Assembly (NCBI RefSeq): GCF_947499705.1
Contig: NZ_CANMPJ010000001.1
Coordinates: 2,267,501 to 2,331,500 of the forward strand
Source: an uncultured Erythrobacter sp.
GTDB lineage: Bacteria > Pseudomonadota > Alphaproteobacteria > Sphingomonadales > Sphingomonadaceae
Length of the DNA stretch: 64,000 nucleotides
Reading direction: 5' to 3'
The position numbers and the translations under genes are program-made. The notes under the pieces are model-generated. The model saw only the letters and a list, made by a program, of their open reading frames with translations, ran no database searches and was not told the origin of the DNA. Below, one piece after another: positions 1 to 64,000 of this stretch. Position 1 is the first letter of the stretch. Every line of letters begins with the position of its first letter.

Positions 1-482
1 TGGAAGGCGCTGTCGCCGAGGATCAGGTCGTCCGCCTCGCCGAACAAGCCGCCGAAGCAGGCGCGATGGAGTTCAGCCTGTCCGATACGACCGGCTATGC
101 CGACCCGGCTCAGGTCCGTCGCCTCACCCGCAAAGTGAAAGCCGCCGTCGGAAGCGACATGCTCACCACCCTGCACCTTCACAACACGCGCGGGCTTGGT
201 CTGGCCAATGTGGTCGCGGGACTTGAGGAAGGCATCACCACCTTCGATGCGTCTCTGGGCGGATTGGGCGGTTGCCCGTTCGCACCGGGTGCTTCAGGCA
301 ATCTGGTCACAGAAGACCTCGTGCTGATGCTCAATTCGATGGGCTACAAAACCGGGATCGACCTAGAGAAACTGCTCAAGGTGCGCTCAATCATCGAAGA
401 GGCGCTGCCCGGCGAACCGCTCTATGGTTTTACGCCCGATGCAGGGCCAATGCTCGACTATGATCAGAGAGTCGCTGCATGA
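1..482 (+). CDS. HMG-CoA lyase-like protein, C-terminal part (gene starts outside window)
   Basis: The reading frame is open from base 3 to the stop at 480-482, giving about 159 residues of a larger protein. The visible part matches the C-terminal half of the HMG-CoA lyase/DRE-TIM metallolyase barrel: a metal-ligand segment HLHNTRGLG and the flexible loop GGLGGCPFAPGASGN, whose Cys is the family's active-site residue. The family cleaves 3-hydroxy-3-methylglutaryl-CoA-type thioesters (HMG-CoA, citramalyl-CoA) to acetyl-CoA plus a keto acid. The stop overlaps the next gene's start (ATGA), so it is co-transcribed with a CoA-transferase. A transferase-lyase pair suggests activation and cleavage of a branched dicarboxylate or hydroxy acid. 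Which substrate it uses cannot be told from the visible part. Confidence 0.85.
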   Translation, partial: EGAVAEDQVVRLAEQAAEAGAMEFSLSDTTGYADPAQVRRLTRKVKAAVGSDMLTTLHLHNTRGLGLANVVAGLEEGITTFDASLGGLGGCPFAPGASGNLVTEDLVLMLNSMGYKTGIDLEKLLKVRSIIEEALPGEPLYGFTPDAGPMLDYDQRVAA

Positions 483-1660
483 GCGCTCCCCAACCGCTAA
501 AGGGCCTAACCGTCGTCGAATTCACCCACATGGTGATGGGGCCGACGGTCGGGCACATTCTGGCCGGATTGGGCGCGGAAATCGTGCGGGTCGAACCGAT
601 TGGCGGGGATCGAACACGGCGCTTGCTAGGGTCTGGCTCGGGCTATTTCCCGATGTACAATCGCGGAAAGCAGTCGATCTGTCTCGACCTGAAAAGCGAA
701 GACGGCATCGGCGTCGCAAAGGACCTCATCGCCAAGGCCGACATCCTCGTCGAGAACTTCCGCCCCGGCGCACTCGACCGCCTTGGGCTGGATTATGAAA
801 GCTGCTCGGCGAATAATCCCGGCCTGATCTATTGCTCAGAGAAGGGTTTCCTGCCCGGCCCCTATGAAAAGCGGACCGCGCTCGATGAAGTCGCGCAGAT
901 GATGGGCGGGCTTGCCTATATGACCGGCCCTCCTGGACAGCCGCTGCGCGCCGGGGCCAGCGTGATCGACGTCACCGGCGGCATGTTCGGCGTGATCGGC
1001 GTCCTCGCCGCGCTCGAAGAACGCCACCGTACCGGCAAAGGCCAGAAGGTCACTGCCAGTCTGTTTGAGACCACGATCTACCTCGTCGGTCAGCATATGG
1101 CGCAATACGCTGTCACTGGCACACCGGCCGCTCCGATGCCTGCGCGGGTATCGGCATGGGCGATTTACGACGTGTTCCAGACGAAGGACGAGCCGGTGTT
1201 CATCGGCGTCGTCACCGACGCCCTGTGGGAGAAGTTCTGCAAGCTGTTTGCTCTCGACGAGCTTTGGGCGGACGAGAGCCTGCGCGAGAACAACGCCCGC
1301 GTACTGGCACGCGAACAGATCATGCCGCAGATCCGCGAGCTGATCGCCGAATTCACCGCCGCAGAGGTTATCTCCAAGCTTGATGGCTCGGGGCTACCGT
1401 TCGCGCCCATCGGCAAGCCGCAGGACATGTTCGATGATCCGCATCTCAATCAAGGCGGGCTGGAAGATGTGACGCTCGACAATGGCACCGAAGTACGCCT
1501 GCCAACCATTCCGCTGGAGATGGACGGGAAGCGGATCGGATCGCCGCAACAACTGCCGACGCCGGGAGCCGATGCGCGAGGTGTGCTGTCATCGCTCGGA
1601 TATGATGACGAGAGGATCAACGCCTTGATCGAACAGGGCGCCGTGGGGGAAGAGATATGA
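479..1660 (+). CDS. family III (CaiB/BaiF) acyl-CoA transferase
   Basis: A 393-residue protein, the usual size for family III CoA-transferases, which move CoA between carboxylic acids. The start LKGLTVVEFTHMVMGPTVGHILAGLGAEIVRVEP is the typical family N-terminus. Asp164 in SVIDVTGG sits where the catalytic Asp, which forms the mixed anhydride, is expected. The LFETTIYLVG segment is also characteristic. It overlaps the upstream lyase by ATGA and the downstream VOC gene in the same way, so the three genes form one unit. With the lyase it probably makes and then splits a CoA thioester. The substrate is unknown; C5/C6 dicarboxylates or their methyl-branched forms are an inference only. Confidence 0.88.
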   Translation: MSAPQPLKGLTVVEFTHMVMGPTVGHILAGLGAEIVRVEPIGGDRTRRLLGSGSGYFPMYNRGKQSICLDLKSEDGIGVAKDLIAKADILVENFRPGALDRLGLDYESCSANNPGLIYCSEKGFLPGPYEKRTALDEVAQMMGGLAYMTGPPGQPLRAGASVIDVTGGMFGVIGVLAALEERHRTGKGQKVTASLFETTIYLVGQHMAQYAVTGTPAAPMPARVSAWAIYDVFQTKDEPVFIGVVTDALWEKFCKLFALDELWADESLRENNARVLAREQIMPQIRELIAEFTAAEVISKLDGSGLPFAPIGKPQDMFDDPHLNQGGLEDVTLDNGTEVRLPTIPLEMDGKRIGSPQQLPTPGADARGVLSSLGYDDERINALIEQGAVGEEI

Positions 1661-2268
1661 GAATTATCGGGATTGTATTGGCCACGGCGCTGATCGCAGG
1701 ATGCGGCGGAGCGGCGACAACCGCTTCAACCGAAGACGAAGGTTCGTCGCAAACGGCCAATCGCGCCATGGAAGGCGTCGAGATCGAAGCGCGTCTTCCA
1801 ACCGATGTGCGCCGCGTCTCCATCGTGGTGCGCGATATGGAGAAGAGCCTCGAATTTTATCGCGATGCGCTCGGAATGGAGATCAACTATGACACGGTGG
1901 TCGAGCTTTCGGGTGTGAACCTGCCGGTTGGCGAACCCGGCTCCAAGGCGCGGCTGATTCTGCTGAATGGCAACGATCCTTACATGGGCTGGGTCGGACT
2001 TTTGCACCCGTTCGAACCGCCTTTGGAAGGTGTCGATGAGCCGTATGCGACCCGGCTTGCGCCCGGCACCGCATTCATGGTGGTGAACACGGACGATGCC
2101 GAGAAGGCGTGTGAGGCCGCAGCCAAGATCGACGGCGTGACCATGACAGGTCCGACGCGGTTGCAGGTCTATCCTGGACGCGACGGAAGGCCCGACATCA
2201 ATGTGCGCGGTTGCAACGTGTTCGACCCCAACGGCGTCGCGGTCGAGATCAACCAGCTGCTCGACTAG
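1657..2268 (+). CDS. VOC (glyoxalase/bleomycin-resistance fold) lipoprotein
   Basis: A 203-residue protein whose first 16 residues end in the lipobox IAGC, so Cys16 should be lipidated and the protein exported. This is unusual for VOC proteins, which are normally cytosolic. The body holds the two betaalphabetabetabeta modules: VRRVSIVVRDMEKSLEFYRDALGM near residue 51 and the terminal NVFDPNGVAVEINQLL with the Glu often used as metal ligand. It resembles the VOC protein at 5927-6406 more than the one at 4390-4851; both have an RLI...GLL core. The start overlaps the CoA-transferase stop (ATGA). The stop shares a CTAG with the stop of the convergent gene. VOC members include lyases, isomerases, epimerases and dioxygenases, so the reaction cannot be assigned. 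Confidence 0.85.
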   Translation: MRIIGIVLATALIAGCGGAATTASTEDEGSSQTANRAMEGVEIEARLPTDVRRVSIVVRDMEKSLEFYRDALGMEINYDTVVELSGVNLPVGEPGSKARLILLNGNDPYMGWVGLLHPFEPPLEGVDEPYATRLAPGTAFMVVNTDDAEKACEAAAKIDGVTMTGPTRLQVYPGRDGRPDINVRGCNVFDPNGVAVEINQLLD

Positions 2269-3062
2269 CTGGGCAGGTTGGTCAGAACCTCATCTGCAAT
2301 GGGCTCGGCGGCTTCGTCGAGCACGGCACGGGTGATGTCGAGTCGTTCGATGAGCTTCGCAGCGGGAATAAGCGAAGCCGCGCGGCGCGATGGTTCGAGC
2401 AGCATGGATTGTGTGGCTATAATGGTTGTCGGTTGATCGACCTTCGCAAGGCGATCCTCGACCGGGTACGTGAAACCGGCGTGAAAACCGGCATTCATTG
2501 CCTCGCCATGGCGGAGATGCTCGACGAACATCTCGAAGCTACGAGTCATGCCCTGGCTTTCGACCCGGCGAGTAATGCCGCGCTCCCACGCCGGTTCAAG
2601 GCTCGCTATATCGGTTGTGAATCCCGGCGGCGCTGAGCTCTCAGCAAGGTGCGCATGGCGAGTGGCTTCGTCGAACGCAGGTACATCGATCAGCACGAGT
2701 GAGCGCACTCGGTCAGGAGCAAGAATTGAGAGTTCGCACGCTACCAGACACCCGGTGTGAAACCCGAAGAGATCGACCGGGCGGTCAGGTGGCAAATTGT
2801 CGGTAACGCTGAACATCGCCTCGGCGTAGTCCCGGATGCTAGCATCGGCGCGGTGCGGATCTGAGCCACCATGGCCCGGAAAGTCCGGTGCAATCACCCG
2901 CCGCTCCTTGGCCAGCAAGGGCATGATAGCGGTAAACGCGAGCCCGCTGAACGGCGCAGGGTGCAGGCAGACAAGATCAGGCGTTTCCCCCCTCTCCCCG
3001 CACGCCCGCCAATGCACCTGCCCGAAAGGCCCGTTCGAATAGCCTTTCGTGATTGCGTTCAT
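2265..3062 (-). CDS. alpha/beta-hydrolase-fold protein with His at the nucleophile position
   Basis: A 265-residue alpha/beta hydrolase: the strand and oxyanion region DLVCLHPAPFSG, then VIAPDFPGHGGSDPH, then the nucleophile elbow. The elbow reads GFHTGC rather than GxSxG, so residue 102 is His in place of Ser, Cys or Asp. A His-type elbow may occur in other members of the fold (recollection, not checked), but the classical triad is not present. It is the last gene of the long minus-strand run. Its start overlaps the MFS stop by ATGA. The end collides with the plus-strand VOC gene through a shared CTAG. It may act on an ester, an enol-lactone or a C-C bond, or be non-hydrolytic; the sequence does not decide. 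Confidence 0.8.
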   Translation of the reverse strand: MNAITKGYSNGPFGQVHWRACGERGETPDLVCLHPAPFSGLAFTAIMPLLAKERRVIAPDFPGHGGSDPHRADASIRDYAEAMFSVTDNLPPDRPVDLFGFHTGCLVACELSILAPDRVRSLVLIDVPAFDEATRHAHLAESSAPPGFTTDIASLEPAWERGITRRVESQGMTRSFEMFVEHLRHGEAMNAGFHAGFTYPVEDRLAKVDQPTTIIATQSMLLEPSRRAASLIPAAKLIERLDITRAVLDEAAEPIADEVLTNLPS

Positions 3063-4393
3063 CCTGCCGAACCTTCCATCCGCTCCACTTGTTGCAGATA
3101 GCGTTTCCGCGTCATCGGCATCATCACGAGCGGGATGATGGCGAAGATGAACGGCACCGCCGCCACTGCAAGTCGCAACTCGTCCTCGCCAAATACTTGG
3201 CTCGACAGCTCACCGACCACGATTGGCCCGAGCGATCCGAACCAGCTGATCGCCAGATAGTAGAGCGCCACGATCTGCCCTCTGATCTGCGCCGGCGTGA
3301 TACCGAGTAGAGCGGTCACTCCGATGGCCGAGACTATGCCGATCCCGACCGTGTTCACGCACAGAACGGCGAAAGCGGTCCAAGCATCGGGCATGAACAT
3401 CGGCAAGGCAGCCGTCGGCACCATGATGAAGAACCCGATATACATCAGCCGCAACGCCGCATCGGGAACCCCTTTCGAAGTCCAGCGATCAGAGATGGTC
3501 CCCATCAACATCATGTTTAGCGGACCGATCACCAGCAGCGCGATGCCATTGACAGTCGCGTAGGTCTGCGGGGACCAGCCCCATGTCCGCTCGAACACGG
3601 GGGCGAGGAAGCCCTGACTGTAGGCGATCGCGGTCATGCAGCACACCACCATCACGAATCCGAAATAGAGCGCGAAATTATCGATGATGTACTTGAACGC
3701 ATCGCCGATCCCGTTGCCGCCAATTACCTCTTGGCTGGCCTGAGTCGGTCGCCTCGCCGGTTCGCGGATGAACAGGAACAGAGCAGCGAAGAACAGGCCC
3801 GGCAGGCCGACGACGATCAGCGTGAAGCGCCATGGTTCAAGCTCGCCGAAGAATGGCAGGCTCTGGTTTCCGCTCGCTGCAGTCCATGCAATCACCGCGC
3901 CGGACAATAGCGAAGCCAATCCTGCGCCGATAGGCAGTGCGCTCGAATAGAAGGCGATCGGTTTACCCCGCTTCTCGGGCGGAAAGCTGTCGCCGATCAT
4001 CGAGAATGTCGCGGGGCTGAGCGTCGCCTCGCCCACGCCTACGCCCATCCGTGCCGTGAAGAGCTGGAAGAAGTTTTTGGCTGTTCCGGTCGCGACTGTC
4101 GCAGCCGACCACAAGGCCATGCCGATGGCGACGATCCACGTCCTTCGCCCACGATCGATCAGCCAGCCCATGAAGATGCCGACAAACCCGTAAACCCAGG
4201 TGAAGGCTGAAAGCAGCCAGCCAATTGCACGGTCAGACAGGCCGAACTCGGCCTTGATCGGCTCGATCAGCAGACCCAGGATATAGCGATCGACGAAGCT
4301 AAAAATGTAAGCGAGCGTCAGCAGGACGACGAGCGTCCACCCAGCTATCGCACTCGGATACGGCTTGTCCGCTTCGGGTGCCGGATCGCTCAC
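3059..4393 (-). CDS. MFS transporter, spinster-like
   Basis: A 444-residue protein with about 12 hydrophobic segments and MFS features: FVDRYILGLLIEPIKAEFGLSDRAIGWLLSAFTWVYG in the first two helices and the loop motif GWLIDRGRRTW. The loop with GVGEATLSPATFSMIGDSFPPEKRGKPIAFYS is typical of the spinster-type branch common in sphingomonads. It probably imports or exports an organic acid or lipid-like substrate of the surrounding catabolic genes. It overlaps both neighbours by ATGA, so it is part of the eleven-gene minus run. No transported compound can be named from sequence. Confidence 0.88.
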   Translation of the reverse strand: MSDPAPEADKPYPSAIAGWTLVVLLTLAYIFSFVDRYILGLLIEPIKAEFGLSDRAIGWLLSAFTWVYGFVGIFMGWLIDRGRRTWIVAIGMALWSAATVATGTAKNFFQLFTARMGVGVGEATLSPATFSMIGDSFPPEKRGKPIAFYSSALPIGAGLASLLSGAVIAWTAASGNQSLPFFGELEPWRFTLIVVGLPGLFFAALFLFIREPARRPTQASQEVIGGNGIGDAFKYIIDNFALYFGFVMVVCCMTAIAYSQGFLAPVFERTWGWSPQTYATVNGIALLVIGPLNMMLMGTISDRWTSKGVPDAALRLMYIGFFIMVPTAALPMFMPDAWTAFAVLCVNTVGIGIVSAIGVTALLGITPAQIRGQIVALYYLAISWFGSLGPIVVGELSSQVFGEDELRLAVAAVPFIFAIIPLVMMPMTRKRYLQQVERMEGSAG

Positions 4394-4851
4394 GCCGTGC
4401 CTTCCGGGAAACTGTAGATCACGATCAGATTGTCATCGAAATCGACGATCCCGATCTCGCGTCCGACCCGGCCATCAGGTGTCTTGAGGACCTCTTCTTC
4501 GTAGACGGTCAGGCCCAATTCGCGCGCACCTGCCATCACCGCATCCGGGTCATGCGTCTCTAGCACGATAGCGCTACGGCGCGGATGCGGGATCGGAGCA
4601 AGGTCGACATTGCCGATCTCGGTCAGCGCCATCACTCGGCGCTGGTTCGGCAGGTTGAGCGTTACGAAACCGAGCTGCGCCTCATCGGGGATGTCGAAGA
4701 CGGGCCGAGAATAGCTGTCTGGATTGTCGCCCAGCCGATATTCGATCTCGAACCCCAGCACGCCTTCATAGAAGGTCAGCGCACGGTCAAGATCGGCGAC
4801 GATGAAATTGGCGCGCTGAAAACGCACAGGGGCTTGTTCACTCACAGCCAT
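4390..4851 (-). CDS. VOC family protein (153 aa)
   Basis: The coding part starts at the ATG at 4851 (MAVSEQAPVRFQRANFIVADLDRALTFYEGVLG). The open frame extends further upstream, but that part lies inside the reductase gene in another frame and has no VOC character. Two VOC modules are visible, the second around SAIVLETHDPDAVMAGARELGL, ending in REIGIVDFDDNLIVIYSF. The last motif has Asp/Asn where many family members have the metal-binding Glu, so metal binding is uncertain. It overlaps the reductase by 10 bp and the MFS gene by ATGA. It is the second of three VOC genes in this locus; the function is unknown. Confidence 0.83.
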   Translation of the reverse strand: MAVSEQAPVRFQRANFIVADLDRALTFYEGVLGFEIEYRLGDNPDSYSRPVFDIPDEAQLGFVTLNLPNQRRVMALTEIGNVDLAPIPHPRRSAIVLETHDPDAVMAGARELGLTVYEEEVLKTPDGRVGREIGIVDFDDNLIVIYSFPEGTA

Positions 4852-5930
4852 TCTTCGGGTTCTCCACGGACAGAGCAGCATTGGACGCCGACATTGGCGC
4901 CGTAATAGAGGTTGGCTAGCGCGCGCGGCATCGCAGCGAAGCCCTCTTCGATGTCCTGCACCGGCTTCAATCGGCCATCGTCGATCCACCCGGCAATTTC
5001 GTCCATCACCTGACCCCAGCGATCCAGGTGATTGTAGACGAAGAAGCCGCGCATCACGCTGTCGGTGGCGCGCAAGCGGGTGTAGTTGGAGAGCTTGAAC
5101 GGGACGTCGCGCGTGTATTCGCTGATCGAACCGCACAGCACGATCCGCGAATGCATGCGCAGCCGCTCAAGGCAAGCTTCGAGCGTCTCACCGCCGACAT
5201 TGTCGAAATAGAGATCGATCCCGTCGGGCCGCAGTTCGTCGAGCATCGCCTCGATATCGTCGGCCTTGTAGTCAATCGCGGCAGTGCAGCCATGCTCACC
5301 GATGAAGGCGCATTTCTCCGGACCGCCTGCCATGCCGACCACATCGCAGCCGACCACATTGGCGGCCATCTGGCTGACCATCGATCCAACCCCGCCCGCC
5401 GCTCCGGAAAGGACCATGCGGTCGCCTTCTCGCGGATCACCACAGGCGAACAAGCCCGCATGGGCGGACAGGCCAGTCATTCCCAGCACGCCCGCGCCAA
5501 GCGCAGCTGGCAGGCCATTCTTGGGCATGCGGAAGAACTTCTCTTGGGGCGTCATTCGGCTGACTTTGTAGGTCTGCCAGCCCACCTGCCCCTGTACCAC
5601 CTCGCCTTCGCGCCAGTCGGGATGCCGCGACTTCACAATCTGGGCGACTCCGCGCCCATGGATCACATCACCGGGGCCGAGCATCGCATCGCCAGTGCGT
5701 GCGGTGCCCTGCATATAAAACCGCATGACCGGCGCGAGGCCGAGATAATGCGTGCGCAGCAGCATCTCACCTTCGCGCGGTTCGGGAATGTCGCTCGCAT
5801 GCCACTCGAAATCATCCGGGCGGACATTGCCTTCGGGCCGCCGCGCGATGCGCCACTGGTAGTTGGCGTCATCGTCGATGGCATGGCTCGCATGCGTATC
5901 GAAGGCAGCAAGAGCGGCTGGCGCCCTCAC
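4842..5930 (-). CDS. NADPH-dependent oxidoreductase, zinc-independent MDR (leukotriene B4 dehydrogenase/CurA-like)
   Basis: A 362-residue medium-chain reductase. The N-terminal GroES-like part has LLRTHYLGLAPVMRFYM. The Rossmann part has VLSGAAGGVGSMVSQMA (about residues 173-189) and DLYFDNVGGETLEACL. No structural or catalytic zinc cysteines are seen, as expected for the enoyl/quinone reductase branch that reduces C=C bonds next to a carbonyl. The start is a GTG at 5930 forming GTGA with the preceding VOC stop. No ATG occurs in the conserved N-terminal region, so GTG is the best choice. It lies between two VOC genes, which suggests it reduces an unsaturated intermediate of the same pathway. 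Confidence 0.88.
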   Translation of the reverse strand: MRAPAALAAFDTHASHAIDDDANYQWRIARRPEGNVRPDDFEWHASDIPEPREGEMLLRTHYLGLAPVMRFYMQGTARTGDAMLGPGDVIHGRGVAQIVKSRHPDWREGEVVQGQVGWQTYKVSRMTPQEKFFRMPKNGLPAALGAGVLGMTGLSAHAGLFACGDPREGDRMVLSGAAGGVGSMVSQMAANVVGCDVVGMAGGPEKCAFIGEHGCTAAIDYKADDIEAMLDELRPDGIDLYFDNVGGETLEACLERLRMHSRIVLCGSISEYTRDVPFKLSNYTRLRATDSVMRGFFVYNHLDRWGQVMDEIAGWIDDGRLKPVQDIEEGFAAMPRALANLYYGANVGVQCCSVRGEPEEWL

Positions 5931-6406
5931 CCGTCGTGGACCCGAACCACCTGATTCACCTCGAAGAAATTGCCATCGAGATCCCAGAAACTCGCGCCGA
6001 TCATGTCCTTCTGGCGGCCATCAGCGCCGGTCACTGTCCAATCGAGCGGCTCGGCATGGATGCGCGATCCCGCCGCCCGCGCCCTCTCAACCGCGCCTTT
6101 GGTGTCTTTTGAAGCGACGACGAAAATCGGTGTGCCAAAGGGTATCTCGGTTGGCAGTTCCGCGGGAATATCCTCCCGAACCGGATCGACCCATTGCAGC
6201 AGGCCGATCATTCCGATCTCGTCATGTTCGGCTTTCATGATGATCAGCCGGGTCTGGTCACCCTTTTTGCCTGCAGCCAGTTGATTGCCCGACAGAGTGA
6301 ACGGCGTGTCCATCCAGCGGGTCATGCCGAGCACATCCTCGTACCAGCACGCCGCCTTCTCCGCATCGCGAACCATCACCGTGGTGCGCTTAATTGCATC
6401 AACCAT
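5927..6406 (-). CDS. VOC family protein (159 aa)
   Basis: It starts at ATG 6406 with IKRTTVMVRDAEKAACWYEDVLGMTRWMD, the first VOC module. The second module runs from about GTPIFVVASKDTKGAVERARAAG to ASFWDLDGNFFEVNQ, which keeps the Glu of the usual metal site. The central RLIIMKAEHDEIGMIGLLQW resembles the RLILL...VGLL stretch of the VOC lipoprotein at 1657, so the two are probably paralogues, one cytosolic and one exported. It overlaps the DUF1330 gene by 8 bp upstream and the reductase by GTGA downstream. The reaction is unknown. Confidence 0.85.
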   Translation of the reverse strand: MVDAIKRTTVMVRDAEKAACWYEDVLGMTRWMDTPFTLSGNQLAAGKKGDQTRLIIMKAEHDEIGMIGLLQWVDPVREDIPAELPTEIPFGTPIFVVASKDTKGAVERARAAGSRIHAEPLDWTVTGADGRQKDMIGASFWDLDGNFFEVNQVVRVHDG

Positions 6407-6716
6407 TCAGCGCCTCCGCGATGCTGGGCGCTTCGATCAGCAACACCTGACAATCGGCAATGTCGGCGCGCAGCTTCTTGGCTTCGCCATATTCGGGGCT
6501 GTTCCAGAACGTTTTGGCGGCGGCTTTGTCCGGCCATTCGGAAATCACCATGGAAGCGCCATCGCCGAAGTCGCCCTCAAGCAATTCTGCACCCGGCCCG
6601 CGCAGGATGTAGCGGCCACCGAACTTCGCAACCAACGCACCAGCGGTGGCGCCATAACCTTGAATGAAGGCATCGCGATCGGCGATCTTGGCGGTGACGA
6701 TCATATACGCAGGCAT
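6399..6716 (-). CDS. DUF1330 family protein (105 aa)
   Basis: The start at 6716 (MPAYMIVTAKIADRDAFIQGYGATAG) is preceded by AGGAAT at good spacing. A longer frame to 6767 only adds residues that overlap the upstream gene. The ferredoxin-like alpha/beta dimer fold of DUF1330 is recognisable from GGRYILRGPGAELLEGDF and VISEWPDKAAAKTFWNSPEY. Members are small cytosolic proteins of unknown function related to the dimeric alpha+beta barrel group, often found in catabolic operons. It follows the CpcT-like gene by 25 bp and overlaps the VOC gene, so it shares their transcript. Confidence 0.87.
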   Translation of the reverse strand: MPAYMIVTAKIADRDAFIQGYGATAGALVAKFGGRYILRGPGAELLEGDFGDGASMVISEWPDKAAAKTFWNSPEYGEAKKLRADIADCQVLLIEAPSIAEALNG

Positions 6717-6741
6717 CGTGCGGATTCCTTTGCTGAAATTG

Positions 6742-7446
6742 TCATTTGGAGCGCTCCGACAAGGCACTGGCTTCGCGCTCGCACCTCTGCGACTGACAGC
6801 GCAGCAATGTGATGTATTCGCCGGGTTTTGAGCCCCAGACCGGCTTCATGTCCGCGTCAAATCCGCGCTCGGAGGTGCCGAATACATCGTCGCGATAGAA
6901 ACCGTCTGCACCAATGCGGATGGTGGTTTGGCGCCTTTCGGAGAATATCTCACAACGGTGCGGATCGACTTTCCCGCGCCAGACACCGTCTGCGTCTCTG
7001 GACCAAACCTGCTCGCAGCCCTCACCCAGCACGGGCTTCATGTCGGTCATGGCAAGACCTGCGAACGTCTGCGGGCGCGCCCAACCATCGACAAAGCGGC
7101 TGGCATCAACGGGTTCGAAGCTGCGCTGGATCACGCTTTCGCCATCGCTCGCAAGGTCCAGCCGATGAAACCGCTGACGATAAACTTTCTGCTCGGTCCC
7201 CGTATTCAACTGGCTGTAGAACCAGATTCCCGTCTCGCCAGCGACACTCACGGCGACCCTGCGGTCGATGATCGTCAGTTCGAGATTGTCTGGCGAGGTC
7301 GCGAAATCACCCAACATCAACTGGCTGAGTTGGCGCAGGCCCGCGTCTTCCGTCGTGCTTGCGACATCGGCCTGCGCGGCAGTCGGCTGGCCGATGAGTA
7401 GCACCCCAGACAGCGCGATGAAAAAGGCAGACCGCGCACGCATCAC
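6742..7446 (-). CDS. CpcT/CpeT-like protein with signal peptide
   Basis: A 234-residue protein with an N-terminal signal peptide (hydrophobic residues 7-24, likely cleavage after AQA). The mature part has the CpcT/CpeT layout: LSQLMLGDFATSPDN, then FYSQLNTGTEQKVYRQRFHRLD, then CEQVWSRDADGVWRGKVDPHRCEIFS. In cyanobacteria this family attaches bilin chromophores to phycobiliproteins. Here there are no phycobiliproteins, and the protein looks exported. It probably uses the calycin-type barrel for another hydrophobic ligand; that is inference. The start overlaps the nitrilase-like gene stop by ATGA. CpcT-like proteins outside phototrophs are uncharacterised as far as I know. Confidence 0.78.
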   Translation of the reverse strand: MMRARSAFFIALSGVLLIGQPTAAQADVASTTEDAGLRQLSQLMLGDFATSPDNLELTIIDRRVAVSVAGETGIWFYSQLNTGTEQKVYRQRFHRLDLASDGESVIQRSFEPVDASRFVDGWARPQTFAGLAMTDMKPVLGEGCEQVWSRDADGVWRGKVDPHRCEIFSERRQTTIRIGADGFYRDDVFGTSERGFDADMKPVWGSKPGEYITLLRCQSQRCEREASALSERSK

Positions 7447-8603
7447 CGCGACCTCCGCCAGCGGGTCTTTTCGCGCAGATAGCGCCCCGCATCCTTGGTA
7501 TCGGTCGGCTGGTAGTCAGCGAGCAGGTTCGGACCGTAGGGGCTGCGGTACTGCTCGAAAATCGGCATCACGAGCTCGCTGTGCACAATCGGTTGGCGAT
7601 GGCGCGCGCGGAAGTTGCCGATGGGGATGCGCCCGTAGATGAGCGTCTCGTCGTCGGTCGCGGACCGCTCGAAAAACTCCCCGTCCGGCCCGACAATTCC
7701 GGCATATCCGGGGTTCGAGTCCGCCAAATAATATTGGTTCTCCGGCGAAGCGGAGTTGTTGGCGATGGTCGAATAGACGCGATTGTACATCGACACCGCG
7801 CGGATATCGGTTTCGTTGTAGTTGCCCGTCGCGGTGCGCAGCATGATCTCTGCGCCCTTCATTGCCGCCGCGCGGAACAGCTCCGGCTCCAATTGTGAGG
7901 AACTGGTGTAGAGATTGCCGATCGGCGTCTGGATCACCGGAATGACGGAATCCCAGCCGTAGCGCTCAACATATTCGTCCAGCACGTCGTAGATCGTGGT
8001 GGTGAAAAGCTCGCGGCCACCGGGGAAGAACCCTTTGAGATTGCGGGCCTTCCAATCTTTCGCGATGATCTCGCCCTTGTCGTTGAGGATTGTGGTGATC
8101 GAAAGCAGCCGCGTCGGCCAGTCGGGATCGCGAACATAGGAGCCAAAGCTGATATAGCAGCCATATTCGCGCGCCTTTGCCCCAAGCATCTCGCTCTCTT
8201 CACCTGGCAGTTCGATGGCGATCTTGCGTGCATCGTTGAGATCCCAAACGTGACGATAGCCGGTGATCGGAAACTCGTGGAAAGCAACCAGATCCTTCGA
8301 TCCGGAAAAGCCGTTCGCGATATCGATCACGTCGCACATATGCTGCACATTGGCGCGGCGGGTTTGGGCGATACTCCCCAGCTCGACCGGCACCACGCGG
8401 GTCTGCGCGACGGCTATCGAGATGGTGTCTTTCCTGAGCGGGATGGTCGCGTAAGACCCGTCGGATCGCATCTGCACCGGATCGCCCGGCTTGCCTATCG
8501 CCGCCGCAGCGGGCGAGGCAAACATGGTCCAATCCAGGGTCGTCGCAGCAGCGGCTCCGGCTCCTGCGCTCAACAGCGCGCGGCGGCCGATTCCCTCCGC
8601 CAT
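7443..8603 (-). CDS. Tat-exported carbon-nitrogen hydrolase-fold protein lacking the catalytic Cys
   Basis: A 386-residue protein. Residues 6-35 form a twin-arginine-type signal (GRRALLSAGAGAAAA... followed by PAAAA), pointing to periplasmic export. The nitrilase fold follows: Glu110 in FHEFPITGY matches the catalytic Glu, and Lys185 or Lys190 in DWKARNLKGFF the catalytic Lys. The third residue should be a Cys in a segment like ICYD, but IGNLYTSSSQLEPELFRAAAMKGAEI shows Thr/Ser at 233-236. The only Cys residues (90 and 149) are elsewhere. It overlaps the membrane protein gene (ATGA) and the CpcT-like gene. Either Ser/Thr acts as nucleophile or this is a binding protein. Confidence 0.8.
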   Translation of the reverse strand: MAEGIGRRALLSAGAGAAAATTLDWTMFASPAAAAIGKPGDPVQMRSDGSYATIPLRKDTISIAVAQTRVVPVELGSIAQTRRANVQHMCDVIDIANGFSGSKDLVAFHEFPITGYRHVWDLNDARKIAIELPGEESEMLGAKAREYGCYISFGSYVRDPDWPTRLLSITTILNDKGEIIAKDWKARNLKGFFPGGRELFTTTIYDVLDEYVERYGWDSVIPVIQTPIGNLYTSSSQLEPELFRAAAMKGAEIMLRTATGNYNETDIRAVSMYNRVYSTIANNSASPENQYYLADSNPGYAGIVGPDGEFFERSATDDETLIYGRIPIGNFRARHRQPIVHSELVMPIFEQYRSPYGPNLLADYQPTDTKDAGRYLREKTRWRRSR

Positions 8604-9295
8604 CAGAACGGCTTCACCGCGCCAAGGAAGCAGACCGAGGCGATGGTGATCCAGTAGATGTATGCGGCGAAGCGAGCCATGCGTATCTCGCTAGCCAGAG
8701 CAGCCTCCTGCTCGGTGTTTGGCCCCATGGCGAGGATGCGGAACCGCTCGGTCCAGCGACGCATAACGAGCCGCAGGAACAGGCCAATGCAAAGCGCGAA
8801 AGCGTACAGCCCCATCTTCGCCGGATACCAATTGTTGCCCTCGCCCGAGGTAATCGGACCGCTGCCACCAAAGGCCATGAACGAAACAATCAGCAGCGCC
8901 GCGATCAGCGGGTAACGCAGCAGTTCCTCGGCGCGGGTAACCTTGATCCCGATATCGGTCTCGCGCTTGATGAAGGCAGTCCAGGTCATCGCCAGCCACA
9001 CGGCAAAGAACAGCCACATCCACCACACGCCCATGCCATCGAGCAGCGGAACAAAGCCATAGATCTTACCCATATGCAGGCCAAGCGGCAGCAGCAGAAC
9101 GATCCCGGTGCGCGCGAGAATATCGATGCGATAGGCGGTTTCCATGTGCCGCTTGCGCTCGTCGAGCGAGAGCGCGGGATTGGTCACGTGATAGCTGGTC
9201 TGGAACACGCCCCATTCGCCGCCCAGCCAGTAGACCATCGCCAATATGTGAACCCAGCGTAGAATGCTGAGCTCGTTCAGTATCAAGAAGTCCAT
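8603..9295 (-). CDS. integral membrane protein of unknown function
   Basis: A 230-residue protein with about six hydrophobic segments, for example WVHILAMVYWLGGEWGVFQ, GIVLLLPLGLHMGKIYG, WWMWLFFAVWLAMTWTAF and MGLYAFALCIGLFLRLVM. Several His residues lie in or near these helices (WVHIL, LGLHMG), as in heme-binding CopD-like membrane proteins, but I cannot place it in a named family with confidence. It is 51 bp downstream of the small protein gene and overlaps the nitrilase-like gene by ATGA. The pairing with an exported nitrilase-fold protein suggests membrane or periplasmic work, perhaps electron transfer; this is inference. Confidence 0.75.
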   Translation of the reverse strand: MDFLILNELSILRWVHILAMVYWLGGEWGVFQTSYHVTNPALSLDERKRHMETAYRIDILARTGIVLLLPLGLHMGKIYGFVPLLDGMGVWWMWLFFAVWLAMTWTAFIKRETDIGIKVTRAEELLRYPLIAALLIVSFMAFGGSGPITSGEGNNWYPAKMGLYAFALCIGLFLRLVMRRWTERFRILAMGPNTEQEAALASEIRMARFAAYIYWITIASVCFLGAVKPF

Positions 9296-9346
9296 GATCC
9301 CTCCCCAAAGCGCGCTCCCACACGCACTCCGTTCAATCGCAAGTGG

Positions 9347-9706
9347 TTATTCGCGCGATAGCCTGTCGACCACATCCATGATCGGCGGATCATCCGCTTC
9401 CATCGCTTCAACCTGTTGCTGGAACCCACGCATGATGCGCGAGACATAGGCCTGTGTCGCAAGGCCGCGCTCTTCACCTGCTTTCCGGTCCGGTTCGTAG
9501 GCCTCGATATCTTCGCGCCTCACCACGCCGTTAGTATCGAGCAGTCGCTCAACTGTGTCCTGCCGCTCACGCAACGCCGAAACTTCAGCAGCCAGAGCGA
9601 AGACGGTTGAGTAGAGGCGGTCGAGCGCGGGGTCTTCAAAGTACTCGGGGCGCTTGCCTTTGGCCCGGCGGCCTGATGCCGCGACCCAATCAAAGTCGTC
9701 GCTCAT
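9347..9706 (-). CDS. small acidic hypothetical protein (119 aa)
   Basis: The start at ATG 9706 makes an ATGA overlap with the methyltransferase stop. An alternative upstream start would lie inside that gene. The protein (MSDDFDWVAASGRRAKGKRPEYFEDPALDRLYSTVFALAAEVSALRERQDTVERLLD...) is soluble and mostly helical, with a probable coiled-coil or helical hairpin at residues 25-60. No family is recognised. The position directly after the methyltransferase suggests a partner or small subunit of an enzyme of this operon, which is a guess from context only. Confidence 0.7.
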   Translation of the reverse strand: MSDDFDWVAASGRRAKGKRPEYFEDPALDRLYSTVFALAAEVSALRERQDTVERLLDTNGVVRREDIEAYEPDRKAGEERGLATQAYVSRIMRGFQQQVEAMEADDPPIMDVVDRLSRE

Positions 9707-10917
9707 GCCGCGACAGCCTGTTCGGAGGGTTTCCATGCGCCATAGGCATTCCAGATTGCTGCTCGGCCGAAGTCTTCCTCGCCATCATCCGGAGACGGAG
9801 GGAAAATCTCGGGATCAACTACCGCGCGCACGCCCGCGACAAACTGACTGTCACGCGGAAAGCCGGCATCCGCCATCACCTGCTTGAGATCCTGACCGTG
9901 CATCGCTGTCCAGAACGGTTCGTTGTTGTTGAACGCGTCCCAGTCACGCATGAACTGTTCGAACAACGGCATGTCGTCCGAGTATTGCGGCTGTTCTATA
10001 TGCAGGATCAATCCGCCCGGCGCGAGAACGCGGTTCGCCTCGGACAGGATATTCGGCATCGCCTTCGATGAAAGCTCGTGCAGGAACATCGTCGTCTGGA
10101 CCCAATCGAAACTGCCATCGGCCCAGCGGGACAGGTCTTCACCGGAAGCCTGCACAAATTTGATGTTTTTCACGCCCATCGCCGCTGCGCGCGCCGCCGC
10201 ATAACGCAAAGAAGCGGCCGCCGTGTCGATCGCGATGACCTCTGCCTCAGGATAGGCCTGCGCGATCGGCACGGCGTTATGGCCGACGGTGCAGCCAATA
10301 TCGAGAATGCGCTTGGGGTTCCAATCAGGGCGCTCAGTCTTGGCCCATTCGACGACAGCCTGACCGCCGCCATCATTGAGCCCGCCGAGTGCACCGCCAG
10401 TGGTGGCGAACAGACCAACGTCGTAATTGGCTCCGACCGTCACGTCGTCGGGCCGTTCCTCACTGTGATAGCCGCCGGGCTGGCAGTGAATATCGACAGC
10501 CGTTTGATAATGCGGTTGCTCAACCGACGGATCAAGTTCGAGCAGGCCGGAATGCTCGTTGAACTGCTTGGCCATTGCATCGAGTTCGTCAAGCTGACGC
10601 AGCACCGCTTGCCGACCATTGTGCTGGCGCATCTCCATCGAATTACGCTTCAGCGCCGACCAGATACGGTGCCAGTCGGTCTTGTTCATCGCATCGCGGA
10701 CTTCGTAACGATGCTCGGGATCGCGGCCATGCTCAGCGCGGAACGTTGGCAGCGCTTCTTTATCATAGGCTAGCTTGTTGCCTGCCCCGATCGCGCCTGA
10801 AAGATAGCGGTTGAAGTGTGTGAGGAAATTGAACCGTGCCGCTTCATCGTGATTGGTGCGCGGCATCATCGGATGGCGTGTCAGCGCGGTGTACGGAGGG
10901 GGAAGATCAGTTGCCAT
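9703..10917 (-). CDS. class I SAM-dependent methyltransferase
   Basis: A 404-residue protein. The C-terminal half holds a class I methyltransferase domain: motif I LDIGCTVGHNAVPIA (about residue 205), the acidic end of strand 2 AIDTAAASLRYAAARA, motif IV SFDWVQTTMFLHEL and post-motif APGGLILHIEQP. The N-terminal ~190 residues (HFNRYLSGAIGAGNKLAYDK...) are not part of that domain and probably shape substrate binding. It starts at ATG 10917 with a GAGG element 8 bases before it. A perfect 16-bp palindrome lies 15-30 bp upstream. It is the first gene of the eleven-gene minus run. The methyl acceptor is unknown. Confidence 0.85.
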   Translation of the reverse strand: MATDLPPPYTALTRHPMMPRTNHDEAARFNFLTHFNRYLSGAIGAGNKLAYDKEALPTFRAEHGRDPEHRYEVRDAMNKTDWHRIWSALKRNSMEMRQHNGRQAVLRQLDELDAMAKQFNEHSGLLELDPSVEQPHYQTAVDIHCQPGGYHSEERPDDVTVGANYDVGLFATTGGALGGLNDGGGQAVVEWAKTERPDWNPKRILDIGCTVGHNAVPIAQAYPEAEVIAIDTAAASLRYAAARAAAMGVKNIKFVQASGEDLSRWADGSFDWVQTTMFLHELSSKAMPNILSEANRVLAPGGLILHIEQPQYSDDMPLFEQFMRDWDAFNNNEPFWTAMHGQDLKQVMADAGFPRDSQFVAGVRAVVDPEIFPPSPDDGEEDFGRAAIWNAYGAWKPSEQAVAA

Positions 10918-10931
10918 GTCGCTGCCTCAAA

Positions 10932-10947
10932 ATTTGTCCGGACAAAT
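10932..10947. promoter_or_regulatory. perfect 16-bp palindrome, probable operator
   Basis: The sequence ATTTGTCCGGACAAAT is a perfect inverted repeat centred between 10939 and 10940. It ends 15 bp before the methyltransferase start codon, in the gap between that gene and the SLC13 transporter stop. A site at this place would control the whole minus-strand catabolic run by blocking transcription. The length and symmetry fit a dimeric repressor such as TetR or MarR. No such regulator gene is in the window. Confidence 0.6.
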
Positions 10948-11002
10948 CTGCCGGGCATTCCGGTTCGTGTCAATCGGAATAAGGCTACCCGGCGCGAGTT
11001 CT

Positions 11003-12463
11003 TCAACGAAATTTGAGGTCGAGCGCCATTGCGCCGAAGAAATAGATCGCAAGCGTGATCAGCCCAACGCCGATCAGATTGAGCACCAGTCCCCCGCGCG
11101 CCATCTGCGCAATCGTGACTGCGCCGGTGCTAAACACGATGGCGTTTGGAGGCGTTCCAACCGGCAACATAAATGCGCACGTCGCTGCAAAAGCAGCAGG
11201 GACCAAAAGCGCCATCGGGTCCATGCCGATTCCCAGCGCCACTCCGCCCAGCACCGGAATGAACGTCGCGGCAGTCGCTGTGTTGCTCGTCACTTCGGTC
11301 AGGAAAAGCACGATTGCGACCACGCAGGCGATGATCAGGATGACCGGCAGCGCTTCCAGCCCGGCTACCTGCTGACCGAACCAGTCATCAAGGCCGGTCG
11401 CCGCGACAGCTCCGGCCAGACTCAAGCCTCCGCCAAACAGCAGCAGCACGCCCCATGGCAGGCCGTTTTCCGCATCCTTCCATTCGAGCACCATCTCGCG
11501 CCGCCCATTGCCCGGGATCAGGAACAGAGCCAGTCCAGCGCCGATGGCAATCGCGGTGTCATTGAGCTTGCCAAGCCAAGGCGCGGCTGAGGCAATGGCA
11601 GGCAATTCCGAAAGCAGGCCCGGCACGATCCACAAAAACGCCGCGCCGCCGAACACGAACGCAACCACCTTTTCGCCTTGGCTCATTGGGCCAAGCCCGC
11701 TGATCTCGCTTTCGATCAGCTCTTCTCCGCCGGGTATCTCTGAAAGTTCGAACCGGTACAGCAGGCGGGTCATCAGCACCCAACCAATCAGTATGAATGT
11801 CGCGGCCAGCGGTACGCCCAGCATCATCCAGTCGAAGAAGCCGATATCGATGCCAAGCTCGTCGCTCGCATAGCCAGCGATGATAGCATTGGGCGGGCTG
11901 CCGAGCAGCGTGCCAAGGCCGCCCATGCTCGCCGACCAGGCAATCGCCAAGACCAAACAGGTGCCGAATTGCGCAATGTCGGGGTCCCCGGGTTGCGTGG
12001 TGGCCTGCGCCATGTCGCCCGCCATTCCCTTGCCGGAAACGAGCGCCAAGACCGAGAAGCCGATTGGCAGCATCATCAGGGTAGTCGCCGTGTTCGAAAC
12101 CCACATCGAAAGGAACCCGGTCGCGATCATCATGCCCAGAACGATACGCTGCGGCGAGACCCCGACACGTCGCAAAGTCAGGAGTGCGATACGGCGATGC
12201 AGGTTCCATTTCTCCATCGCAATCGCGATCAGGAATCCACCGAGAAACAAGAACACGATTGGGCTTGCATATGACCCAGTCGTCTCGCCGACCGTGCGCT
12301 CTGTCAGCGGCGGTATCAGCACGATCGGCAGCAGGCTTGTGACGGCGAGCGGGATCGCCTCTGTCATCCACCACACAGCCATCAAGGCAGCAATGGCCGC
12401 GACAAAGCGCGCATCGCCCGGCATCTCTGCCGAACCGAGCAGCGCATAGACCGCGGATGCCAA
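11003..12463 (-). CDS. SLC13/DASS family anion:sodium symporter
   Basis: About 486 residues with many membrane helices and both SLC13 SNT signatures: WVSNTATTLMMLPIG in the first half and TEVTSNTATAATFIPVLGG in the second, plus the opening WWMTEAIPLAVTSLLP. The family carries di- and tricarboxylates or sulfate with sodium. The start is doubtful: 12463 is a TTG. Reading further upstream in frame gives a plausible continuation (ATWAFRLGGLALASAVYALLG) but no ATG or GTG before the lyase gene. It lies downstream of the fumarase-type lyase on the same strand, so it may bring in that enzyme's dicarboxylate or the substrate of the neighbouring operon. Confidence 0.85.
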   Translation of the reverse strand: MASAVYALLGSAEMPGDARFVAAIAALMAVWWMTEAIPLAVTSLLPIVLIPPLTERTVGETTGSYASPIVFLFLGGFLIAIAMEKWNLHRRIALLTLRRVGVSPQRIVLGMMIATGFLSMWVSNTATTLMMLPIGFSVLALVSGKGMAGDMAQATTQPGDPDIAQFGTCLVLAIAWSASMGGLGTLLGSPPNAIIAGYASDELGIDIGFFDWMMLGVPLAATFILIGWVLMTRLLYRFELSEIPGGEELIESEISGLGPMSQGEKVVAFVFGGAAFLWIVPGLLSELPAIASAAPWLGKLNDTAIAIGAGLALFLIPGNGRREMVLEWKDAENGLPWGVLLLFGGGLSLAGAVAATGLDDWFGQQVAGLEALPVILIIACVVAIVLFLTEVTSNTATAATFIPVLGGVALGIGMDPMALLVPAAFAATCAFMLPVGTPPNAIVFSTGAVTIAQMARGGLVLNLIGVGLITLAIYFFGAMALDLKFR

Positions 12464-12570
12464 GGCCAGCCCGCCGAGCCGAAATGCCCAAGTCGCGCCT
12501 GCTGAGCGCTGACCCGGTCCGCCTGGTGCACCGTGATTTTGGAACTCGCCTTGCTGAGGGATGGGCGAAG

Positions 12571-13986
12571 CTATGGTTGCGCTCCCTCGAGCTTCGCCTC
12601 GGCAATGGTGCTTTCGACCTGCTCGATTGCCGCTGGATCGATCGCGTCCGGATCGAGCAGCCGGGCAATGTCGTCATTGCCAAGATAACGCCTGGCTTGC
12701 GGGTTGGACCGCAGCGCCTCGGCAAAGCCCTGATCGGCGGCCAGCGCCTCGGCGATCACTTGCTTAACCAGCGCTTCGGCATCGGCGCGCGGCATGTGCT
12801 CGGCCAGCGCAAAGGCGACCCGCTGCGACATCGCAAAGCCGCGTGTGCGGTCAATGTTGGCGCGCATTTGCTCAGCCTCCACCTGCAACCCGTCCAGCAA
12901 CGAATTGAGGTTGCGCAGCGCCCGCGCGGACTCGACCGAGATTTCCTCGATCACCGGGGTCAGGCGCGAAGTGTTATCACGCTCGAAGAAATTGACGACG
13001 TCATCCGCGAGGACCTCACCGAGCCGCGGGATCGTCCGACCAGCATGGATCAGGCGTTCGGGCACGCGCGGATTGCGCTTGTGCGGCATCGACGAGCTAC
13101 CGACTGTGCCGCCTGGGAGGCTTTCGCTCAGCTCGCCGATATCAGTGCCTTGGAGCAGAAACACTTCTTGCCCAAAGCGCTGATGCGACTTGGCGATCAT
13201 GCCTAGCACCAGCCCATATTCGGCGATGACATCGCGGGTGCCGTTCCAGTCGGCAGGATAGGGCGCATCGAAGCCCAACTCTTCAGCAAAGCTGCGTTCG
13301 ACCAGGATCGCCTTGTCGCCCAGGCCCGAATAATTGCCGACTGCGCCTTTCAGGATTGCCGAGCGACGCACTCGCGCGCGCAGTTCCGCCAACCTGTCAC
13401 GATGCCGCGCATACTCGCCGATCCACGTGCTTACCTTTTTGCCGAAAGTGATTGGTTGCGCGTGCTGCCCTAAAGTGCGCCCGATCATCGGCGTCGCCTT
13501 GTGATCGTCGGCAAGCCGCGACATCACCGCGATACTTTCGGCCATGCACCCGTCGATCTCAACGATAGCACTGTCGATCTGCATCATCGTCGCAGTGCCG
13601 TAAATATCGACCGTCGTGGCTCCGAAATGCACGTATTGATCTGCTTCATCGCCAAGCGATTCACGCCAGACATTGAGCAGCGCAACCATCCGATGGCGCA
13701 CCTTCGCATATTCGACGTCAAACGCGGCTTGAGGCACGAGTGCAACGCGCGCCTTCTCCGAGATTTCGTCTGCGGCTGAGTGGGGGATCACACCATTCGC
13801 GGCCTGCGCACGGGCCATCGCCGCTTCTACATCCAAGACAGCCTGCGTGCGCGCTTTATAGGCGAACAAGTCATCGACGCTGGAAATCGAACAGGCATTG
13901 GCAGCCGAGGGAATGATCGCAATCGCTGCGATAGCAGCAAGCCTGAGCCGCTTTCCAGTCTGCTTGTTAAGTCCGGCCCCGCCCAT
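12571..13986 (-). CDS. fumarase/aspartase superfamily lyase with N-terminal signal peptide
   Basis: A 471-residue member of the adenylosuccinate lyase/3-carboxymuconate cycloisomerase group. The signature GSSSMPHKRNP is present, as are ADQYVHFGATTVDIYGTA and GRTLGQHAQPITFGKKV, which supply the active-site His and Thr/Ser residues. Enzymes of this fold perform beta-elimination giving fumarate or a cycloisomerisation. The family domain begins at about residue 33. Before it is RLRLAAIAAIAIIPSAANA, a good signal peptide, so the enzyme looks periplasmic, which is unusual for this superfamily. It starts at ATG 13986, divergent from the DadA-like gene. Aspartate-, adenylosuccinate- and carboxymuconate-type substrates are all possible. 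Confidence 0.82.
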   Translation of the reverse strand: MGGAGLNKQTGKRLRLAAIAAIAIIPSAANACSISSVDDLFAYKARTQAVLDVEAAMARAQAANGVIPHSAADEISEKARVALVPQAAFDVEYAKVRHRMVALLNVWRESLGDEADQYVHFGATTVDIYGTATMMQIDSAIVEIDGCMAESIAVMSRLADDHKATPMIGRTLGQHAQPITFGKKVSTWIGEYARHRDRLAELRARVRRSAILKGAVGNYSGLGDKAILVERSFAEELGFDAPYPADWNGTRDVIAEYGLVLGMIAKSHQRFGQEVFLLQGTDIGELSESLPGGTVGSSSMPHKRNPRVPERLIHAGRTIPRLGEVLADDVVNFFERDNTSRLTPVIEEISVESARALRNLNSLLDGLQVEAEQMRANIDRTRGFAMSQRVAFALAEHMPRADAEALVKQVIAEALAADQGFAEALRSNPQARRYLGNDDIARLLDPDAIDPAAIEQVESTIAEAKLEGAQP

Positions 13987-14089
13987 CGTTCCATAGACCG
14001 CATTTATGGCGCGGACGTCAATCGCTCATGGCTCGCCCCAAACTATCTGCGCACGGTGCGATGTGGATATCGGGTTAGGGGACGAGTTG

Positions 14090-15292
14090 GTGACAAGATC
14101 GGCAATAGTGATTGGTGCGGGCGTGATCGGCGTCGCATCGGCCTATGCCCTCGCCCAAAGAGGCTGGAAGGTCATTCTGGTCGACCGGCACAAGCAAGCT
14201 GCAATGGGAACATCACACGCCAACGGCGCACAGCTGAGCTATTGCTTCACCGACGCGCTAGGCAGTCCCAGCACGATGGCCGCGCTCCCTCGGCTTCTTG
14301 CCGGACGAGGATGTGTGCGTATCCGGCCCGGTTTTTCGCCAGACTACCTACGCTGGCTCGCCAGCTTTGCCCGCAATTGCACCGCTTCCCGCTTTCGCGA
14401 AAACACGCTTGCGGTGCTCAATCTGGCTCTGGAATCACGTGCGGCGATGGACGCTTTGTGCCAGCGTCATTCGCCCGATTTCTCGCATGCCAAGGCCGAC
14501 AAGATTCAACTGCTCTATTCCGATGCTGACCGTGAGCGGGCAGAAGCAAGCATTGCGATAAAATCGGAATCGGGCTGCGAGCAGTCTATCGTCGAACGGG
14601 CCGGATTTGCTCAAATCGACCCAGCCCTGTCGGACCTGGACGAGGCGGTCTCTGCGGTAATCTTCACCCGGTCCGAGATGGTCGGCGATGCCCGGTTGTT
14701 CTGCGAGAATATGCTTCCAATACTGGCGAGTGAATACGGCGCAACGATCAGCCTGGGCTGCGAAGTGCAACGGATTGAAACCACCAGGACAAGCACTCGG
14801 ATCTTGCTGACAGACGGAGACATGCTCGAAGCGGACCATGTCGTTCTTTGCGGTGGGTGTGACAGCAACCGTCTTTTGCGGCCGCTCGGGCTTTCAGTCC
14901 CGGTCCAGCCGATGAAGGGCTATTCATTCGAAATGCCGCCTACCGAGGCTTCGCCCAAAGTGTCAGTGACAGATGCAAAACGCAGGCTCGTCATCACCAA
15001 TCTCGGCGGCCGTATTCGCGTTGCCGGGTTCGCCGACCTGGGCAATGCCTCTCCCAAGCTCGAAGCCGACCGTGTCGAGGCACTCAAAAATGCGGCCATG
15101 TCGTGTTTGCCCGGAGCAGGGGACTACTCCCAGACGGAGCGGCATTGGGCGGGGCTGCGGCCAACCACGCCGCGTTCGCACCCGATCATTTCCCGCCCGC
15201 GCCCCGGGATCGCGATCAATACGGGGCACGGCGCATTGGGTTGGACCTTGGCTATGGGATCGGGAGAAAGGCTCGCGGCTTTGCTGGACTGA
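14090..15292 (+). CDS. D-amino acid dehydrogenase-like FAD oxidoreductase (DadA type)
   Basis: The start chosen is the GTG at 14090, with an AGGGG element 8 bases upstream; the longer frame from 14006 adds a non-conserved leader. The 400-residue protein opens with the FAD dinucleotide fold SAIVIGAGVIGVASAYALAQRGWKVILVDR, followed by SHANGAQLSYCFTDAL as in DadA. It ends with GLRPTTPRSHPIISRPRPGIAINTGHGALGWTLAMGSG, the C-terminal FAD/substrate motif. DadA oxidises D-amino acids to keto acids and ammonia, passing electrons to the respiratory chain. It lies convergent to an M14 peptidase, so it may handle D-residues released from peptides or cell wall. Confidence 0.87.
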   Translation: MTRSAIVIGAGVIGVASAYALAQRGWKVILVDRHKQAAMGTSHANGAQLSYCFTDALGSPSTMAALPRLLAGRGCVRIRPGFSPDYLRWLASFARNCTASRFRENTLAVLNLALESRAAMDALCQRHSPDFSHAKADKIQLLYSDADRERAEASIAIKSESGCEQSIVERAGFAQIDPALSDLDEAVSAVIFTRSEMVGDARLFCENMLPILASEYGATISLGCEVQRIETTRTSTRILLTDGDMLEADHVVLCGGCDSNRLLRPLGLSVPVQPMKGYSFEMPPTEASPKVSVTDAKRRLVITNLGGRIRVAGFADLGNASPKLEADRVEALKNAAMSCLPGAGDYSQTERHWAGLRPTTPRSHPIISRPRPGIAINTGHGALGWTLAMGSGERLAALLD

Positions 15293-15319
15293 TCGGCACT
15301 GAGGCGACCACGCTGGCAG

Positions 15320-16531
15320 TCAATTGGACGGCGTCTCGAGCAGCGTCACCATCAAGGCGATAGCGGACTCACGCCCGATCCGCTTAATCAGCTCCCGGTC
15401 GGTCTCATCGCCGATTTCAAATGTGATCCCAGGCACGCCATAAGTATCGAAGGAATAGCCTTTCGAAATCGGCCTCCCGACAGTGTGCCTCGCATCGCGG
15501 GTCACTTCGTATCCCGGCATGCGCTCCTGATAGAGTTCGAGCCATTTCCTGGTGAACAAAGGCGGATCGGTCGGCAACTCGTCCGGGATGGTGTAGAAGA
15601 TGTCGCGGCGGGTGGAATGGAAATCGATCAGGGTGCGAAGGCGCCGCTCTGGATCGGCAGCGATCTCCTTCAGCACTCCATCCATCAGCCGCGTTTCCGG
15701 CTGCGTAAACGGTCCCCAATCACGGTTGAGATCGACTCCGCCCGTGTTGTGCCGCCAATGTCCGCGCACCACGCCATCGGGGTTTAGCAACGGGACGACG
15801 ACCGTCTCGAACCGTGCGCGGTAGGCCTTGGCCAAATCGCTGTCTCCCATCAGCGTCTCGACGAAGGGCAGCATGGCCAGCGCGCCGGTAACCTCAGGCG
15901 GGTGCTGGCGGCCTACCAACACGACAGTTTCGCGCTGACTCGCTGCCAGATCGGCAATGGTCAGCACTTCGATGTCGCGATCCTCGGCAGACTTTCCGAG
16001 CAACTCGCGCTTGGCAAACGGCGATGTCTCAAGCCCGTCTAGCCACGCATCATAGGTTGACGGCGGCAATATCTCCTGCGCGGCGACGAACACCGGCTCT
16101 TTGCCGAGCTTCAGGGTGATCAGAGCCGAGCGGTCATCGCCCTCGCCATCGATCTCGACCGCGCTCTCAGGCAGGTAGGTCCAGGTCTCACCATCAGTGC
16201 TGGTTTTGGGCCAATAGCGATGGCCGCATTTGGTGTAGTCAATCTGGACGCGCACCCGCGCCTTGCGCTCCGACGTCAGGCGAAACGCATACCAAGGGCT
16301 GCAGTTGATATCGCCGTCATCCTCGGGCGCGATGGTGATGCGAAAGCGCTTCTTTCCCGACGTTTCACAGGACGCAAACGCGCCCGTCACAAAATCCTTG
16401 TCCAGTGCCGCGACCCTGGTGGAGCAGCTTTGCTCAGACTCCGGTGCATCATAGTCGTGAGCCTGTATCGGCGTTGCCGAACACACCGCAGCAATTGCGA
16501 CCAACCCAAGCGCGTTGCTAGCGAAACGCAT
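15320..16531 (-). CDS. secreted M14-family zinc carboxypeptidase
   Basis: The ATG at 16531 follows AGGGAG by 8 bases and begins a signal peptide (MRFASNALGLVAIAAVCSATPIQA), so the earlier TTG at 16549 is not needed. In the 403-residue protein the first ~130 residues form a beta-rich M14-associated domain. The catalytic domain has HPPE (zinc ligands His and Glu), NPDGVVRGHWRHNTGGVDLNRDWGPF (substrate-binding Asn-Arg) and DFHSTRRD (third zinc ligand His). The general-base Glu is in ITFEIGDETDR. It cleaves C-terminal residues from peptides in the periplasm or outside the cell. It is 70 bp downstream of the TonB receptor gene and is probably co-transcribed with it. Confidence 0.9.
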   Translation of the reverse strand: MRFASNALGLVAIAAVCSATPIQAHDYDAPESEQSCSTRVAALDKDFVTGAFASCETSGKKRFRITIAPEDDGDINCSPWYAFRLTSERKARVRVQIDYTKCGHRYWPKTSTDGETWTYLPESAVEIDGEGDDRSALITLKLGKEPVFVAAQEILPPSTYDAWLDGLETSPFAKRELLGKSAEDRDIEVLTIADLAASQRETVVLVGRQHPPEVTGALAMLPFVETLMGDSDLAKAYRARFETVVVPLLNPDGVVRGHWRHNTGGVDLNRDWGPFTQPETRLMDGVLKEIAADPERRLRTLIDFHSTRRDIFYTIPDELPTDPPLFTRKWLELYQERMPGYEVTRDARHTVGRPISKGYSFDTYGVPGITFEIGDETDRELIKRIGRESAIALMVTLLETPSN

Positions 16532-16600
16532 CACTTTTGCTCCCTGCAATTCTCTTGAAGCGACTGAGCGGGTGGCATGAATCCACCCGCTCGCGCCGGA

Positions 16601-19600
16601 TCAGAAGTTCTTGCGAATATCGAACGAGAACTGACGTCCCCGCCCGCTATGCAAGCTACCGTAATAGCCGAAGCTCTCATCAGCGATCGGCGGCGCTTCG
16701 TTCAGGATGTTGTTGATGCCAAAGCGCAGGCGGGTCCCATCCAGCGCGGTGTTATTCTCTATCGAATAACTGATACCGAAATTCAGCGTGAACCAGTCAT
16801 CGACACGGAATAGCTCGGCGGTGTCGTTCTGCTGCGCGCCCGGATCGAACACCTGACTGACATACCGGCCGAAGAAGTTCACGCGCACCGGTCCGCTTTC
16901 GAACGCTGCCGAACCGCTCAACCGCCACTTCGGCCGACCATCGATTTCGAGCAGCTCGCCAAATCCGAAGGGCTGCAAGGCCGCAATATCGCCCGTCGAA
17001 AGCTCGGGGATTTGTTCGAGCAAGGGTGTGAGGTCGGTAAACAGCAAATCGGCATCTGGACCAGCGAGTTGCTCGAAGCCGAGCAGCCGTGCGGCGTTCA
17101 CCTGAAAATCGAAATCGCCAATGCCGGTCTCGAACTCATACATGACACTGAAATCGAGGCCTTCGGAAGTGCGGCGGTCGAGGTTGCGATACGGGTTGAG
17201 GATTTGCTGAAGCTCGCCGGCAGGATTGATGCCTGTGCCGGCATACAGATCAAGATCATCCTGTGTTGGCGCATCGCGCACTACGAACGGGTTTGAACCA
17301 CCCTGTAGGCGCAGCAAAAGGTCTAGCAGCAATGCATTCTGGTTGCCGAAGATCCCGATGATCCCCTCCTGCTTGACCCGCCAGTAATCGGCGGTGAGCG
17401 TCAGGCCAGGAATGAAGCTCGGCGTGAGCACAACGCCAAAGTTGATGCTTTCGGTATCTTCCGGTTCAAGATCGCGTGCGCCAGAACGGAAGTCGATAGT
17501 GCCCTGCCCGCCGCAATCTGGGACATCGTCTTCGATCCCCTGAATGATCTCGGCAACGCACTCCACCGCTCTGAGAACCGTATTCGAACGTGTTGTGCCT
17601 TCGTCGTTGATCTGGATCAGGTTCGGGGCACGGAAACCTTGCGACCATGCGCCGCGAAGCAGGATGTCTTCCACCGGACGCCACGCCAGCGCAGCACGCG
17701 GCACGAACGCGCTGGAGGAGTCGGAGAATTCCTCAAACCGCGCGGCCACCTGCAACTCCAGCGAATTGATCAGCGGGATATCCATGTCGTCCGACACCAG
17801 CGGCACCAGCGCTTCGGCAAAGGCCGAATACACTTCTCGGTTGCCGCTCGTATCCGGCGAAGGGCTGGAGCCAAGCACGTCGGAACCGAAGAAATCGCCA
17901 TTCACCGCATTCGTGAAGGTGATTGTGCCGTCGAGGCGGGGATCGCGATCATCTTCGAAAGTCTCGCGTCTGAACTCAATGCCAGCTGCGATGCCTACAC
18001 CGCCACCGGGAAGTTCAAACAGATCCGGGCGCGACACTTTGAAGTCGGCCAGCGTCAGCGTGGTTTCACCCTTGCGGAAGACGTCAATTGTGATCGCGTC
18101 AATCGCCGCCTGCGAATTTGGCGTGCAATCACCCCTGTTCGCTCCGAACGCTGCCTCCCCAGGGAAGCAGCCACCGTTGAACGGGTTGTAGGCGCTCGCA
18201 TCGGTGCGGTTGATGGCAGCCTGCGCGTTGGTGCTCGAAATCCGGTTGCGTGTCAGATCGGTGGTGTTGGCCTGAGCATAGAGGAACCCCGTGTCGTAAT
18301 CCCAGCCACCGATGTCGCCTCTCAGACCAGCGACGAGACGGAATTCATCCTTGGTAACAGAGCCAAGACGCGGGCCCGCATCGACCCAGCGATAATCTTC
18401 AAGCAAAAGCGCCCGGCCCGCATCGGTTACGCCCGATCCCAGACCATTGTCGATCCGGTTTGGATTGGGTGAGCCGTCCACTAGCGTGGTTGCACCGAGC
18501 GGGTTGTAGAACGCGGTCGCTTCGATGCCGAGCGGCACAGCACTCAACATTGTGCTCTGTTCGCGCTCGCGGAAGTTTTCTGAACGGTAGTAGGAGCCCT
18601 CGAAATAGAATTCTGCGCTGTCGCTCAGCTCATAGTTGAAGAGCGTCTGGACGTTGATCCGGTCTTTCTGGGAATAGAGGAAGCGATCCGCTCCAATATC
18701 GTAGCGCAGATCGCGGTCGATCGTACCGCCGTTGTCGGCGCACAGACCGTTGCCGAGATCGAGGAAACGTCCATCGCTTGGTTGCCCAGAAGCTCCGAAC
18801 AGCGAGCATGGCTGTATGTGGAAGTCATCATCGCGCAGAACGGTGGTGTTGGATGATGTGGCGCTCGACCCCTGAATATCGAAAGCGCCAAATGGCGAGT
18901 TGATCGAGCGATTGTCAAACTGGGTGTCGCCTTCGAAGTCGGTGCCGACGAGGAATGGCCTTAGGTCGCTACTGGCCGAATAGGATCGTTCGGTCGCACG
19001 CAGACCATTCTCGTGGAAATACCCGCCATAGACTGTGAAATTGCCGCGTCCGTCGGCGAAGTCAAAGCCGATACCGCCATTGATCTGGTAGCTGAACAGG
19101 CTGGTCCCGTCTGACGCGCGGTAATTCCCTTGAAGGAACCCGCCGGTGCGATTGCTGCGCAGGATAGTGTTGACCACGCCCGCGACCGCATCGGCACCGT
19201 AGACGGCAGACGCGCCGTCACGCAGAACTTCGACCCTGCGCACGCTGGCCGGCGCAATCGTGTTCGTATCAGGCGAAACGACCGGTACGAAGAGCTCAGT
19301 CTGGAACCCCGGATTGAGCAGCATGCGGCGGCCATTGATCAGCAGCAGCGTGTTACCCGTGCCAAGCCCGCGTAGGTTAATCGAGGCAATATCGCCGCGA
19401 GCACCGTTCACACCTCCAGCGGTACTCTGTTCGTTGAACTCGACCGAACCCGCTTGCGGAATGGCGCGGAATATCTCGTCACCAGACGCCGGATCGATGC
19501 TGTCGATCAAATCTTCGCCAACGATCGTAACCGGAAGCACATCGTCAACCTGAGCACCGCGAATTTGCGAGCCGGTGACGACGATGAGCGGCGCGTCTTC

Positions 19601-19729
19601 AGGTGGCAGTTCAGTCGCAGAACCCGTGGCGACCTCTGCTTCGGCGTCTTGCGCATGCGCCGTCGCGCCAGCCAGTGCCAAGGCCGAAGCGCCGGCCAAT
19701 GAAATCACACGCGATATCGAAGTTTTCAT
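16601..19729 (-). CDS. TonB-dependent outer-membrane receptor (peptide-locus receptor)
   Basis: The ATG at 19729 follows a GGGGGGAAGA ribosome site and starts a signal peptide (MKTSISRVISLAGASALALAGATAHA). The 1042-residue protein has a plug domain with IVVTGSQIRGAQVDDVLPVTIVGEDLID and SINLRGLGTGNTLLLINGRRM. A long beta-barrel follows, ending in the C-terminal aromatic FSFDIRKNF. This branch is common in sphingomonads and imports large nutrients with TonB energy. The downstream M14 peptidase and upstream LysR gene on the same strand suggest peptide uptake under LysR control. The actual ligand is not visible in the sequence. Confidence 0.92.
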   Translation of the reverse strand: MKTSISRVISLAGASALALAGATAHAQDAEAEVATGSATELPPEDAPLIVVTGSQIRGAQVDDVLPVTIVGEDLIDSIDPASGDEIFRAIPQAGSVEFNEQSTAGGVNGARGDIASINLRGLGTGNTLLLINGRRMLLNPGFQTELFVPVVSPDTNTIAPASVRRVEVLRDGASAVYGADAVAGVVNTILRSNRTGGFLQGNYRASDGTSLFSYQINGGIGFDFADGRGNFTVYGGYFHENGLRATERSYSASSDLRPFLVGTDFEGDTQFDNRSINSPFGAFDIQGSSATSSNTTVLRDDDFHIQPCSLFGASGQPSDGRFLDLGNGLCADNGGTIDRDLRYDIGADRFLYSQKDRINVQTLFNYELSDSAEFYFEGSYYRSENFREREQSTMLSAVPLGIEATAFYNPLGATTLVDGSPNPNRIDNGLGSGVTDAGRALLLEDYRWVDAGPRLGSVTKDEFRLVAGLRGDIGGWDYDTGFLYAQANTTDLTRNRISSTNAQAAINRTDASAYNPFNGGCFPGEAAFGANRGDCTPNSQAAIDAITIDVFRKGETTLTLADFKVSRPDLFELPGGGVGIAAGIEFRRETFEDDRDPRLDGTITFTNAVNGDFFGSDVLGSSPSPDTSGNREVYSAFAEALVPLVSDDMDIPLINSLELQVAARFEEFSDSSSAFVPRAALAWRPVEDILLRGAWSQGFRAPNLIQINDEGTTRSNTVLRAVECVAEIIQGIEDDVPDCGGQGTIDFRSGARDLEPEDTESINFGVVLTPSFIPGLTLTADYWRVKQEGIIGIFGNQNALLLDLLLRLQGGSNPFVVRDAPTQDDLDLYAGTGINPAGELQQILNPYRNLDRRTSEGLDFSVMYEFETGIGDFDFQVNAARLLGFEQLAGPDADLLFTDLTPLLEQIPELSTGDIAALQPFGFGELLEIDGRPKWRLSGSAAFESGPVRVNFFGRYVSQVFDPGAQQNDTAELFRVDDWFTLNFGISYSIENNTALDGTRLRFGINNILNEAPPIADESFGYYGSLHSGRGRQFSFDIRKNF

Positions 19730-19849
19730 TCTTCCCCCCAAGATTCCCCAACGCACTCCAGCCAACCGGCCAGCCTGACAGCGTGTTACAATTAGACGTC
19801 AATCGCCTGCTCAGCGCAACTCTCTGAGTTAATCATGTGCCGAGCACCT

Positions 19850-19866
19850 CATAACCATGCGTTATG
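19850..19866. promoter_or_regulatory. LysR-type box upstream of TonB receptor
   Basis: CATAAC at 19850-19855 and GTTATG at 19861-19866 form a perfect inverted repeat with a 5-base spacer. The core ATAACCATGCGTTAT fits the T-N11-A pattern of LysR-regulator sites. It lies 121 bp before the receptor start and just after the LysR gene, so the LysR protein probably acts here. A nearly identical site occurs at 50574-50590. Confidence 0.6.
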
Positions 19867-19898
19867 GGCAACCCGGGATCGCCAGACAGCGATTGTGA

Positions 19899-20777
19899 CT
19901 AGCCGAACTGCCGACGAATGACGGCGAGCGTCGCCTCTATGAAAGGATTGTTTTCGGCTTCGGCCAGATAGAGCGCGGCAAACGGCAGGGTGGGAGAACC
20001 CGCCAGCGAAAGGGCTTCGAGATCGTCTCCCGCAAATCTCTGTGCGGTAAACCCATCCACAATGGCTGGGCCTACACCGAGTTTCACCAATTCGGCGGCT
20101 ATGTAATAGGTCTGGGCCGATACCGAGACTTTCGGTTCCACCCCCATGTCGGACAAGTAAGTCTCGATCCGATCGGCGACCGGACCGCTATCGCGCAATC
20201 CGACAATCTCCGTTCCATCGAGCATCTCGGGTGTCACAACGCCATTATCGTTGTCCATCGATCCGGTTCGGCATAGCAGAGCAAGCTCCACCGAATTGAT
20301 CGCCTGACAACGGATCCGCGAGTCGAATTCGGCGTCAAAGCCGATGCAGAGATCGTACCTGCGCTCGATCAGGCCCGCTGCCACTTCGTCGCTATGCAAA
20401 GTGCCAAGATCAAAGCTCAATTCGGGGTTTTCCTGCCGCATTGACGCGACCAATGGCGGCACGATCGCAAAGGCCAGCGAGGGTAACGCACCCAGCGCAA
20501 TATGCCCTCCCCGCCGGTTGCGAATATTGTCCGCCGCGCGGTTGAGCGAGGAGACCTGGTCATAGATGTCGCTGACGCTGCGATAGAGTTCGTCGGCGGC
20601 GGTGGTGGGAAACAGACGTCCCTTTCGCCGTTCGAACAATGCGAAGCCGAGCTGATCCTCTGCATGACGCAGCACCTTGCTGACTGACGGCTGCGATACG
20701 CTGAGCACCCGCGCGGCCGCGCTGATCGAGCCTTCGCGGTAGACGTGGTAGAAGATTTCGATGTGCCGCAAGCGCAT
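19899..20777 (-). CDS. LysR-family transcriptional regulator
   Basis: A 292-residue protein with the N-terminal winged HTH MRLRHIEIFYHVYREGSISAAARVLSVSQPSVSKVLRHAEDQLGFALFERRKGRLFPT and a C-terminal periplasmic-binding-protein-like effector domain (VEPKVSVSAQTYYIAAELVKLGVGPAIVDGFTAQRF). The start is ATG 20777; a GTG at 20798 is possible but adds seven non-conserved residues. It is transcribed in the same direction as the TonB receptor, with a LysR box between them. It is divergent from the PAS-HTH-hydrolase gene. The co-inducer is unknown; an amino acid or peptide is likely from context. Confidence 0.9.
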   Translation of the reverse strand: MRLRHIEIFYHVYREGSISAAARVLSVSQPSVSKVLRHAEDQLGFALFERRKGRLFPTTAADELYRSVSDIYDQVSSLNRAADNIRNRRGGHIALGALPSLAFAIVPPLVASMRQENPELSFDLGTLHSDEVAAGLIERRYDLCIGFDAEFDSRIRCQAINSVELALLCRTGSMDNDNGVVTPEMLDGTEIVGLRDSGPVADRIETYLSDMGVEPKVSVSAQTYYIAAELVKLGVGPAIVDGFTAQRFAGDDLEALSLAGSPTLPFAALYLAEAENNPFIEATLAVIRRQFG

Positions 20778-20904
20778 GCCAGCAGCATACACACGCACCG
20801 GTACTGCGGAAGCTTAGTTGTTGCGAAGGCTGCGGAGACCGCGGTGCGCAACTGATTGAAACGACGGATTGCGTTCTCTTCGCCTGCCGATATACATCTG
20901 ATTT

Positions 20905-22674
20905 ATGGGCGAAAACAGCGATCGTGTTTCAGAGCTGCTGGCAGAGCTCGACATCGAACTTGTCTCCGCACTCTATCGCGCAGCCAGTGAACCCGATGCG
21001 CTCGACAACCTCGTTGCTACACTCGAGGAGCGCTATCGGCCCAAGAGCCCGGCGGAGTCCGGCGAATTGCGCGATGCGGTTACGAAACAGCTCGGCCAGA
21101 TCGCCACGATCATCGATGATCAAGACCCCGGCATGTCGCGCGATCCGCTGGAACGCGCAGTGGAGGAAGTGCCTACCGCAGCAATCGTAATCGATCCGTT
21201 CGGCAAGGTCGTCCTGACCAACGAGCTGGGTGCCAGGGTTTTGGCTGCGCGCCCCGATCAAGGCTTCGATTTCGACCTGATCGATCCCGGCTATCGCACG
21301 CAGTTTCGCGATTTCATCGCCAGCGCTCGCCTACGGGGCAATCAGCGCCGGATCATCGTTCGCCTCGACATGAACCGGGACGAAGACGAATCCGCCGCGC
21401 CAATCGAGTTAGCCGAAGCGATGATCGTCGAAAGCGCACGCCGCGATCACGGCTGCATTGCCTTGCGTGCGTTGGAGATTCCCTGGACCAAGACTGTCGA
21501 TGCTCAAATGCAGGAAGCATTCGGTCTGACACGCGCGGAATGCGAGATTTCGCGTCAATTCTATGAGCTGCGCGACACCCGCGCGGTTGCAGCCGATCGC
21601 GGCACCACACTCGCCACGGTCCAGACCCAGCTCAAATCGGTGTTCGCCAAGACGCAGACGACAAATCAGGCGCAGCTTTTACAGGTTCTTTCTTTGCTCT
21701 GCGCGCGGGCCAATCTCGACAAGAAATCCCGCCTCGTACGTTGGTCCAACCCTTTGGGCAGGGAAGCCACTTTCACCCGCAGCGATGGCCGCGAGATCGC
21801 CTATTCTTGGCAAGGCGCGGAAGACGGCAAGCCAGTGCTGGTGGTTCACGGGCACACGCTCGGCCACATGTTCCCGCCAGAGGCAGAGCGGATTTACCGC
21901 GAGGCTGGCCTGAAGCTCTACATCATATCGCGGCCGGGTTTCGGTCACAGCCAATACGACCCCAAAATCGACGCGGTTGCAGATAGCACATCGGCCATCC
22001 TCGACTTTTGCGACCATCTCGGCCTGATAGAGATGCCCGCAATCACCGTCAGCACCGGCCTTGTCTCGCTCGCGAGCGCCTGCAAGCAGCGTGCTGATCT
22101 AATCCGCGCGGTTGCCAACCTCGGCTATATCTACTTCCCGGACGTGCCGCTCGATCAGGACATTCGCCGATACCAGCGGATGGTGTTCAAGGTCGCACAT
22201 CGCTCCCCGCCCTTGTTCCGCGCCTTCAGCCGTATCGCCTATCGCAATATGCAGCGAGTCGGGGTCGACTGGTATATCGACCGATTGCTTGGCGAAGACG
22301 CCATCGATCGCCCGTTTTTCCGCAGCGGTGCCAATGCCGGTCTGATCCGCGCAGCCACCCATCATGTGCTGACACAGGGTCCGGAAGTCTATGCGCGCGA
22401 GCACTCCATCACGCGCGAGCCGATCTTGCGGATGCTGGAACGCGATCCCTTCCCCGCACTGTTTCTGGTGCCTGATCATGACCGCGTTCACCCGTTCGAG
22501 GACTTCCGCCGCAACCTCAGCGTCAGCGAACGAACCAGCTTTGTGGAACTGCCCGGCACGGGAGAGATCTACTTCTACAAGGCCGCCGAAGAGATCGCCC
22601 GGCAGGTTGTGCGTCATTTCGACAAGGCGATCCCGGGTTACGTCAAGCAAACCCCCGAACGAGCGATGTTCTGA
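20905..22674 (+). CDS. PAS-like/LuxR-type HTH/alpha-beta hydrolase-fold fusion protein
   Basis: A 589-residue three-part protein. Residues ~85-195 resemble a PAS-type sensor (TAAIVIDPFGKVVLTNELGARVL). Residues ~203-265 form a LuxR-type HTH (FGLTRAECEISRQFYELRDTRAVAADRGTTLATVQTQLKSVFAK). Residues ~290-575 are an alpha/beta-hydrolase fold (PVLVVHGHTLGHMFPPEAERIYREAG...IISRPGFGHSQYDP). The nucleophile elbow is TVSTG with Ser383. The acid may be in PDHDRVHPF, but the His expected after the last strand is Glu in PGTGEIYFY. The hydrolase fold may therefore be a ligand sensor. Its only close neighbours are the divergent LysR gene and the downstream adhesin, which it may regulate. Confidence 0.82.
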   Translation: MGENSDRVSELLAELDIELVSALYRAASEPDALDNLVATLEERYRPKSPAESGELRDAVTKQLGQIATIIDDQDPGMSRDPLERAVEEVPTAAIVIDPFGKVVLTNELGARVLAARPDQGFDFDLIDPGYRTQFRDFIASARLRGNQRRIIVRLDMNRDEDESAAPIELAEAMIVESARRDHGCIALRALEIPWTKTVDAQMQEAFGLTRAECEISRQFYELRDTRAVAADRGTTLATVQTQLKSVFAKTQTTNQAQLLQVLSLLCARANLDKKSRLVRWSNPLGREATFTRSDGREIAYSWQGAEDGKPVLVVHGHTLGHMFPPEAERIYREAGLKLYIISRPGFGHSQYDPKIDAVADSTSAILDFCDHLGLIEMPAITVSTGLVSLASACKQRADLIRAVANLGYIYFPDVPLDQDIRRYQRMVFKVAHRSPPLFRAFSRIAYRNMQRVGVDWYIDRLLGEDAIDRPFFRSGANAGLIRAATHHVLTQGPEVYAREHSITREPILRMLERDPFPALFLVPDHDRVHPFEDFRRNLSVSERTSFVELPGTGEIYFYKAAEEIARQVVRHFDKAIPGYVKQTPERAMF

Positions 22675-22733
22675 CCTAAGTCGGCCCGGACACGCTGCTC
22701 ATTTGGCCTCACAAAACGCTCGAACGGGCGCCG

Positions 22734-22753
22734 CATACACCATCCGGTGTATG
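22734..22753. promoter_or_regulatory. 8-4-8 inverted repeat upstream of the adhesin gene
   Basis: CATACACC at 22734-22741 and GGTGTATG at 22746-22753 are perfect inverted repeats around ATCC. The repeat lies 60 bp after the stop of the HTH-hydrolase gene and 87 bp before the adhesin start. No T-run follows, so an operator is more likely than a terminator. The HTH-hydrolase protein or the LuxR-type ATPase are candidate binders. Confidence 0.5.
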
Positions 22754-22839
22754 ACAGCGCGCGCCGCGTGCTTCAGTTGATCTCCCCAATGAAAACAAGG
22801 TCGTGATCCAACACACACTGTTTCACGGGGGAATTACCG

Positions 22840-25800
22840 ATGACGAAGACTGTACTGTTCGCCAGCACAGCAATGCTGGCTGTTGTAGGCTCGATGGCGT
22901 TCGCGCCGAGCGAAGCGCGGGCGGATGATTGCTTGCTCGACCGCGACAATGATGGGGTGGTTGATGCCGGGACAGACGACGATGGCGGCGCAAATTCCGC
23001 AGACAGTGATGAGAGACTCGCCTGCGGGGTTGGTGCCAATGCAAATGGCAACAATTCAACGGCGCTGGGTGCACGTGCTGACACATTCGGCACCGGTGCG
23101 GTCAGCATCGGGCATGAAGCTTTCGCAGGGAACCAGCCTTCGGCCTACAATATCCTTCCTGGGTTCTTTCAACCGGGCACGGGTCAGTCTCCCACCGCAA
23201 TTGGCGACTCCGCTTTCGCCGCCGGGGAAGGAACACTCGCAATCGGCGCAGCTGCCGAAGCAGGGGCGTTCGCGGTCAATGCGAGCGGGGGCTATGACGT
23301 CACGGACATAGATTTCACTACAGCCGTTGGCGCGAGGGCACAGGCGCATGCCGAAGGTGCTACGGCGCTCGGTAACAGCTCTTTCGCATCGGCAACCGAA
23401 TCCACGGCGCTTGGCAGTCTATCGCAGGCTACAGGTAGCGAGTCGGTTGCGGTCGGAACAAACAGTGTAGCTGCTGGCTCCAATGCTATCGGGATAGGCT
23501 CCAGTTCTGACGCAAGCGGAAGCATTGCCATTGCCATTGGGGACGATTCCGAAGGTTCCGGTTCGAACGCTGTAGCTGTCGGCCGACAGGCGCGCGCAAC
23601 AAATGATTCTGCAATAGCTATCGGGTCCGTAACACAAGCCATTGGCGAAGGCTCACTCGCATTGGGGGGCGATGGCGAGGATGGGAACATCAACGGGGCG
23701 AGCGCACTTAGCCAGTATTCGACTGCGATCGGGGCTGACGCAAGAACCGATCGCGCTCGTAGCGTAGCCCTTGGCTACGCTGCCTATGCATCGGCCACAT
23801 CCGCGTTTGCCGGAGGCGATAACTCAGTCGCGTCAGGTGACAGCTCTGTGGCTATTGGAACCGACGCTTTGGCAAGCGGCGACAACTCGATTGGAATTGG
23901 TTCTTCGGTCGTGGCCAGCGCCGAAGATTCTGTCGCGATCGGCAACAATGCTGAGGCTAGCAACGGCTCAATAGCGTTGGGGGGCGGCGCGTCTGCACCC
24001 GGAGTCTCAACAACAGTTTCAGGCGGTACAGTCCGGGTGGCGACGACTGCAGTTGGTCAAGGCGCAGTAGCTAGCGGCGGAAGCATCTTCGGTCAGGGGG
24101 GCTCCAGCGCATTTGGCCGAGGAGCTGCAGCCACGGGATCGGGCAGCACAGCCCTGGGCGAAGGTGCGTCAGCATCGGGTAGCGGTGCGACCGCTGTCGG
24201 TGACAATGCTGAAGCATCGGGTTCTGGTTCTGTTGCGCTCGGAGCGGATGCAGATGGCGATTTCGCAGGAGCTGCGGCGTCGGGGAGCAAATCTGTCGCT
24301 CTAGGTGCTGATAGCGAGGCATCCGACGCATCGACGGTCGCGCTCGGCAACAGCGCTTTGGCAGATACGGACTTCGCTTTCGCAGGGGGATTCAATGCAA
24401 GCGCCCTCAATATCAGTGCAACCGCTCTTGGTGCTGGATCGGAGGCGCTCGGTATTCGCAGCACCGCAGTCGGCGCTGGCTCCGAAGCACGTGAGCAGGA
24501 ATCGACCGCGCTAGGCAATGCGGCCACGGCCACCGGAACAAGCGCAGTAGCCATCGGTAACGCAGCCTCTTCGCAGGCCGCAGACGCTCTCGCTCTCGGC
24601 ACAAGCGCCCGCGCCGAGCAGGAATCCTCGATTGCGATTGGGGAAAGGGCACTGGCAACCGGCGGGAATGGGGTTGCGCTAGGCACGCAGACCCGCGCTG
24701 GAGCCCGCGGTGTGTCAATCGGATTTGCCAGCGAAGCCGTCCAAACAGGTGGGATCGCAATCGGCGGTGAGGGTATCTTGACTGATGGCGACGGCGCTAG
24801 ATCCACCGGTATCGCAGCCATTGCAATTGGCGCGGACAGCGCAGCTACGGGAACCGTGGCGGTCGCGCTGGGCTTCAACGCTTCAGCATCGGACACGAGC
24901 GCAGTGGCCCTCGGAGCCAATTCCGTTGCGGATGAAGCGGATACCGTTTCTGTTGGCCGAGCCTTCAGCGATAATGGCACCCCGGGTGATACCAGCGACG
25001 ATGTTACTGCAATCACCCGCCGCATCACCAATGTCGCCGACGCCGTGGATGACAACGACGCCGTCACGCTCGCTCAGCTCAATTCGGCGATTATCGGCGT
25101 GGGTTCGGGCGGCGCAAACCCGCTTGTTGCAGTTAACGAAGATCAGACGGGGTCGGCCGCGTCGGCAAGCGGCCTCGGAGCAATCGCCATTGGTGGGGAT
25201 AGCGACGATGCTGGCACAGTCGCGGCGCGCGCCATGGGCGAAGGCTCGGTTGCTCTGGGCCGGGATGCCAGCACCGGCATGAACGCCAGCGGAGGGGTCG
25301 CGATTGGTGATGCTGCCAACGCAGGAACCACGCGCACAATCGCAATCGGTCAAACAGCGAGTTCCACCGGAACCTCGGCCATCTCCATCGGCTCAGGTGC
25401 GAGTGCCGCCAATGGCAATGCCATGGCGCTTGGCTTGAACTCAGTCGCCGGGGGTTCCGGTTCGATTGCGGTCGGACGAACCAGTTCGGCTCAGGGTTCC
25501 GACGCGGTTGCTATCGGCTCTCAATCGGAAGCGGATGGCCAGGGTGCCACTTCGATCGGCGAAAACAGCGAAGCGATTGGCGTGTTTGCCACATCTGTGG
25601 GCGCATTCGCCATGGCCAGCGCAGACGATGCAACCGCGATTGGCAAGTTCGCCCAGGCCAGCGCCACAGGGGCGGTGGCGCTTGGCGGCGATGGTGAAGA
25701 TCTGAACAATGAAGGTGCGCGCGCGACTCAGGTCGATGCGACGGCTCTCGGCGCCGATGCCATTGCCGGACACCAGAATTCGGTCGCGCTCGGTGCGGGT

Positions 25801-27006
25801 TCGACGACCAATGGTATCGATGTGGTATCGGTCGGCAATACGGGGCTGAAACGCCGGATCACCAACGTCGCCGACGGCACCGATGATACTGACGCCGTGA
25901 CGGTGGGTCAGCTCAGCACAGCGATTGCCGGTGTGTCGGTTACCGGTTCACCCTATATCGCGGTGAATTCCAGTGGCACCGCCGCATCGGCGGGCGGCAC
26001 CAATGCGGTCGCAATCGGAAACGACACCAGCGCCTCCGGTGTGGGAGCCATTGCGCTTGGCGGGGATGGGAATGACGATGACACTGGCGGTGTCCTCGGC
26101 GCGCAATCGCTTGGCACGCAGACGACGGCAATCGGGGCAGATTCTTTTGCCGCCGGGTTGAATACGACAGCGCTCGGCTCAAACACCCTGGCAGTCGGCG
26201 TGCAATCGACGGCTGTCGGGTCGGGGGCAGGAGCCACCGGAGTCGGTGCACTGGCCTTTGGTGCGTTTGCTCAGGCGCAAGGCACCTTCTCGACCGCACT
26301 TGGCTACAACAGCTTTGCGCAAGTCGATCGCTCTACCGCCATCGGCAACACCGCTCAGGCGACCGGGGTGCAATCGACCGCCATCGGCTTTGGCACGCGC
26401 GCTCGCGGTGCTGATTCCGCTGCCATCGGTTCAGGCGCAGTGGCCGATCAGGCGAATGCGACCGCAGTGGGTACAGGAGCGACCACCACCGCTGCCAATC
26501 AGGTCGCACTGGGCGGCACGGGCAGCGCGGTTCGGATTGGAGACATCGACGCATCTACACTGGCACAAACTGGACCAGTTGATGTCGTGACAGTTGATCA
26601 GAACGGAACGCTCGGCCGACAACAGGTCGCGACCGCAGCGTCGGTGCAGAATGTACGCACGTCACTCAACGCTCTGTCGCAAGTCTCAGATGCGCAGTTC
26701 GGCCAGTTGGAGAATAGCGTCCTGGCGCTCGATGGGCGCGTCTCTGGCCTTGAGTTTCAACTCCAAAATGTCGATCAGCGGCTAACCGGCGGGATCGCTG
26801 CGTCAATGGCACTGGGCGGCCAAATGGTCGTACCCGACAGCAACGTCTCCTTCAGCCTAAACGCTTCGACTTATCAGGGCGAGCAGGGCTTTGCGGGATC
26901 GGTTTCTGTTCGCGCGACTGAGCGGATCTACATCTCCGCAGGCGTCGCCGGTTCAACTGCGCCGGACAGCACCGGTGGCCGGGTGGGTGTCGCTTTCGGG
27001 TTCTGA
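22840..27006 (+). CDS. YadA-like trimeric autotransporter adhesin
   Basis: A 1388-residue protein. Residues 1-29 form a signal peptide (likely cleavage SEARA-DD). The mature start DDCLLDRDNDGVVDAGTDDDGG holds DxDxDG-type calcium loops and a Cys pair. Then come many ~14-residue YadA head repeats of the form (S/T)xA(I/V/L)GxxAxAxG. Two neck motifs, RRITNVADAVDDNDAVTLAQL (about residue 725) and RRITNVADGTDDTDAVTVGQL (about 1005), separate head blocks. A coiled-coil stalk (VQNVRTSLNALSQVSDAQFGQLENSVLALDGRV) precedes the membrane anchor, which ends in GGRVGVAFGF. Three chains would form one fibre for surface attachment or cell-cell contact. The start at 22840 follows GGGGG. No secretion partner is needed. 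Confidence 0.93.
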   Translation: MTKTVLFASTAMLAVVGSMAFAPSEARADDCLLDRDNDGVVDAGTDDDGGANSADSDERLACGVGANANGNNSTALGARADTFGTGAVSIGHEAFAGNQPSAYNILPGFFQPGTGQSPTAIGDSAFAAGEGTLAIGAAAEAGAFAVNASGGYDVTDIDFTTAVGARAQAHAEGATALGNSSFASATESTALGSLSQATGSESVAVGTNSVAAGSNAIGIGSSSDASGSIAIAIGDDSEGSGSNAVAVGRQARATNDSAIAIGSVTQAIGEGSLALGGDGEDGNINGASALSQYSTAIGADARTDRARSVALGYAAYASATSAFAGGDNSVASGDSSVAIGTDALASGDNSIGIGSSVVASAEDSVAIGNNAEASNGSIALGGGASAPGVSTTVSGGTVRVATTAVGQGAVASGGSIFGQGGSSAFGRGAAATGSGSTALGEGASASGSGATAVGDNAEASGSGSVALGADADGDFAGAAASGSKSVALGADSEASDASTVALGNSALADTDFAFAGGFNASALNISATALGAGSEALGIRSTAVGAGSEAREQESTALGNAATATGTSAVAIGNAASSQAADALALGTSARAEQESSIAIGERALATGGNGVALGTQTRAGARGVSIGFASEAVQTGGIAIGGEGILTDGDGARSTGIAAIAIGADSAATGTVAVALGFNASASDTSAVALGANSVADEADTVSVGRAFSDNGTPGDTSDDVTAITRRITNVADAVDDNDAVTLAQLNSAIIGVGSGGANPLVAVNEDQTGSAASASGLGAIAIGGDSDDAGTVAARAMGEGSVALGRDASTGMNASGGVAIGDAANAGTTRTIAIGQTASSTGTSAISIGSGASAANGNAMALGLNSVAGGSGSIAVGRTSSAQGSDAVAIGSQSEADGQGATSIGENSEAIGVFATSVGAFAMASADDATAIGKFAQASATGAVALGGDGEDLNNEGARATQVDATALGADAIAGHQNSVALGAGSTTNGIDVVSVGNTGLKRRITNVADGTDDTDAVTVGQLSTAIAGVSVTGSPYIAVNSSGTAASAGGTNAVAIGNDTSASGVGAIALGGDGNDDDTGGVLGAQSLGTQTTAIGADSFAAGLNTTALGSNTLAVGVQSTAVGSGAGATGVGALAFGAFAQAQGTFSTALGYNSFAQVDRSTAIGNTAQATGVQSTAIGFGTRARGADSAAIGSGAVADQANATAVGTGATTTAANQVALGGTGSAVRIGDIDASTLAQTGPVDVVTVDQNGTLGRQQVATAASVQNVRTSLNALSQVSDAQFGQLENSVLALDGRVSGLEFQLQNVDQRLTGGIAASMALGGQMVVPDSNVSFSLNASTYQGEQGFAGSVSVRATERIYISAGVAGSTAPDSTGGRVGVAFGF

Positions 27007-27019
27007 TCACGGTACCAAG

Positions 27020-27059
27020 AAGGGTCGGTACGCGCAGCCGATGTTCCGCGCCGACCCTT
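27020..27059 (+). terminator. stem-loop after the adhesin gene
   Basis: AAGGGTCGG (27020-27028) pairs with CCGACCCTT (27051-27059), and inside it CGCG pairs with CGCG after a two-base bulge. The hairpin starts 14 bases after the adhesin stop. There is no clear T-run, so termination may be partial. An ATG at 27041 lies in the loop, which argues against using it as a start. Confidence 0.5.
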
Positions 27060-27063
27060 CACC

Positions 27064-27095
27064 CCCAATTTTCGGCGGGGTGCACCCAATTTTCG
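27064..27095. promoter_or_regulatory. two direct repeats spaced 21 bp before the LuxR-type gene
   Basis: CCCAATTTTCG occurs at 27064-27074 and again at 27085-27095, start-to-start 21 bp, which places both on the same face of the helix. GGTGCA directly precedes the second copy. A related inverted copy lies at 29834-29854 upstream of the serine hydrolase. The array ends 45 bp before the regulator start, so autoregulation by the LuxR/MalT-like protein is a reasonable idea. Confidence 0.5.
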
Positions 27096-27139
27096 CTCAG
27101 CCTCTGGCCGCTGCGAAGGACTTGCGGCACACTCAATCC

Positions 27140-29779
27140 ATGCTCGCCGAACGAGAAAGTGAATTGGCACATTTGACCAACCTGCTCGAAACGGCGGGCA
27201 AGAGTGGCCACGTCGTCGCGATTGGAGGCGAAGCAGGGATCGGCAAAACCGCTCTATTGCGCGAATTCACTCAAAAACTCCCAGACCGATATGATTGCAT
27301 CTGGGGCATGTGTGACGCGCTTTTCACCCCGCGCCCACTCGGGCCGGTACACGATGTAGCAGCAATGCTTGGCGGACTTGGCGAAGACTGGCGCACAGAA
27401 GGCGGCACGGCGTTGTTTTCGCGGCTTCTCGCGCATCTTGCCGATTGTCCTAAGCCCATGGTCTTGATCCTCGAAGACGTACACTGGGCGGATGCAGGAA
27501 CCCTAGATTTCATCCGGTTCCTGGGCCGGAGGATCGCTCTATGCCGCGTGTTGCTGATTGTCAGCTATCGCAATGATGAACTGGGCCGAGATCACCCACT
27601 CCTGAGAGTGTTTGGCGACATTCCAAGCGCGCAGATGGACCGGATAGAGCTGAGGTCGCTTTCGCTGGCTGCCGTGGCCCGGCTCGCCGACGAGAGTGGC
27701 CGAGACGCTCAGGACCTGCTCGCCATCACAGGCGGCAACCCGTTCTTCTTGTCCGAAATACTCGCGGATCGCGAGGCTGGTCGGCAAGTTCCGGTCTCGG
27801 TCCAGGATGCCGTGAACAGCCGCCTCGCCCGGTTGTCGAACGCACACATCCGGCTGCTCGAAGCGATCAGCATCATCCCTGTCCCAATCGACCCACAATT
27901 GCATTGCGGCTGGATCGAGGGGCACGAAGCTTTGCTGCAGGATTGTCTCGATCTATCGATCCTCGTGGAGGACACAGAAGGGCGCATCCGATTCCGCCAC
28001 GAACTGGCCCGGCTTGCGACCAGCCACCGGTGCTCTTCCATTGATCTGCGCAACCTGCATCATCAGCATTTGACCTTCATGCTGGGCCAGCCCGAGCAAT
28101 ACGATGCCGGGGAATTGCTCCATCACGCACGGGGCGCTGCCAACGCTGAAAAGGTGCTGGAATTCTCACCTGTTGCGGCAGAGAAAGCCGCCGAGCTCGG
28201 TGCGCACAAGGAAGCAGCGGACTATCTGGAAGCGGCTCTGGAATACATCGACGAAGCCGAACCCGAAGAAGCCGCCCAGCTCTATCAAAGCTGGGCCTAC
28301 GAAGCGGCGATTTCGCACCGGATTGACGACCGAGTGATCGAAGCCCGTCGGCACGCGCTGACTATGTGGCGCGCGCTGCAGCGATCGGACAAAGTCGCCG
28401 AGAACTTGCGCCATCTTTCGCGGCTGCACTGGTATCGCGGCGAAGCAGTCCAGGCAAACCGGTACCTCGACGACGCGATCGCGCTGCTCGAAAAAGCAGG
28501 CGATACCAATCGCTTGGCCCTAGCCTATTCGATGCGTTCACAAATGCACATGCTGGCCAGCCGCATGGATGAGGCGATTGAATGGGGGCAGAACGCGTTG
28601 AGCCAAATCGGCGACGCTTCTGTCCCGGAAGTGGAAGTTCACGCGCTGAACAATATCGGCACTGCGCGGCTGTTTCTGGGCGATACGAAGGGGTTCGATG
28701 ATCTCCAGAAAAGCCTCGAGATCGCGCTGGAGCACAACCTTCAAGAAGATGCAGCGCGGGTCTTCACCAACCTGTCCGAATATGCGGTCGACATGCGAAG
28801 ACTCGATCTTGCCGAGGCAACTCTGAAGCGCGGGTTGGAGTTCGACACCGAACACGATCTGGACAGCTGGACGTTCTATCTGCGCGGTAGGGAAGCGCAG
28901 TTGAGGCTCGAGCAAGGGCGATTGAGGGAAGCCGAGGAAGTGTGCCGGAAGGTGATCGGGACACCGGGCCAAACCTTGCTCATGAAACTACCCGCCCGGA
29001 TCATGCTAGCTCGGGCACAGGTCCGTTTGGGCGATGATGAAGCAGCGCACACGCTAGAAAAGGCTCACAAGGATGCCTTGGCAACGGGCGAGGTTCAGTA
29101 TTGCATTCCGGTGCTTCTGGGCATGCTGGAGCGCGCTTGGCTTACCGATTCAGCATCGCTTGCGTCCGAAGCCAGCGATGCGCTTGCGCGAATTGATCCG
29201 GGGTGTTTCAGCCACTGGGCAAGCGCGGAGCACGCATTCTGGCTGACACTGAATGGCAGGACGGGAGCGCAAGAGGCAATAGGTGGCGATACACCGTTTG
29301 GACCCGCGATAGAGGGCGATTTTGCAGAAGCAGGGATCGCGTTTGCGAAACTGGGAGCGGACTTTCTCGCCAACCTCTGTTTCGCGCTGGCTGACAAGTC
29401 GGAGACGGTGTCGTCAGGGCTGGCTGAGCTCCATCAACAAGGCGCAAAGGCTGTGGTCACGCGGCTGACCGATCTGCTGGAGGTACGCGGCCTCTCGCGC
29501 GACGATGTGACCCTGCCGCGCGGCCCCTACCGTGCATCGCGCGAGAATCCATTTGGTCTCACGGCCAAGGAAATGACCGTTCTCGAATTTCTGTCGCAGG
29601 GGATGAGCAATGCTGAGATCGCAGATGAGATGTCTCGTTCGCAGCGGACAGTGGAACACCACGTGTCGGCAATCCTGCAAAAGCTAGAGGTTGAAAATCG
29701 TCTCGCCGTGCTGCTGAAACTGCGCGAGGAGCCTGAACTTCTTGGAGACATGAAAGCCTCAACCGCTTCCATTCGATAA
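27140..29779 (+). CDS. LuxR/MalT-like (LAL) ATPase transcriptional regulator
   Basis: Taking ATG 27140 gives 879 residues starting MLAERESELAHLTNLLETAG, the usual start of this family. The open frame continues upstream through a hairpin and into the adhesin gene, which is not credible coding, and no strong ribosome site is seen. Walker A is GGEAGIGKTALL (Lys36, Thr37) and Walker B MVLILEDVHWAD. A long helical repeat (TPR-like) middle section follows, then the C-terminal LuxR HTH FGLTAKEMTVLEFLSQGMSNAEIADEMSRSQRTVEHHVSAILQKL. Such proteins are ATP-dependent activators that switch on when a ligand is bound. Its position between the adhesin and the exported hydrolases suggests it controls one or both. 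Confidence 0.88.
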   Translation: MLAERESELAHLTNLLETAGKSGHVVAIGGEAGIGKTALLREFTQKLPDRYDCIWGMCDALFTPRPLGPVHDVAAMLGGLGEDWRTEGGTALFSRLLAHLADCPKPMVLILEDVHWADAGTLDFIRFLGRRIALCRVLLIVSYRNDELGRDHPLLRVFGDIPSAQMDRIELRSLSLAAVARLADESGRDAQDLLAITGGNPFFLSEILADREAGRQVPVSVQDAVNSRLARLSNAHIRLLEAISIIPVPIDPQLHCGWIEGHEALLQDCLDLSILVEDTEGRIRFRHELARLATSHRCSSIDLRNLHHQHLTFMLGQPEQYDAGELLHHARGAANAEKVLEFSPVAAEKAAELGAHKEAADYLEAALEYIDEAEPEEAAQLYQSWAYEAAISHRIDDRVIEARRHALTMWRALQRSDKVAENLRHLSRLHWYRGEAVQANRYLDDAIALLEKAGDTNRLALAYSMRSQMHMLASRMDEAIEWGQNALSQIGDASVPEVEVHALNNIGTARLFLGDTKGFDDLQKSLEIALEHNLQEDAARVFTNLSEYAVDMRRLDLAEATLKRGLEFDTEHDLDSWTFYLRGREAQLRLEQGRLREAEEVCRKVIGTPGQTLLMKLPARIMLARAQVRLGDDEAAHTLEKAHKDALATGEVQYCIPVLLGMLERAWLTDSASLASEASDALARIDPGCFSHWASAEHAFWLTLNGRTGAQEAIGGDTPFGPAIEGDFAEAGIAFAKLGADFLANLCFALADKSETVSSGLAELHQQGAKAVVTRLTDLLEVRGLSRDDVTLPRGPYRASRENPFGLTAKEMTVLEFLSQGMSNAEIADEMSRSQRTVEHHVSAILQKLEVENRLAVLLKLREEPELLGDMKASTASIR

Positions 29780-29833
29780 GTCCAATCTATCGTATCGCGG
29801 ACTGGCTGGAGTGAAAGTTAGGTGGTCCAGCCG

Positions 29834-29854
29834 CAAAAATTGGGGGCCTGCACC
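29834..29854. promoter_or_regulatory. inverted copy of the AATTTT/GGTGCA motif before the serine hydrolase gene
   Basis: Read on the minus strand, this stretch carries GGTGCA, four extra bases, then CCCAATTTTTG. That is the same two elements as the repeat at 27079-27095, in the same order but further apart. It lies about 60-80 bp before the serine hydrolase start and 54 bp after the regulator stop. It may be a third site for the LuxR-type protein. Confidence 0.4.
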
Positions 29855-29916
29855 GATGACGCAGGCTCGCGCCCTCCGCATCCTTTCCGGGATTTGTAAT
29901 CACCCGGAGAACCCCG

Positions 29917-31122
29917 ATGCGCCCCTATCGTTTTCTTATCAGTTCGCTCTTGCCCTTGCTGGCGATCGGCGCAGGTTCCCATGCCATTCCCGCCGCTGCG
30001 CAAACATCCAAGATCGACCAGCTCGAACAAAACCTGCGGCAGGAATTTCAGCGGCAGTTTGTCGGCTATTCGGTAGCCATTGCCCGGCACGGCAGGGTCA
30101 GGCGCACACTCATTTCCGGCCTCGCCCGGCGCGATGCTGATGGACGAAAAGTGTGGGGGCCACGCACCCGCGGCAATGTCGCCAGTGTTTCCAAATCGAT
30201 CACCGCGATCGCGGTTCTGCAGGCGCTGGAAGCCAACGGGCTGACAATCGAGGCACCCATCGCGCCTTATCTGCCCTCTGGCTGGACCCGTGGCCGCGGC
30301 TTTCGCAACGGTCAAAGCGTTACGTTCCGCCAGCTGTTGACCCACACATCCGGCATGAATCAGCGCTTCCTACAGCTCAAAGCCAATGGCAATGAAGGTC
30401 CGTGGGGCAACGACTGGGACGGCTTGAAATTCGCCGTCGAAAAGGGTGTCGCCGCGCGGTTCCTCGGTCCAGACAAGTACGCGGCGGGCAACCGCAGCTA
30501 CAAGAACGCGAACTATGCGCTGTTCCGAATAATCGTGCCGAAGTTGTGGCGTATGGCTCAGGGATCCGATGGCTCCGGCGTGCGCAAAGCCAATCATGGC
30601 GCGCTGTTCGCGCTCTATGTTGGCGAACATGTCATGGTCCCCAGCGGCGTACAGGGTGCGAGCTGCACCGAACCGGCCAATGGCGGTCATGCCTATGCGT
30701 ATGACTGGAACGATCCCACCGGCGCGGGATCGGCATTCAATGGCACCCTGCAAAACTGCGGTGCGCATGCGGGTTGGAGACTTTCGGCACCGCATCTCGC
30801 CCGGATAGCGGGTCGCGCTGACTGCAACTCGGCCAACAACTGGCCAGGTGACAAGAAACTGCTTTCACCTGCGGCCTGCTTTGCCCGCACGGTTCGAAAG
30901 CTTGGCTGGGACGATGGCTCCAATGGCTCCAGCGACCGAACCAAGAACCGTTACTGGCATGGGGGCATGTTGTTCTCCCGTTCAGAGAAACCCCGCCGCG
31001 CAATTCAGAGCTGCATGGTGGTTTTGCCCGACGGTTTCTCAGTCGGCGCGATCGCCAATTCCGACAGCCGGGATGACCAAAGAGTGTGCGGCAAGATCCT
31101 CGACGCAGCCACTTTCCTTTGA
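29917..31122 (+). CDS. exported serine hydrolase, beta-lactamase/penicillin-binding fold
   Basis: A 401-residue protein starting at ATG 29917 after GGAGA. A signal peptide (SLLPLLAIGAGSHAIPAAAQ) is followed by a class C beta-lactamase-like domain: SxxK as Ser90-Val-Ser-Lys93 in NVASVSKSITAIAVLQALE, LLTHTSGM, and a Y-x-N candidate at SYKNANYALF (residues 195-200). The family includes D-peptidases, esterases and beta-lactamases acting outside the cytoplasm. The C-terminal part (CMVVLPDGFSVGAIANSD) has the final strand region. It is 28 bp upstream of an M23-type peptidase gene, so the two probably act together on cell-wall peptides or on foreign peptidoglycan. Which reaction it performs is not clear. 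Confidence 0.82.
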   Translation: MRPYRFLISSLLPLLAIGAGSHAIPAAAQTSKIDQLEQNLRQEFQRQFVGYSVAIARHGRVRRTLISGLARRDADGRKVWGPRTRGNVASVSKSITAIAVLQALEANGLTIEAPIAPYLPSGWTRGRGFRNGQSVTFRQLLTHTSGMNQRFLQLKANGNEGPWGNDWDGLKFAVEKGVAARFLGPDKYAAGNRSYKNANYALFRIIVPKLWRMAQGSDGSGVRKANHGALFALYVGEHVMVPSGVQGASCTEPANGGHAYAYDWNDPTGAGSAFNGTLQNCGAHAGWRLSAPHLARIAGRADCNSANNWPGDKKLLSPAACFARTVRKLGWDDGSNGSSDRTKNRYWHGGMLFSRSEKPRRAIQSCMVVLPDGFSVGAIANSDSRDDQRVCGKILDAATFL

Positions 31123-31150
31123 CCTCCCACCCGATCGAAAGACTGACGCT

Positions 31151-32704
31151 ATGACTCATCCAACCATCGAAGCGATCCGCCCTGCTCTTCTCCTTGGAAG
31201 CAACGCGGCCCTAGCTATCGGCCTGTGCGCGTCACAATCTGTCGCCGCGCAGGATCGCCCCGATTTCCAGTCGCCGACGCATTGCGGACAGGTCTGGGAT
31301 GTTTCGACATACGGTCCGCCGGGACGAAATCACGCGCCTGATCCCGACAGTCTCGATTTCGCGATGCGCGATGGCGACGGGCGAAACATCAGCCGTGATC
31401 AGCCGGTCTTGGCCAGCGCGGCCGGTGTCGTGCGCATAGACCGGACCTTGGGCAATGGCCTGCGCTACATCATGATCGATCACGCAGGCGATTGGCGCAC
31501 GCACTACCTGCACGTCGCCGAAGAGGAGGGGCAGCCGCGACTGGCGGAAGGTCGGCGCGTGGCGATGGGCGAGGTGATCGGACGCACCAGCGACACCGGA
31601 TCTTCGACATTGCATATTCACTATACCCAAGTGCGCGGCGTTACGCTGGATCAGGAAGGGCTGGATGAGGCCGGGTTCTGGGACAAGATGGGGGACGGAG
31701 AGGCCGTGCGGGCTGTCTTCGACGGAACCCCGGTAGACACATATCAGGCAGATACGAGTTCTTGGGGCCGGTGGGGCGACGACAATGCCGAAGATATCCG
31801 CTCGCACAATTGCCCCGGCAATCGCTTCCTTAGCTGGAGGGAGGGCGGTAAGCGCTTCTTCCTGAGATACCGGCCCACCAATGGCCGCATCCGGATCAAT
31901 CGGTTCGATACCGTATCAGGTACGGAGACGACGCAGACACTTCAGGCCGATTGGGGACAAGGCTGGACCAGCTTCATCGACTTCCTCCCTAATGGATCGA
32001 ACCGCCGCCACATTATGGGCTACAATTTTGCCACTGGCGCGGTCGGTTTCTGGGAGATCGTCCCCGGCGCGGCGACCATCACGAAGCTCAACGAGGTTCA
32101 GGTCTACGCGGGCTGGACCCACATGGAAAAGCTCAAGATCGCCGATCAGGATCACCTGATTTCGTACGATTCCCGGTATGGCCATTTCAACGTTGATCGG
32201 ATCAACCGGGCGTTCACTGGTTTCGAGTCCGCGCTAAAGACCAACCTAGGCAAAGGGTACACACAGATCGTTCCCTATTGGGAGGGGAACGATCGATACC
32301 TTCTGCTCTACAAGGGCAGCACCGGCGCGGTTCGTATCGTCCGCCTGACCCGATCCGGAACCGAGGTGGATGCAACAACAACATGGTCGGCGACAAGGGC
32401 AAGCGGCTGGACACACATGACTACCTTGCCGAGGGGAGGAAAGATGTACCTTTTCGGATACCGCTCAGACACCGGCAAAGCCAAGCTGTGGGAACTGCAA
32501 GCAGGAGGCAGCGGCCTGACCAGCGTGCGCGACCTCAACTGGAGCTCTGACTACTCAACGATCACACCATTTTCGCAGGGTGGAGCCGGACATCTACTGG
32601 TCCAGAAAATCGGCGACGGAACCACCAAGACGGTTCGCCTCAAGAACGATCTTTCCGGCTTCAGGACGGTGATGAACGGATCGTGGGCTACAGGTTGGCG
32701 CTGA
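31151..32704 (+). CDS. exported M23-type peptidase with six C-terminal ~48-residue repeats
   Basis: The start at ATG 31151 gives 517 residues; earlier starts lie in the preceding gene. A signal segment (residues 11-34) is followed by an M23/LytM-like domain: His61 and Asp69 in NHAPDPDSLDF, His118 and His121 in HYLHV, and His155/His157 in LHIHY, the set expected for zinc binding. Residues ~226-517 form six repeats of about 48 residues, each with a pattern like GWTxxxPxxxGGxxxLLxYxxxTG, closing exactly at the C-terminus (ATGWR). Repeats of this size suggest a lectin-like beta-propeller that binds glycan. The M23 part probably cuts peptidoglycan cross-links. It appears to share a transcript with the serine hydrolase. 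Confidence 0.83.
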   Translation: MTHPTIEAIRPALLLGSNAALAIGLCASQSVAAQDRPDFQSPTHCGQVWDVSTYGPPGRNHAPDPDSLDFAMRDGDGRNISRDQPVLASAAGVVRIDRTLGNGLRYIMIDHAGDWRTHYLHVAEEEGQPRLAEGRRVAMGEVIGRTSDTGSSTLHIHYTQVRGVTLDQEGLDEAGFWDKMGDGEAVRAVFDGTPVDTYQADTSSWGRWGDDNAEDIRSHNCPGNRFLSWREGGKRFFLRYRPTNGRIRINRFDTVSGTETTQTLQADWGQGWTSFIDFLPNGSNRRHIMGYNFATGAVGFWEIVPGAATITKLNEVQVYAGWTHMEKLKIADQDHLISYDSRYGHFNVDRINRAFTGFESALKTNLGKGYTQIVPYWEGNDRYLLLYKGSTGAVRIVRLTRSGTEVDATTTWSATRASGWTHMTTLPRGGKMYLFGYRSDTGKAKLWELQAGGSGLTSVRDLNWSSDYSTITPFSQGGAGHLLVQKIGDGTTKTVRLKNDLSGFRTVMNGSWATGWR

Positions 32705-32727
32705 AAAACACGCGCGCAAACGAGTGC

Positions 32728-33759
32728 TTAGCGCTGCACGCGTCCTGATCCGTCGCCGCTCATCAGTTTTTCGACCTCGGGAACCGTAACCCGATTGAAG
32801 TCGCCCATGATGGTGTGTTTCAGCGCGCTTGCAGCCACTGCGAACTCGAGGCTCTGCTGGCGATCCTCATAGGCATTAAGCCCGTAGATCAGTGCTGAGG
32901 CAAAGCTGTCGCCGCCGCCAACGCGGTCGACAATGTCGGTTAGCTCGTACTTCTTTGACAGCATGAAGCCATTTTCACGGGTACGCAGGCAGGCCGACCA
33001 GTTGTTGCGGTCGGCACTAAGGCTTTCACGCAAGGTGATCGCGATCGTGTGCATGTCCGGATAAATATCCAGCACCTTCTGACCCAGCGCTTCGTATTTG
33101 GCGGTGTCGAGTTCGCCCGATTCCACGTCCACATCAACGCTGATGTCGAGCGACTTCTGGCAGTCTTCCTCATTGGCGATGCCGACATCGACGTACTTCA
33201 CCAGCTCGCGCATCACTTCAGGAGCGGTCTTGCCGTACTTCCACAGCTTGCCGCGGAAGTTGAAGTCGCACGAGACAGTGACGCCCGCTTCCTTGGCCGC
33301 TTTTACGCAAGCCATGGAGAGATCAGCCGCCGATTGGCTCAGTGCGGGAGTGATCCCGGTGATGTGAAGCCATTGGGCACCCTTGAATATGGTCGGCCAA
33401 TCGAACTCATCCATACCTGCGTTGCAGATCGAGGAGTTGGCGCGGTCATACACGACCTTGGACGGACGTTGGTTAGAGCCCGTCTCGAGGAAGTAAATTC
33501 CGACCCGGTCGCCTGACCGGCTGACATGGGCGGTGTCCACGCCGAACTTGCGCAGTTCCATGACTGCGTTTTCGCCGATGTCATTATCGGGCAGCGCGCT
33601 CACAAATCCCGCGTCGAGACCGTAATTGCTCAGCGCAACCGCGACATTCGCCTCGCCTCCGCCAAATGTCGCCTCAAACTCGGGCGATTGGAAGAAGCGT
33701 TGATGCCCCGGCGTTTTCAGCCGCAGCATGATTTCACCGAACGAAAGGAACTGAGTCAT
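32728..33759 (-). CDS. kdgK: 2-keto-3-deoxygluconate kinase (PfkB family)
   Basis: A 343-residue sugar kinase with the PfkB N-terminal region [35 protein letters not shown] and the C-terminal signature [20 protein letters not shown], whose Asp is the catalytic base. PfkB members that act on 2-keto-3-deoxygluconate have this size and context. It converts KDG to KDPG with ATP in the cytoplasm, the last step seen here. It is the final gene of the alginate operon, 43 bp after the reductase. The aldolase that would split KDPG is not in the window. Fructokinase-type activity cannot be excluded from the sequence alone. Confidence 0.88.
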
Positions 33760-33801
33760 GGGGAGGAGCTCTGTTTGAAGTTGTGAGGAAGGTTGCAGCG
33801 T

Positions 33802-34554
33802 TTACGAAAACGCCAAGCCGCCATTGATGTCAATATTTGCGCCGGTGATGAAAGATGCTTCCTCCGAAGCGAGATAGGCAACGAGGTTGGCTGTTTCCTC
33901 GGCACGCCCCTGACGCTTTAGAGGCGTCGAATTGGCGACATTCTCACGCGCGGCGTCTGGCGTAAACTTGTCGTGGAAAGTCGTCGCGATCATGCCAGGG
34001 CAAAGCGCGTTGACCCGGATCCCCTGCGGCCCGAGTTCCTTTGCAAGCCCGCGAGTAAAGGTCATCACAGCGCCTTTCGACGTTGCATAAGCAATCGCGC
34101 CGCCACCGCCACCATCGCGGCCAGCAAGGCTGGCGAGGTTCACGATGGCCGAACCTTCGCCCATCAAAGGCGCGGCTGCTTTGCATGCCAGGAAGGTCGA
34201 TGTGACGTTCAACTGCATGACAAAGTTGAAAAACTCCTCATCCATCTCGTCGAGCTTTTTGCGCGCAACCATTCCGCCTGCATTGTTCACTAGGATGTGA
34301 ATGCTGTCGCCGAAAGCCTCGCGCGTCGCGGCGATCAGTGCATCAACGTCGGCCGGTTTTGTAACGTCGGCCTTTACCGCGACGCCTTTGCCACCAGCGG
34401 CTTCGACAGCGGCGACGGTCGCGTCCGCGTCTGCCTGATTGCTGTTGTAGTTCACAACAACGCTGGCACCTTCACTGGCAAGCTTGACGCACACCGCCCG
34501 ACCAATGTCGCGGCTGCCGCCTGTAACCACTGCCACTTTGCCTGCAAATTTCAT
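33802..34554 (-). CDS. short-chain dehydrogenase, probable DEH reductase
   Basis: A 250-residue classical SDR: cofactor motif TGGSRDIG (11-18), NAG motif, and catalytic Ser142, Tyr156 and Lys160 in YATSK. In bacterial alginate pathways such an SDR reduces 4-deoxy-L-erythro-5-hexoseulose uronate (DEH) to KDG. Its position between the hexuronate MFS transporter and KDG kinase makes that role likely. The usual 3-ketoacyl-ACP reductase-like activity is the alternative, but the gene is not in a fatty-acid context. Cofactor choice (NADH or NADPH) is not clear from the motif. Confidence 0.85.
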   Translation of the reverse strand: MKFAGKVAVVTGGSRDIGRAVCVKLASEGASVVVNYNSNQADADATVAAVEAAGGKGVAVKADVTKPADVDALIAATREAFGDSIHILVNNAGGMVARKKLDEMDEEFFNFVMQLNVTSTFLACKAAAPLMGEGSAIVNLASLAGRDGGGGGAIAYATSKGAVMTFTRGLAKELGPQGIRVNALCPGMIATTFHDKFTPDAARENVANSTPLKRQGRAEETANLVAYLASEEASFITGANIDINGGLAFS

Positions 34555-34588
34555 GTCGTTGTTCCCCGTCTGGAAATTGGTGATGGCA

Positions 34589-35872
34589 CTAGGCCGTTTT
34601 TGGTTGAGTAGGTTTCAATGGTTTGATCTCGGGGCACAGGACGAGCACCGAAAGCACGGTCATAATCGCCAGACCAGCGCCGACAAGAAATGCCGGTGTG
34701 TAGCTGTTGACGGTTATAACCGGGATCAGGAAATTCAAGAGCACGACGGCGAGCTTTGCAGCCGTTCCAGCAAACCCCGCAAGCGAACCGACCGATTTCC
34801 CGCTGTAGAAGTCACTTGGCAGTGTCTGGATATTGCCGACCGCTGTCTGAAATCCGAACAGGATCACGCCCATGATCAGAACCGCAGTAAGCGGCGTGGA
34901 CGCCATTGTCGTTAGCAGCAGCGAGACGAGCATGATGACGCCGCCCAGCGTGATAACAGTTTTGCGCGTGCGGTTGACAGTCCACCCTGCTTTCAGGCGA
35001 TTGCCCGCGAGCAATCCGCCAAACCAGGCGCCAAACATTGCCCCGACATAGGGAATCCAAGCATAGACAGCGATCTCTTCGACGCCGAAGCCGTAGGTGT
35101 TGAGCAGGTAGATCGGAAGCCAGCCAACGAACAACCACCAGATCGGATCGATGAAGAAGCTGGCGAGGATGACACCCCAGCTTTCCTTGCGAGTGAGGAT
35201 TTCCTTCGTATCAGGCGCGTAGTCGGCGACCTCGTTGGTCTCGACATTGCGCTGTCCCGTCAGGATGTATTCGCGTTCCTCGGCGGTGATCCAGGGGTGG
35301 GCATCGGGACCGGATTTGTAGACGATCATCCACGGCACCAGCCACAGGAAGCCGAGCAGGCCGATAGCGACAAAGGTTGCCTGCCAGCTGCCGAGCCACA
35401 CGAACAACAAGCCAATGATCGGAGCGGAGACAATCCCGCCAATCGCAGCACCTGAATTGAAGATGCCCTGTGCCAGCGCCCGCTCATTTATCGGGAACCA
35501 CTCGGCATTGGCCTTGGTCGCGCCCGGCCAGTTTCCGGCTTCGGCGACACCCAGGATCGCACGGAAGATGGCGAAGCTCAGCAATCCGCGTGCAAAGGCG
35601 TGCAGAATAGTCGCAGCCGACCAGACGACGATCGAGAGGATGAAACCCATCCGCGTCCCGATCCAGTCGAATATCTTGCCGAAGATCGACTGGCCGAATG
35701 CGTAGGCAAAAGTGAAAACGTTGAGAATGATCGCGTAATCGAATTCGGTCAGCTCAAGCTCTTTGGAAATCTCTGGCCAAAGAAAACCAAGCGCACCGCG
35801 ATCAATGTAGTTGATCACTGTCGCAACCGCGACGAGGATGACTATCCAGTAGCGAAGTTTGCCCTTCATCAT
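34589..35872 (-). CDS. MFS hexuronate-type transporter
   Basis: A 427-residue anion:cation symporter family MFS protein of the ExuT/UhpC type. It has INYIDRGALGFLWPEISKELELTEFDYAIILNVFTFAYAFGQSIFGKIFD in helices 1-2, then GVAEAGNWPGATKANAEWFPINERALAQGIFNSGAAIGG, a stretch conserved in ExuT. It probably imports unsaturated uronate monomers or DEH formed in the periplasm by the lyases. The start is ATG 35872, 2 bp after the KdgF-like stop; a second ATG follows at once. It sits between KdgF and the reductase in the alginate operon. Confidence 0.88.
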   Translation of the reverse strand: MMKGKLRYWIVILVAVATVINYIDRGALGFLWPEISKELELTEFDYAIILNVFTFAYAFGQSIFGKIFDWIGTRMGFILSIVVWSAATILHAFARGLLSFAIFRAILGVAEAGNWPGATKANAEWFPINERALAQGIFNSGAAIGGIVSAPIIGLLFVWLGSWQATFVAIGLLGFLWLVPWMIVYKSGPDAHPWITAEEREYILTGQRNVETNEVADYAPDTKEILTRKESWGVILASFFIDPIWWLFVGWLPIYLLNTYGFGVEEIAVYAWIPYVGAMFGAWFGGLLAGNRLKAGWTVNRTRKTVITLGGVIMLVSLLLTTMASTPLTAVLIMGVILFGFQTAVGNIQTLPSDFYSGKSVGSLAGFAGTAAKLAVVLLNFLIPVITVNSYTPAFLVGAGLAIMTVLSVLVLCPEIKPLKPTQPKTA

Positions 35873-35874
35873 GA

Positions 35875-36237
35875 TCAGTCACCCTGTCCTAGGAAGTCTT
35901 CGCGAGCAGGGCTGAACGTGTCGATCAGCACGCCGGCCTCGAGACAGACAGCGCCATGATCAAGGTGCGGTGCGATGTAGAAGCAGTCCCCTGCCCCGAG
36001 CACGCGCTTTTCGCCATCGATGAAGACTTCAAATGAACCGCTTTCGACATAGCTCGATTGGCTGTGGCGATGTGCGTGCACCTGGCCAACGGCGCCTTGC
36101 TCGAACCACACACGCACGATCATGATCTCGGGACCATAACCGAGTATCTGGCGGCTAATCCCGTCTCCAAGATCTTCTTTCGGCGTCTCCTTTGCGACCA
36201 CAAAGGGCGGGCTCGCCTCGCTCACCAAAGTTGCCAT
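35875..36237 (-). CDS. kdgF: KdgF-like cupin (uronate linearising enzyme)
   Basis: A 120-residue single-domain cupin. The first cupin motif has His54 and His56 in QVHAHRHSQSSYVESGSFEVFIDGE and Gln60; the second has His91/His94 in FYIAPHLDHG. KdgF proteins of about this size bind metal through such residues and open 4,5-unsaturated uronate rings to the linear keto form (DEH from alginate). It lies between the PL17 lyase and the MFS transporter, exactly where that step is needed. No signal peptide is seen, so it works in the cytoplasm. The PL17 start follows after only 2 bases upstream. Confidence 0.87.
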   Translation of the reverse strand: MATLVSEASPPFVVAKETPKEDLGDGISRQILGYGPEIMIVRVWFEQGAVGQVHAHRHSQSSYVESGSFEVFIDGEKRVLGAGDCFYIAPHLDHGAVCLEAGVLIDTFSPAREDFLGQGD

Positions 36238-36239
36238 TC

Positions 36240-38426
36240 TCAGTTCTCCCCTCCGGTGAGTGCGACCACAGCTGTAAACCCCATCCAGGTAATTTCCTCG
36301 CCATCAAGCGAGACGGAATGCGCCTGCTCGGGATTGGGATCATGCGATACTGCGATCGCGAAGCGCTGCCCTGATTTCAAGGTCAGGCGCACGATGTCGT
36401 TCTTGCCAATTTGGTCATGCGATAGATCAGCGACGCGGCTGCGGCTTGAAACGGTTTGTTCCGCCGCGCCGTCATACTTGCCATGCGCTTCAAGCAGGCT
36501 GGCGAAGCTGGTGCCGCCAGACTGGCGATCGGCACGAAGCAGAATCAGCGGCTCGCGGCGCAAGTTGAATTCAGGATCGTTCGCCCCGCTTTCACCCAGG
36601 ATCACGCCAAGCGGCCCATCGCTTGCAAAACGATAGGTGTAGAACCGGCCGTCGAGAATCCAGGTGAGCGCGCCCTTGCCGTCCTGCTCATCAGCGACGG
36701 CATCAACCCAGATGTGTTGGTAGCCGCTGTCCTCACCTAAAACGGGTCGTTCCGCGACGTTCGTCTTGGCCGCGAAGTCGAATTCCATGATGTGGCCGCT
36801 GTAGTGCAGCGGCAGATCATATTGGTGAGAATCGGGGCTGTTCGCTCGAACCAGATCCAGCACTAGCGGCGCTTCCAATCCGGGAATGTCCGGCATCAAA
36901 AGCGTCCGGCGGATTGTCACACGGTCATATGCAGTTGAAATCTCTGCGCTCGATACCTGTAGTCCGGCCTGGTCGGAGAAATAGAGCTGTTCCGGCCAGA
37001 CTGCGCTCGCCGCCTCCACCTCGCCATCAAAGTGGCTGCGTTCGTCCACGACCAAAGTGTTGTGCGCAATCGACGATTTGGCCCAAGTCGTGTTCTCAGG
37101 TAGGTAGCGCCCGCCCGCCTTCGCTTCGATATTGAGGAAGCGCGCCGCGCCGTAATCGCGGACGATCTCGTTACCATTGTCGTAGAATTGCCAGGCAAGT
37201 TTATCGAAGTGCCCGTGGCCCATGCCTTGGGCAGTGTTCTTGGCGATCAAAGCTGAACTTGGTTCACCCTGAGCATTGCCGGCACCCTGCCGAAGTACCG
37301 CCACGGCCCCTTGGCTGCCATCCGGCCCATCGCTGAGCAGCATCGAACGGAATGGGAAGCCTTCGGCCTTGCCCGCCGCCAGATCACTCGCGACCATCAA
37401 GCCGTTCTTGCTCAGAACCGTGCGCGCTTGAAAATCAGCCACTGACAGCAAGGACGGATCGCGCGTCTGTGCGTAAGCGATCGCCACGCCATCATAGAGT
37501 TCGGCAGTCCTTAGGCTCTTGTCACGGATCGCGTCGTTGAACGGGAAAAAATAGCCGCGATAGCTCTGCTGAACAGTCGTCCGCAGCGCCTTCAGCAGAA
37601 TGCCGTCGCGATGCTCGAATATCTTGCGTTCGGGCTCGTTGCGCTCGATCGCGTCGGCAAACACCATGAACGGCAATAAAGCGAACCGCTGGTAATACGG
37701 CCCTTCGGTGTAGTATCCATCCGGCGAAAACAGCAGCTCTGTCTGGCGCAGAAACCCGGTTTCGCCGCTCTTGTCCGATCCCAGGAGCGCAATGTCGACC
37801 ATGTCCTGATCGTCAAGCAGGTAACCGGTCATGCCGACGCCCGCCGTGGCCCAGGTCGCGTGGTTGTGAATTCGGTTGAACGTGTGCTCGGAATCCACCG
37901 ACATGAACTTCACGGCTGGACGGAACACATCGTCGTCGATCCGCTGACGCTCAGCATCGGAAAGCGTATCGCGGATGTCGCCATAGCCTTGCACCGCATG
38001 GACCAGCCACATCGCATCGTTGAGCACCTGCCAAAACAGGCGTCCGACATTCTGGTTGGCCTTGGCTGGGTGATCGCCGAGCGTCGGATAGAGGTCCGCA
38101 TATTCGAGCAGCATGTCGCGGACGTAGTCGCGGTAGCGCTGCTCACCAGTAACCTGGAACAATTGCCCGCCAAGATAGATCGCGCGGAAATTCCGCTTGT
38201 GCTGTTCGTGTGTGTAGCCACCGCCCGGATCCTTTGGCTGAGGCACGACGACGCCGTCCGCCATCATCCCGTCAACGAAAGTCTTCGCGAGCTGAAGCTC
38301 GGCAGCGTAAAGCGGTGGTAACGCATCGGCGGAGGCGCTGGCCGTGCTCGTGTGATCGTCAGCCCGCGCAGCCTGCGGCATGGCAACTAAAGCGAACGAC
38401 GCGGCCAAGAATGCAGCGCGCATCAC
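36240..38426 (-). CDS. PL17 oligoalginate lyase, heparinase II/III family
   Basis: A 728-residue exported lyase (signal peptide MMRAAFLAASFALVAMPQAARA). The N-terminal alpha/alpha toroid contains FNRIHNHATW (Asn188, His189) and EGPYYQRFALLP (Tyr245), matching the catalytic Asn, His and Tyr of PL17 oligoalginate lyases. The beta-sandwich half contains AQGMGHGHFDKLAWQFYDNGNEIVRDYG, whose His belongs to the active site and metal region. The enzyme releases unsaturated monomers from the ends of alginate oligomers, probably in the periplasm. The start overlaps the PL6 stop by ATGA, which ties the two enzymes together. Confidence 0.92.
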   Translation of the reverse strand: MMRAAFLAASFALVAMPQAARADDHTSTASASADALPPLYAAELQLAKTFVDGMMADGVVVPQPKDPGGGYTHEQHKRNFRAIYLGGQLFQVTGEQRYRDYVRDMLLEYADLYPTLGDHPAKANQNVGRLFWQVLNDAMWLVHAVQGYGDIRDTLSDAERQRIDDDVFRPAVKFMSVDSEHTFNRIHNHATWATAGVGMTGYLLDDQDMVDIALLGSDKSGETGFLRQTELLFSPDGYYTEGPYYQRFALLPFMVFADAIERNEPERKIFEHRDGILLKALRTTVQQSYRGYFFPFNDAIRDKSLRTAELYDGVAIAYAQTRDPSLLSVADFQARTVLSKNGLMVASDLAAGKAEGFPFRSMLLSDGPDGSQGAVAVLRQGAGNAQGEPSSALIAKNTAQGMGHGHFDKLAWQFYDNGNEIVRDYGAARFLNIEAKAGGRYLPENTTWAKSSIAHNTLVVDERSHFDGEVEAASAVWPEQLYFSDQAGLQVSSAEISTAYDRVTIRRTLLMPDIPGLEAPLVLDLVRANSPDSHQYDLPLHYSGHIMEFDFAAKTNVAERPVLGEDSGYQHIWVDAVADEQDGKGALTWILDGRFYTYRFASDGPLGVILGESGANDPEFNLRREPLILLRADRQSGGTSFASLLEAHGKYDGAAEQTVSSRSRVADLSHDQIGKNDIVRLTLKSGQRFAIAVSHDPNPEQAHSVSLDGEEITWMGFTAVVALTGGEN

Positions 38427-40696
38427 TGATCAGCGCCTTCAGCGAAAATGTTGTCTGCCAGCACCGCCCGATGTTCACCGTCGTAGTTGAGTTCTTCAAG
38501 AGCGAAGCCCGGCGTACCAACAAACTGATTACCAGTGATCGCGGTCTTCGGCGTTCCGACAGTATGCACAACGCGGAAAGGCGCGGACAAAGCGACCATA
38601 TTTCGGCTTACATCAGCAATCTGAACCCCATGCAGGTTGAGCGAAGCACCCGAACCATTGGTTGCGGCCTTGCCGGCTTCGGCAATCTGATTGCCCGAGA
38701 ATCTTACGAACGGTCCAAACGTGCTTTCATCGCGCCCACCGCGATAGACGTCCGCGATCGGCCCGCCCACATTCGCAAAATTGCTGTCGACGATATCGAG
38801 ATACTCGACATTGTACTGTCCGAAATCCTCGGTCTCGGCCGCAGCAGAGATCACAGTGCCGGTAATGTCGACAAAGCTGCTGTTGCGGATGCTGACGCGG
38901 TCAGCGAGCGAGCTTTTGCCTAGCGTGAGGACATTGAAGGACTTGTTGACCACCAGTCCGGTTACCGTGACGCCGTCCATCTCGATCTGCATGTTCGATT
39001 TGATCGGATATGTGGTGGTGCGGATTGCAGAATTACCAACCGAGTCCGGAGCAAGAGCGCCGTCGATTGTCAGGTTAGCAAGCTGAAGGTTCCCGCCTTC
39101 GCGCAGCTCGATCAGCGTTGGACGAGTGAACATGATGGTCGGTGGCTCGGCACCCTCTGCGGACGCACCTCTGATCGTCAGCGCCTTGTCCAACGGGATC
39201 GAACGGTTGGCGATGTATTCACCGGCTCCAAGCTCAAGCACATCGCCGTTGCCAGCGGCCATTGCCGCCTCGACTAGTGTGTCTTCGCCCGGCGCAACAG
39301 TGATAACCTTACCGGATGACCCAAAGATGCCTTCGTCGCCAGACTTTGCGTACCATTTGACGCCCACCTGATCGAGTGCAACCGGCTTGAGATCGCGCGG
39401 AGCACCAAGATCAGAAAGTGCAGGATCTACCGGGTAAAGCAGGCCATTCTCTGCGCGCTCGAATTCAACCGGGGCAAACTCGACCTTGTCGGCCAGCTCG
39501 CCCTCAACTTCTCCGGCAGCCAGACGGTTTCCGCTAAATTCAATGCCGGAAATGTCGTCATAGGCTTCAAGGAAGTACTCTCCCTCGATCCCGCCGAGCA
39601 GGTTGTTCAAAAACGTGCTGTTACTTGGCGCGGCGGAACGCTCTTCGTCCGCGCCCACATTGAAGGCCACACGGCGGCTGTCGACGATGGTGTTATTCTC
39701 GATCCGAGCCTTGTCGACCACGACATAGCGATTGACCGGCGAGTTCGGCACGCCGTTCATCACTGCAAGCGCGCTGGAGAATGCCTCGCCTCGCAAGCCC
39801 TCCATGTAATTGCCGCGCACCGTTTGGCCGCGATTGATGACGCGGATGCCGCCGGTGTAGTCCTTGCCATGACCGAAGAAGACATTGCGCTCAACGATGT
39901 TGTCATCGCCGTGGCGCAGCGTCAGCGTCCCACGTGAACGCAGGAAAACGTTCCCGCGAAAAACATTGCCGCCCGACTTGGAAGAGATGATCTCGACCTC
40001 GCCATCGGTGCGGTCGAAGATGTTGTTCTCAACGATCGTTTCGGAGCGGTGCATCGAATAACGGCTCGTGCCGATCCGCAGGGTTTCACCACCGTTGGAA
40101 CCAAGCACCGGGCGCGGCCCGAAGTAGTTGTGGTCGATACGGTTTCCGTTTTCGCGGCTTTCCTCGCTGTCGAGCCGCACCGCAAGCGTCACACCCTTGT
40201 TGGTTTTACCAACCATGTGGTTGTGATCGAAACGGTTGTTCTTGCCGTAAATGCCGACCCAGTAATCGCTTTCATACCGGTCGGGCTTGCTGAAATTGTC
40301 GATCACAACCTCAGTGACGCGAGAGTTCCTCGTAATGTCTGTTTTTGTGCGGCGGAACGAAACGACTTCACCGCGAGGGCTGTAGCCGTCTTTAAAGACC
40401 AGCCCGCTAACGAGGATGTACTCCCCGCCAATACGGAGACTTGATTGCCCTGTCAGGAATACCCTGCCTGGCTCCTCTGAGGTGACTGTGATTGGCGAAC
40501 CTTTACGGCCCTTGCCGGTGATCACCAGCTCGAAATCGCGCCATTCGCCATTGGCCAGGACGATAACATCGCCAGCCTCAATCTGCTTCAACGCGTGGGC
40601 GTACTCATTCTGATCGCGGACGAAATATCGCTCAGCTAGCGCTGGCGAAGCGCCAAGCAACACAGCGAGCAGCACAAGGCACAGCCTTGTCATCAT
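38423..40696 (-). CDS. PL6 alginate lyase, chondroitinase B-like
   Basis: A 757-residue exported enzyme (signal peptide ending ASPALAE). The parallel beta-helix N-domain carries SNGGETLRIGTS (Glu204, calcium site), EVEIISSKSGGN with Lys240 as base and RGTLTLRHGDD with Arg261 as acid, the standard PL6 active site. A second beta-helix domain from about residue 450 to the end makes it a two-domain PL6 like AlyGC, a type often exolytic on polyguluronate. The start is the first of two adjacent ATGs at 40696 with GAGGGG upstream. It begins the operon PL6-PL17-kdgF-MFS-SDR-kdgK. A GntR site lies at 40789-40799. Confidence 0.93.
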   Translation of the reverse strand: MMTRLCLVLLAVLLGASPALAERYFVRDQNEYAHALKQIEAGDVIVLANGEWRDFELVITGKGRKGSPITVTSEEPGRVFLTGQSSLRIGGEYILVSGLVFKDGYSPRGEVVSFRRTKTDITRNSRVTEVVIDNFSKPDRYESDYWVGIYGKNNRFDHNHMVGKTNKGVTLAVRLDSEESRENGNRIDHNYFGPRPVLGSNGGETLRIGTSRYSMHRSETIVENNIFDRTDGEVEIISSKSGGNVFRGNVFLRSRGTLTLRHGDDNIVERNVFFGHGKDYTGGIRVINRGQTVRGNYMEGLRGEAFSSALAVMNGVPNSPVNRYVVVDKARIENNTIVDSRRVAFNVGADEERSAAPSNSTFLNNLLGGIEGEYFLEAYDDISGIEFSGNRLAAGEVEGELADKVEFAPVEFERAENGLLYPVDPALSDLGAPRDLKPVALDQVGVKWYAKSGDEGIFGSSGKVITVAPGEDTLVEAAMAAGNGDVLELGAGEYIANRSIPLDKALTIRGASAEGAEPPTIMFTRPTLIELREGGNLQLANLTIDGALAPDSVGNSAIRTTTYPIKSNMQIEMDGVTVTGLVVNKSFNVLTLGKSSLADRVSIRNSSFVDITGTVISAAAETEDFGQYNVEYLDIVDSNFANVGGPIADVYRGGRDESTFGPFVRFSGNQIAEAGKAATNGSGASLNLHGVQIADVSRNMVALSAPFRVVHTVGTPKTAITGNQFVGTPGFALEELNYDGEHRAVLADNIFAEGADQ

Positions 40697-40788
40697 CCCA
40701 ACAATCCCCTCGTCCTATTTTTATGGATTTGGACTATACGTGTCAGGAAAGCGCTGTCAATCAATCTGGCATGTTATTTAGGTATTTT

Positions 40789-40799
40789 TTGTATAACCA
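40789..40799. promoter_or_regulatory. FadR-type GntR operator candidate upstream of PL6
   Basis: TTGTATAACCA matches the FadR-subfamily pattern TNGTNNNACNA. It lies 93 bp before the PL6 start, directly downstream of the GntR gene stop. A core of the same type (GGTATGAYA) occurs near both receptor genes, so the local GntR protein is the likely binder. Confidence 0.5.
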
Positions 40800-40805
40800 G
40801 TTGGC

Positions 40806-41546
40806 CTAGCCAATTTTCGCGGACGCGGTGAAGCGCTCACGGCTCTTGAGCACTTGCTCTTGCACCTCTTCGAGAGCCATCCGCTCGGTCGCATCGAGCA
40901 TTGCCTCGATCAGTCGGTGGAAGTGCTCCCGCATTGCATTTCGTGCACTGGCCGGATCGCGGTCGCGCAGCGCAAAGAAGATTGCTTCATGCTCGGCCGT
41001 TCTGGATGCTGCGTCATGTACACAGACTGCTTCGTAGGTCGCTTTGACGTCGGGCAGTTCTTCTCGCATCCGCCACAATGTCGTCACCGTGTGCATCATT
41101 GCTGCGTTGTTGGACGCCTCGGCAATTGTGCGGTGAAACTCTTCATCAGCCTCATTCGCAGCATCCTCGTCCCCAGTCCGCATTTGCTCGACCAGCTTTT
41201 CAAGGCGGGCAATACCGTCATCGGAAATATTGTGTGCTGCCAGCGCGGCCGCTTCTGATTCAATCAGTAGTCGCGCTTCAGTCACCTCGAACGCGCTTGC
41301 ACCGGGCAATGCCGTGCGACTTTCAGGTTCGCTCTCGCTGACATAAACGCCGGAGCCGGTCTTGATCTCCAACCGGCCAATCGCCTGAAGCGCGATCTCG
41401 GCCTCGCGGATGGTGACACGACTGACTCCCAAACGCTCGGCGAGCTCACGCTCTCCGGGAAGCCGCGTTCCAGGAGGAAACGCACCCTCTTCGATCAGAC
41501 CGGCAATCTGCTCGGCCACGGATTGGAAAAGTCGCTTACCGTTCAT
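40806..41546 (-). CDS. FadR-family GntR transcriptional regulator of the alginate locus
   Basis: The start is ATG 41546, with AAGGG 6 bases before it; the GTG at 41552 is less likely. The 246-residue protein has a GntR winged HTH (QIAGLIEEGAFPPGTRLPGERELAERLGVSRVTIREAEIALQAIGRLEIKTGSGVYV) and an all-helical FCD effector domain. The FCD domain has Glu/His residues around FHRTIAEASNNAAMMHTVTTLW and MREHFHRLIEAML, usual for metal or ligand binding. In uronate pathways such proteins are repressors released by a sugar acid. It sits between the receptor and lyase genes on the same strand. KDG or DEH is a likely inducer, which is inference. Confidence 0.9.
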   Translation of the reverse strand: MNGKRLFQSVAEQIAGLIEEGAFPPGTRLPGERELAERLGVSRVTIREAEIALQAIGRLEIKTGSGVYVSESEPESRTALPGASAFEVTEARLLIESEAAALAAHNISDDGIARLEKLVEQMRTGDEDAANEADEEFHRTIAEASNNAAMMHTVTTLWRMREELPDVKATYEAVCVHDAASRTAEHEAIFFALRDRDPASARNAMREHFHRLIEAMLDATERMALEEVQEQVLKSRERFTASAKIG

Positions 41547-41632
41547 GCTCACCCTTTGCTGCTGATCCGAGCTTACCTCTCCGCCCTGGGGAACTCCTTA
41601 AATACCACCTTGACGCCAGTCAAAGCGGTCGA

Positions 41633-41691
41633 CTGCCGCCGCAGACCCCCACCTGCGGCGGCAGCCAGGTGCGGGTCAGAACTTGACCCGC
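41633..41691 (-). terminator. two strong hairpins at the end of the receptor gene
   Basis: Read on the minus strand, GCGGGTCA (41684-41691 side) pairs with its partner at 41671-41678 across the stop codon with a 5-base loop. Then a perfect 12-bp stem, CTGCCGCCGCAG, occupies 41633-41644 and 41653-41664 with an 8-base loop. The second begins 12 bases after the stop. No long T-run follows, so strength is uncertain. Confidence 0.6.
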
Positions 41692-44600
41692 GCCCCTACG
41701 AAATAGCGAGGTCCATAAACCTGGATCGCACCGAAATCGTCCGGCGCCCCGCGGAAGTTCGTCCGCGGTTCGTTGAAAAGGTTGATACCTTCTGCCGTGA
41801 TGCGAACATTGTCGTTCAGTTCGAAGGAAACGCGTGCCTCGAACACACCGACATCGTCAACGTAGCGGATACGTCCAGGCGTTGAGATGAACTGCTGGAA
41901 ATACTCGCTGCGATATTTGTAGACGCCCTGGAAATCGAACGGACCGATCTCGTAATAGGCCTGCGCAGAAAGCACATGCTCAGAGAAACCGAACAGGTTT
42001 GAAGGCGGGATCAAACCGTTACTGACGCTGGTCGAACCATCGGCATTTACTGTTGTGATCGCGCCGAGTGTGTCGTCCTCAAACTCGAAATCCGAGTCCG
42101 CGTAGTTATAGCTCAGCTTGAAGCCCAACCCGTCCAGCGGCGCGGGAAGATAGTTGAAGCTGTGTGCAGCCGTGATTTCGATTCCGTAGATCGTGCTTGT
42201 ATTGTTGTTGGTGTCGATTGAGGTGACCAACAGGTCAGCGCTTTCACCGCCGACGTTGAAAGTTTCGAACAAGCCAACCGTTTCGAAACCACCGTTGAAG
42301 CTCTTGTAATAAGCGTTGAACGCCAGAATTGTATCGTCATTCGGATACCATTCGAGGCCAGCGTCAACATTCCATGAAAGCAGCGGATCAGTGGCCGGGT
42401 TACCGGTCGCAGAAACGTTGTTCACACCGCCCACCAGGGCCTCTTGCGGCGTCGCGAAATCATCATTGTCGTTGATGTTGATGATCCGTCCATCGCCCAA
42501 CTCGGATGGGTCCGGACGCGAAAGCGCGCGGTAGACTGCAAACCGCCCAAGTAGATCGGGCTGGAATTCTGCAACGAGGTTCAAGCTGGGCAGGAACTCG
42601 GTGTATGACGCAATAGAATTGCGTACAATCAGATTGTTCGGGTCTTCTACCAAAGCAAAGCTTGCGACGCCTTCGTCGTCGATCTCACTGATTTCAATAT
42701 CAAGCGCAGTACGGAAACCGCGGGAGCGAACCGAAGTGTTGACCACCCGGACGCCAACATTCCCGCGAACAGGCATGTCACCAAACTCGGTGTCAAAGTT
42801 TGCCTGCACATAGCCGGCCCAGCTGCGTTCGGTCACATCTGTGTTCTGGATCGAGTCGAAGTCACCGGTCGGGAAGATGATGTTCCCGTCGGCATCGAAT
42901 TCGAGGCCCGATGGATCTTCACGTTCCAGCACCCGCGCGATGCAGCGCGCATCGAATGTCGCGAAAGTGTTCGACGTGCCCAGCACATTGCCGTCCAGAT
43001 CGACATTGGTGATCAGCGCGTTGCCGCCGGATACGGAGGAAAGAAAGCCGCTTTCCGGGAAGGCCGTGCGACATTCGCGGTTAGCCACTGCCAGCGCGCC
43101 TGTTCCATCCGTATCGTTGTAGTTGTTCTCAAACCGGCTGGTGCCGTTCGAGGCCCCGGGAACGTCACGATATACGAGTTCCTGATACCGGGTACCGGCC
43201 TGGACCGAGTTGAAGAACCCATCCATTTCGTATTCGACATCGCCACGGACCGCCCAAACGCTGTTGAACCGATCCTGCTCAAGATCGGCACGAAGGCGCG
43301 GATCGTTGGCAAACAGATCGTAATTCGTCACGTCGAAATTCTGGGTGACAAAGTTGAGCGCCTGTGAACCATTCTGGCGGATCAGGACAGCCGTTTCAAC
43401 GCGGTCGTCTGTACCGTTTGTACGGCCCGCGTTAGGCGTTTGGTCGCTTTCAAACGCCTCTGGGAAGAACGGATTGCCGTTGGCGTCCGTATTGCCCTCA
43501 ATGCTTTCGCCATCCTCGGTGCGAAAGCGGATCTGCACCGCTTCTTCGATCCGCTGAGTACGCGAATAGGAAGCGTCGAGCGAGAGCTTGAGCCGGTCGG
43601 TGACTTGAGCGTCGAGTGACAGTCCGCCGCCGTAATATTCTTCTTCGCGCTCGAGATATTCGCTGACCGCTTCGACGCGCTGCTCGTTGGTGAACTGACG
43701 CAGCGCTCCGCTTTCGGTGAAGAGCAAATCAAAGCCTTCGATCCGGTTGGGATCGCCCGGCCCGTCAATCCGTCGGCCTTCGGCGAAGTTCAAATCGCTG
43801 CGCTGTTCGCGGAACAGGCGATTGGAATATTGGAAGTCGGCGTTGATATCGACGTCCGGGCTCGGCTTGAACTGGATCGCTGCGAACACGGAATCGCGCG
43901 TGTCATCGGTAATGTTTGAACGCAGCGCGTAGCTGTTGCGCGCGATCACGAAGGGCAGGTCAACGCTGCCATCCCGCAAGCCAGCGATAGTGCCACTGCT
44001 GGTATCGCAATTGCCATCGTCGAACACACCATCGCTGGTTGTGCTCGGATCGATTACGCAAGCGCGGATCGTGTTGGAGACGTTGGCCTCCTGTTCAGGG
44101 TTGGTCGACTCGTTCCGCTGAATGCCGATCGAGATACCCAACTCACCATCACCGACATTGAATTGGTCCACGTAGCTCAAAGTGCCGCGGAACCCGATAT
44201 CCTGGAACCGCTGATCGGAATCGATATCGAGGTTGTCCGGGTTGATATTCGCCTTCAGCTCACCCTGAATACGGCGCTTGCCATAGTCGATGGGGCGCAC
44301 CGTTTCGAGCACGATCTGTCCGGCAACGCCGCCTTCGATGTAGCTCGCGGCCTGCGTTTTGTAGATGCCGACCTTAGTGAAGAGCTCAGACGGGAATTGG
44401 CTGAAGTTCACCGACCGATCACCGCTGCCGTTGGTTGCTACACGGCCGTTGATAACCGTCGAACTCAGAAATGGACCGAGGCCACGAATCGAGATTTCGG
44501 TCGCCCCGCCCTGCTCTCGGTGAGAACCGGCGCCGGTCAGAGTTTCAAGCGCCTCACCGATCGACAGTGCAGGAAGATCGCCAATCTCATCCGCAGAAAG

Positions 44601-44828
44601 CGCATCGAATACCTCAGTGGCGTTGCGCTTTTCCTCAATCGAACCCTGAATGGTGGCGCGAATACCGGTAACAACAATACCGCCTTCACCCTCGGCGACG
44701 GTTGCGTCTTGGTCTTGATCTTCGTCCTGAGCCGCCGCGGGCGACGCAGCAACTGCTGTACCAGCCAACAGAGCTGCGGTGATCGAAATACGCGAAAGAG
44801 CGCCGCTACGGGCTGCGCGAAGTACCAT
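41676..44828 (-). CDS. TonB-dependent receptor of the alginate locus (first)
   Basis: The start is ATG 44828 with GGAGGGG 5 bases before it; the frame extends further but adds non-coding leader. The 1050-residue protein has a signal peptide (SRISITAALLAGTAVAASPAAAQ), a TonB-box-like segment GGIVVTGIRATIQGSIEEKRNATEVFDALSADEIGDLP and a plug with ISIRGLGPFLSSTVINGRV. A beta-barrel follows, ending GARVKF. It should import alginate oligosaccharides across the outer membrane. It is divergent from the second receptor and lies upstream of the GntR and lyase genes on the same strand. The two receptors differ in plug sequence and may differ in preferred oligomer. Confidence 0.92.
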   Translation of the reverse strand: MVLRAARSGALSRISITAALLAGTAVAASPAAAQDEDQDQDATVAEGEGGIVVTGIRATIQGSIEEKRNATEVFDALSADEIGDLPALSIGEALETLTGAGSHREQGGATEISIRGLGPFLSSTVINGRVATNGSGDRSVNFSQFPSELFTKVGIYKTQAASYIEGGVAGQIVLETVRPIDYGKRRIQGELKANINPDNLDIDSDQRFQDIGFRGTLSYVDQFNVGDGELGISIGIQRNESTNPEQEANVSNTIRACVIDPSTTSDGVFDDGNCDTSSGTIAGLRDGSVDLPFVIARNSYALRSNITDDTRDSVFAAIQFKPSPDVDINADFQYSNRLFREQRSDLNFAEGRRIDGPGDPNRIEGFDLLFTESGALRQFTNEQRVEAVSEYLEREEEYYGGGLSLDAQVTDRLKLSLDASYSRTQRIEEAVQIRFRTEDGESIEGNTDANGNPFFPEAFESDQTPNAGRTNGTDDRVETAVLIRQNGSQALNFVTQNFDVTNYDLFANDPRLRADLEQDRFNSVWAVRGDVEYEMDGFFNSVQAGTRYQELVYRDVPGASNGTSRFENNYNDTDGTGALAVANRECRTAFPESGFLSSVSGGNALITNVDLDGNVLGTSNTFATFDARCIARVLEREDPSGLEFDADGNIIFPTGDFDSIQNTDVTERSWAGYVQANFDTEFGDMPVRGNVGVRVVNTSVRSRGFRTALDIEISEIDDEGVASFALVEDPNNLIVRNSIASYTEFLPSLNLVAEFQPDLLGRFAVYRALSRPDPSELGDGRIININDNDDFATPQEALVGGVNNVSATGNPATDPLLSWNVDAGLEWYPNDDTILAFNAYYKSFNGGFETVGLFETFNVGGESADLLVTSIDTNNNTSTIYGIEITAAHSFNYLPAPLDGLGFKLSYNYADSDFEFEDDTLGAITTVNADGSTSVSNGLIPPSNLFGFSEHVLSAQAYYEIGPFDFQGVYKYRSEYFQQFISTPGRIRYVDDVGVFEARVSFELNDNVRITAEGINLFNEPRTNFRGAPDDFGAIQVYGPRYFVGARVKF

Positions 44829-45266
44829 TTTTACCCCTCCCAAGGTGTTTGAGGCACCATGGATAGAGACGCATTTCAGTAAGTCAACCAATCTGTCATA
44901 CCGATATGCGCCGAGTGTCCAGACCAATTTTGGAAGCAGTGCAGCCATTTGTCCGTCGCTTCATCAAGTTGCGCTTACCAATCAGGTATTTGTGGGCGAT
45001 TGAGCCTGATTTGAGTCAATTCCAGGCTGAGCATATGTGGCGAGAATGCCGCAGTTGGTACCCCAGACAGAGCGACACACGCCGCGCTATTCACAAGAAT
45101 CCGAACAAACTTGGCATTACTTTTCTCATATTTTCCGCTACTTATTAATCATAATACCAATTGGTATGATACTTTTCTAGTATAGGACTGCGTATCTGGT
45201 TGACTCATGTTTAGGCCAATATATGTTCGTAACCCTAAGACCAAAAAATGGTGATGGGAGAATCTG
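44829..45266. promoter_or_regulatory. divergent receptor intergenic region (438 bp) with operator candidates
   Basis: This region separates the two divergent receptor genes and holds no credible gene; the 80-codon frame at 44906 has no family features. Candidate GntR elements are TGTCATACCGA at 44894-44904, 66 bp before the first receptor, and the perfect palindrome at 45154-45167 near the second. The right half is AT-rich, as expected for a promoter. A segment ACCAATCAGGTAT at 44978-44990 is a weaker match. Confidence 0.6.
45154..45167. promoter_or_regulatory. perfect palindrome ATACCAATTGGTAT upstream of second receptor
   Basis: A perfect 14-bp palindrome lies 100 bp before the receptor start. 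With the following GATAC it also forms GTATGATAC, close to ExuR/UxuR- and FadR-type sites with ATTGGTAT halves. It is the best operator candidate for the local GntR protein at this promoter. Confidence 0.55.
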
Positions 45267-48200
45267 ATGGGGTACTGGAACGGGGGCGCACGCCTGCCCG
45301 CAAAAAAATCACGCATTATTGCAGGTTTGCTGACCGGGTCGGCAATTGCACTCGCGCCTGGCACGGCGTGGGCTCAGGACGCAGAAGTTGCCGACGAGTC
45401 GGCAAGCGAAGGCAACCAGATCATCGTCACCGGCATTCGCAGTTCGCTTGCGAGCGCGCTGAATGAAAAGCGGCAGGCGGACAGTCTGATCGAAGTCATC
45501 CAGGCTGAGGACATCGGTAAGCTGCCTGACCAAAACCTCGCCGAGGTTCTTGAGAACGTCACCGGCGTTCAGATCACCAGGACCGCCGGCGTTGGTACCA
45601 ATGTTCAAATCCGTGGCACCGATGATAACCGCACAGAAATCAACGGTGTTGGTACTGTCGGTTCGGGTACGGGTCGTGCCGGCATTTCGTTTGAAGACGT
45701 CAACGCCGCGATCATTGCTGCCGTTGAGGTCACCAAGGCTCCGACTGCAGCCACTACGGAAGGTTCTGTTGGTGGTACGATCAACCTTCGCACCATCCGC
45801 CCCCTCGATTTGACAGAGCGTATCACTACAGTGCGCGTTCAAGGCGAATACAGTGAGCTTTCCGACACGATCAGCCCAAGAATCGCTGGCAGCTTCGGTC
45901 AGCGATGGGACGCAGGCGACGGCGAATTCGGCATAGTTCTAGCCGCCAGTTACACTGAGCAGGAAGCGACTTCATTCCGCCCGCGCGTAGACCGTGACAC
46001 GCTGATTTCGGTTGGCGAGAGCGTGACATCTACTGGCGCTGCCGGTCCAGACTTTGAATATCTCGGTATTCAGTTCCTCAATCAGGAACTGGAGAATTTC
46101 GAGTTTGAGACGATCAACATTGCCGGTTCGATTGAATACGCGCCAAACGACAGCCTGAAATTCTACTTTGATGGCTTTTACAACGATCAGACGCGAAATC
46201 AGGACAGTTCGCGCATCCAGGCCTCCGGCGTGAGTAGCTTGGCTGACGAAAACGTCCCGGATACATTTGAAACCGTCAATTTCGGTTCTTTGGGCGGCGT
46301 CAATCTGGGCAGCATCCAGGCAGCGCTAACAGGCGCAATTGAGCCGAACATCGCTGATGACGATGATGATCCTAACCTGCGCTTTTCAAGTGATACAGGC
46401 GCTCGTCTCACTGAAAGCACACTTTTCAGAGTTGGTGCAGAATACGAAACGGGCCGTCTATACGCTCGCGTTCAGGCATCACAGACAAGCTCCGACACTC
46501 GCACGCCGCAATTGGACGCGACGCTCAATTTCATCAACCCCAACCCGCTCGCGCTGGACCCGTTCCTCGCAGGCAATGGGAGCAATGATAACCCGGTTCC
46601 GTTCATCTACGACTTGACTGGTGGCGCGCTGACGTTCGGTGTGAACTTCGACTCACCGTTTGCACCAACAGTGGCTGATCTGACCGATCTTAGCGGTGCC
46701 AACGTGGTGTTGGATGCGGTTACCGCAAACAACAGTCTCACCGAGAACGAAGAAACGGCAGCTCGCATCGACTTTAGTTTGGATGTCGATGATATTGTCG
46801 GCTTCATCAAATCAGTCGATTTTGGCTATCGCTACAACCAGTCTGAATCAGAGTTCACACGGATCCGTTCAACCTTTGGTACGGGCAACCTCAACAACAG
46901 CCCGTTCGGCACCGAGTTCGCGAGCCTACTCGCTTTGGGCCCTGACAATTTCGATGATGCTGACGGAAGAGCACTCGCTTTCCGCAACTTCGTGGTCGTT
47001 GATCCAGACCAGGTGGCCAGTGATCTGGATGGAGTGTTCAACACCTTGCAGGCAGCTCTCGATGGCACAGTCGGCGGCCAGGCGGCGATTGCCGGTGGTG
47101 GCCGTTTGCTGAGTGATCTTGATCCCAATGATTTGGGCAATCTCGCGGCATCGTTCCGAATTGAGGAAGAAACCCATGCCCTCTATGGCCAAGCGAACTT
47201 CGACTTTGGCTCGGTTCGCGGCAATGTGGGCCTTCGTTTCGTCGACACGACCGTAAGTTCGCTTGGTAACCAGATCGCCAACGGTGTCGTCTCTCAGGTA
47301 ACAACGTCCGGTGGCTATACGCAGTGGCTGCCGCGTGTGAACGTAATTGCTGATTTGACCGACACTTTGGCGTTCCGTGCCAGCTGGACCGAGGATCTTC
47401 TTCGCCCAGACTTCAACGATCTGTCGACTTCGATCAGTTTCCCGACCGGCCCCAACAATGCCGTGACCATTGGTAATCCGACCTTGGCACCAGAAACAGT
47501 GACCTCATTTGATGCGTCGCTGTCATGGTATTTTGCCCCGGCAGCGGTTCTGAGCGTCGGCTTCTTCCACAAGGAACGCACAAATCTGTTCCAGACACTC
47601 ACCGAAGCGGCTGTCGAAGACGCAAACGGCTTCCGCGACATTACGGATCCGTGCGAAGGGGGCGGCATCTTTAACCCGATCCCTGATCGCAACGTCTTGT
47701 CGGATGTCCCGGGCAACGGCCTTTGTGTGCCAATTAACACAACGGTCAATGACCCAGGTGAAACAACTCAAACCGGTATCGAGATCGCGTTCCAGTATGA
47801 TCTTTCTGGATTTGAAGATACTCTTGGATTTGCATCGGGCTTCGGCATTCTGGCCAACTATACCTACCAAGAATTCGGTGGGGGTGAAATTCAAGATACG
47901 TCCGACGCTGATAGTCGTGGTACAGAGGTCTTTGAAGCAAGTAGCGGTCTGACTGGGCCGTTCACCGCAACTCGCGGGCTCCTCGACTTCTCACCACATG
48001 CTTACAACATCACTCTGTTCTACGAGAAATATGGCCTGTCGGCTCGCGCTCGTTACACATGGCGTGATGCGTTCCGCACTCTGGATACGGCTGCTGGCGC
48101 TTCCCTCGGTAGTACCCTCGGCTTCCCAACTGTTACAGAATCTCGTGGACAGCTGAACGCTAGCATCACCTATGATGTAACCGATAATATCAACATCGGT

Positions 48201-48323
48201 GCCGAAGGCGTAAATCTGACGAAGTCTGACATCACGCAGTCTTGCGTCAACTCAGGTGGGCTGCTGTGCTTCCAGGGTATTCCGGATCGCCGGATTACGT
48301 TCGGTGCTTCGGTGAGTTTCTAA
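45267..48323 (+). CDS. TonB-dependent receptor of the alginate locus (second)
   Basis: A 1018-residue receptor starting at ATG 45267 after GGGAG (7-base spacing). The signal peptide is RIIAGLLTGSAIALAPGTAWAQ. The plug contains GNQIIVTGIRSSLASALNEKRQADSLIEVIQAEDIGKLPDQNLAEVLENVTGVQI and VQIRGTDDNRTEINGVGTVG. The barrel ends in RRITFGASVSF, with the terminal Phe needed for outer-membrane insertion. It belongs to the sphingomonad carbohydrate-type receptors with the RSSL...EKR...DSI plug start. It faces the alginate operon divergently with operator candidates between, so alginate oligomers are the likely cargo. A strong terminator follows. Confidence 0.92.
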   Translation: MGYWNGGARLPAKKSRIIAGLLTGSAIALAPGTAWAQDAEVADESASEGNQIIVTGIRSSLASALNEKRQADSLIEVIQAEDIGKLPDQNLAEVLENVTGVQITRTAGVGTNVQIRGTDDNRTEINGVGTVGSGTGRAGISFEDVNAAIIAAVEVTKAPTAATTEGSVGGTINLRTIRPLDLTERITTVRVQGEYSELSDTISPRIAGSFGQRWDAGDGEFGIVLAASYTEQEATSFRPRVDRDTLISVGESVTSTGAAGPDFEYLGIQFLNQELENFEFETINIAGSIEYAPNDSLKFYFDGFYNDQTRNQDSSRIQASGVSSLADENVPDTFETVNFGSLGGVNLGSIQAALTGAIEPNIADDDDDPNLRFSSDTGARLTESTLFRVGAEYETGRLYARVQASQTSSDTRTPQLDATLNFINPNPLALDPFLAGNGSNDNPVPFIYDLTGGALTFGVNFDSPFAPTVADLTDLSGANVVLDAVTANNSLTENEETAARIDFSLDVDDIVGFIKSVDFGYRYNQSESEFTRIRSTFGTGNLNNSPFGTEFASLLALGPDNFDDADGRALAFRNFVVVDPDQVASDLDGVFNTLQAALDGTVGGQAAIAGGGRLLSDLDPNDLGNLAASFRIEEETHALYGQANFDFGSVRGNVGLRFVDTTVSSLGNQIANGVVSQVTTSGGYTQWLPRVNVIADLTDTLAFRASWTEDLLRPDFNDLSTSISFPTGPNNAVTIGNPTLAPETVTSFDASLSWYFAPAAVLSVGFFHKERTNLFQTLTEAAVEDANGFRDITDPCEGGGIFNPIPDRNVLSDVPGNGLCVPINTTVNDPGETTQTGIEIAFQYDLSGFEDTLGFASGFGILANYTYQEFGGGEIQDTSDADSRGTEVFEASSGLTGPFTATRGLLDFSPHAYNITLFYEKYGLSARARYTWRDAFRTLDTAAGASLGSTLGFPTVTESRGQLNASITYDVTDNINIGAEGVNLTKSDITQSCVNSGGLLCFQGIPDRRITFGASVSF

Positions 48324-48338
48324 GCCGACACATCGCAG

Positions 48339-48461
48339 AGACTTCCGCTGGTCAAATCAAGTCTGATGAACCAGCGGTAGTCTTTGCGAAATAAAGATGG
48401 CCCGACCCCAAGATGGGCCAGAAAATGCGAGGCGCTGCCACACTCTCCCGGCAGCGCCTCG
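48339..48461. terminator. hairpin cluster between receptor and synthetase genes
   Basis: Three hairpins follow the receptor. 48339-48352 pairs with 48370-48383 (13 of 14). TGGCCC/GGGCCA is at 48398 and 48415. A perfect 12-bp stem at 48428-48439 and 48450-48461 is followed by GTTTTCGTTT. The last has the features of an intrinsic terminator for the plus strand. CATTTTC after it on the other strand would also serve the convergent gene, making it bidirectional. Confidence 0.75.
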
Positions 48462-48514
48462 TTTTCGTTTGGGCTGCGTCTTGCAGCGGTTCGATCCAAA
48501 AGGGTCGGTGGTTA

Positions 48515-50377
48515 TCAGGCCACAACAGCCTCGTAGTGATCGATCGTCGCCTGCACGACTTCAGGGTTTTCAATCGTCTGCGGGATCGTGATTTCCCAAC
48601 CGTTGACTATCGCTCGAAGCAGATTGCGCAGGATCTTCCCAGACCGCGTCTTGGGAAGCGCCTTCACTGCAATCACATGACGCGGAGCAGCAATCGGACT
48701 GATTTCCCTTCGGACAGCGCCGATCACCTCGCCGACGCCATCATTCTCATCGCCTCCCGATGAAACGTAGAAGACCACCGGCACTTCGCCCTTGAGGTCG
48801 TCGGCTCCGCCAATCACGGCGCATTCGACAACGCATGGGCACGCCGCCACGACTTCCTCGATCTGACCGGTTGAAAGGCGGTGGCCGGCAACGTTGATAA
48901 TGTCATCGGTGCGGCCCATGACGCGAAAGGCACCGTCTTCGCCCATCACGCCAGCGTCGCCGGTCGCGTAGAACCCTTCGAACGCAGTGAAGTAGCCGCG
49001 AAATCCTTCTTCATCCTGCCACAGGCTGCGAAAGCTGCCGGGCGGAAGCGGCTCTTTGATCGCGAGATTTCCGGTCACTTCCGGATCAATCTCTGAGCCG
49101 TTTTCATCGAGCACCCGGAAGGCAAATCCCGGCACCGGATATCCAGCAGCTCCAATAGGCGCAGGGTCCGAACCCAACCCGATACATGTTGCCAGTGCGG
49201 GCCAGCCAAGCTCGGTTTGCCACCAGTGATCGATCACGGGCTTGCCGAGTTGCTCGCCGACCCATTTGACCGTATCTGGATCGGCGCGTTCGCCAGCAAG
49301 GAAGAGCGCGCGCAGGCTGTCTGGCCCGGCGTTCCGCAACAGGTCTCCCGCTGGATCGGCGCCGCGGATTGCGCGAATGGCGGTCGGCGCCGTGAACAGG
49401 ATTGACACCTGATGCTTGGCAACAATCTGCCAGAAAATCCCGGCATCCGGCGTACCCACCGGCTTCCCTTCGAACAGGACGGTCGCGTTGCCGTTCAGTA
49501 GTGGACCGTACACAATGTAGCTGTGGCCGACGACCCAACCGATGTCGGATGCGGCCCAATAGGTCTCTTCCGGCCTAGCGCCGTAGATATTCGGCATGCT
49601 CCAAGCCAGCGCGACGCCGTATCCCCCGGTTTCGCGCACAACACCCTTTGGCTTGCCGGTCGTGCCCGAGGTGTAGAGAATATAGAGTGGATGATCCGCA
49701 GAAACAGAGACGCAGTCAGCAGGCTCCGCGTTCGCCAATTCGTCCTGCCAGAACTTCTCCTTTGCAGAGGTTAAGTCAGCCGAGCACTGCTCGCGCTGCC
49801 ATACAAGCAAGGCGGATACCTCCTTGGTCGCGCGTGCCAGGGCATCGTCGACGATCGGCTTGTAAGGGATGACCTTCGCCCCTTCGATCCCGCAGGAAGC
49901 AGTGAGCACGAGTTTGGGCGCGCAATCGTCGATCCGTTTTGCGAGCTCGGCGGCGGAGAAGCCTCCAAACACGACTGAGTGCACCAAGCCTAGCCGCGCG
50001 CAAGCGAGCATGGCGAACACAGCTTGCGGGATCATCGGCATGTAGATGATAACCCGGTCGCCCAGCTTTGCGCCTTGTGCGGCGAGCATACCAGCAGCCT
50101 GCGCGACTTCGCTCTGGAGTTCTGAGAATGAGTAGGTTCGGCTGATCCCGGTTACCGGGCTTTCATAGATCAGGGCAGGGTCTCGGCCACGCCCAGCATC
50201 GACATGGCGATCAATCGCGTTGTGACACAGATTCAACTGGCCGCCTGCGAACCAACTACTGCGATCAGCGCCAAGGCCCTCCGAGGGTGCATTGTCCCAA
50301 TCGAGCGCTTTTGCCGCATCAAGCCAGAAGCCATCGGGGTCATCAATGCTGTTCTGGTAGGCATCATCGTAGTGCAT
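48515..50377 (-). CDS. prpE: propionyl-CoA synthetase-like acyl-CoA synthetase
   Basis: A 620-residue ANL-family enzyme. The phosphate loop is YTSGTTGKPKGVVRETGGYGVAL; adenylation-domain motifs are TYWAASDIGWVVGHSYIVYGPLLNGN and VIDHWWQTELGWP; the hinge GRTDDIINVAGHRLSTGQIEE precedes the C-terminal domain with the catalytic Lys in PKTRSGKILRNLLRAI. WQTE and the general sequence fit PrpE better than AcsA. It forms propionyl-CoA (or acetyl-CoA) from acid, ATP and CoA in the cytoplasm. It is a stand-alone gene with its own promoter region facing the SWIM cassette and ends at the bidirectional terminator. Acetate or another short acid is possible as substrate. Confidence 0.85.
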   Translation of the reverse strand: MHYDDAYQNSIDDPDGFWLDAAKALDWDNAPSEGLGADRSSWFAGGQLNLCHNAIDRHVDAGRGRDPALIYESPVTGISRTYSFSELQSEVAQAAGMLAAQGAKLGDRVIIYMPMIPQAVFAMLACARLGLVHSVVFGGFSAAELAKRIDDCAPKLVLTASCGIEGAKVIPYKPIVDDALARATKEVSALLVWQREQCSADLTSAKEKFWQDELANAEPADCVSVSADHPLYILYTSGTTGKPKGVVRETGGYGVALAWSMPNIYGARPEETYWAASDIGWVVGHSYIVYGPLLNGNATVLFEGKPVGTPDAGIFWQIVAKHQVSILFTAPTAIRAIRGADPAGDLLRNAGPDSLRALFLAGERADPDTVKWVGEQLGKPVIDHWWQTELGWPALATCIGLGSDPAPIGAAGYPVPGFAFRVLDENGSEIDPEVTGNLAIKEPLPPGSFRSLWQDEEGFRGYFTAFEGFYATGDAGVMGEDGAFRVMGRTDDIINVAGHRLSTGQIEEVVAACPCVVECAVIGGADDLKGEVPVVFYVSSGGDENDGVGEVIGAVRREISPIAAPRHVIAVKALPKTRSGKILRNLLRAIVNGWEITIPQTIENPEVVQATIDHYEAVVA

Positions 50378-50573
50378 TGCGATTTTCCGCTTGGTCCAAA
50401 AACAATCGGGGGGAGCCTGCGCCCACTACCGACCTATACTAACCGTAGTCCTGCCCGGAAAGCCAAGCTGATGGCTTACCCATGCATGGTCTCGTACAAA
50501 CTTAGAATTCGAATGAAGTGGGCACACCATAGGAGAGTTGCGCCCAAGCGGCGCATCCGGGCTTTCTTACGTT

Positions 50574-50590
50574 GATAACCACTCGTTATC
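50574..50590. promoter_or_regulatory. second LysR-type box (GATAAC-N5-GTTATC)
   Basis: GATAAC at 50574-50579 and GTTATC at 50585-50590 form a perfect inverted repeat. The core ATAACCACTCGTTAT differs at only two central bases from the site at 19851-19865. It lies in the 261-bp gap between the synthetase gene (start 50377) and the SWIM gene (start about 50639), where it could serve either promoter. The gap shows nothing else clear. Confidence 0.5.
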
Positions 50591-50638
50591 GCTTCCGACG
50601 ATATTCTCGCGCGGCTATCGATAGATCACTAATCTGTC

Positions 50639-52090
50639 ATGGGTTTCCGCCGAGCCGAGGCAACCGGAGTTCACTTGGCCCTTTCGTTGAATAAGATTGA
50701 GCGGATGGCTCCCGATCAGGCGTCTCTCACGGCCGCCAAGAAGCTTATTAAGCCCGCAAAATGGCCGCTATTGCAAGAGGACGGCGATGGATTGATCTGG
50801 GGCGAATGCCAAGGGTCGGGCTCTACCCCTTATCGGGTCGCCGTTTCCGAATCCGATGCAGGATACAAATGCACCTGCCCCAGCCGCAAATTCCCCTGCA
50901 AGCATGCGATCGCGCTGATGTGGCTGCGCGCGGATGCGCTTGCGCCATTTGCCGCCGGAACACCGCCGCAATGGGTGAATGATTGGCTGTCTCGCAGGCG
51001 CGACCCTGCCAAAGGTCAGACAAATGACGGTAAGCCACCAGACAAATCCAAGGAGGGCCCTCACCCGTCGATCTCGGCGACGGCGCTCGAAAAGGAACCC
51101 GATCCAGCCAGCCCCGAAGCGATCGCCAAGGCGGAGGCTCAGAAAGCGCGCAACCGCGCCAAACGTGAAAAGCTCATCGAGGGCGGAATCGAGGCGATGG
51201 AGCAATGGATCGAGGATCAGCTCGAACGCGGGCTCACCGGCTTTGATCAGCGCGCGGTGAACGATTGCGACGTACTCGCCAAGCGTTTGGTAGATGCGAA
51301 GGCCGGGGGCCTTGCAAACCGCGTCTCCGCGCTACCTCCTTTGTTGTTCCAGATCGATGAGCAACACCGCCCGATACGCGCGGCGCGAGAGCTGAGCGCA
51401 TTGTATCTGATCGGGCAGGCCTACACCCGGCAGTCCAAACTCTCCGACGCCTTGAAAGAGGATGTGCGTCAAGCGGTTGGTTGGGCCATGACTCGCGAGG
51501 CTTTGCTCGCCGAAAAAGATCATCGTCGCGCCGATGGCGACTGGCGCGTACTGGCGACGTCCGACGAAGTGCAGGCCGATCGATTGCGGCGAATTGAAAC
51601 CTGGCTCGAAAGCACCAGCGAAGACCGGCGCAAGGCGCTACTCCTTGACTTCGTGCCTGTCAGCAGCGGCGCATCCGGCACCGTTTTCGAGCCGGGCGAA
51701 ATCCTGAATGCCGAGCTGGTGTTCTACCCATCGCCGGTGCCGCTGCGCGCCCAGATTGCCGATCATCGCGGCACCCGTACCGCCGACGGGACCTGGGACG
51801 GAGCAAGCGCAAGCTTGCCCGATGGGCTGGCCGAATGGAGAAAAGCGCTTGCGCAAAAGCCTTGGCTCGATGGCTTTCCAATAGCCACGAATGACGTCGA
51901 ACTGCGCAGCTCAAATGGCAAGCTGTTCGTGTGCAGCAACGACACAGCACTCCCCATTGCGCCGGGCTTTGAGGCGCAAGCTTTTCCTCTAACGGAAGTC
52001 GGCAAGATCAGCCTGTTTGGATTTTGGGACGGCTATGAGTTTGAGCCAAGTCTTGCCGCCACATCTCTGGGCGAATGGAGCGTATCATGA
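50639..52090 (+). CDS. SWIM zinc-finger protein of the MoxR-VWA cassette
   Basis: About 483 residues. The N-terminal SWIM finger is YKCTCPSRKFPCKHAIALMW with Cys78, Cys80, Cys87 and His89, a CxCx6CxH zinc motif that usually binds DNA or protein. A charged linker with many Lys and Arg follows, then a helical C-terminal region of unknown fold. The ATG at 50639 is used, but a TTG near 50672 preceded by GGAG would also leave the conserved start MAPDQASLTAAKKL intact. The stop overlaps the next gene by ATGA. It is the first of five tightly linked genes, probably the recognition part of the system. Confidence 0.83.
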   Translation: MGFRRAEATGVHLALSLNKIERMAPDQASLTAAKKLIKPAKWPLLQEDGDGLIWGECQGSGSTPYRVAVSESDAGYKCTCPSRKFPCKHAIALMWLRADALAPFAAGTPPQWVNDWLSRRRDPAKGQTNDGKPPDKSKEGPHPSISATALEKEPDPASPEAIAKAEAQKARNRAKREKLIEGGIEAMEQWIEDQLERGLTGFDQRAVNDCDVLAKRLVDAKAGGLANRVSALPPLLFQIDEQHRPIRAARELSALYLIGQAYTRQSKLSDALKEDVRQAVGWAMTREALLAEKDHRRADGDWRVLATSDEVQADRLRRIETWLESTSEDRRKALLLDFVPVSSGASGTVFEPGEILNAELVFYPSPVPLRAQIADHRGTRTADGTWDGASASLPDGLAEWRKALAQKPWLDGFPIATNDVELRSSNGKLFVCSNDTALPIAPGFEAQAFPLTEVGKISLFGFWDGYEFEPSLAATSLGEWSVS

Positions 52091-53499
52091 CACCCGATGC
52101 GATCCTTGGCACTATGATGCAGGGCACCGGGCGCCGGCCACTGAAGCTGGCAGGTGAGCTTGCAGAAGGGATGAGTCCCGAGGATCCGGTCAATGCCCCA
52201 CGACTGATGGCGCTCGCTGTACAAGCAACCCGCTTTGATACGCCGCCAAAGCCCGCAAGCTTCGATGAAGCGAAACCGAACCAAAGCGCCGAGAAGATCG
52301 TATCCGAAGCGGCGCGGCCGCTGATCCTTCGTCTCGTTACCGGCAAGGGCAATCCGGCGGATGACGTCGCTGCCTCTGCTGTCGCGCGGGCGATCGCCGC
52401 AAAGGGCTTGCGTCTTCATCCCTTCGACATGGCGAAGCTCGCCCCATTCGCCGCCAAGCATGCTGAAACACTGGGGCTGGACGCAGATCAGAGTGAACAG
52501 GCTGGCGCTGCCGACTGCTATTGGACTGGCACCCATACGCTGGATGCGGATAATTGGTCGCAGGCCACACCGGCGATAAAATCCCGTTTCATCGCCGAGC
52601 TGCGAGCAAACGACCCCGCTGGGGCACGAGCGCTGGTCGAAGAGCAATTGCCGCTCGAAAAGGCGCCGGTGCGTGTCCGCCTGATCAATGCGCTTGCGAC
52701 TGGGCTCGGCTCGGATGATCGCGAGTTTCTCGAAACTCTGACCAAAGATCGCGCTCCAACTGTCAAACAGGCTGTGACGCGGCTGCTTGCCCGCCTTCCA
52801 GGCACAGGCGCGGCCGCTGAGCAGGTCGAGGAGTTGGTCTCTCGCATCAAGCGTGGCACCGTCGGATTGCTTCGCAAGCGCACGACGTTGAAACTCGAAT
52901 TGCCTGCCACTGTGCGTTCTCCTGCTGCCGAAACCGACTGGCTGGCGCTCAACTTCGGTGCGGTTTCGAACCACGCTCTGGCCGAAGCATTTGGCATGGA
53001 GCCGGGCGCAATGCTGGAGGCAGCGCGCGACGATGGCCGCTTGGTCTGCGGGATCGCATTTGCCGCCTGTGTCGAGCGCGACTGGCCGCTGCTCTCAAAG
53101 ATTTCCACGAACCATGCGCAGGACATTTGGATCAGCTTCCTGCAGCCCGGTCTGAGTGCATTTGGCCTCGCTACCGACAGCGAGCGGCGTGATTGGATCG
53201 ACGCCGCCATCCCGCGAAGGTTCGATCCCGACCGGCTAGACACCTATTCACTTCAGCGCCTCTTTGATGCAATCGAAGGCCCTTTGCCGCTTGCGCAGGC
53301 CCGCGCGATTTTCGACGTCGCGCACCGGATCAGGCCCGACCAATCCGAGGCTTTGACGGCAGCGATTGCCCTGACCCCGGCGGGCGGTCTAACCGAATTT
53401 GCCCGAATACTCGAAAGCCGATCTCCCGAAATAACGCGCCGGGCAAGCCTGCTGGCCGAAACACTCATCCGTCTGGACGAAGGACCATCCAAACTATGA
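52087..53499 (+). CDS. DUF5691-type helical protein of the MoxR-VWA cassette
   Basis: Starting at ATG 52087 gives an ATGA overlap with the SWIM gene; the 52075 start lies within it. The 470-residue protein is soluble and helical, with HEAT-like repeats suggested by NDPAGARALVEEQLPLEKAPVRVRLINALATGLGSDDREFLETLTKDRAPTVKQAVTRLLARL. Proteins of this family (recognised as DUF5691 by content and by its constant neighbours SWIM, MoxR and VWA) have no known activity. It overlaps the AAA gene by ATGA. A scaffold or adaptor role for the ATPase is plausible. Confidence 0.75.
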   Translation: MTPDAILGTMMQGTGRRPLKLAGELAEGMSPEDPVNAPRLMALAVQATRFDTPPKPASFDEAKPNQSAEKIVSEAARPLILRLVTGKGNPADDVAASAVARAIAAKGLRLHPFDMAKLAPFAAKHAETLGLDADQSEQAGAADCYWTGTHTLDADNWSQATPAIKSRFIAELRANDPAGARALVEEQLPLEKAPVRVRLINALATGLGSDDREFLETLTKDRAPTVKQAVTRLLARLPGTGAAAEQVEELVSRIKRGTVGLLRKRTTLKLELPATVRSPAAETDWLALNFGAVSNHALAEAFGMEPGAMLEAARDDGRLVCGIAFAACVERDWPLLSKISTNHAQDIWISFLQPGLSAFGLATDSERRDWIDAAIPRRFDPDRLDTYSLQRLFDAIEGPLPLAQARAIFDVAHRIRPDQSEALTAAIALTPAGGLTEFARILESRSPEITRRASLLAETLIRLDEGPSKL

Positions 53500-54578
53500 C
53501 CGAACCGTCACTCCGCCGCTCCGCAGAGGAGACCTACGCCGACGAGCTTGAAGCCCTGAAACGCGGGGACGACCGGCAGCGGCCCGCCAACTGGAGCATG
53601 TCCCCGCAGGCAGTGGTCGACTATGTGATGGGCGGAACAGCGAAGGACGGAACGCCAATCAGCGCCAAATATGTCGGCAACCGGCGGCTCATCGAAACGG
53701 CGGTCGCGACATTGGCAACCGATCGCGCCCTATTGCTTCTCGGCATGCCGGGGACCGCGAAATCATGGGTCTCCGAACATCTTACGGCAGCTGTCTCAGG
53801 CACCTCGAACCGGGTGATTCAGTGTACCGCCGGGACCGATGAAAACCAAATCAGATATGGCTGGAACTACGCAGTCCTGCTGGCCAAGGGACCGAGCCAC
53901 GATGCCTTGGTGCGAACACCCTTGATGCGGGCGATGGAGGAAGGGACACTGGTTCGGCTCGAAGAACTCACACGGATGGGTTCCGATGTGCAGGACACGC
54001 TCATCACGGTCTTGTCGGAGAAAATGCTGCCGATCCCGGAGCTGGACGATGCCACATTCGCAAAGCCGGGCTTCAACGTGATCGCCACCGCCAACAACCG
54101 TGACAAAGGCGTCAACGAGCTGTCTTCGGCGCTCAAGCGGCGCTTCAACGTGGTGGTGCTGCCGCCGCCGGCAACCATCGAGGAAGAGACCGCAATCGTC
54201 ACCAAGCGCCTTGGCGATATCGGGACGAGCCTCGACCTTCCCGAGATCGCCCCAGCTGACCAAGAGATCGCCCGGATCGTGATGCTCTTTCGCGAGCTGC
54301 GCGGAGGACAGACGCTGGACGGCAAGCTCAAGCTCAAGACGGTCAGCGGCACCCTCTCGACAGCCGAGGCGATTTCGGTCGGGATCAATTCCTGGGCCGA
54401 AGCCGCACATTTCGGCAGCGGTGCGATGGACGCGCAGGCCATGGCAGCGAACCTCGTGGGTGCGATCGTCAAAGACCCGGTCAGCGACACGATGGCGCTG
54501 CAGGAATATCTCGAGAATGTCGTGCGCAAACGCAAGGGCTGGCAGGACCTCTACGGGGCTATCCGCGACGTGATGTAA
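53496..54578 (+). CDS. MoxR-type AAA+ ATPase
   Basis: A 360-residue AAA+ protein. Walker A is GMPGTAKS (residues 83-90, Lys89). The Walker B segment is TLVRLEELTRM, with Glu-Glu where Asp-Glu is usual. Sensor 1 is NVIATANNRDKGVNELSSALKRRF, which includes the arginine finger region. MoxR ATPases work with VWA proteins to remodel or mature other proteins. The overlap with the DUF5691 gene and a 4-bp gap to the DUF5682 gene show one operon. The Walker B change may slow ATP hydrolysis; Glu can still coordinate magnesium. Confidence 0.9.
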   Translation: MTEPSLRRSAEETYADELEALKRGDDRQRPANWSMSPQAVVDYVMGGTAKDGTPISAKYVGNRRLIETAVATLATDRALLLLGMPGTAKSWVSEHLTAAVSGTSNRVIQCTAGTDENQIRYGWNYAVLLAKGPSHDALVRTPLMRAMEEGTLVRLEELTRMGSDVQDTLITVLSEKMLPIPELDDATFAKPGFNVIATANNRDKGVNELSSALKRRFNVVVLPPPATIEEETAIVTKRLGDIGTSLDLPEIAPADQEIARIVMLFRELRGGQTLDGKLKLKTVSGTLSTAEAISVGINSWAEAAHFGSGAMDAQAMAANLVGAIVKDPVSDTMALQEYLENVVRKRKGWQDLYGAIRDVM

Positions 54579-54582
54579 GCCG

Positions 54583-56871
54583 ATGGACGAACGCGCGCAT
54601 CTCTTTGGCATCCGGCACCACGGACCGGGCTCAGCAGCAAGCCTGCTGGCGGCACTCGATGCGCTCGATCCGGCCATGGTGCTGATCGAAGGCTCACCGG
54701 AAGCCGAAGAGCTCGCGCACTTCGCCGGGCTTGAAGGGATGAATCCGCCGCTCGCCATTCTCCACTATCAGGCCGACAAACCCGCCAACGCGATGTTTGC
54801 GCCGTTCGCCGAGTATTCGCCCGAATGGCAGGCGTTGCGCTGGGCTTTGGCGCGCGGTCGCCCTGTGCGGTTCTGCGATTGGCCCGCCGCCAATGCGCTC
54901 GCATCAGAGCAGGATGATCTGACTGGCGAGGAACCGGTTGAGCCAGACGAAGCCGCCGCCGATGCGGACCTACCCCCACCGGTCGGCGGCGATCCGCTCG
55001 ATATGCTCGCACAAGTGGCCGGATACTCCGACGGTGAAGCATGGTGGAACGCCATGGTCGAAAGCAGCCGTCCCGGACCGGAGGTGTTCGAGGCCATCGA
55101 ATCTGCGATCACCGAGCTGCGCGAGGTCAGCGAAGCCGAAGACATTCTCGGCAAGGTACGCACCCAGCGAGACAATGTGCGCGAGGCCTTCATGCGATTG
55201 TCCCTGCGACAGGCTCTGAAAGACGAAGCGGGAGATGTCGCGGTGGTGGTCGGTGCATGGCATGTCCCCGCATTGCGAACCAAAGTCTCGATCAGCGAGG
55301 ATCGCAAGGCCATTCGCGGCCTCTCCAAGGTCAAGGTAAGCTCGGCCTGGGTGCCATGGAGCGACAGCAGGCTCGCCAGCGCTTCTGGCTATGGAGCCGG
55401 AGTGACGGCGCCGGGTTGGTATCGCCATCTGTGGCAATTGCAGCGCGATGGCACCGCGCTCTCGCCCGAAGCCTTTACCGCTGGATGGCAATCGCGCGTG
55501 TCTGGACTGCTCCGAGAAGAAGGTCACACCGCCGCATCAGCGAATGCCATCGAAGCTTCGCGCCTCGCATTGGCTCTGGCCGCGATCCGGGACGAGCCCG
55601 CTCCCGGTCTCGCCGAGATGCATGATGCGACGCTCGCGGCGATCTGCCACGGAGACGAGACCCCGTTGCGACTGGTCGAACGAAGATTGCTGCTTGGCGA
55701 GCGGATCGGTTCGGTCGACGAAGCCGTCCCGCAAATGCCGCTCGCGCTCGATCTGGAGCGCTGGCAGAAGAAATGTCGCCTCAAGCCGGAGGATCTCGAA
55801 CGCGAAATTGCGCTCGATCTGCGCAGCGATGCGGGCCTGCTCAAATCGACCCTGTTGCACCGATTGACGCTGATCGATGTGTGCTGGGGCCAGCTGATCG
55901 ATGCTGAGGCCGGGCGTGGGACGTTCCGCGAAACCTGGCGGCTTGCATGGACTCCATCGCTGGCCGTCCAACTCGCCGAGGCGCTGGTCCATGGCGTCAC
56001 GATCGAGCAAGCTGCGGCCAATCGCACCATGCAGCGAGCGCAGGAGCTAGGCGATGTCGCCGTGCTCGCGCAGCTCGTGAAATCTTGTCTGCTGGCCGAC
56101 CTGCCTCAAGCCGCCGAAGCGACCATTGCGCGCCTGCAGTCGGCGGCAATCGACAGCGGAGATGTCGTCAAGCTGATGCAGACTATCCCTACGCTGGTTT
56201 CGATCCTGCGATATGGCACTGCGCGGCCCATCCCCGAGGCGCAGCTTGCTGCACTGGTTTCGGCCATTGCCGTAGAGGTTAACGCAGGGGCCTTCACCGC
56301 TTCGGCTGAGATCGATCAAGTGGAGGCGCAGGCATTCGGCGCAGCCATGCGTGACTACGACCGCGCGCTGAGCCTGTTCGGGAATGACGATCTGAGCGAG
56401 ATTTGGGAGCGCGAACTGGCCGCGATGGCATCGCAGGACCGTTGCAGTCCATCGGTGCGCGGGCTTGCCTTGAGAATGGTGCATGACCGTGAAGTCTGGG
56501 TCATTGATGAAGTGGCTGCGACCTTGTCGCGCGCGCTCACACCGCCTGCCCCGCCAGCGGCAAGCGGTGCCTTTGTCGAAAGCTTCCTTTCGGACGGGGC
56601 GGAGGTTCTGTTGCAGGATCGCCCGCTGCTTGCGGCAATCGATGCTTGGCTGATGGGGTTGGATGAAGACACTTTGATCGAACTGCTGCCGATGCTGCGC
56701 CGGGGGTTCACAGCCTTTGCAGCGAGTGGGCGCGAACGCATTCTGGCTGCGCTGGGCCGGGGCGAAATCGCGCATGCAGGCAGCCAACAGAGTGCAGGCA
56801 AGGAGGCGTCACGCGAGTTCACCGAACAGGCTCTGCCCTTGCTCCGCACGATTATGGGGATCGAGCCATGA
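54583..56871 (+). CDS. DUF5682-type large protein of the MoxR-VWA cassette
   Basis: A 762-residue protein starting MDERAHLFGIRHHGPGSAASLLAALDALDPAMVLIEGSPEAEEL, the hallmark start of DUF5682. The early HHGPGS and IEGSPEAEEL plus later VVVGAWHVPAL resemble the TraB/ChaN-like layout, in which His and Glu residues form a putative metal site. The rest is helical and poorly conserved. No signal peptide or membrane helix is seen. It overlaps the VWA gene by ATGA. The enzymatic role, if any, is unknown; a hydrolase acting with the AAA/VWA pair is an inference. Confidence 0.8.
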   Translation: MDERAHLFGIRHHGPGSAASLLAALDALDPAMVLIEGSPEAEELAHFAGLEGMNPPLAILHYQADKPANAMFAPFAEYSPEWQALRWALARGRPVRFCDWPAANALASEQDDLTGEEPVEPDEAAADADLPPPVGGDPLDMLAQVAGYSDGEAWWNAMVESSRPGPEVFEAIESAITELREVSEAEDILGKVRTQRDNVREAFMRLSLRQALKDEAGDVAVVVGAWHVPALRTKVSISEDRKAIRGLSKVKVSSAWVPWSDSRLASASGYGAGVTAPGWYRHLWQLQRDGTALSPEAFTAGWQSRVSGLLREEGHTAASANAIEASRLALALAAIRDEPAPGLAEMHDATLAAICHGDETPLRLVERRLLLGERIGSVDEAVPQMPLALDLERWQKKCRLKPEDLEREIALDLRSDAGLLKSTLLHRLTLIDVCWGQLIDAEAGRGTFRETWRLAWTPSLAVQLAEALVHGVTIEQAAANRTMQRAQELGDVAVLAQLVKSCLLADLPQAAEATIARLQSAAIDSGDVVKLMQTIPTLVSILRYGTARPIPEAQLAALVSAIAVEVNAGAFTASAEIDQVEAQAFGAAMRDYDRALSLFGNDDLSEIWERELAAMASQDRCSPSVRGLALRMVHDREVWVIDEVAATLSRALTPPAPPAASGAFVESFLSDGAEVLLQDRPLLAAIDAWLMGLDEDTLIELLPMLRRGFTAFAASGRERILAALGRGEIAHAGSQQSAGKEASREFTEQALPLLRTIMGIEP

Positions 56872-58070
56872 GCAACGACAAGGAAGCCGGGGCTCACCCG
56901 CACGCCGATAGCGAAGATCGCATTCGGCGTTGGCGACTAGCTATGGGCGGTGACGAGGACAACAACCTTAGCGAAACCGATCAACGCATAGATCGCGCCC
57001 TATCGGCCCTCTATGCGCCGACCGACCCTGCCGGTGGATCGAAGCGCCGCAAGGGCGGGCTCGGCGCATCCGCACCCCGCGTTGCCCGGTGGCTCGGGGA
57101 CATTCGCGAATTCTTTCCTTCGCCCGTCGTCCAGGTAATCCAACGCGACGCCTTCGAGCGGCTCAATCTCAAGGCGATGTTGCTTGAACCGGAGTTTCTC
57201 GAAACACTGGAAGGCGACGTGCATCTCGTTGCCGATCTCATTTCCCTGCGCGGTGCGATGCCGGAGAAGACCAAGGACACCGCCCGAATGGTGGTCGCTC
57301 AGGTTGTCGAGGAATTGATGAAGCGGCTGGCGCACAAAACAACTGAGACACTTCGCGGCGCGATCAACCGCAGCCAGCGCACACGCCGTCCTCGCCCCTC
57401 CGATATCGACTGGCCCAGCACGATCCGGGCAAACCTGCACAATTGGCAGGAGGATTATCAGACGATCATCCCGGAAACGCTGATCGGGCACGGGCGCAAG
57501 AGCAAGTCCAAGGCAGACCTGGACGACGTCATCATGTGCGTGGACCAATCGGGCTCGATGGCGTCGTCCGTCGTCTATGCTTCGATCTTCTCGGCCGTGA
57601 TGGCGTCACTCCCGGTGCTCGAAACGAAGCTTGTCTGTTTCGATACGGCGATCATCGATATGTCCGATCAACTGGCGGACCCTGTCGATGTGCTGTTCGG
57701 TGTGCAATTGGGCGGCGGCACCGACATCAATGCGGCGCTCAACTATTGCGAAGGGCTAGTTACCTCGCCCGCCAAAACCAACCTGATCCTGATCAGCGAT
57801 CTGTATGAAGGCGGCAATGCCCGCGAGATGCTCTCGCGGGCTGGCGAGCTGGTGAATTCGGGCGTGAATCTGATCGTGCTTCTGGCGCTGTCCGACGATG
57901 GCCGCCCGTCATACGATCAGAACCACGCGCAAGCCTTTGCGGCGCTCGGCTGCCCGGTCTTCGCCTGTACGCCCGATCAGTTCCCTGATTTGATGGCCAA
58001 CGCGCTAGCAAAGAATGATGTCGGCGCCTGGGCCTCGGGCGAAGGGATCAGCGTGATCGCGCAGAAGTAG
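56868..58070 (+). CDS. VWA domain protein (CoxE-like) of the MoxR-VWA cassette
   Basis: A 400-residue protein. The first ~215 residues are charged and helical. The C-terminal VWA domain begins DDVIMCVDQSGSMASSVVYASIFSAVMASLP, with MIDAS residues in DQSGS (Asp226, Ser228, Ser230), then GGGTDINAALNYCE with Thr285, and FDTAIIDMS. A complete MIDAS site indicates metal-dependent partner binding. It should be the partner of the MoxR ATPase. It ends the five-gene cassette, convergent to the cytochrome c gene 39 bp away. Confidence 0.9.
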   Translation: MSNDKEAGAHPHADSEDRIRRWRLAMGGDEDNNLSETDQRIDRALSALYAPTDPAGGSKRRKGGLGASAPRVARWLGDIREFFPSPVVQVIQRDAFERLNLKAMLLEPEFLETLEGDVHLVADLISLRGAMPEKTKDTARMVVAQVVEELMKRLAHKTTETLRGAINRSQRTRRPRPSDIDWPSTIRANLHNWQEDYQTIIPETLIGHGRKSKSKADLDDVIMCVDQSGSMASSVVYASIFSAVMASLPVLETKLVCFDTAIIDMSDQLADPVDVLFGVQLGGGTDINAALNYCEGLVTSPAKTNLILISDLYEGGNAREMLSRAGELVNSGVNLIVLLALSDDGRPSYDQNHAQAFAALGCPVFACTPDQFPDLMANALAKNDVGAWASGEGISVIAQK

Positions 58071-58108
58071 ACTGTCCCAGCCGCGCTTTGTCACCGTTTG
58101 GGCAGGGA

Positions 58109-58615
58109 TCAGGGGGCTGCATCTGTTCCCATAGCCTCACCCAGTCCGGCGGGACGATAGGTGCTCGCCAGATAGCTCGCTACATTCTGGCGATCTTTCG
58201 CAGGCAGCTCAGGCATTCCATGATCCTTCACCATCAGAGCAAGCATGGCGTCCCATTGCGGGCGAGTGAGGCGCTGTTGAGCGACCAGATTGAAGCTGTG
58301 GCACCCTCCACACACCGCCTCAACATAGGACCGCGTTTCATCGTCCGATACTTCCGCCAATCCATCACTTGGCGCTAGGACCGGAGCGGACTCGGCAGCC
58401 CTATCAGGGTCGAGTGGGTCGAACACTGACGCATAGTCAGGTGACTTAGGCCCGGACTTGGCCATAGCTTCGATCCGCGCAAGGCGTTCAGCACTTTCAA
58501 GCGGGATCCCATCGGCCCTCTCTCCGCTTTCGAGAAAGAAGAAGGCAAAGACACCCGCAGCGACCGCCAAGGCCGCGCTCAATCCCCAGCGCCCAGCTCC
58601 ACTCCCGCTGCTCAT
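58109..58615 (-). CDS. membrane-anchored mono-heme cytochrome c (SorB-like)
   Basis: A 168-residue protein with an N-terminal membrane anchor (residues ~11-28, GLSAALAVAAGVFAFFFL). One heme c motif CGGCH lies at 102-106, with Met134 in DHGMPEL as the likely sixth ligand. It overlaps the molybdoenzyme gene stop by ATGA. This layout matches bacterial sulfite dehydrogenase pairs in which the cytochrome takes electrons from the molybdenum subunit and passes them to the respiratory chain. It would sit on the periplasmic face of the membrane. Confidence 0.85.
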   Translation of the reverse strand: MSSGSGAGRWGLSAALAVAAGVFAFFFLESGERADGIPLESAERLARIEAMAKSGPKSPDYASVFDPLDPDRAAESAPVLAPSDGLAEVSDDETRSYVEAVCGGCHSFNLVAQQRLTRPQWDAMLALMVKDHGMPELPAKDRQNVASYLASTYRPAGLGEAMGTDAAP

Positions 58616-59844
58616 ACGGCGTACAGGGCTATGCGGTGCTGCATGTTGTTGAGGTAGCCTTTGGGATTCCAGCCCGGAACCGTTGCCGGCTGCATTTCGC
58701 CGGAACTATCGGTGGCCCTCGCCCACACTTCGAAATAGCCCGCTTGAGGCAGCGTGATCGCGGCACGCCAGTGCTGCCAGGCATAGGAATTGGCGGGCTC
58801 GCTCAGCTCTGCCTCTATCCAAGTCTTTCCGTGATCGATCGATACATGCATCGCGGCAACCGACCGGTCCCCCGCCCATGCATGCCCGCGCACTTCGAAC
58901 GGAGAGCGTGGCTCTACGCGGGCACCAGTTTCGGGAAAGGTGATCAGCGACCTCACCGGCAGAGACCCGATGATCTGCATGTCCTCATCGGCAACCTGTG
59001 TGCCGCGCGGCACAGGGTAGGCCGGGACGCGATAGGACTGTCCCGTCATCTTTGCACCGTCGTGCACCTTGTCGATGATCGAAATGCGCGTCAGCCATTT
59101 CTGCGAGCACGACCCGGGCCAGCCCGGCACCACCAGCCGAAGCGGATGGCCGTTATCCGCTGGCATAGCCTCACCATTGATCGACCATGCAATCAAATTG
59201 TTTGGATCGAGAGCTTTTTCGATCGGAACGCCGCGCGAAATCGGTTCTTTTGCCGGATCACCGGTCAGGTGGATATCCGCGCCGTAATGCGCGGTGTAGA
59301 CTGCCTCGGGGCGAACGCCAGCAGCCTTCAAAACGTCCGCCAGCCTGACGCCGGTCCATTCAGGGCAGGCAATCGCTCCGAACGTCCACTGATTGCCTGA
59401 CGCGCCGGGCGAGAAATACTTCCTCCCATTGCCCGCGCATTCCAGCTGAAGCTGCAGCGTGACGGTCTCGAACTTCTCTTTCAAGTCGGCGATGGAAAGC
59501 GTCAGCGGTGTGTCGACCAATCCGTCAATCGAGAGCGTCCATGCCTCGGGCTCCACATCGGTTGGGCTTGGCGGGAGCCCATTGTTGCGCACGAACATAC
59601 GGTGGGCTGGCGTCACATTATCGTCGAGCAAATGCGCTGGCGTTTCAATGTTGAGCGGCCTGTCGTTGAGGACCGTCAATCCCTCTTTCCCCGAGGCATT
59701 CTCCGATGCATGCGCCTTTCCAACCAGCCCCCCACCTGCTGATAGATGATCAATGGAGCCGATCGCAGCGATTGCGCCCACGCCGCCCGATGCAGTGAGA
59801 ATTGCCCTGCGAGTTGGCAATTTCGACTTGTCCTCAGTCGGCAT
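58612..59844 (-). CDS. periplasmic molybdenum sulfite dehydrogenase (SorA-like)
   Basis: ATG 59844 is used because GGAGGG precedes it by 5-6 bases and it starts a twin-arginine signal (LPTRRAILTASGGVGAIAAIG). The 410-residue protein is a sulfite oxidase-family molybdopterin enzyme: LQLECAGNGRKYF contains the molybdenum ligand Cys136, followed by WTGVRLADVLKAAGV and the dimerisation domain. It oxidises sulfite to sulfate in the periplasm. The downstream cytochrome c gene and the upstream aminotransferase and YeiH-like exporter suggest that sulfite comes from sulfur amino acids. Sulfoxide reduction (MsrP type) is less likely because of the cytochrome partner. Confidence 0.87.
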   Translation of the reverse strand: MPTEDKSKLPTRRAILTASGGVGAIAAIGSIDHLSAGGGLVGKAHASENASGKEGLTVLNDRPLNIETPAHLLDDNVTPAHRMFVRNNGLPPSPTDVEPEAWTLSIDGLVDTPLTLSIADLKEKFETVTLQLQLECAGNGRKYFSPGASGNQWTFGAIACPEWTGVRLADVLKAAGVRPEAVYTAHYGADIHLTGDPAKEPISRGVPIEKALDPNNLIAWSINGEAMPADNGHPLRLVVPGWPGSCSQKWLTRISIIDKVHDGAKMTGQSYRVPAYPVPRGTQVADEDMQIIGSLPVRSLITFPETGARVEPRSPFEVRGHAWAGDRSVAAMHVSIDHGKTWIEAELSEPANSYAWQHWRAAITLPQAGYFEVWARATDSSGEMQPATVPGWNPKGYLNNMQHRIALYAV

Positions 59845-59925
59845 TCGTTCCCTCCGAAGAAGCTGGTCTACCGGATCGTCTCTGTCCCGCACGACTGCCT
59901 CTGCCATGTCCCTCCGCAAGCGACA

Positions 59926-61101
59926 TCATCGCGCCACCAATTCCTTGACCGCATCGACAAATCGCACAGCAGTGTCAGGTGAAAGGCCCGCCAGATTCAC
60001 TCGCCCGGTCGGCGGCATATGGATGGCATGTTGCTCGGCGAGCGCTTCTGTCACTTCAGGGCCAAATGGCAGCAGGGAGAATATCCCCTTGGTTCGCCAG
60101 ATTATCTGCAACGCCGGGTGATCATCCGCCGTAGCCTTGATCGTTTCCCGCAGAACCGTCATCCGGCCCCGCATCAATGCCAGTTCTGTCTGCCAGTCTT
60201 CTTTCAGCGCCTGATCCGACAAGATCGTCCCGATCACCTGCGCGCCGTGCGCGGCGGGAGCGGAGTAGTTCACCCGTGCCAGCACTTCGGCATTTCCTCG
60301 TGCAAGCTCTGCTGATGCACCGTCACGGCATTTGATGAAAAGTATCCCGATCCGGTCCCGATACAACCCAAAGGCCTTCGAGCCGGACATCGAGACAAAG
60401 CACTCCGGCAATTGTTCGATGATGTCGCGGATCGCCGTTAGGTCTTCGTCCAGAGGATTGCCCAACCCATAATAAGCCGCATCAATCAACGGGATGACGC
60501 CCATTGAAGCGGCCTCTCGCAGCAGGCTAACAACTTCGTCGCTGGGCAGGTCGAGACCGGTCGGATTGTGACAGGGGCCATGCACGATCAGCACGTCGCC
60601 CTGGCGCGCATTGCGAAGTGAATTACGAGCATTGTCGAACGATGCGGCGTCCTTCTGATCGTTCAAATAATCATAGACGCTCACCGGAATTTTCAGCCTA
60701 TCGCTGATGCCTTGATGGTTGGGCCAGCTGGGTACGCCCAGATGAACCCTGACATCCGGATTGGCATGCTGAGCCAGTTCGAGGGCCAGTCTGATACCGC
60801 CAGTCCCGCCAACCGATTGCACCGCGGCGACATTATCTGGGCGTTCGCCATCGAACAGCAGCGCGCTCATCCCGGCGAGAAAGCCAGGCTCGCCCGCTAG
60901 CGGCAAATAGGCCTTGGTCTCATTTTCCGCGCACAGTCGCTCCTCGGCGATGCGAACGCTGCGCATAACAGGCGAAAGCCCGTTTTCATCGCGATAGACC
61001 CCCACGCCAAGGTCAAGTTTGTCCGGCCTGGGATCAGCCGCATAGGCGGCAGCCGTTCGGTACAGCGCATCGACACTGGGAGGCGAGAAGCTCTCAAACA
61101 T
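59926..61101 (-). CDS. aspartate/aromatic aminotransferase (class I, TyrB/AspC-like)
   Basis: A 391-residue PLP enzyme. Substrate and cofactor residues visible are LDLGVGVYRDENG, HNPTG (Asn179), DAAYYGLG (Asp208, Tyr211), and the PLP Lys242 in SMSGSKAFGLYRDR. The usual SKNFGLY has Ala for Asn here. It transfers amino groups between aspartate, aromatic amino acids or cysteine sulfinate and 2-oxoglutarate. In this operon, with sulfite dehydrogenase and a YeiH exporter, the likely route is cysteine sulfinate or cysteate to an unstable keto acid that releases sulfite. That link is inferred. It is 12 bp after the YeiH-like gene. Confidence 0.85.
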   Translation of the reverse strand: MFESFSPPSVDALYRTAAAYAADPRPDKLDLGVGVYRDENGLSPVMRSVRIAEERLCAENETKAYLPLAGEPGFLAGMSALLFDGERPDNVAAVQSVGGTGGIRLALELAQHANPDVRVHLGVPSWPNHQGISDRLKIPVSVYDYLNDQKDAASFDNARNSLRNARQGDVLIVHGPCHNPTGLDLPSDEVVSLLREAASMGVIPLIDAAYYGLGNPLDEDLTAIRDIIEQLPECFVSMSGSKAFGLYRDRIGILFIKCRDGASAELARGNAEVLARVNYSAPAAHGAQVIGTILSDQALKEDWQTELALMRGRMTVLRETIKATADDHPALQIIWRTKGIFSLLPFGPEVTEALAEQHAIHMPPTGRVNLAGLSPDTAVRFVDAVKELVAR

Positions 61102-61113
61102 TCAATCACTCGA

Positions 61114-62166
61114 TCAATGAAAAGCGGAAAACGAGATCACAGCCAGTAGCGCGAATGCGGCGAGAGCCAAGGTTGGGATGACCAGGAGGATCACTGGCGT
61201 CCAGCCAATCCGCCAGATCGATTGCAGCGAAGTGAGGCAACCAAGGGCCGCAATCGCGAGCACAAGCAGCGCCTTACCCGCCGACGCAAGGCCTTCTAGG
61301 ACAAGAGGCGGGACCAAACCCGAGCTTGCCACGATTGAAAGCGCGACAAAGCCAATCAGGAACACCGGCAGGATCTTTACCCGGCCGCTTACGATCTGGT
61401 CCGCGCACGTTCCACTCTTGCTACTCATCAGATAGGCAATGATCGCCACCACCGGAACCAGACAGGCAACTCGCACGAGCTTGACCATGGTGGCAGTCTC
61501 GCCAGCCGTGTCCGAAATCATGTAGCCAGCGCCAACGACCTGCGCGACATCGTGAATGGTTGCCCCGAAGAAGACGCCCGCCGCCTTGTCCGTCATCTCC
61601 AACTGAGTGGCGATCAGAGGATAGAGCACCATCGCAACGGTGCTCAAAGCGGTCACACCCAGAACTGCCAGTAATGTCTTGGATTCGTTTTCGCGGGTTT
61701 GCGGAAGTGCTGCCGAAATGGCGAGCGCAGCCGATGCGCCGCAAATAGCCACTGCACCGCCAAACAACAGCCCCGAAGCGGTGTCGCTGCGCAATATCCT
61801 CGCCGACACACAGCCGACGGCCAACGTGAATGCAACACCAATCAGGCATAGGACCAAAACCGGCCAGCCAAGCGCAGCAATGTCGCTCGCAACAACTCCG
61901 GCACCAAGCAGCGCTACACCAAACCTAAGCAGCTTTCTCGCTGCAATCTCGAGCCCGGGCTCATAGGTATTGCCGCGCAAGAATGGCTGTGCGGCAAGGC
62001 CGAACAGCAAGGCGAGCAAGATGCCTGGGAGACCGGTCAGACCGGCAATTCCCCAGGCGCAAACCGTAATAAAGATAGCCAGCAAAAGCCCCGGCACAGC
62101 CCGGTTAACGACAGTCGCGATTTTCGCTGACGTGTGGTCTATCCGGGAATCCGGTGCAGAAGCCAT
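61114..62166 (-). CDS. YeiH-family putative sulfate/sulfite exporter
   Basis: A 350-residue membrane protein with about ten hydrophobic segments and the YeiH/UPF0324 features KLLRFGVALLGAGVVASDIAALG and LLFGGAVAICGASAALAISAAL. The family is annotated as putative sulfate or sulfite exporters, mainly from its link to sulfonate and cysteine metabolism. The start ATG overlaps the DUF6356 stop as TAATG. It sits directly before the aminotransferase and near the sulfite dehydrogenase, so it may expel sulfite or the oxidised product, or bring in a sulfonate. Direction and ion are unproven. Confidence 0.85.
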   Translation of the reverse strand: MASAPDSRIDHTSAKIATVVNRAVPGLLLAIFITVCAWGIAGLTGLPGILLALLFGLAAQPFLRGNTYEPGLEIAARKLLRFGVALLGAGVVASDIAALGWPVLVLCLIGVAFTLAVGCVSARILRSDTASGLLFGGAVAICGASAALAISAALPQTRENESKTLLAVLGVTALSTVAMVLYPLIATQLEMTDKAAGVFFGATIHDVAQVVGAGYMISDTAGETATMVKLVRVACLVPVVAIIAYLMSSKSGTCADQIVSGRVKILPVFLIGFVALSIVASSGLVPPLVLEGLASAGKALLVLAIAALGCLTSLQSIWRIGWTPVILLVIPTLALAAFALLAVISFSAFH

Positions 62167-62432
62167 TACAGGCTTGAGCCCTCTAGCGTCGACGCGTCAG
62201 CCAAGGCTCTGTCGCCCCTGCGTTCCCCGCGATCGCGATTGACGACCATCCGATCATGCAACTCGCAGATCGCAGAGCTGCCGCTGCTCTTGAACCAGAA
62301 TGGAAAGATTCCGTGCAACAGGCATGCAATCCCAGCCACGCACATGCGCAAGCCAAAGCTCATCGCCATCCCGAAATGTTCAAAATATGTTTCACCAACT
62401 GCCGCGGGATGCTCGGTAAATAGTCGCTTCAT
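62166..62432 (-). CDS. DUF6356 small membrane protein (88 aa)
   Basis: Starting at ATG 62432, which has GAGGA at good spacing, gives 88 residues: KRLFTEHPAAVGETYFEHFGMAMSFGLRMCVAGIACLLHGIFPFWFKSSG. The longer GTG start at 62483 is not needed. The pattern is typical of DUF6356, a short protein with one or two membrane helices found in sphingomonads and relatives. It is the first gene of the sulfite operon and overlaps YeiH by one base. Its role is unknown, perhaps an accessory to the exporter. Confidence 0.8.
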   Translation of the reverse strand: MKRLFTEHPAAVGETYFEHFGMAMSFGLRMCVAGIACLLHGIFPFWFKSSGSSAICELHDRMVVNRDRGERRGDRALADASTLEGSSL

Positions 62433-62523
62433 AAGTTCCTCGAAAATTCGTGGACCACCAAGCGCAAGCTCTAAAGGATCCACCCAAGGAAAGGTTTCTA
62501 AATTTTCTTTGAAATTGGCCTGA

Positions 62524-62540
62524 AGATAGAATATTTATCT
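62524..62540. promoter_or_regulatory. Lrp/AsnC-like palindrome before the regulator gene
   Basis: AGATA at 62524-62528 and TATCT at 62536-62540 are inverted around an AT-rich GAATATT. It ends 21 bp before the lrp-like start codon in the 128-bp divergent gap facing the DUF6356-YeiH operon. Lrp-family sites are usually imperfect AT-rich palindromes of this size. Confidence 0.45.
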
Positions 62541-62560
62541 ATCTATCGGAGATATTTCGA

Positions 62561-63022
62561 ATGGATAGCATCGATCGGAAGCTGTTGAGACTGCTTCAGG
62601 AAGACTCCAGCTACACCGTGGCGGAGATCTCCGAGCGTATCGGAATCTCGTCAACTCCAGTCTGGAAACGTATCAAGCGGTTGGAGGAAAGCGGTGTTAT
62701 TGCCAGTCGAGTTGTGCTGCTCGACTCCCAGAAAATCGGGCTAGGTCTCACCGGGTTTGTCCTGGTGCGAACCAACGACCATTCCGAAAAGTGGCTGCAA
62801 CAGTTCGCCAATGTGGTTGAGAGCATCCCCGAGATCGTCGAAATGCACCGGATGGCCGGCGACGTGGATTACCTGTTGAAGGTCGTGGCACCGGACATCG
62901 GCGGCTACGACGTAATCTACAAGCGGATCATCAAGCTGATCGATCTCCAAGATGTCAGTGCGAGCTTCTCGATGGAAGTCGTCAAGAGCACAACCGCCCT
63001 GCCATTAGACTATGTGAGCTAG
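62561..63022 (+). CDS. Lrp/AsnC-family transcriptional regulator
   Basis: A 153-residue protein with the N-terminal winged HTH MDSIDRKLLRLLQEDSSYTVAEISERIGISSTPVWKRIKRLEESGVI and a C-terminal RAM (effector-binding) domain with MAGDVDYLLKVVAPDIGGYDVIYKRIIKL. Members sense amino acids. It is divergent from the sulfite operon, with an AT-rich palindrome between. Control of the aminotransferase operon by an amino acid such as a cysteine derivative is likely. The start follows GGAG by 9 bases. Confidence 0.92.
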   Translation: MDSIDRKLLRLLQEDSSYTVAEISERIGISSTPVWKRIKRLEESGVIASRVVLLDSQKIGLGLTGFVLVRTNDHSEKWLQQFANVVESIPEIVEMHRMAGDVDYLLKVVAPDIGGYDVIYKRIIKLIDLQDVSASFSMEVVKSTTALPLDYVS

Positions 63023-63097
63023 GGTCGCTCATGGGGAAGCCGAGCCTGCTGGAGCGCGACTGGTCAAGGTCCCGAGTAGCCGGGACTGGTGACCGAC

Positions 63098-64000
63098 TTA
63101 ACCCGCGGCGCGAGCGCGAATACGCCGCCGCCAAAGGATAAGTACGGCTGCAAGCAAAATGGCCGCCACTCCGACCGCGAACACCATGAGCGCTGTTGGA
63201 AGACGAGATGCAAAGGTCAGGCTATCCACATTGCCGTTCTTCCAGAATACCCACTCGCCTGCGATCTCGGTCGCCAGCATCGGGTCACCAGTCGACAGGA
63301 TCACAATTCCATCGCCTGTCGCCGGGTCCATTCGCGCTGCGGTGTTGATGGCTGGTTCATTGCTTCCGTCGTGACCGATGATGAAGTCACCGTGGTTATT
63401 TGACGCATACAGCATGACGCCAAGCCCCCAGATATCCGCGCCCAGTTCCGATGCGTGTGGCTTGCGCATCAAAGCTAATGTCTCTCCCGATAGGACCCGG
63501 TTCGAGGTCCCCGGCGCCTGCACCGCGATGAACTTGGCAAGGTCCTCCGATGTCGTGAACAGCGACGTGGCTGCAAGTGCGGTGTACCACCGAAAGGGCT
63601 CGGTTTTTCCATCTGGTCGAAAGTTCTCAGCAAGCCCTAACTCGATGGCGTTGTCGTGATCAAAGGTGGTTCGATCCATCTCGAGCGGCGCGAAGACCGC
63701 GCTCTGCATGAACTCGGGAAAGGGGGCCCCGGAAACCTCTTCGATCACGAGTTGCAAGAGCGAGTAGCTGCCGCCAGAATAGTTCCATCCGGAGCCAGGC
63801 TCGCTGCCCAAAATTGTCCTGCCATCATGGCTCGGCGATGCGTCCGTGGCCTTGGTCAACGATGCTTCGAGCGTCTGCCGGTCCTCTGCCCGGTCGAACC
63901 CGTCATAGCCCAATCCATCAGTGAGACCCGCAGTGTGGCTCATCAATCGCCGCACGGTCACGCCCGACGTATCGAATTCAGAATCCGGCATGTGCCAGCG
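63098..64000 (-). CDS. serine hydrolase/beta-lactamase family protein, C-terminal part (cut by window end)
   Basis: The frame continues through the right edge (Arg-Trp-His before the first Met), so the N-terminus, including any signal peptide and the SxxK motif, is outside. The visible ~300 residues have VTVRRLMSHTAGLTDG and GWNYSGGSYSLLQLVIEEVSG, whose Y-S-G matches the family's Y-x-N position except for the last residue. Late on comes FIIGHDGSNEPAINTAAR with HDG for the third motif. The C-terminus has a membrane helix (ALMVFAVGVAAILLAAVLILW) and a basic tail, so it is anchored. It may be a peptidase or esterase. Confidence 0.85.
   Translation of the reverse strand, partial: RWHMPDSEFDTSGVTVRRLMSHTAGLTDGLGYDGFDRAEDRQTLEASLTKATDASPSHDGRTILGSEPGSGWNYSGGSYSLLQLVIEEVSGAPFPEFMQSAVFAPLEMDRTTFDHDNAIELGLAENFRPDGKTEPFRWYTALAATSLFTTSEDLAKFIAVQAPGTSNRVLSGETLALMRKPHASELGADIWGLGVMLYASNNHGDFIIGHDGSNEPAINTAARMDPATGDGIVILSTGDPMLATEIAGEWVFWKNGNVDSLTFASRLPTALMVFAVGVAAILLAAVLILWRRRIRARAAG

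Follow-up and report, generated by a model that had tools for sequence, protein, structure and literature searches.

A five-gene SWIM-DUF5691-MoxR-DUF5682-VWA cassette is a widespread bacterial relative of the E. coli yeh genes, with a TIKI-like fold predicted for DUF5682

The cassette of five genes described here, from an uncultured Erythrobacter sp. (contig NZ_CANMPJ010000001.1), is a real and widespread bacterial machine, and on sequence comparison it is the sister form (A-type) of yehL-yehM-yehP-yehQ of E. coli (B-type). The new point is structural and comes from modelling: residues 1-290 of the DUF5682 protein appear to adopt a TIKI/Ere/ChaN-like hydrolase-type fold with candidate active-site residues, so that a set of 'five DUF-like genes' now yields a testable idea, the activation of a TIKI-type enzyme by a MoxR-VWA pair. 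Nearly every E. coli has the sister operon, and the cassette type occurs in many phyla.

Within the window, the 64,000-nt stretch of DNA that was analysed, the cassette lies on the + strand at positions 50639-58070, where all five open reading frames listed in the initial annotation were confirmed, under names that agree with their Pfam matches. Gene 1 (50639..52090, 483 aa) encodes a SWIM zinc-finger protein (PF04434, 29.1 bits, cut-off 19.6), gene 2 (52075..53499, 474 aa) a DUF5691 protein (PF18944, 89.6 bits, cut-off 27), gene 3 (53496..54578, 360 aa) a MoxR AAA+ ATPase of the YehL subfamily (AAA_5, 117.7 bits, cut-off 22), gene 4 (54583..56871, 762 aa) the DUF5682 protein (PF18934, 709.8 bits, cut-off 26) and gene 5 (56868..58070, 400 aa) a CoxE-type VWA protein (VWA_CoxE PF05762, 172.3 bits, cut-off 26.4). 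Genes 1 and 2 overlap by 16 nt, genes 2 and 3 by 4 nt and genes 4 and 5 by 4 nt, while a gap of 4 nt separates genes 3 and 4; together with the recurrence of the family set in named genomes, these junctions bear out the earlier claim that the five genes form one unit.

A scan of named genomes for DUF5682 gave at least 576 confirmed relatives, the best 80 loci of which were kept for counts. All five families were present at 71 of these best 80 loci, the zinc finger itself being readable in 70 of the 71 (L074 is cut before the finger), and the order and strand SWIM-DUF5691-MoxR-DUF5682-VWA were kept at 66 of the 80; the association of the five genes is beyond chance. Among the nine incomplete loci (L035, L041, L054, L055, L065, L075, L081, L089 and L094), a contig end truncates L035, L054, L055, L075 and L081, and L089 and L094 miss the DUF5691 match alone. 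No VWA gene was found at the A-type locus L041 despite 10 kb of downstream DNA, and neither SWIM nor VWA was found in the 7-kb contig of L065, where the match to the SWIM model is the DUF5691 ORF; exceptions to the full cassette therefore exist. The joint encoding of MoxR, VWA and DUF5682 proteins extends over nine named phylum-level groups and is shared by the E. coli yeh locus. In gene 1, the run C-x-C-P-S-R-K-F-P-C-K-H and the preceding WG/GSG/PY run are invariant in an alignment of 18 rows drawn from the 80 loci, window included. The exact motif CxCPSRKFPCKH occurs in 73/76 of the best-scoring ORFs for the SWIM model, and the three misses include one DUF5691 ORF and one ORF that is cut. 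The DUF5691 protein is likely the partner of gene 1; the two are fused in two genomes, as ORFs of 977 aa and 949 aa (L047 and L095). Judged by eye from its sequence, the DUF5691 protein looks helical, and it is weakly conserved (mean column identity 26%, 22 rows).

By blastp, three of the genes match E. coli proteins: gene 3 is 40% identical to YehL (351 aa, E=1e-74), gene 4 is 24% identical to YehM (746 aa, E=3e-32) and gene 5 is 33% identical to YehP (365 aa, E=6e-73). For gene 3, RavA gave 24% over 101 aa (E=0.04), making YehL the closer MoxR protein of E. coli K-12. Alignment of gene 1 with YehQ by hhalign covered 27 columns, at the finger only. As in the cassette, the yehI-yehL-yehM-yehP-yehQ run holds MoxR, DUF5682, CoxE-type VWA and SWIM proteins in one run of genes; the SWIM gene is however the last in the yeh locus and the first in the A-type cassette, and B-type loci carry YehI/DUF4132 and WGR-type proteins beside the core in place of DUF5691. 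The MoxR-DUF5682-VWA run was seen in six of eight B-type stretches; in the other two (L105 and L106) no VWA gene was seen adjoining DUF5682, and L105 ends soon past DUF5682. In the DUF5682 tree the A-type (45 rows) is split from the B-type (9 rows) at 100/100 support. DNA of yehM is present in 5284 of 5426 complete E. coli genomes, and 5289 of its 5291 places are chromosomal. The initial annotation knew of no experimental description of such a cassette, and indeed the literature searched yielded no paper naming DUF5682 or DUF5691 and none assigning a function to the E. coli yeh operon. The locus type is nevertheless not unknown, since E. coli has its counterpart in yehLMPQ and the excerpted text of PMC3893208 already names a 'YehL subfamily' within the MoxR proteins.

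That MoxR plus VWA points to protein remodelling, as proposed earlier, is supported by the families of both proteins and by their Walker and MIDAS motifs. Pattern counts in 78 MoxR homologues found Walker A in 77, Walker B in 71 and the sensor in 74. Among 76 VWA homologues, DxSGSM occurs in 75 and GGGT[ND]I in all 76, whereas only 39 fit a strictly written pattern for the final Asp of the MIDAS, a residue that the window protein does have. The VWA_CoxE match spans residues 154-373 of 400 with no further domain. MoxR-VWA pairs act as remodellers and metal inserters according to the excerpted work on NorQD (PMC13036017).

The single-chain structure prediction for DUF5682 has a pLDDT of 88.4 over the whole protein and 88.8 over residues 1-290, with a parallel beta-sheet core predicted in this N-domain and HEAT-like helical repeats, which would form a C-terminal arm, at residues about 430-728. 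In VIA-align the top rows for the 1-290 model were three Tetrahymena complex IV subunit entries (Z 9.7-10.0), whose family was not established. They were followed by ChaN (2g5g, Z 8.4 over 160 aa at 4.8 A), HopBA1 (5t09, 7.6), EreC (6xcq/6xcs, 7.2/6.7), BcR135 (3b55/2rad, 7.0/6.7), a succinoglycan biosynthesis protein (2qgm, 6.9) and toxin-domain entries (6a7h/6a8j, 6.0/5.6), where by the program's own caution a Z of 7-8 may reflect just a common arrangement. The ChaN, HopBA1, EreC and BcR135 rows outscore unrelated rows (Z <=5.4), RosC standing at 5.4 and all others at <=4.5. The nearest assignable solved relatives of the modelled N-domain would thus be TIKI/Ere/ChaN-type proteins; 2G5G, 5T09 and 3B55 are counted as members of the TIKI superfamily in the available part of PMC6254334. 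Foldseek alone gave no match with E <0.001. Sequence similarity to the superfamily is below significance: hhalign of the N-domain gave E about 0.06 against ChaN, one of two runs aligning end to end (residues 2-229), and nothing meaningful against GumN/TraB (0.24-0.38), with control profiles at 0.15-0.39. This comparison is insensitive, since even GumN/TraB and ChaN, paired as a positive control, gave a weak match (E 0.013).

Four short motifs on the + strand make up the candidate active site. They are a first GxxH motif, G9-I10-R11-H12 (54607..54618), with G9, R11 and H12 in 45/45 A-type rows; E36 (54688..54690); the R200-E201-x-x-M204 motif (55180..55194); and a second GxxH motif, G224-A-W-H227 (55252..55263). 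E36, R200, E201, M204, G224 and H227 are each kept in 45/45 A-type and 15/15 A+B rows, and in the A+B rows not cut at H12 this His is found in 12/12, with Pro or Asp at G9 in 6/12. The catalytic set of the TIKI superfamily is given as 2His/2Glu plus a nearby Arg (PMC6254334, in the excerpt available), and its two His, second Glu and basic residue are matched in order and spacing by H12, H227, E36 and R200. From His to Glu there are 24 residues in DUF5682 (H12-E36), 26 in GumN/TraB and 28 in ChaN, and from Arg to the last His 27 in DUF5682 and 26 in GumN/TraB. The GxxH...E...R...GxxH set thus matches that of GumN/TraB proteins, which show RN..W where DUF5682 has RE..M. The first Glu of the set (GExH form) is absent from DUF5682, with Ile in 38/45 and Val in 7/45 A-type rows; the consensus of the GumN/TraB rows compared, GTVH, also lacks it, and therefore it does not define the whole superfamily. 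In the same excerpt, one TIKI-superfamily toxin without the catalytic set failed to act as a peptidase on the substrate assayed (PMC6254334), so that DUF5682, having lost the first Glu, could be catalytically dead. We accordingly file the predicted domain as TIKI 'fold like' rather than as a proven enzyme. The earlier suggestion of a metal site in DUF5682 is strengthened by the invariant His/Glu/Arg/His residues on this fold, the metal itself being inferred.

The reading that we favour, and to which we give a little less than an even chance, is that the cassette is a YehL-type remodelling machine in which MoxR-VWA, driven by ATP, loads or switches DUF5682, an enzyme of TIKI fold, with SWIM-DUF5691 as adaptor. 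The MoxR protein would form a hexamer whose pore takes a finger of the VWA protein, as in NorQD; the VWA MIDAS would grip DUF5682; and ATP turnover would open, metal-load or switch its active site, allowing it to hydrolyse a cellular substrate at a peptide or ester bond. This substrate would be brought in by SWIM and DUF5691 (SWIM and DUF4132/WGR in the B-type), acting in recognition or as a scaffold. Inspection by eye revealed no export signal in the cassette proteins, and the machine would work in the cytosol, in a maintenance or stress-related rather than anti-phage role.

A rather unlikely alternative is that MoxR-VWA is a metal-insertion or maturation chaperone for a client metalloenzyme encoded elsewhere, with DUF5682 as an inactive TIKI-fold docking platform. 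NorQD is one of several MoxR-VWA pairs that mature enzymes (PMC13036017 and PMC3893208, both in excerpt), the first Glu is lost, and no constant extra gene that would be the client accompanies the A-type cassettes, where the clusters recurring most often in the flanks occur at 12, 6, 6 and 5 of the 80 loci. A pure scaffold, however, need not keep the remaining His/Glu/Arg/His set, which is invariant in 45/45 A-type rows and in all readable A+B rows.

The initial annotation had also proposed an effector system, perhaps related to stress or defence. An anti-phage or other conflict system, triggered by MoxR-VWA and with DUF5682 acting as the toxin in the manner of the vWA-MoxR ternary systems, is disfavoured, and we regard it as improbable. 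The main point still fitting it is the patchy spread between species (5/120 relatives and 10/200 genomes of the phylum, own genome counted in both), to which may be added the intermixing of phyla in the DUF5682 tree, cassette copies in 21/72,556 plasmid records, and a gene 3 that also passes the cut-off for bpMoxR PF20030 (31.7 vs 27 bits). Flank ORFs carried more PADLOC model names than the controls did (15 vs 6), but this is no clear enrichment in defence genes: eight of the 15 rows are methyltransferase/IIG models, one member each and possibly one protein, three are RtcR-type regulators, and mad3 was matched in both sets (flanks 3, controls 2). Of the cassette genes themselves, only gene 1 gave a weak PADLOC match (PDC-S62, E 8e-4, residues 29-94, in the SWIM part), and genes 2-5 gave none at E 0.01. 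Conflict systems are marked by high architectural variability in the excerpted paper on ternary systems (PMC7159879), whereas effector swapping is not seen here, with <=9 residues beyond the family-model match in 76/76 VWA homologues. Among 50,697 phage records one was positive, no confirmed relative was found among 38 pattern matches in IMG/VR, and the near-universal, almost always chromosomal yehM of E. coli likewise speaks against defence.

Equally improbable is a DNA-damage response linked to nucleic acid or ADP-ribose through SWIM and WGR/DUF4132, in which MoxR-VWA-DUF5682 would remodel or remove proteins on DNA: B-type loci do have WGR and YehI/DUF4132-type neighbours, and when the DdrO repressor is depleted in Deinococcus, the DUF4132 gene DRA0166 and its operon, discussed alongside the WGR protein DR2173, rise strongly (PMC8533742, in excerpt), but these are DUF4132/WGR cases only, without an established place in a DUF5682 locus, no WGR or DUF4132 gene adjoins the window's own cassette, and no repair gene was recognised among the recurrent flank clusters, most of them without annotation.

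Compared with known systems, the cassette resembles the vWA-MoxR-VMAP ternary systems in that MoxR, vWA and a third conserved protein share an operon; in the excerpted description (PMC7159879) the order is however VMAP-MoxR-vWA, and those systems have variable effector domains on vWA, where the cassette VWA has no added effector domain. VMAP-C/iSTAND gave no Pfam match in the cassette genes, although Pfam may be without models for such components. NorQ-NorD, CoxD-CoxE and RavA-ViaA likewise encode a MoxR AAA+ protein beside a MIDAS-bearing VWA partner, RavA and ViaA being only marginally similar to the cassette MoxR and VWA (E 0.04 and 0.003). To our knowledge these three systems have no DUF5682, SWIM or DUF5691 part. 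From the TIKI/TraB/Ere/ChaN proteins, DUF5682 differs in the change of the first Glu to Ile/Val, the large HEAT-like arm and the tie to an AAA+ machine. We know of no description of a MoxR-VWA machine combined with its own TIKI-superfamily enzyme, nor of metal-inserting AAA+ chaperones and TIKI/Ere hydrolases acting together. Tentatively, the cassette may represent an AAA+ machine built around its own cytosolic TIKI-fold hydrolase, with ATP-driven metal loading or opening and with SWIM/DUF5691 or SWIM/DUF4132 as substrate adaptors; if true, it would link these two families.

The five genes of the cassette are co-directional on the forward strand of the window (50639-58070); three of their four junctions are overlaps (16, 4 and 4 nt) and the other is a 4-nt gap. 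Their products match the Pfam families SWIM, DUF5691, AAA_5/MoxR, DUF5682 and VWA_CoxE, all above the curated cut-offs; NCBIfam gave no above-cut-off match for any of the five. The five-gene cassette described in the initial annotation is thereby confirmed in its ORFs, coordinates, overlaps and Pfam families. The genome (two contigs totalling 3.67 Mb, estimated completeness 99.99%) has a single DUF5682 gene. The cassette is preceded by an acyl-CoA ligase gene on the opposite strand and followed by a SorA/SorB-like sulfite dehydrogenase pair (58109-59919), in both cases with matches below NCBI's cut-offs; in 60 genus relatives the SorA-like protein finds full-length matches of only 33-37% identity at best. 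Scanning the region upstream of the first gene for a promoter and terminator found nothing. Elsewhere in the window, the stretch at 36240-44948 holds two polysaccharide lyase genes (of the Chondroitinase B and heparinase/alginate lyase types) with TonB receptor genes close by, looking like an alginate-type utilisation locus, and a 1388-aa ORF at 22840-27006 with YadA head and stalk repeats is a trimeric autotransporter adhesin.

A DUF5682 alignment, scanned against named genomes of bacteria and archaea, gave at least 576 confirmed relatives, the best 80 of which were analyzed. With models based on the cassette proteins of the window together with relatives of these, all five families were found in 71 of these 80 loci, and 66 showed the exact order SWIM-DUF5691-MoxR-DUF5682-VWA on one strand. 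The constancy of DUF5682, as the search key, is uninformative, and it is that of the other four families which is informative. The SWIM gene is divergent from MoxR-DUF5682-VWA in four loci, plus one more locus that is cut. In two loci, of an Isosphaeraceae MAG and of Phytohabitans maris, SWIM and DUF5691 form a single protein, which ties the two together; the SWIM model includes these fused proteins, so that DUF5691 ORFs also score, and a recount showed that among the best matches only one further locus (L065) was affected. One neighbour recurs in 6 of the 80 loci, and both members scanned (in L067 and L070) match DUF4132, to which DUF5691 itself has a weak hhalign match (probability 13%, E 0.002, 210 columns).

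The same kind of gene run is present in E. coli K-12, where yehL, yehM, yehP and yehQ follow yehF, yehH and yehI. The window MoxR protein is 40% identical to YehL, the VWA protein 33% to YehP and the DUF5682 protein 24% to YehM, and RavA and ViaA show far weaker similarity to the window proteins than YehL and YehP do. No relation of the window SWIM protein to YehQ was detected outside the finger, and comparison of YehQ with DUF5691 gave nothing. In eight further stretches of this E. coli form (B-type, as opposed to the window-like A-type), taken from genomes of the window's phylum including two of its genus, MoxR-DUF5682 adjoins YehI- or WGR-type proteins in all eight and VWA adjoins DUF5682 in six. 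Extra YehI-family genes, up to two per stretch, lie beside three B-type loci (L098 10692-14465, L099 12067-15858 and L106 11219-18987), like yehH and yehI in E. coli; at L099 (genome G029, 6565-8917) DUF5682 is encoded by two overlapping ORFs, one for the N-domain and one for the helical C-terminal part, either a natural split or a frameshift.

In a maximum-likelihood tree of DUF5682 the A-type (45 rows) and B-type (9 rows) sequences are separated with support of 100/100. The window groups with Asaia, Rhizobium, Methylosinus and Acidobacteriaceae, 12 rows fall in no group, and the Pseudomonadota label changes at least five times on starred branches; this pattern of the sequences suggests transfer, short of proof. 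A recent clean insertion of the cassette was also considered, and both flanking genes were looked for in 61 genus genomes, own included, and one relative. The acyl-CoA ligase of a relative with no DUF5682 match (G053, L139) is 83% identical to that of the window, but no empty site could be defined because no other window ORF past position 36000 matched the surroundings of this gene.

Among 120 relatives DUF5682 is present in five, the window genome counted, with one of the other four being A-type (G023) and three B-type. It is present in 10 of 200 phylum genomes, again counting the window genome; an A-type copy is found in four of the others and a B-type copy in six, G314 having both. DUF5682 is carried by 21 of 72,556 plasmid records, the 20 listed being at least 180 kb, and the single occurrence in 50,697 phage records is a 14-kb sequence that was obtained from human faecal samples and carries no annotation; none of 38 pattern matches in IMG/VR was confirmed as DUF5682. 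Within complete E. coli genomes (n = 5426), yehM DNA is found in 5284, with at least 80% of the gene in one place in 5166, and the four-gene yeh run in 5301, with at least 80% in one place in 5162. The locus can be lost, as yehI to yehQ are absent, within a larger deletion, from a genome-reduced E. coli strain described in the available text of PMC10652928.

The DUF5682 protein (762 aa) was modelled from an alignment of 45 rows, i.e., the window and 44 of the 80 loci. The whole-length model has a mean pLDDT of 88.4, and its C-terminal part (about 430-728) is predicted to resemble HEAT-type repeats, a kind of match which is frequent and little informative. Helical-repeat proteins dominate the whole-length fold search, and among the rows listed there is no TIKI-type family, which is not evidence against the TIKI families; because of this dominance the N-domain (residues 1-290) was modelled alone (pLDDT 88.8, pTM 0.88). 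The first three ranks went to entries of a single Tetrahymena complex IV subunit, a chain assigned by neither GumN nor ChaN profiles (for ChaN, among the best 60 of 330 rows). The next nine rows (Z 8.4 to 5.6) were ChaN, HopBA1, EreC twice, BcR135 twice, the succinoglycan biosynthesis protein 2qgm and a toxin domain twice, followed by RosC (Z 5.4) and the remainder at 4.5 or less. Foldseek E-values for this model were not significant, and the DUF5682 profile found nothing better than E 0.39 among PDB sequences. EreC and 2qgm are presumably members of the TIKI superfamily. ChaN, HopBA1, BcR135 and the RRSP toxin domain belong to this superfamily and share a common core sheet, according to the accessible part of PMC6254334, which also mentions Ere enzymes; judged from residue numbers, 6a7h and 6a8j would be this RRSP toxin domain.

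The TIKI catalytic set consists of two His and two Glu with a nearby Arg (PMC6254334, in part). Invariant in all 45 A-type rows are G9, R11, H12, E36, E81, D99, R180, R200, E201, M204, G224 and H227, and nine of these (E36, E81, D99, R180, R200, E201, M204, G224 and H227) are also invariant in 15 of 15 A- plus B-type rows; there H12 is kept in the 12 rows not cut at this point, and G9 is not invariant. The GumN/TraB invariants (8 rows; G59xxH62, E88, R257-N258 and G280xxH283) come in the same order with near-equal spacing, and in ChaN-like proteins (11 rows) the motifs are GE-x-H, E86 and GxGH. DUF5682 has Ile or Val in place of the first Glu of GExH, and the GTVH form of GumN/TraB likewise has no Glu. 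ChaN-like proteins of the window's phylum (L126-L134) seem to bear a C-terminal PDZ-like part, the profile matching DegP/RseP PDZ domains. TIKI membership was also examined by comparing profiles in hhalign with sets of GumN/TraB and ChaN proteins, those of MoxR, VWA, DUF5691 and SWIM serving as controls; Ere, with one protein only among 40 genomes, was excluded. ChaN (E 0.06) came slightly above the controls and GumN/TraB gave nothing, in a comparison where the positive control, GumN/TraB against ChaN, was also weak (0.013). As only ChaN slightly exceeds the controls, the case for TIKI membership is made by fold and motif. In its predicted model DUF5682 has the fold, three of the four catalytic positions and the Arg, the fourth position lacking the Glu, and is best described as having a TIKI-like fold and a plausible active site, not as a proven TIKI hydrolase.

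The reading of MoxR plus VWA as protein remodelling is supported. In NorQD, according to the accessible text of PMC13036017, the finger of the VWA protein inserts into the pore of MoxR; the MIDAS is suggested as the site of target binding, and a proposed twisting driven by ATP would admit metal into the enzyme. Taking the gene set and motifs as observed and the fold as predicted, we infer contacts, metal, reaction and substrate: by analogy with NorQD, MoxR and VWA may act on DUF5682, whose putative His/Glu site would be a natural metal or catalytic site, and SWIM-DUF5691 could supply recognition.

A niche-specific role, or a role in conflict in some lineages, would be consistent with the patchy spread between species and with a higher number of matches to PADLOC, a set of curated anti-phage defence models, in the flanks than in controls: 15 model names were matched at E 1e-15 among 121 flank ORFs and 6 among 122 control ORFs. 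The tables count members per model, so that 15 and 6 are numbers of model names and not of proteins; eight of the 15 names are methyltransferase/IIG models, each with a single member, and three are models of RtcR-type regulators. The flank set was a draw of 122 ORFs, representing 57 loci, from the 531 eligible ones of 76 loci, and one of the 122, from L035, was excluded as its length was no multiple of three. Controls were 122 of 293 ORFs in 20 stretches, for which we picked round-number coordinates in genomes carrying either cassette type. ORF calling, by a crude longest-ORF method, let spurious ORFs into both sets. We judged this check of co-occurrence with defence islands, proposed in the initial annotation, to show no clear enrichment. 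The defence role suggested there is disfavoured, since the core genes gave one weak PADLOC match only, to the SWIM part, no added effector domain was present in any of 76 VWA homologues, presence in phages is scant, the sister locus is near-fixed in E. coli and the flanks are without clear enrichment.

In a search confined to the PMC library, we found no paper naming DUF5682, none naming DUF5691, two with at least two of yehL, yehM, yehP and yehQ, neither of them apparently about function, and four naming both YehL and MoxR. The main text of a 2020 paper on ternary systems (PMC7159879) does not mention SWIM, YehL, YehM, TIKI, EreA or TraB. The vWA-MoxR-VMAP systems linked to CRISPR loci differ in carrying VMAP and not DUF5682, as presented in the available text of PMC10910872. 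YehL is one of seven MoxR subfamilies, proteins whose in vivo roles are described as unclear (PMC3893208, in part). The cassette belongs with these YehL systems, which are known but uncharacterised, and brings a new structural lead for DUF5682.
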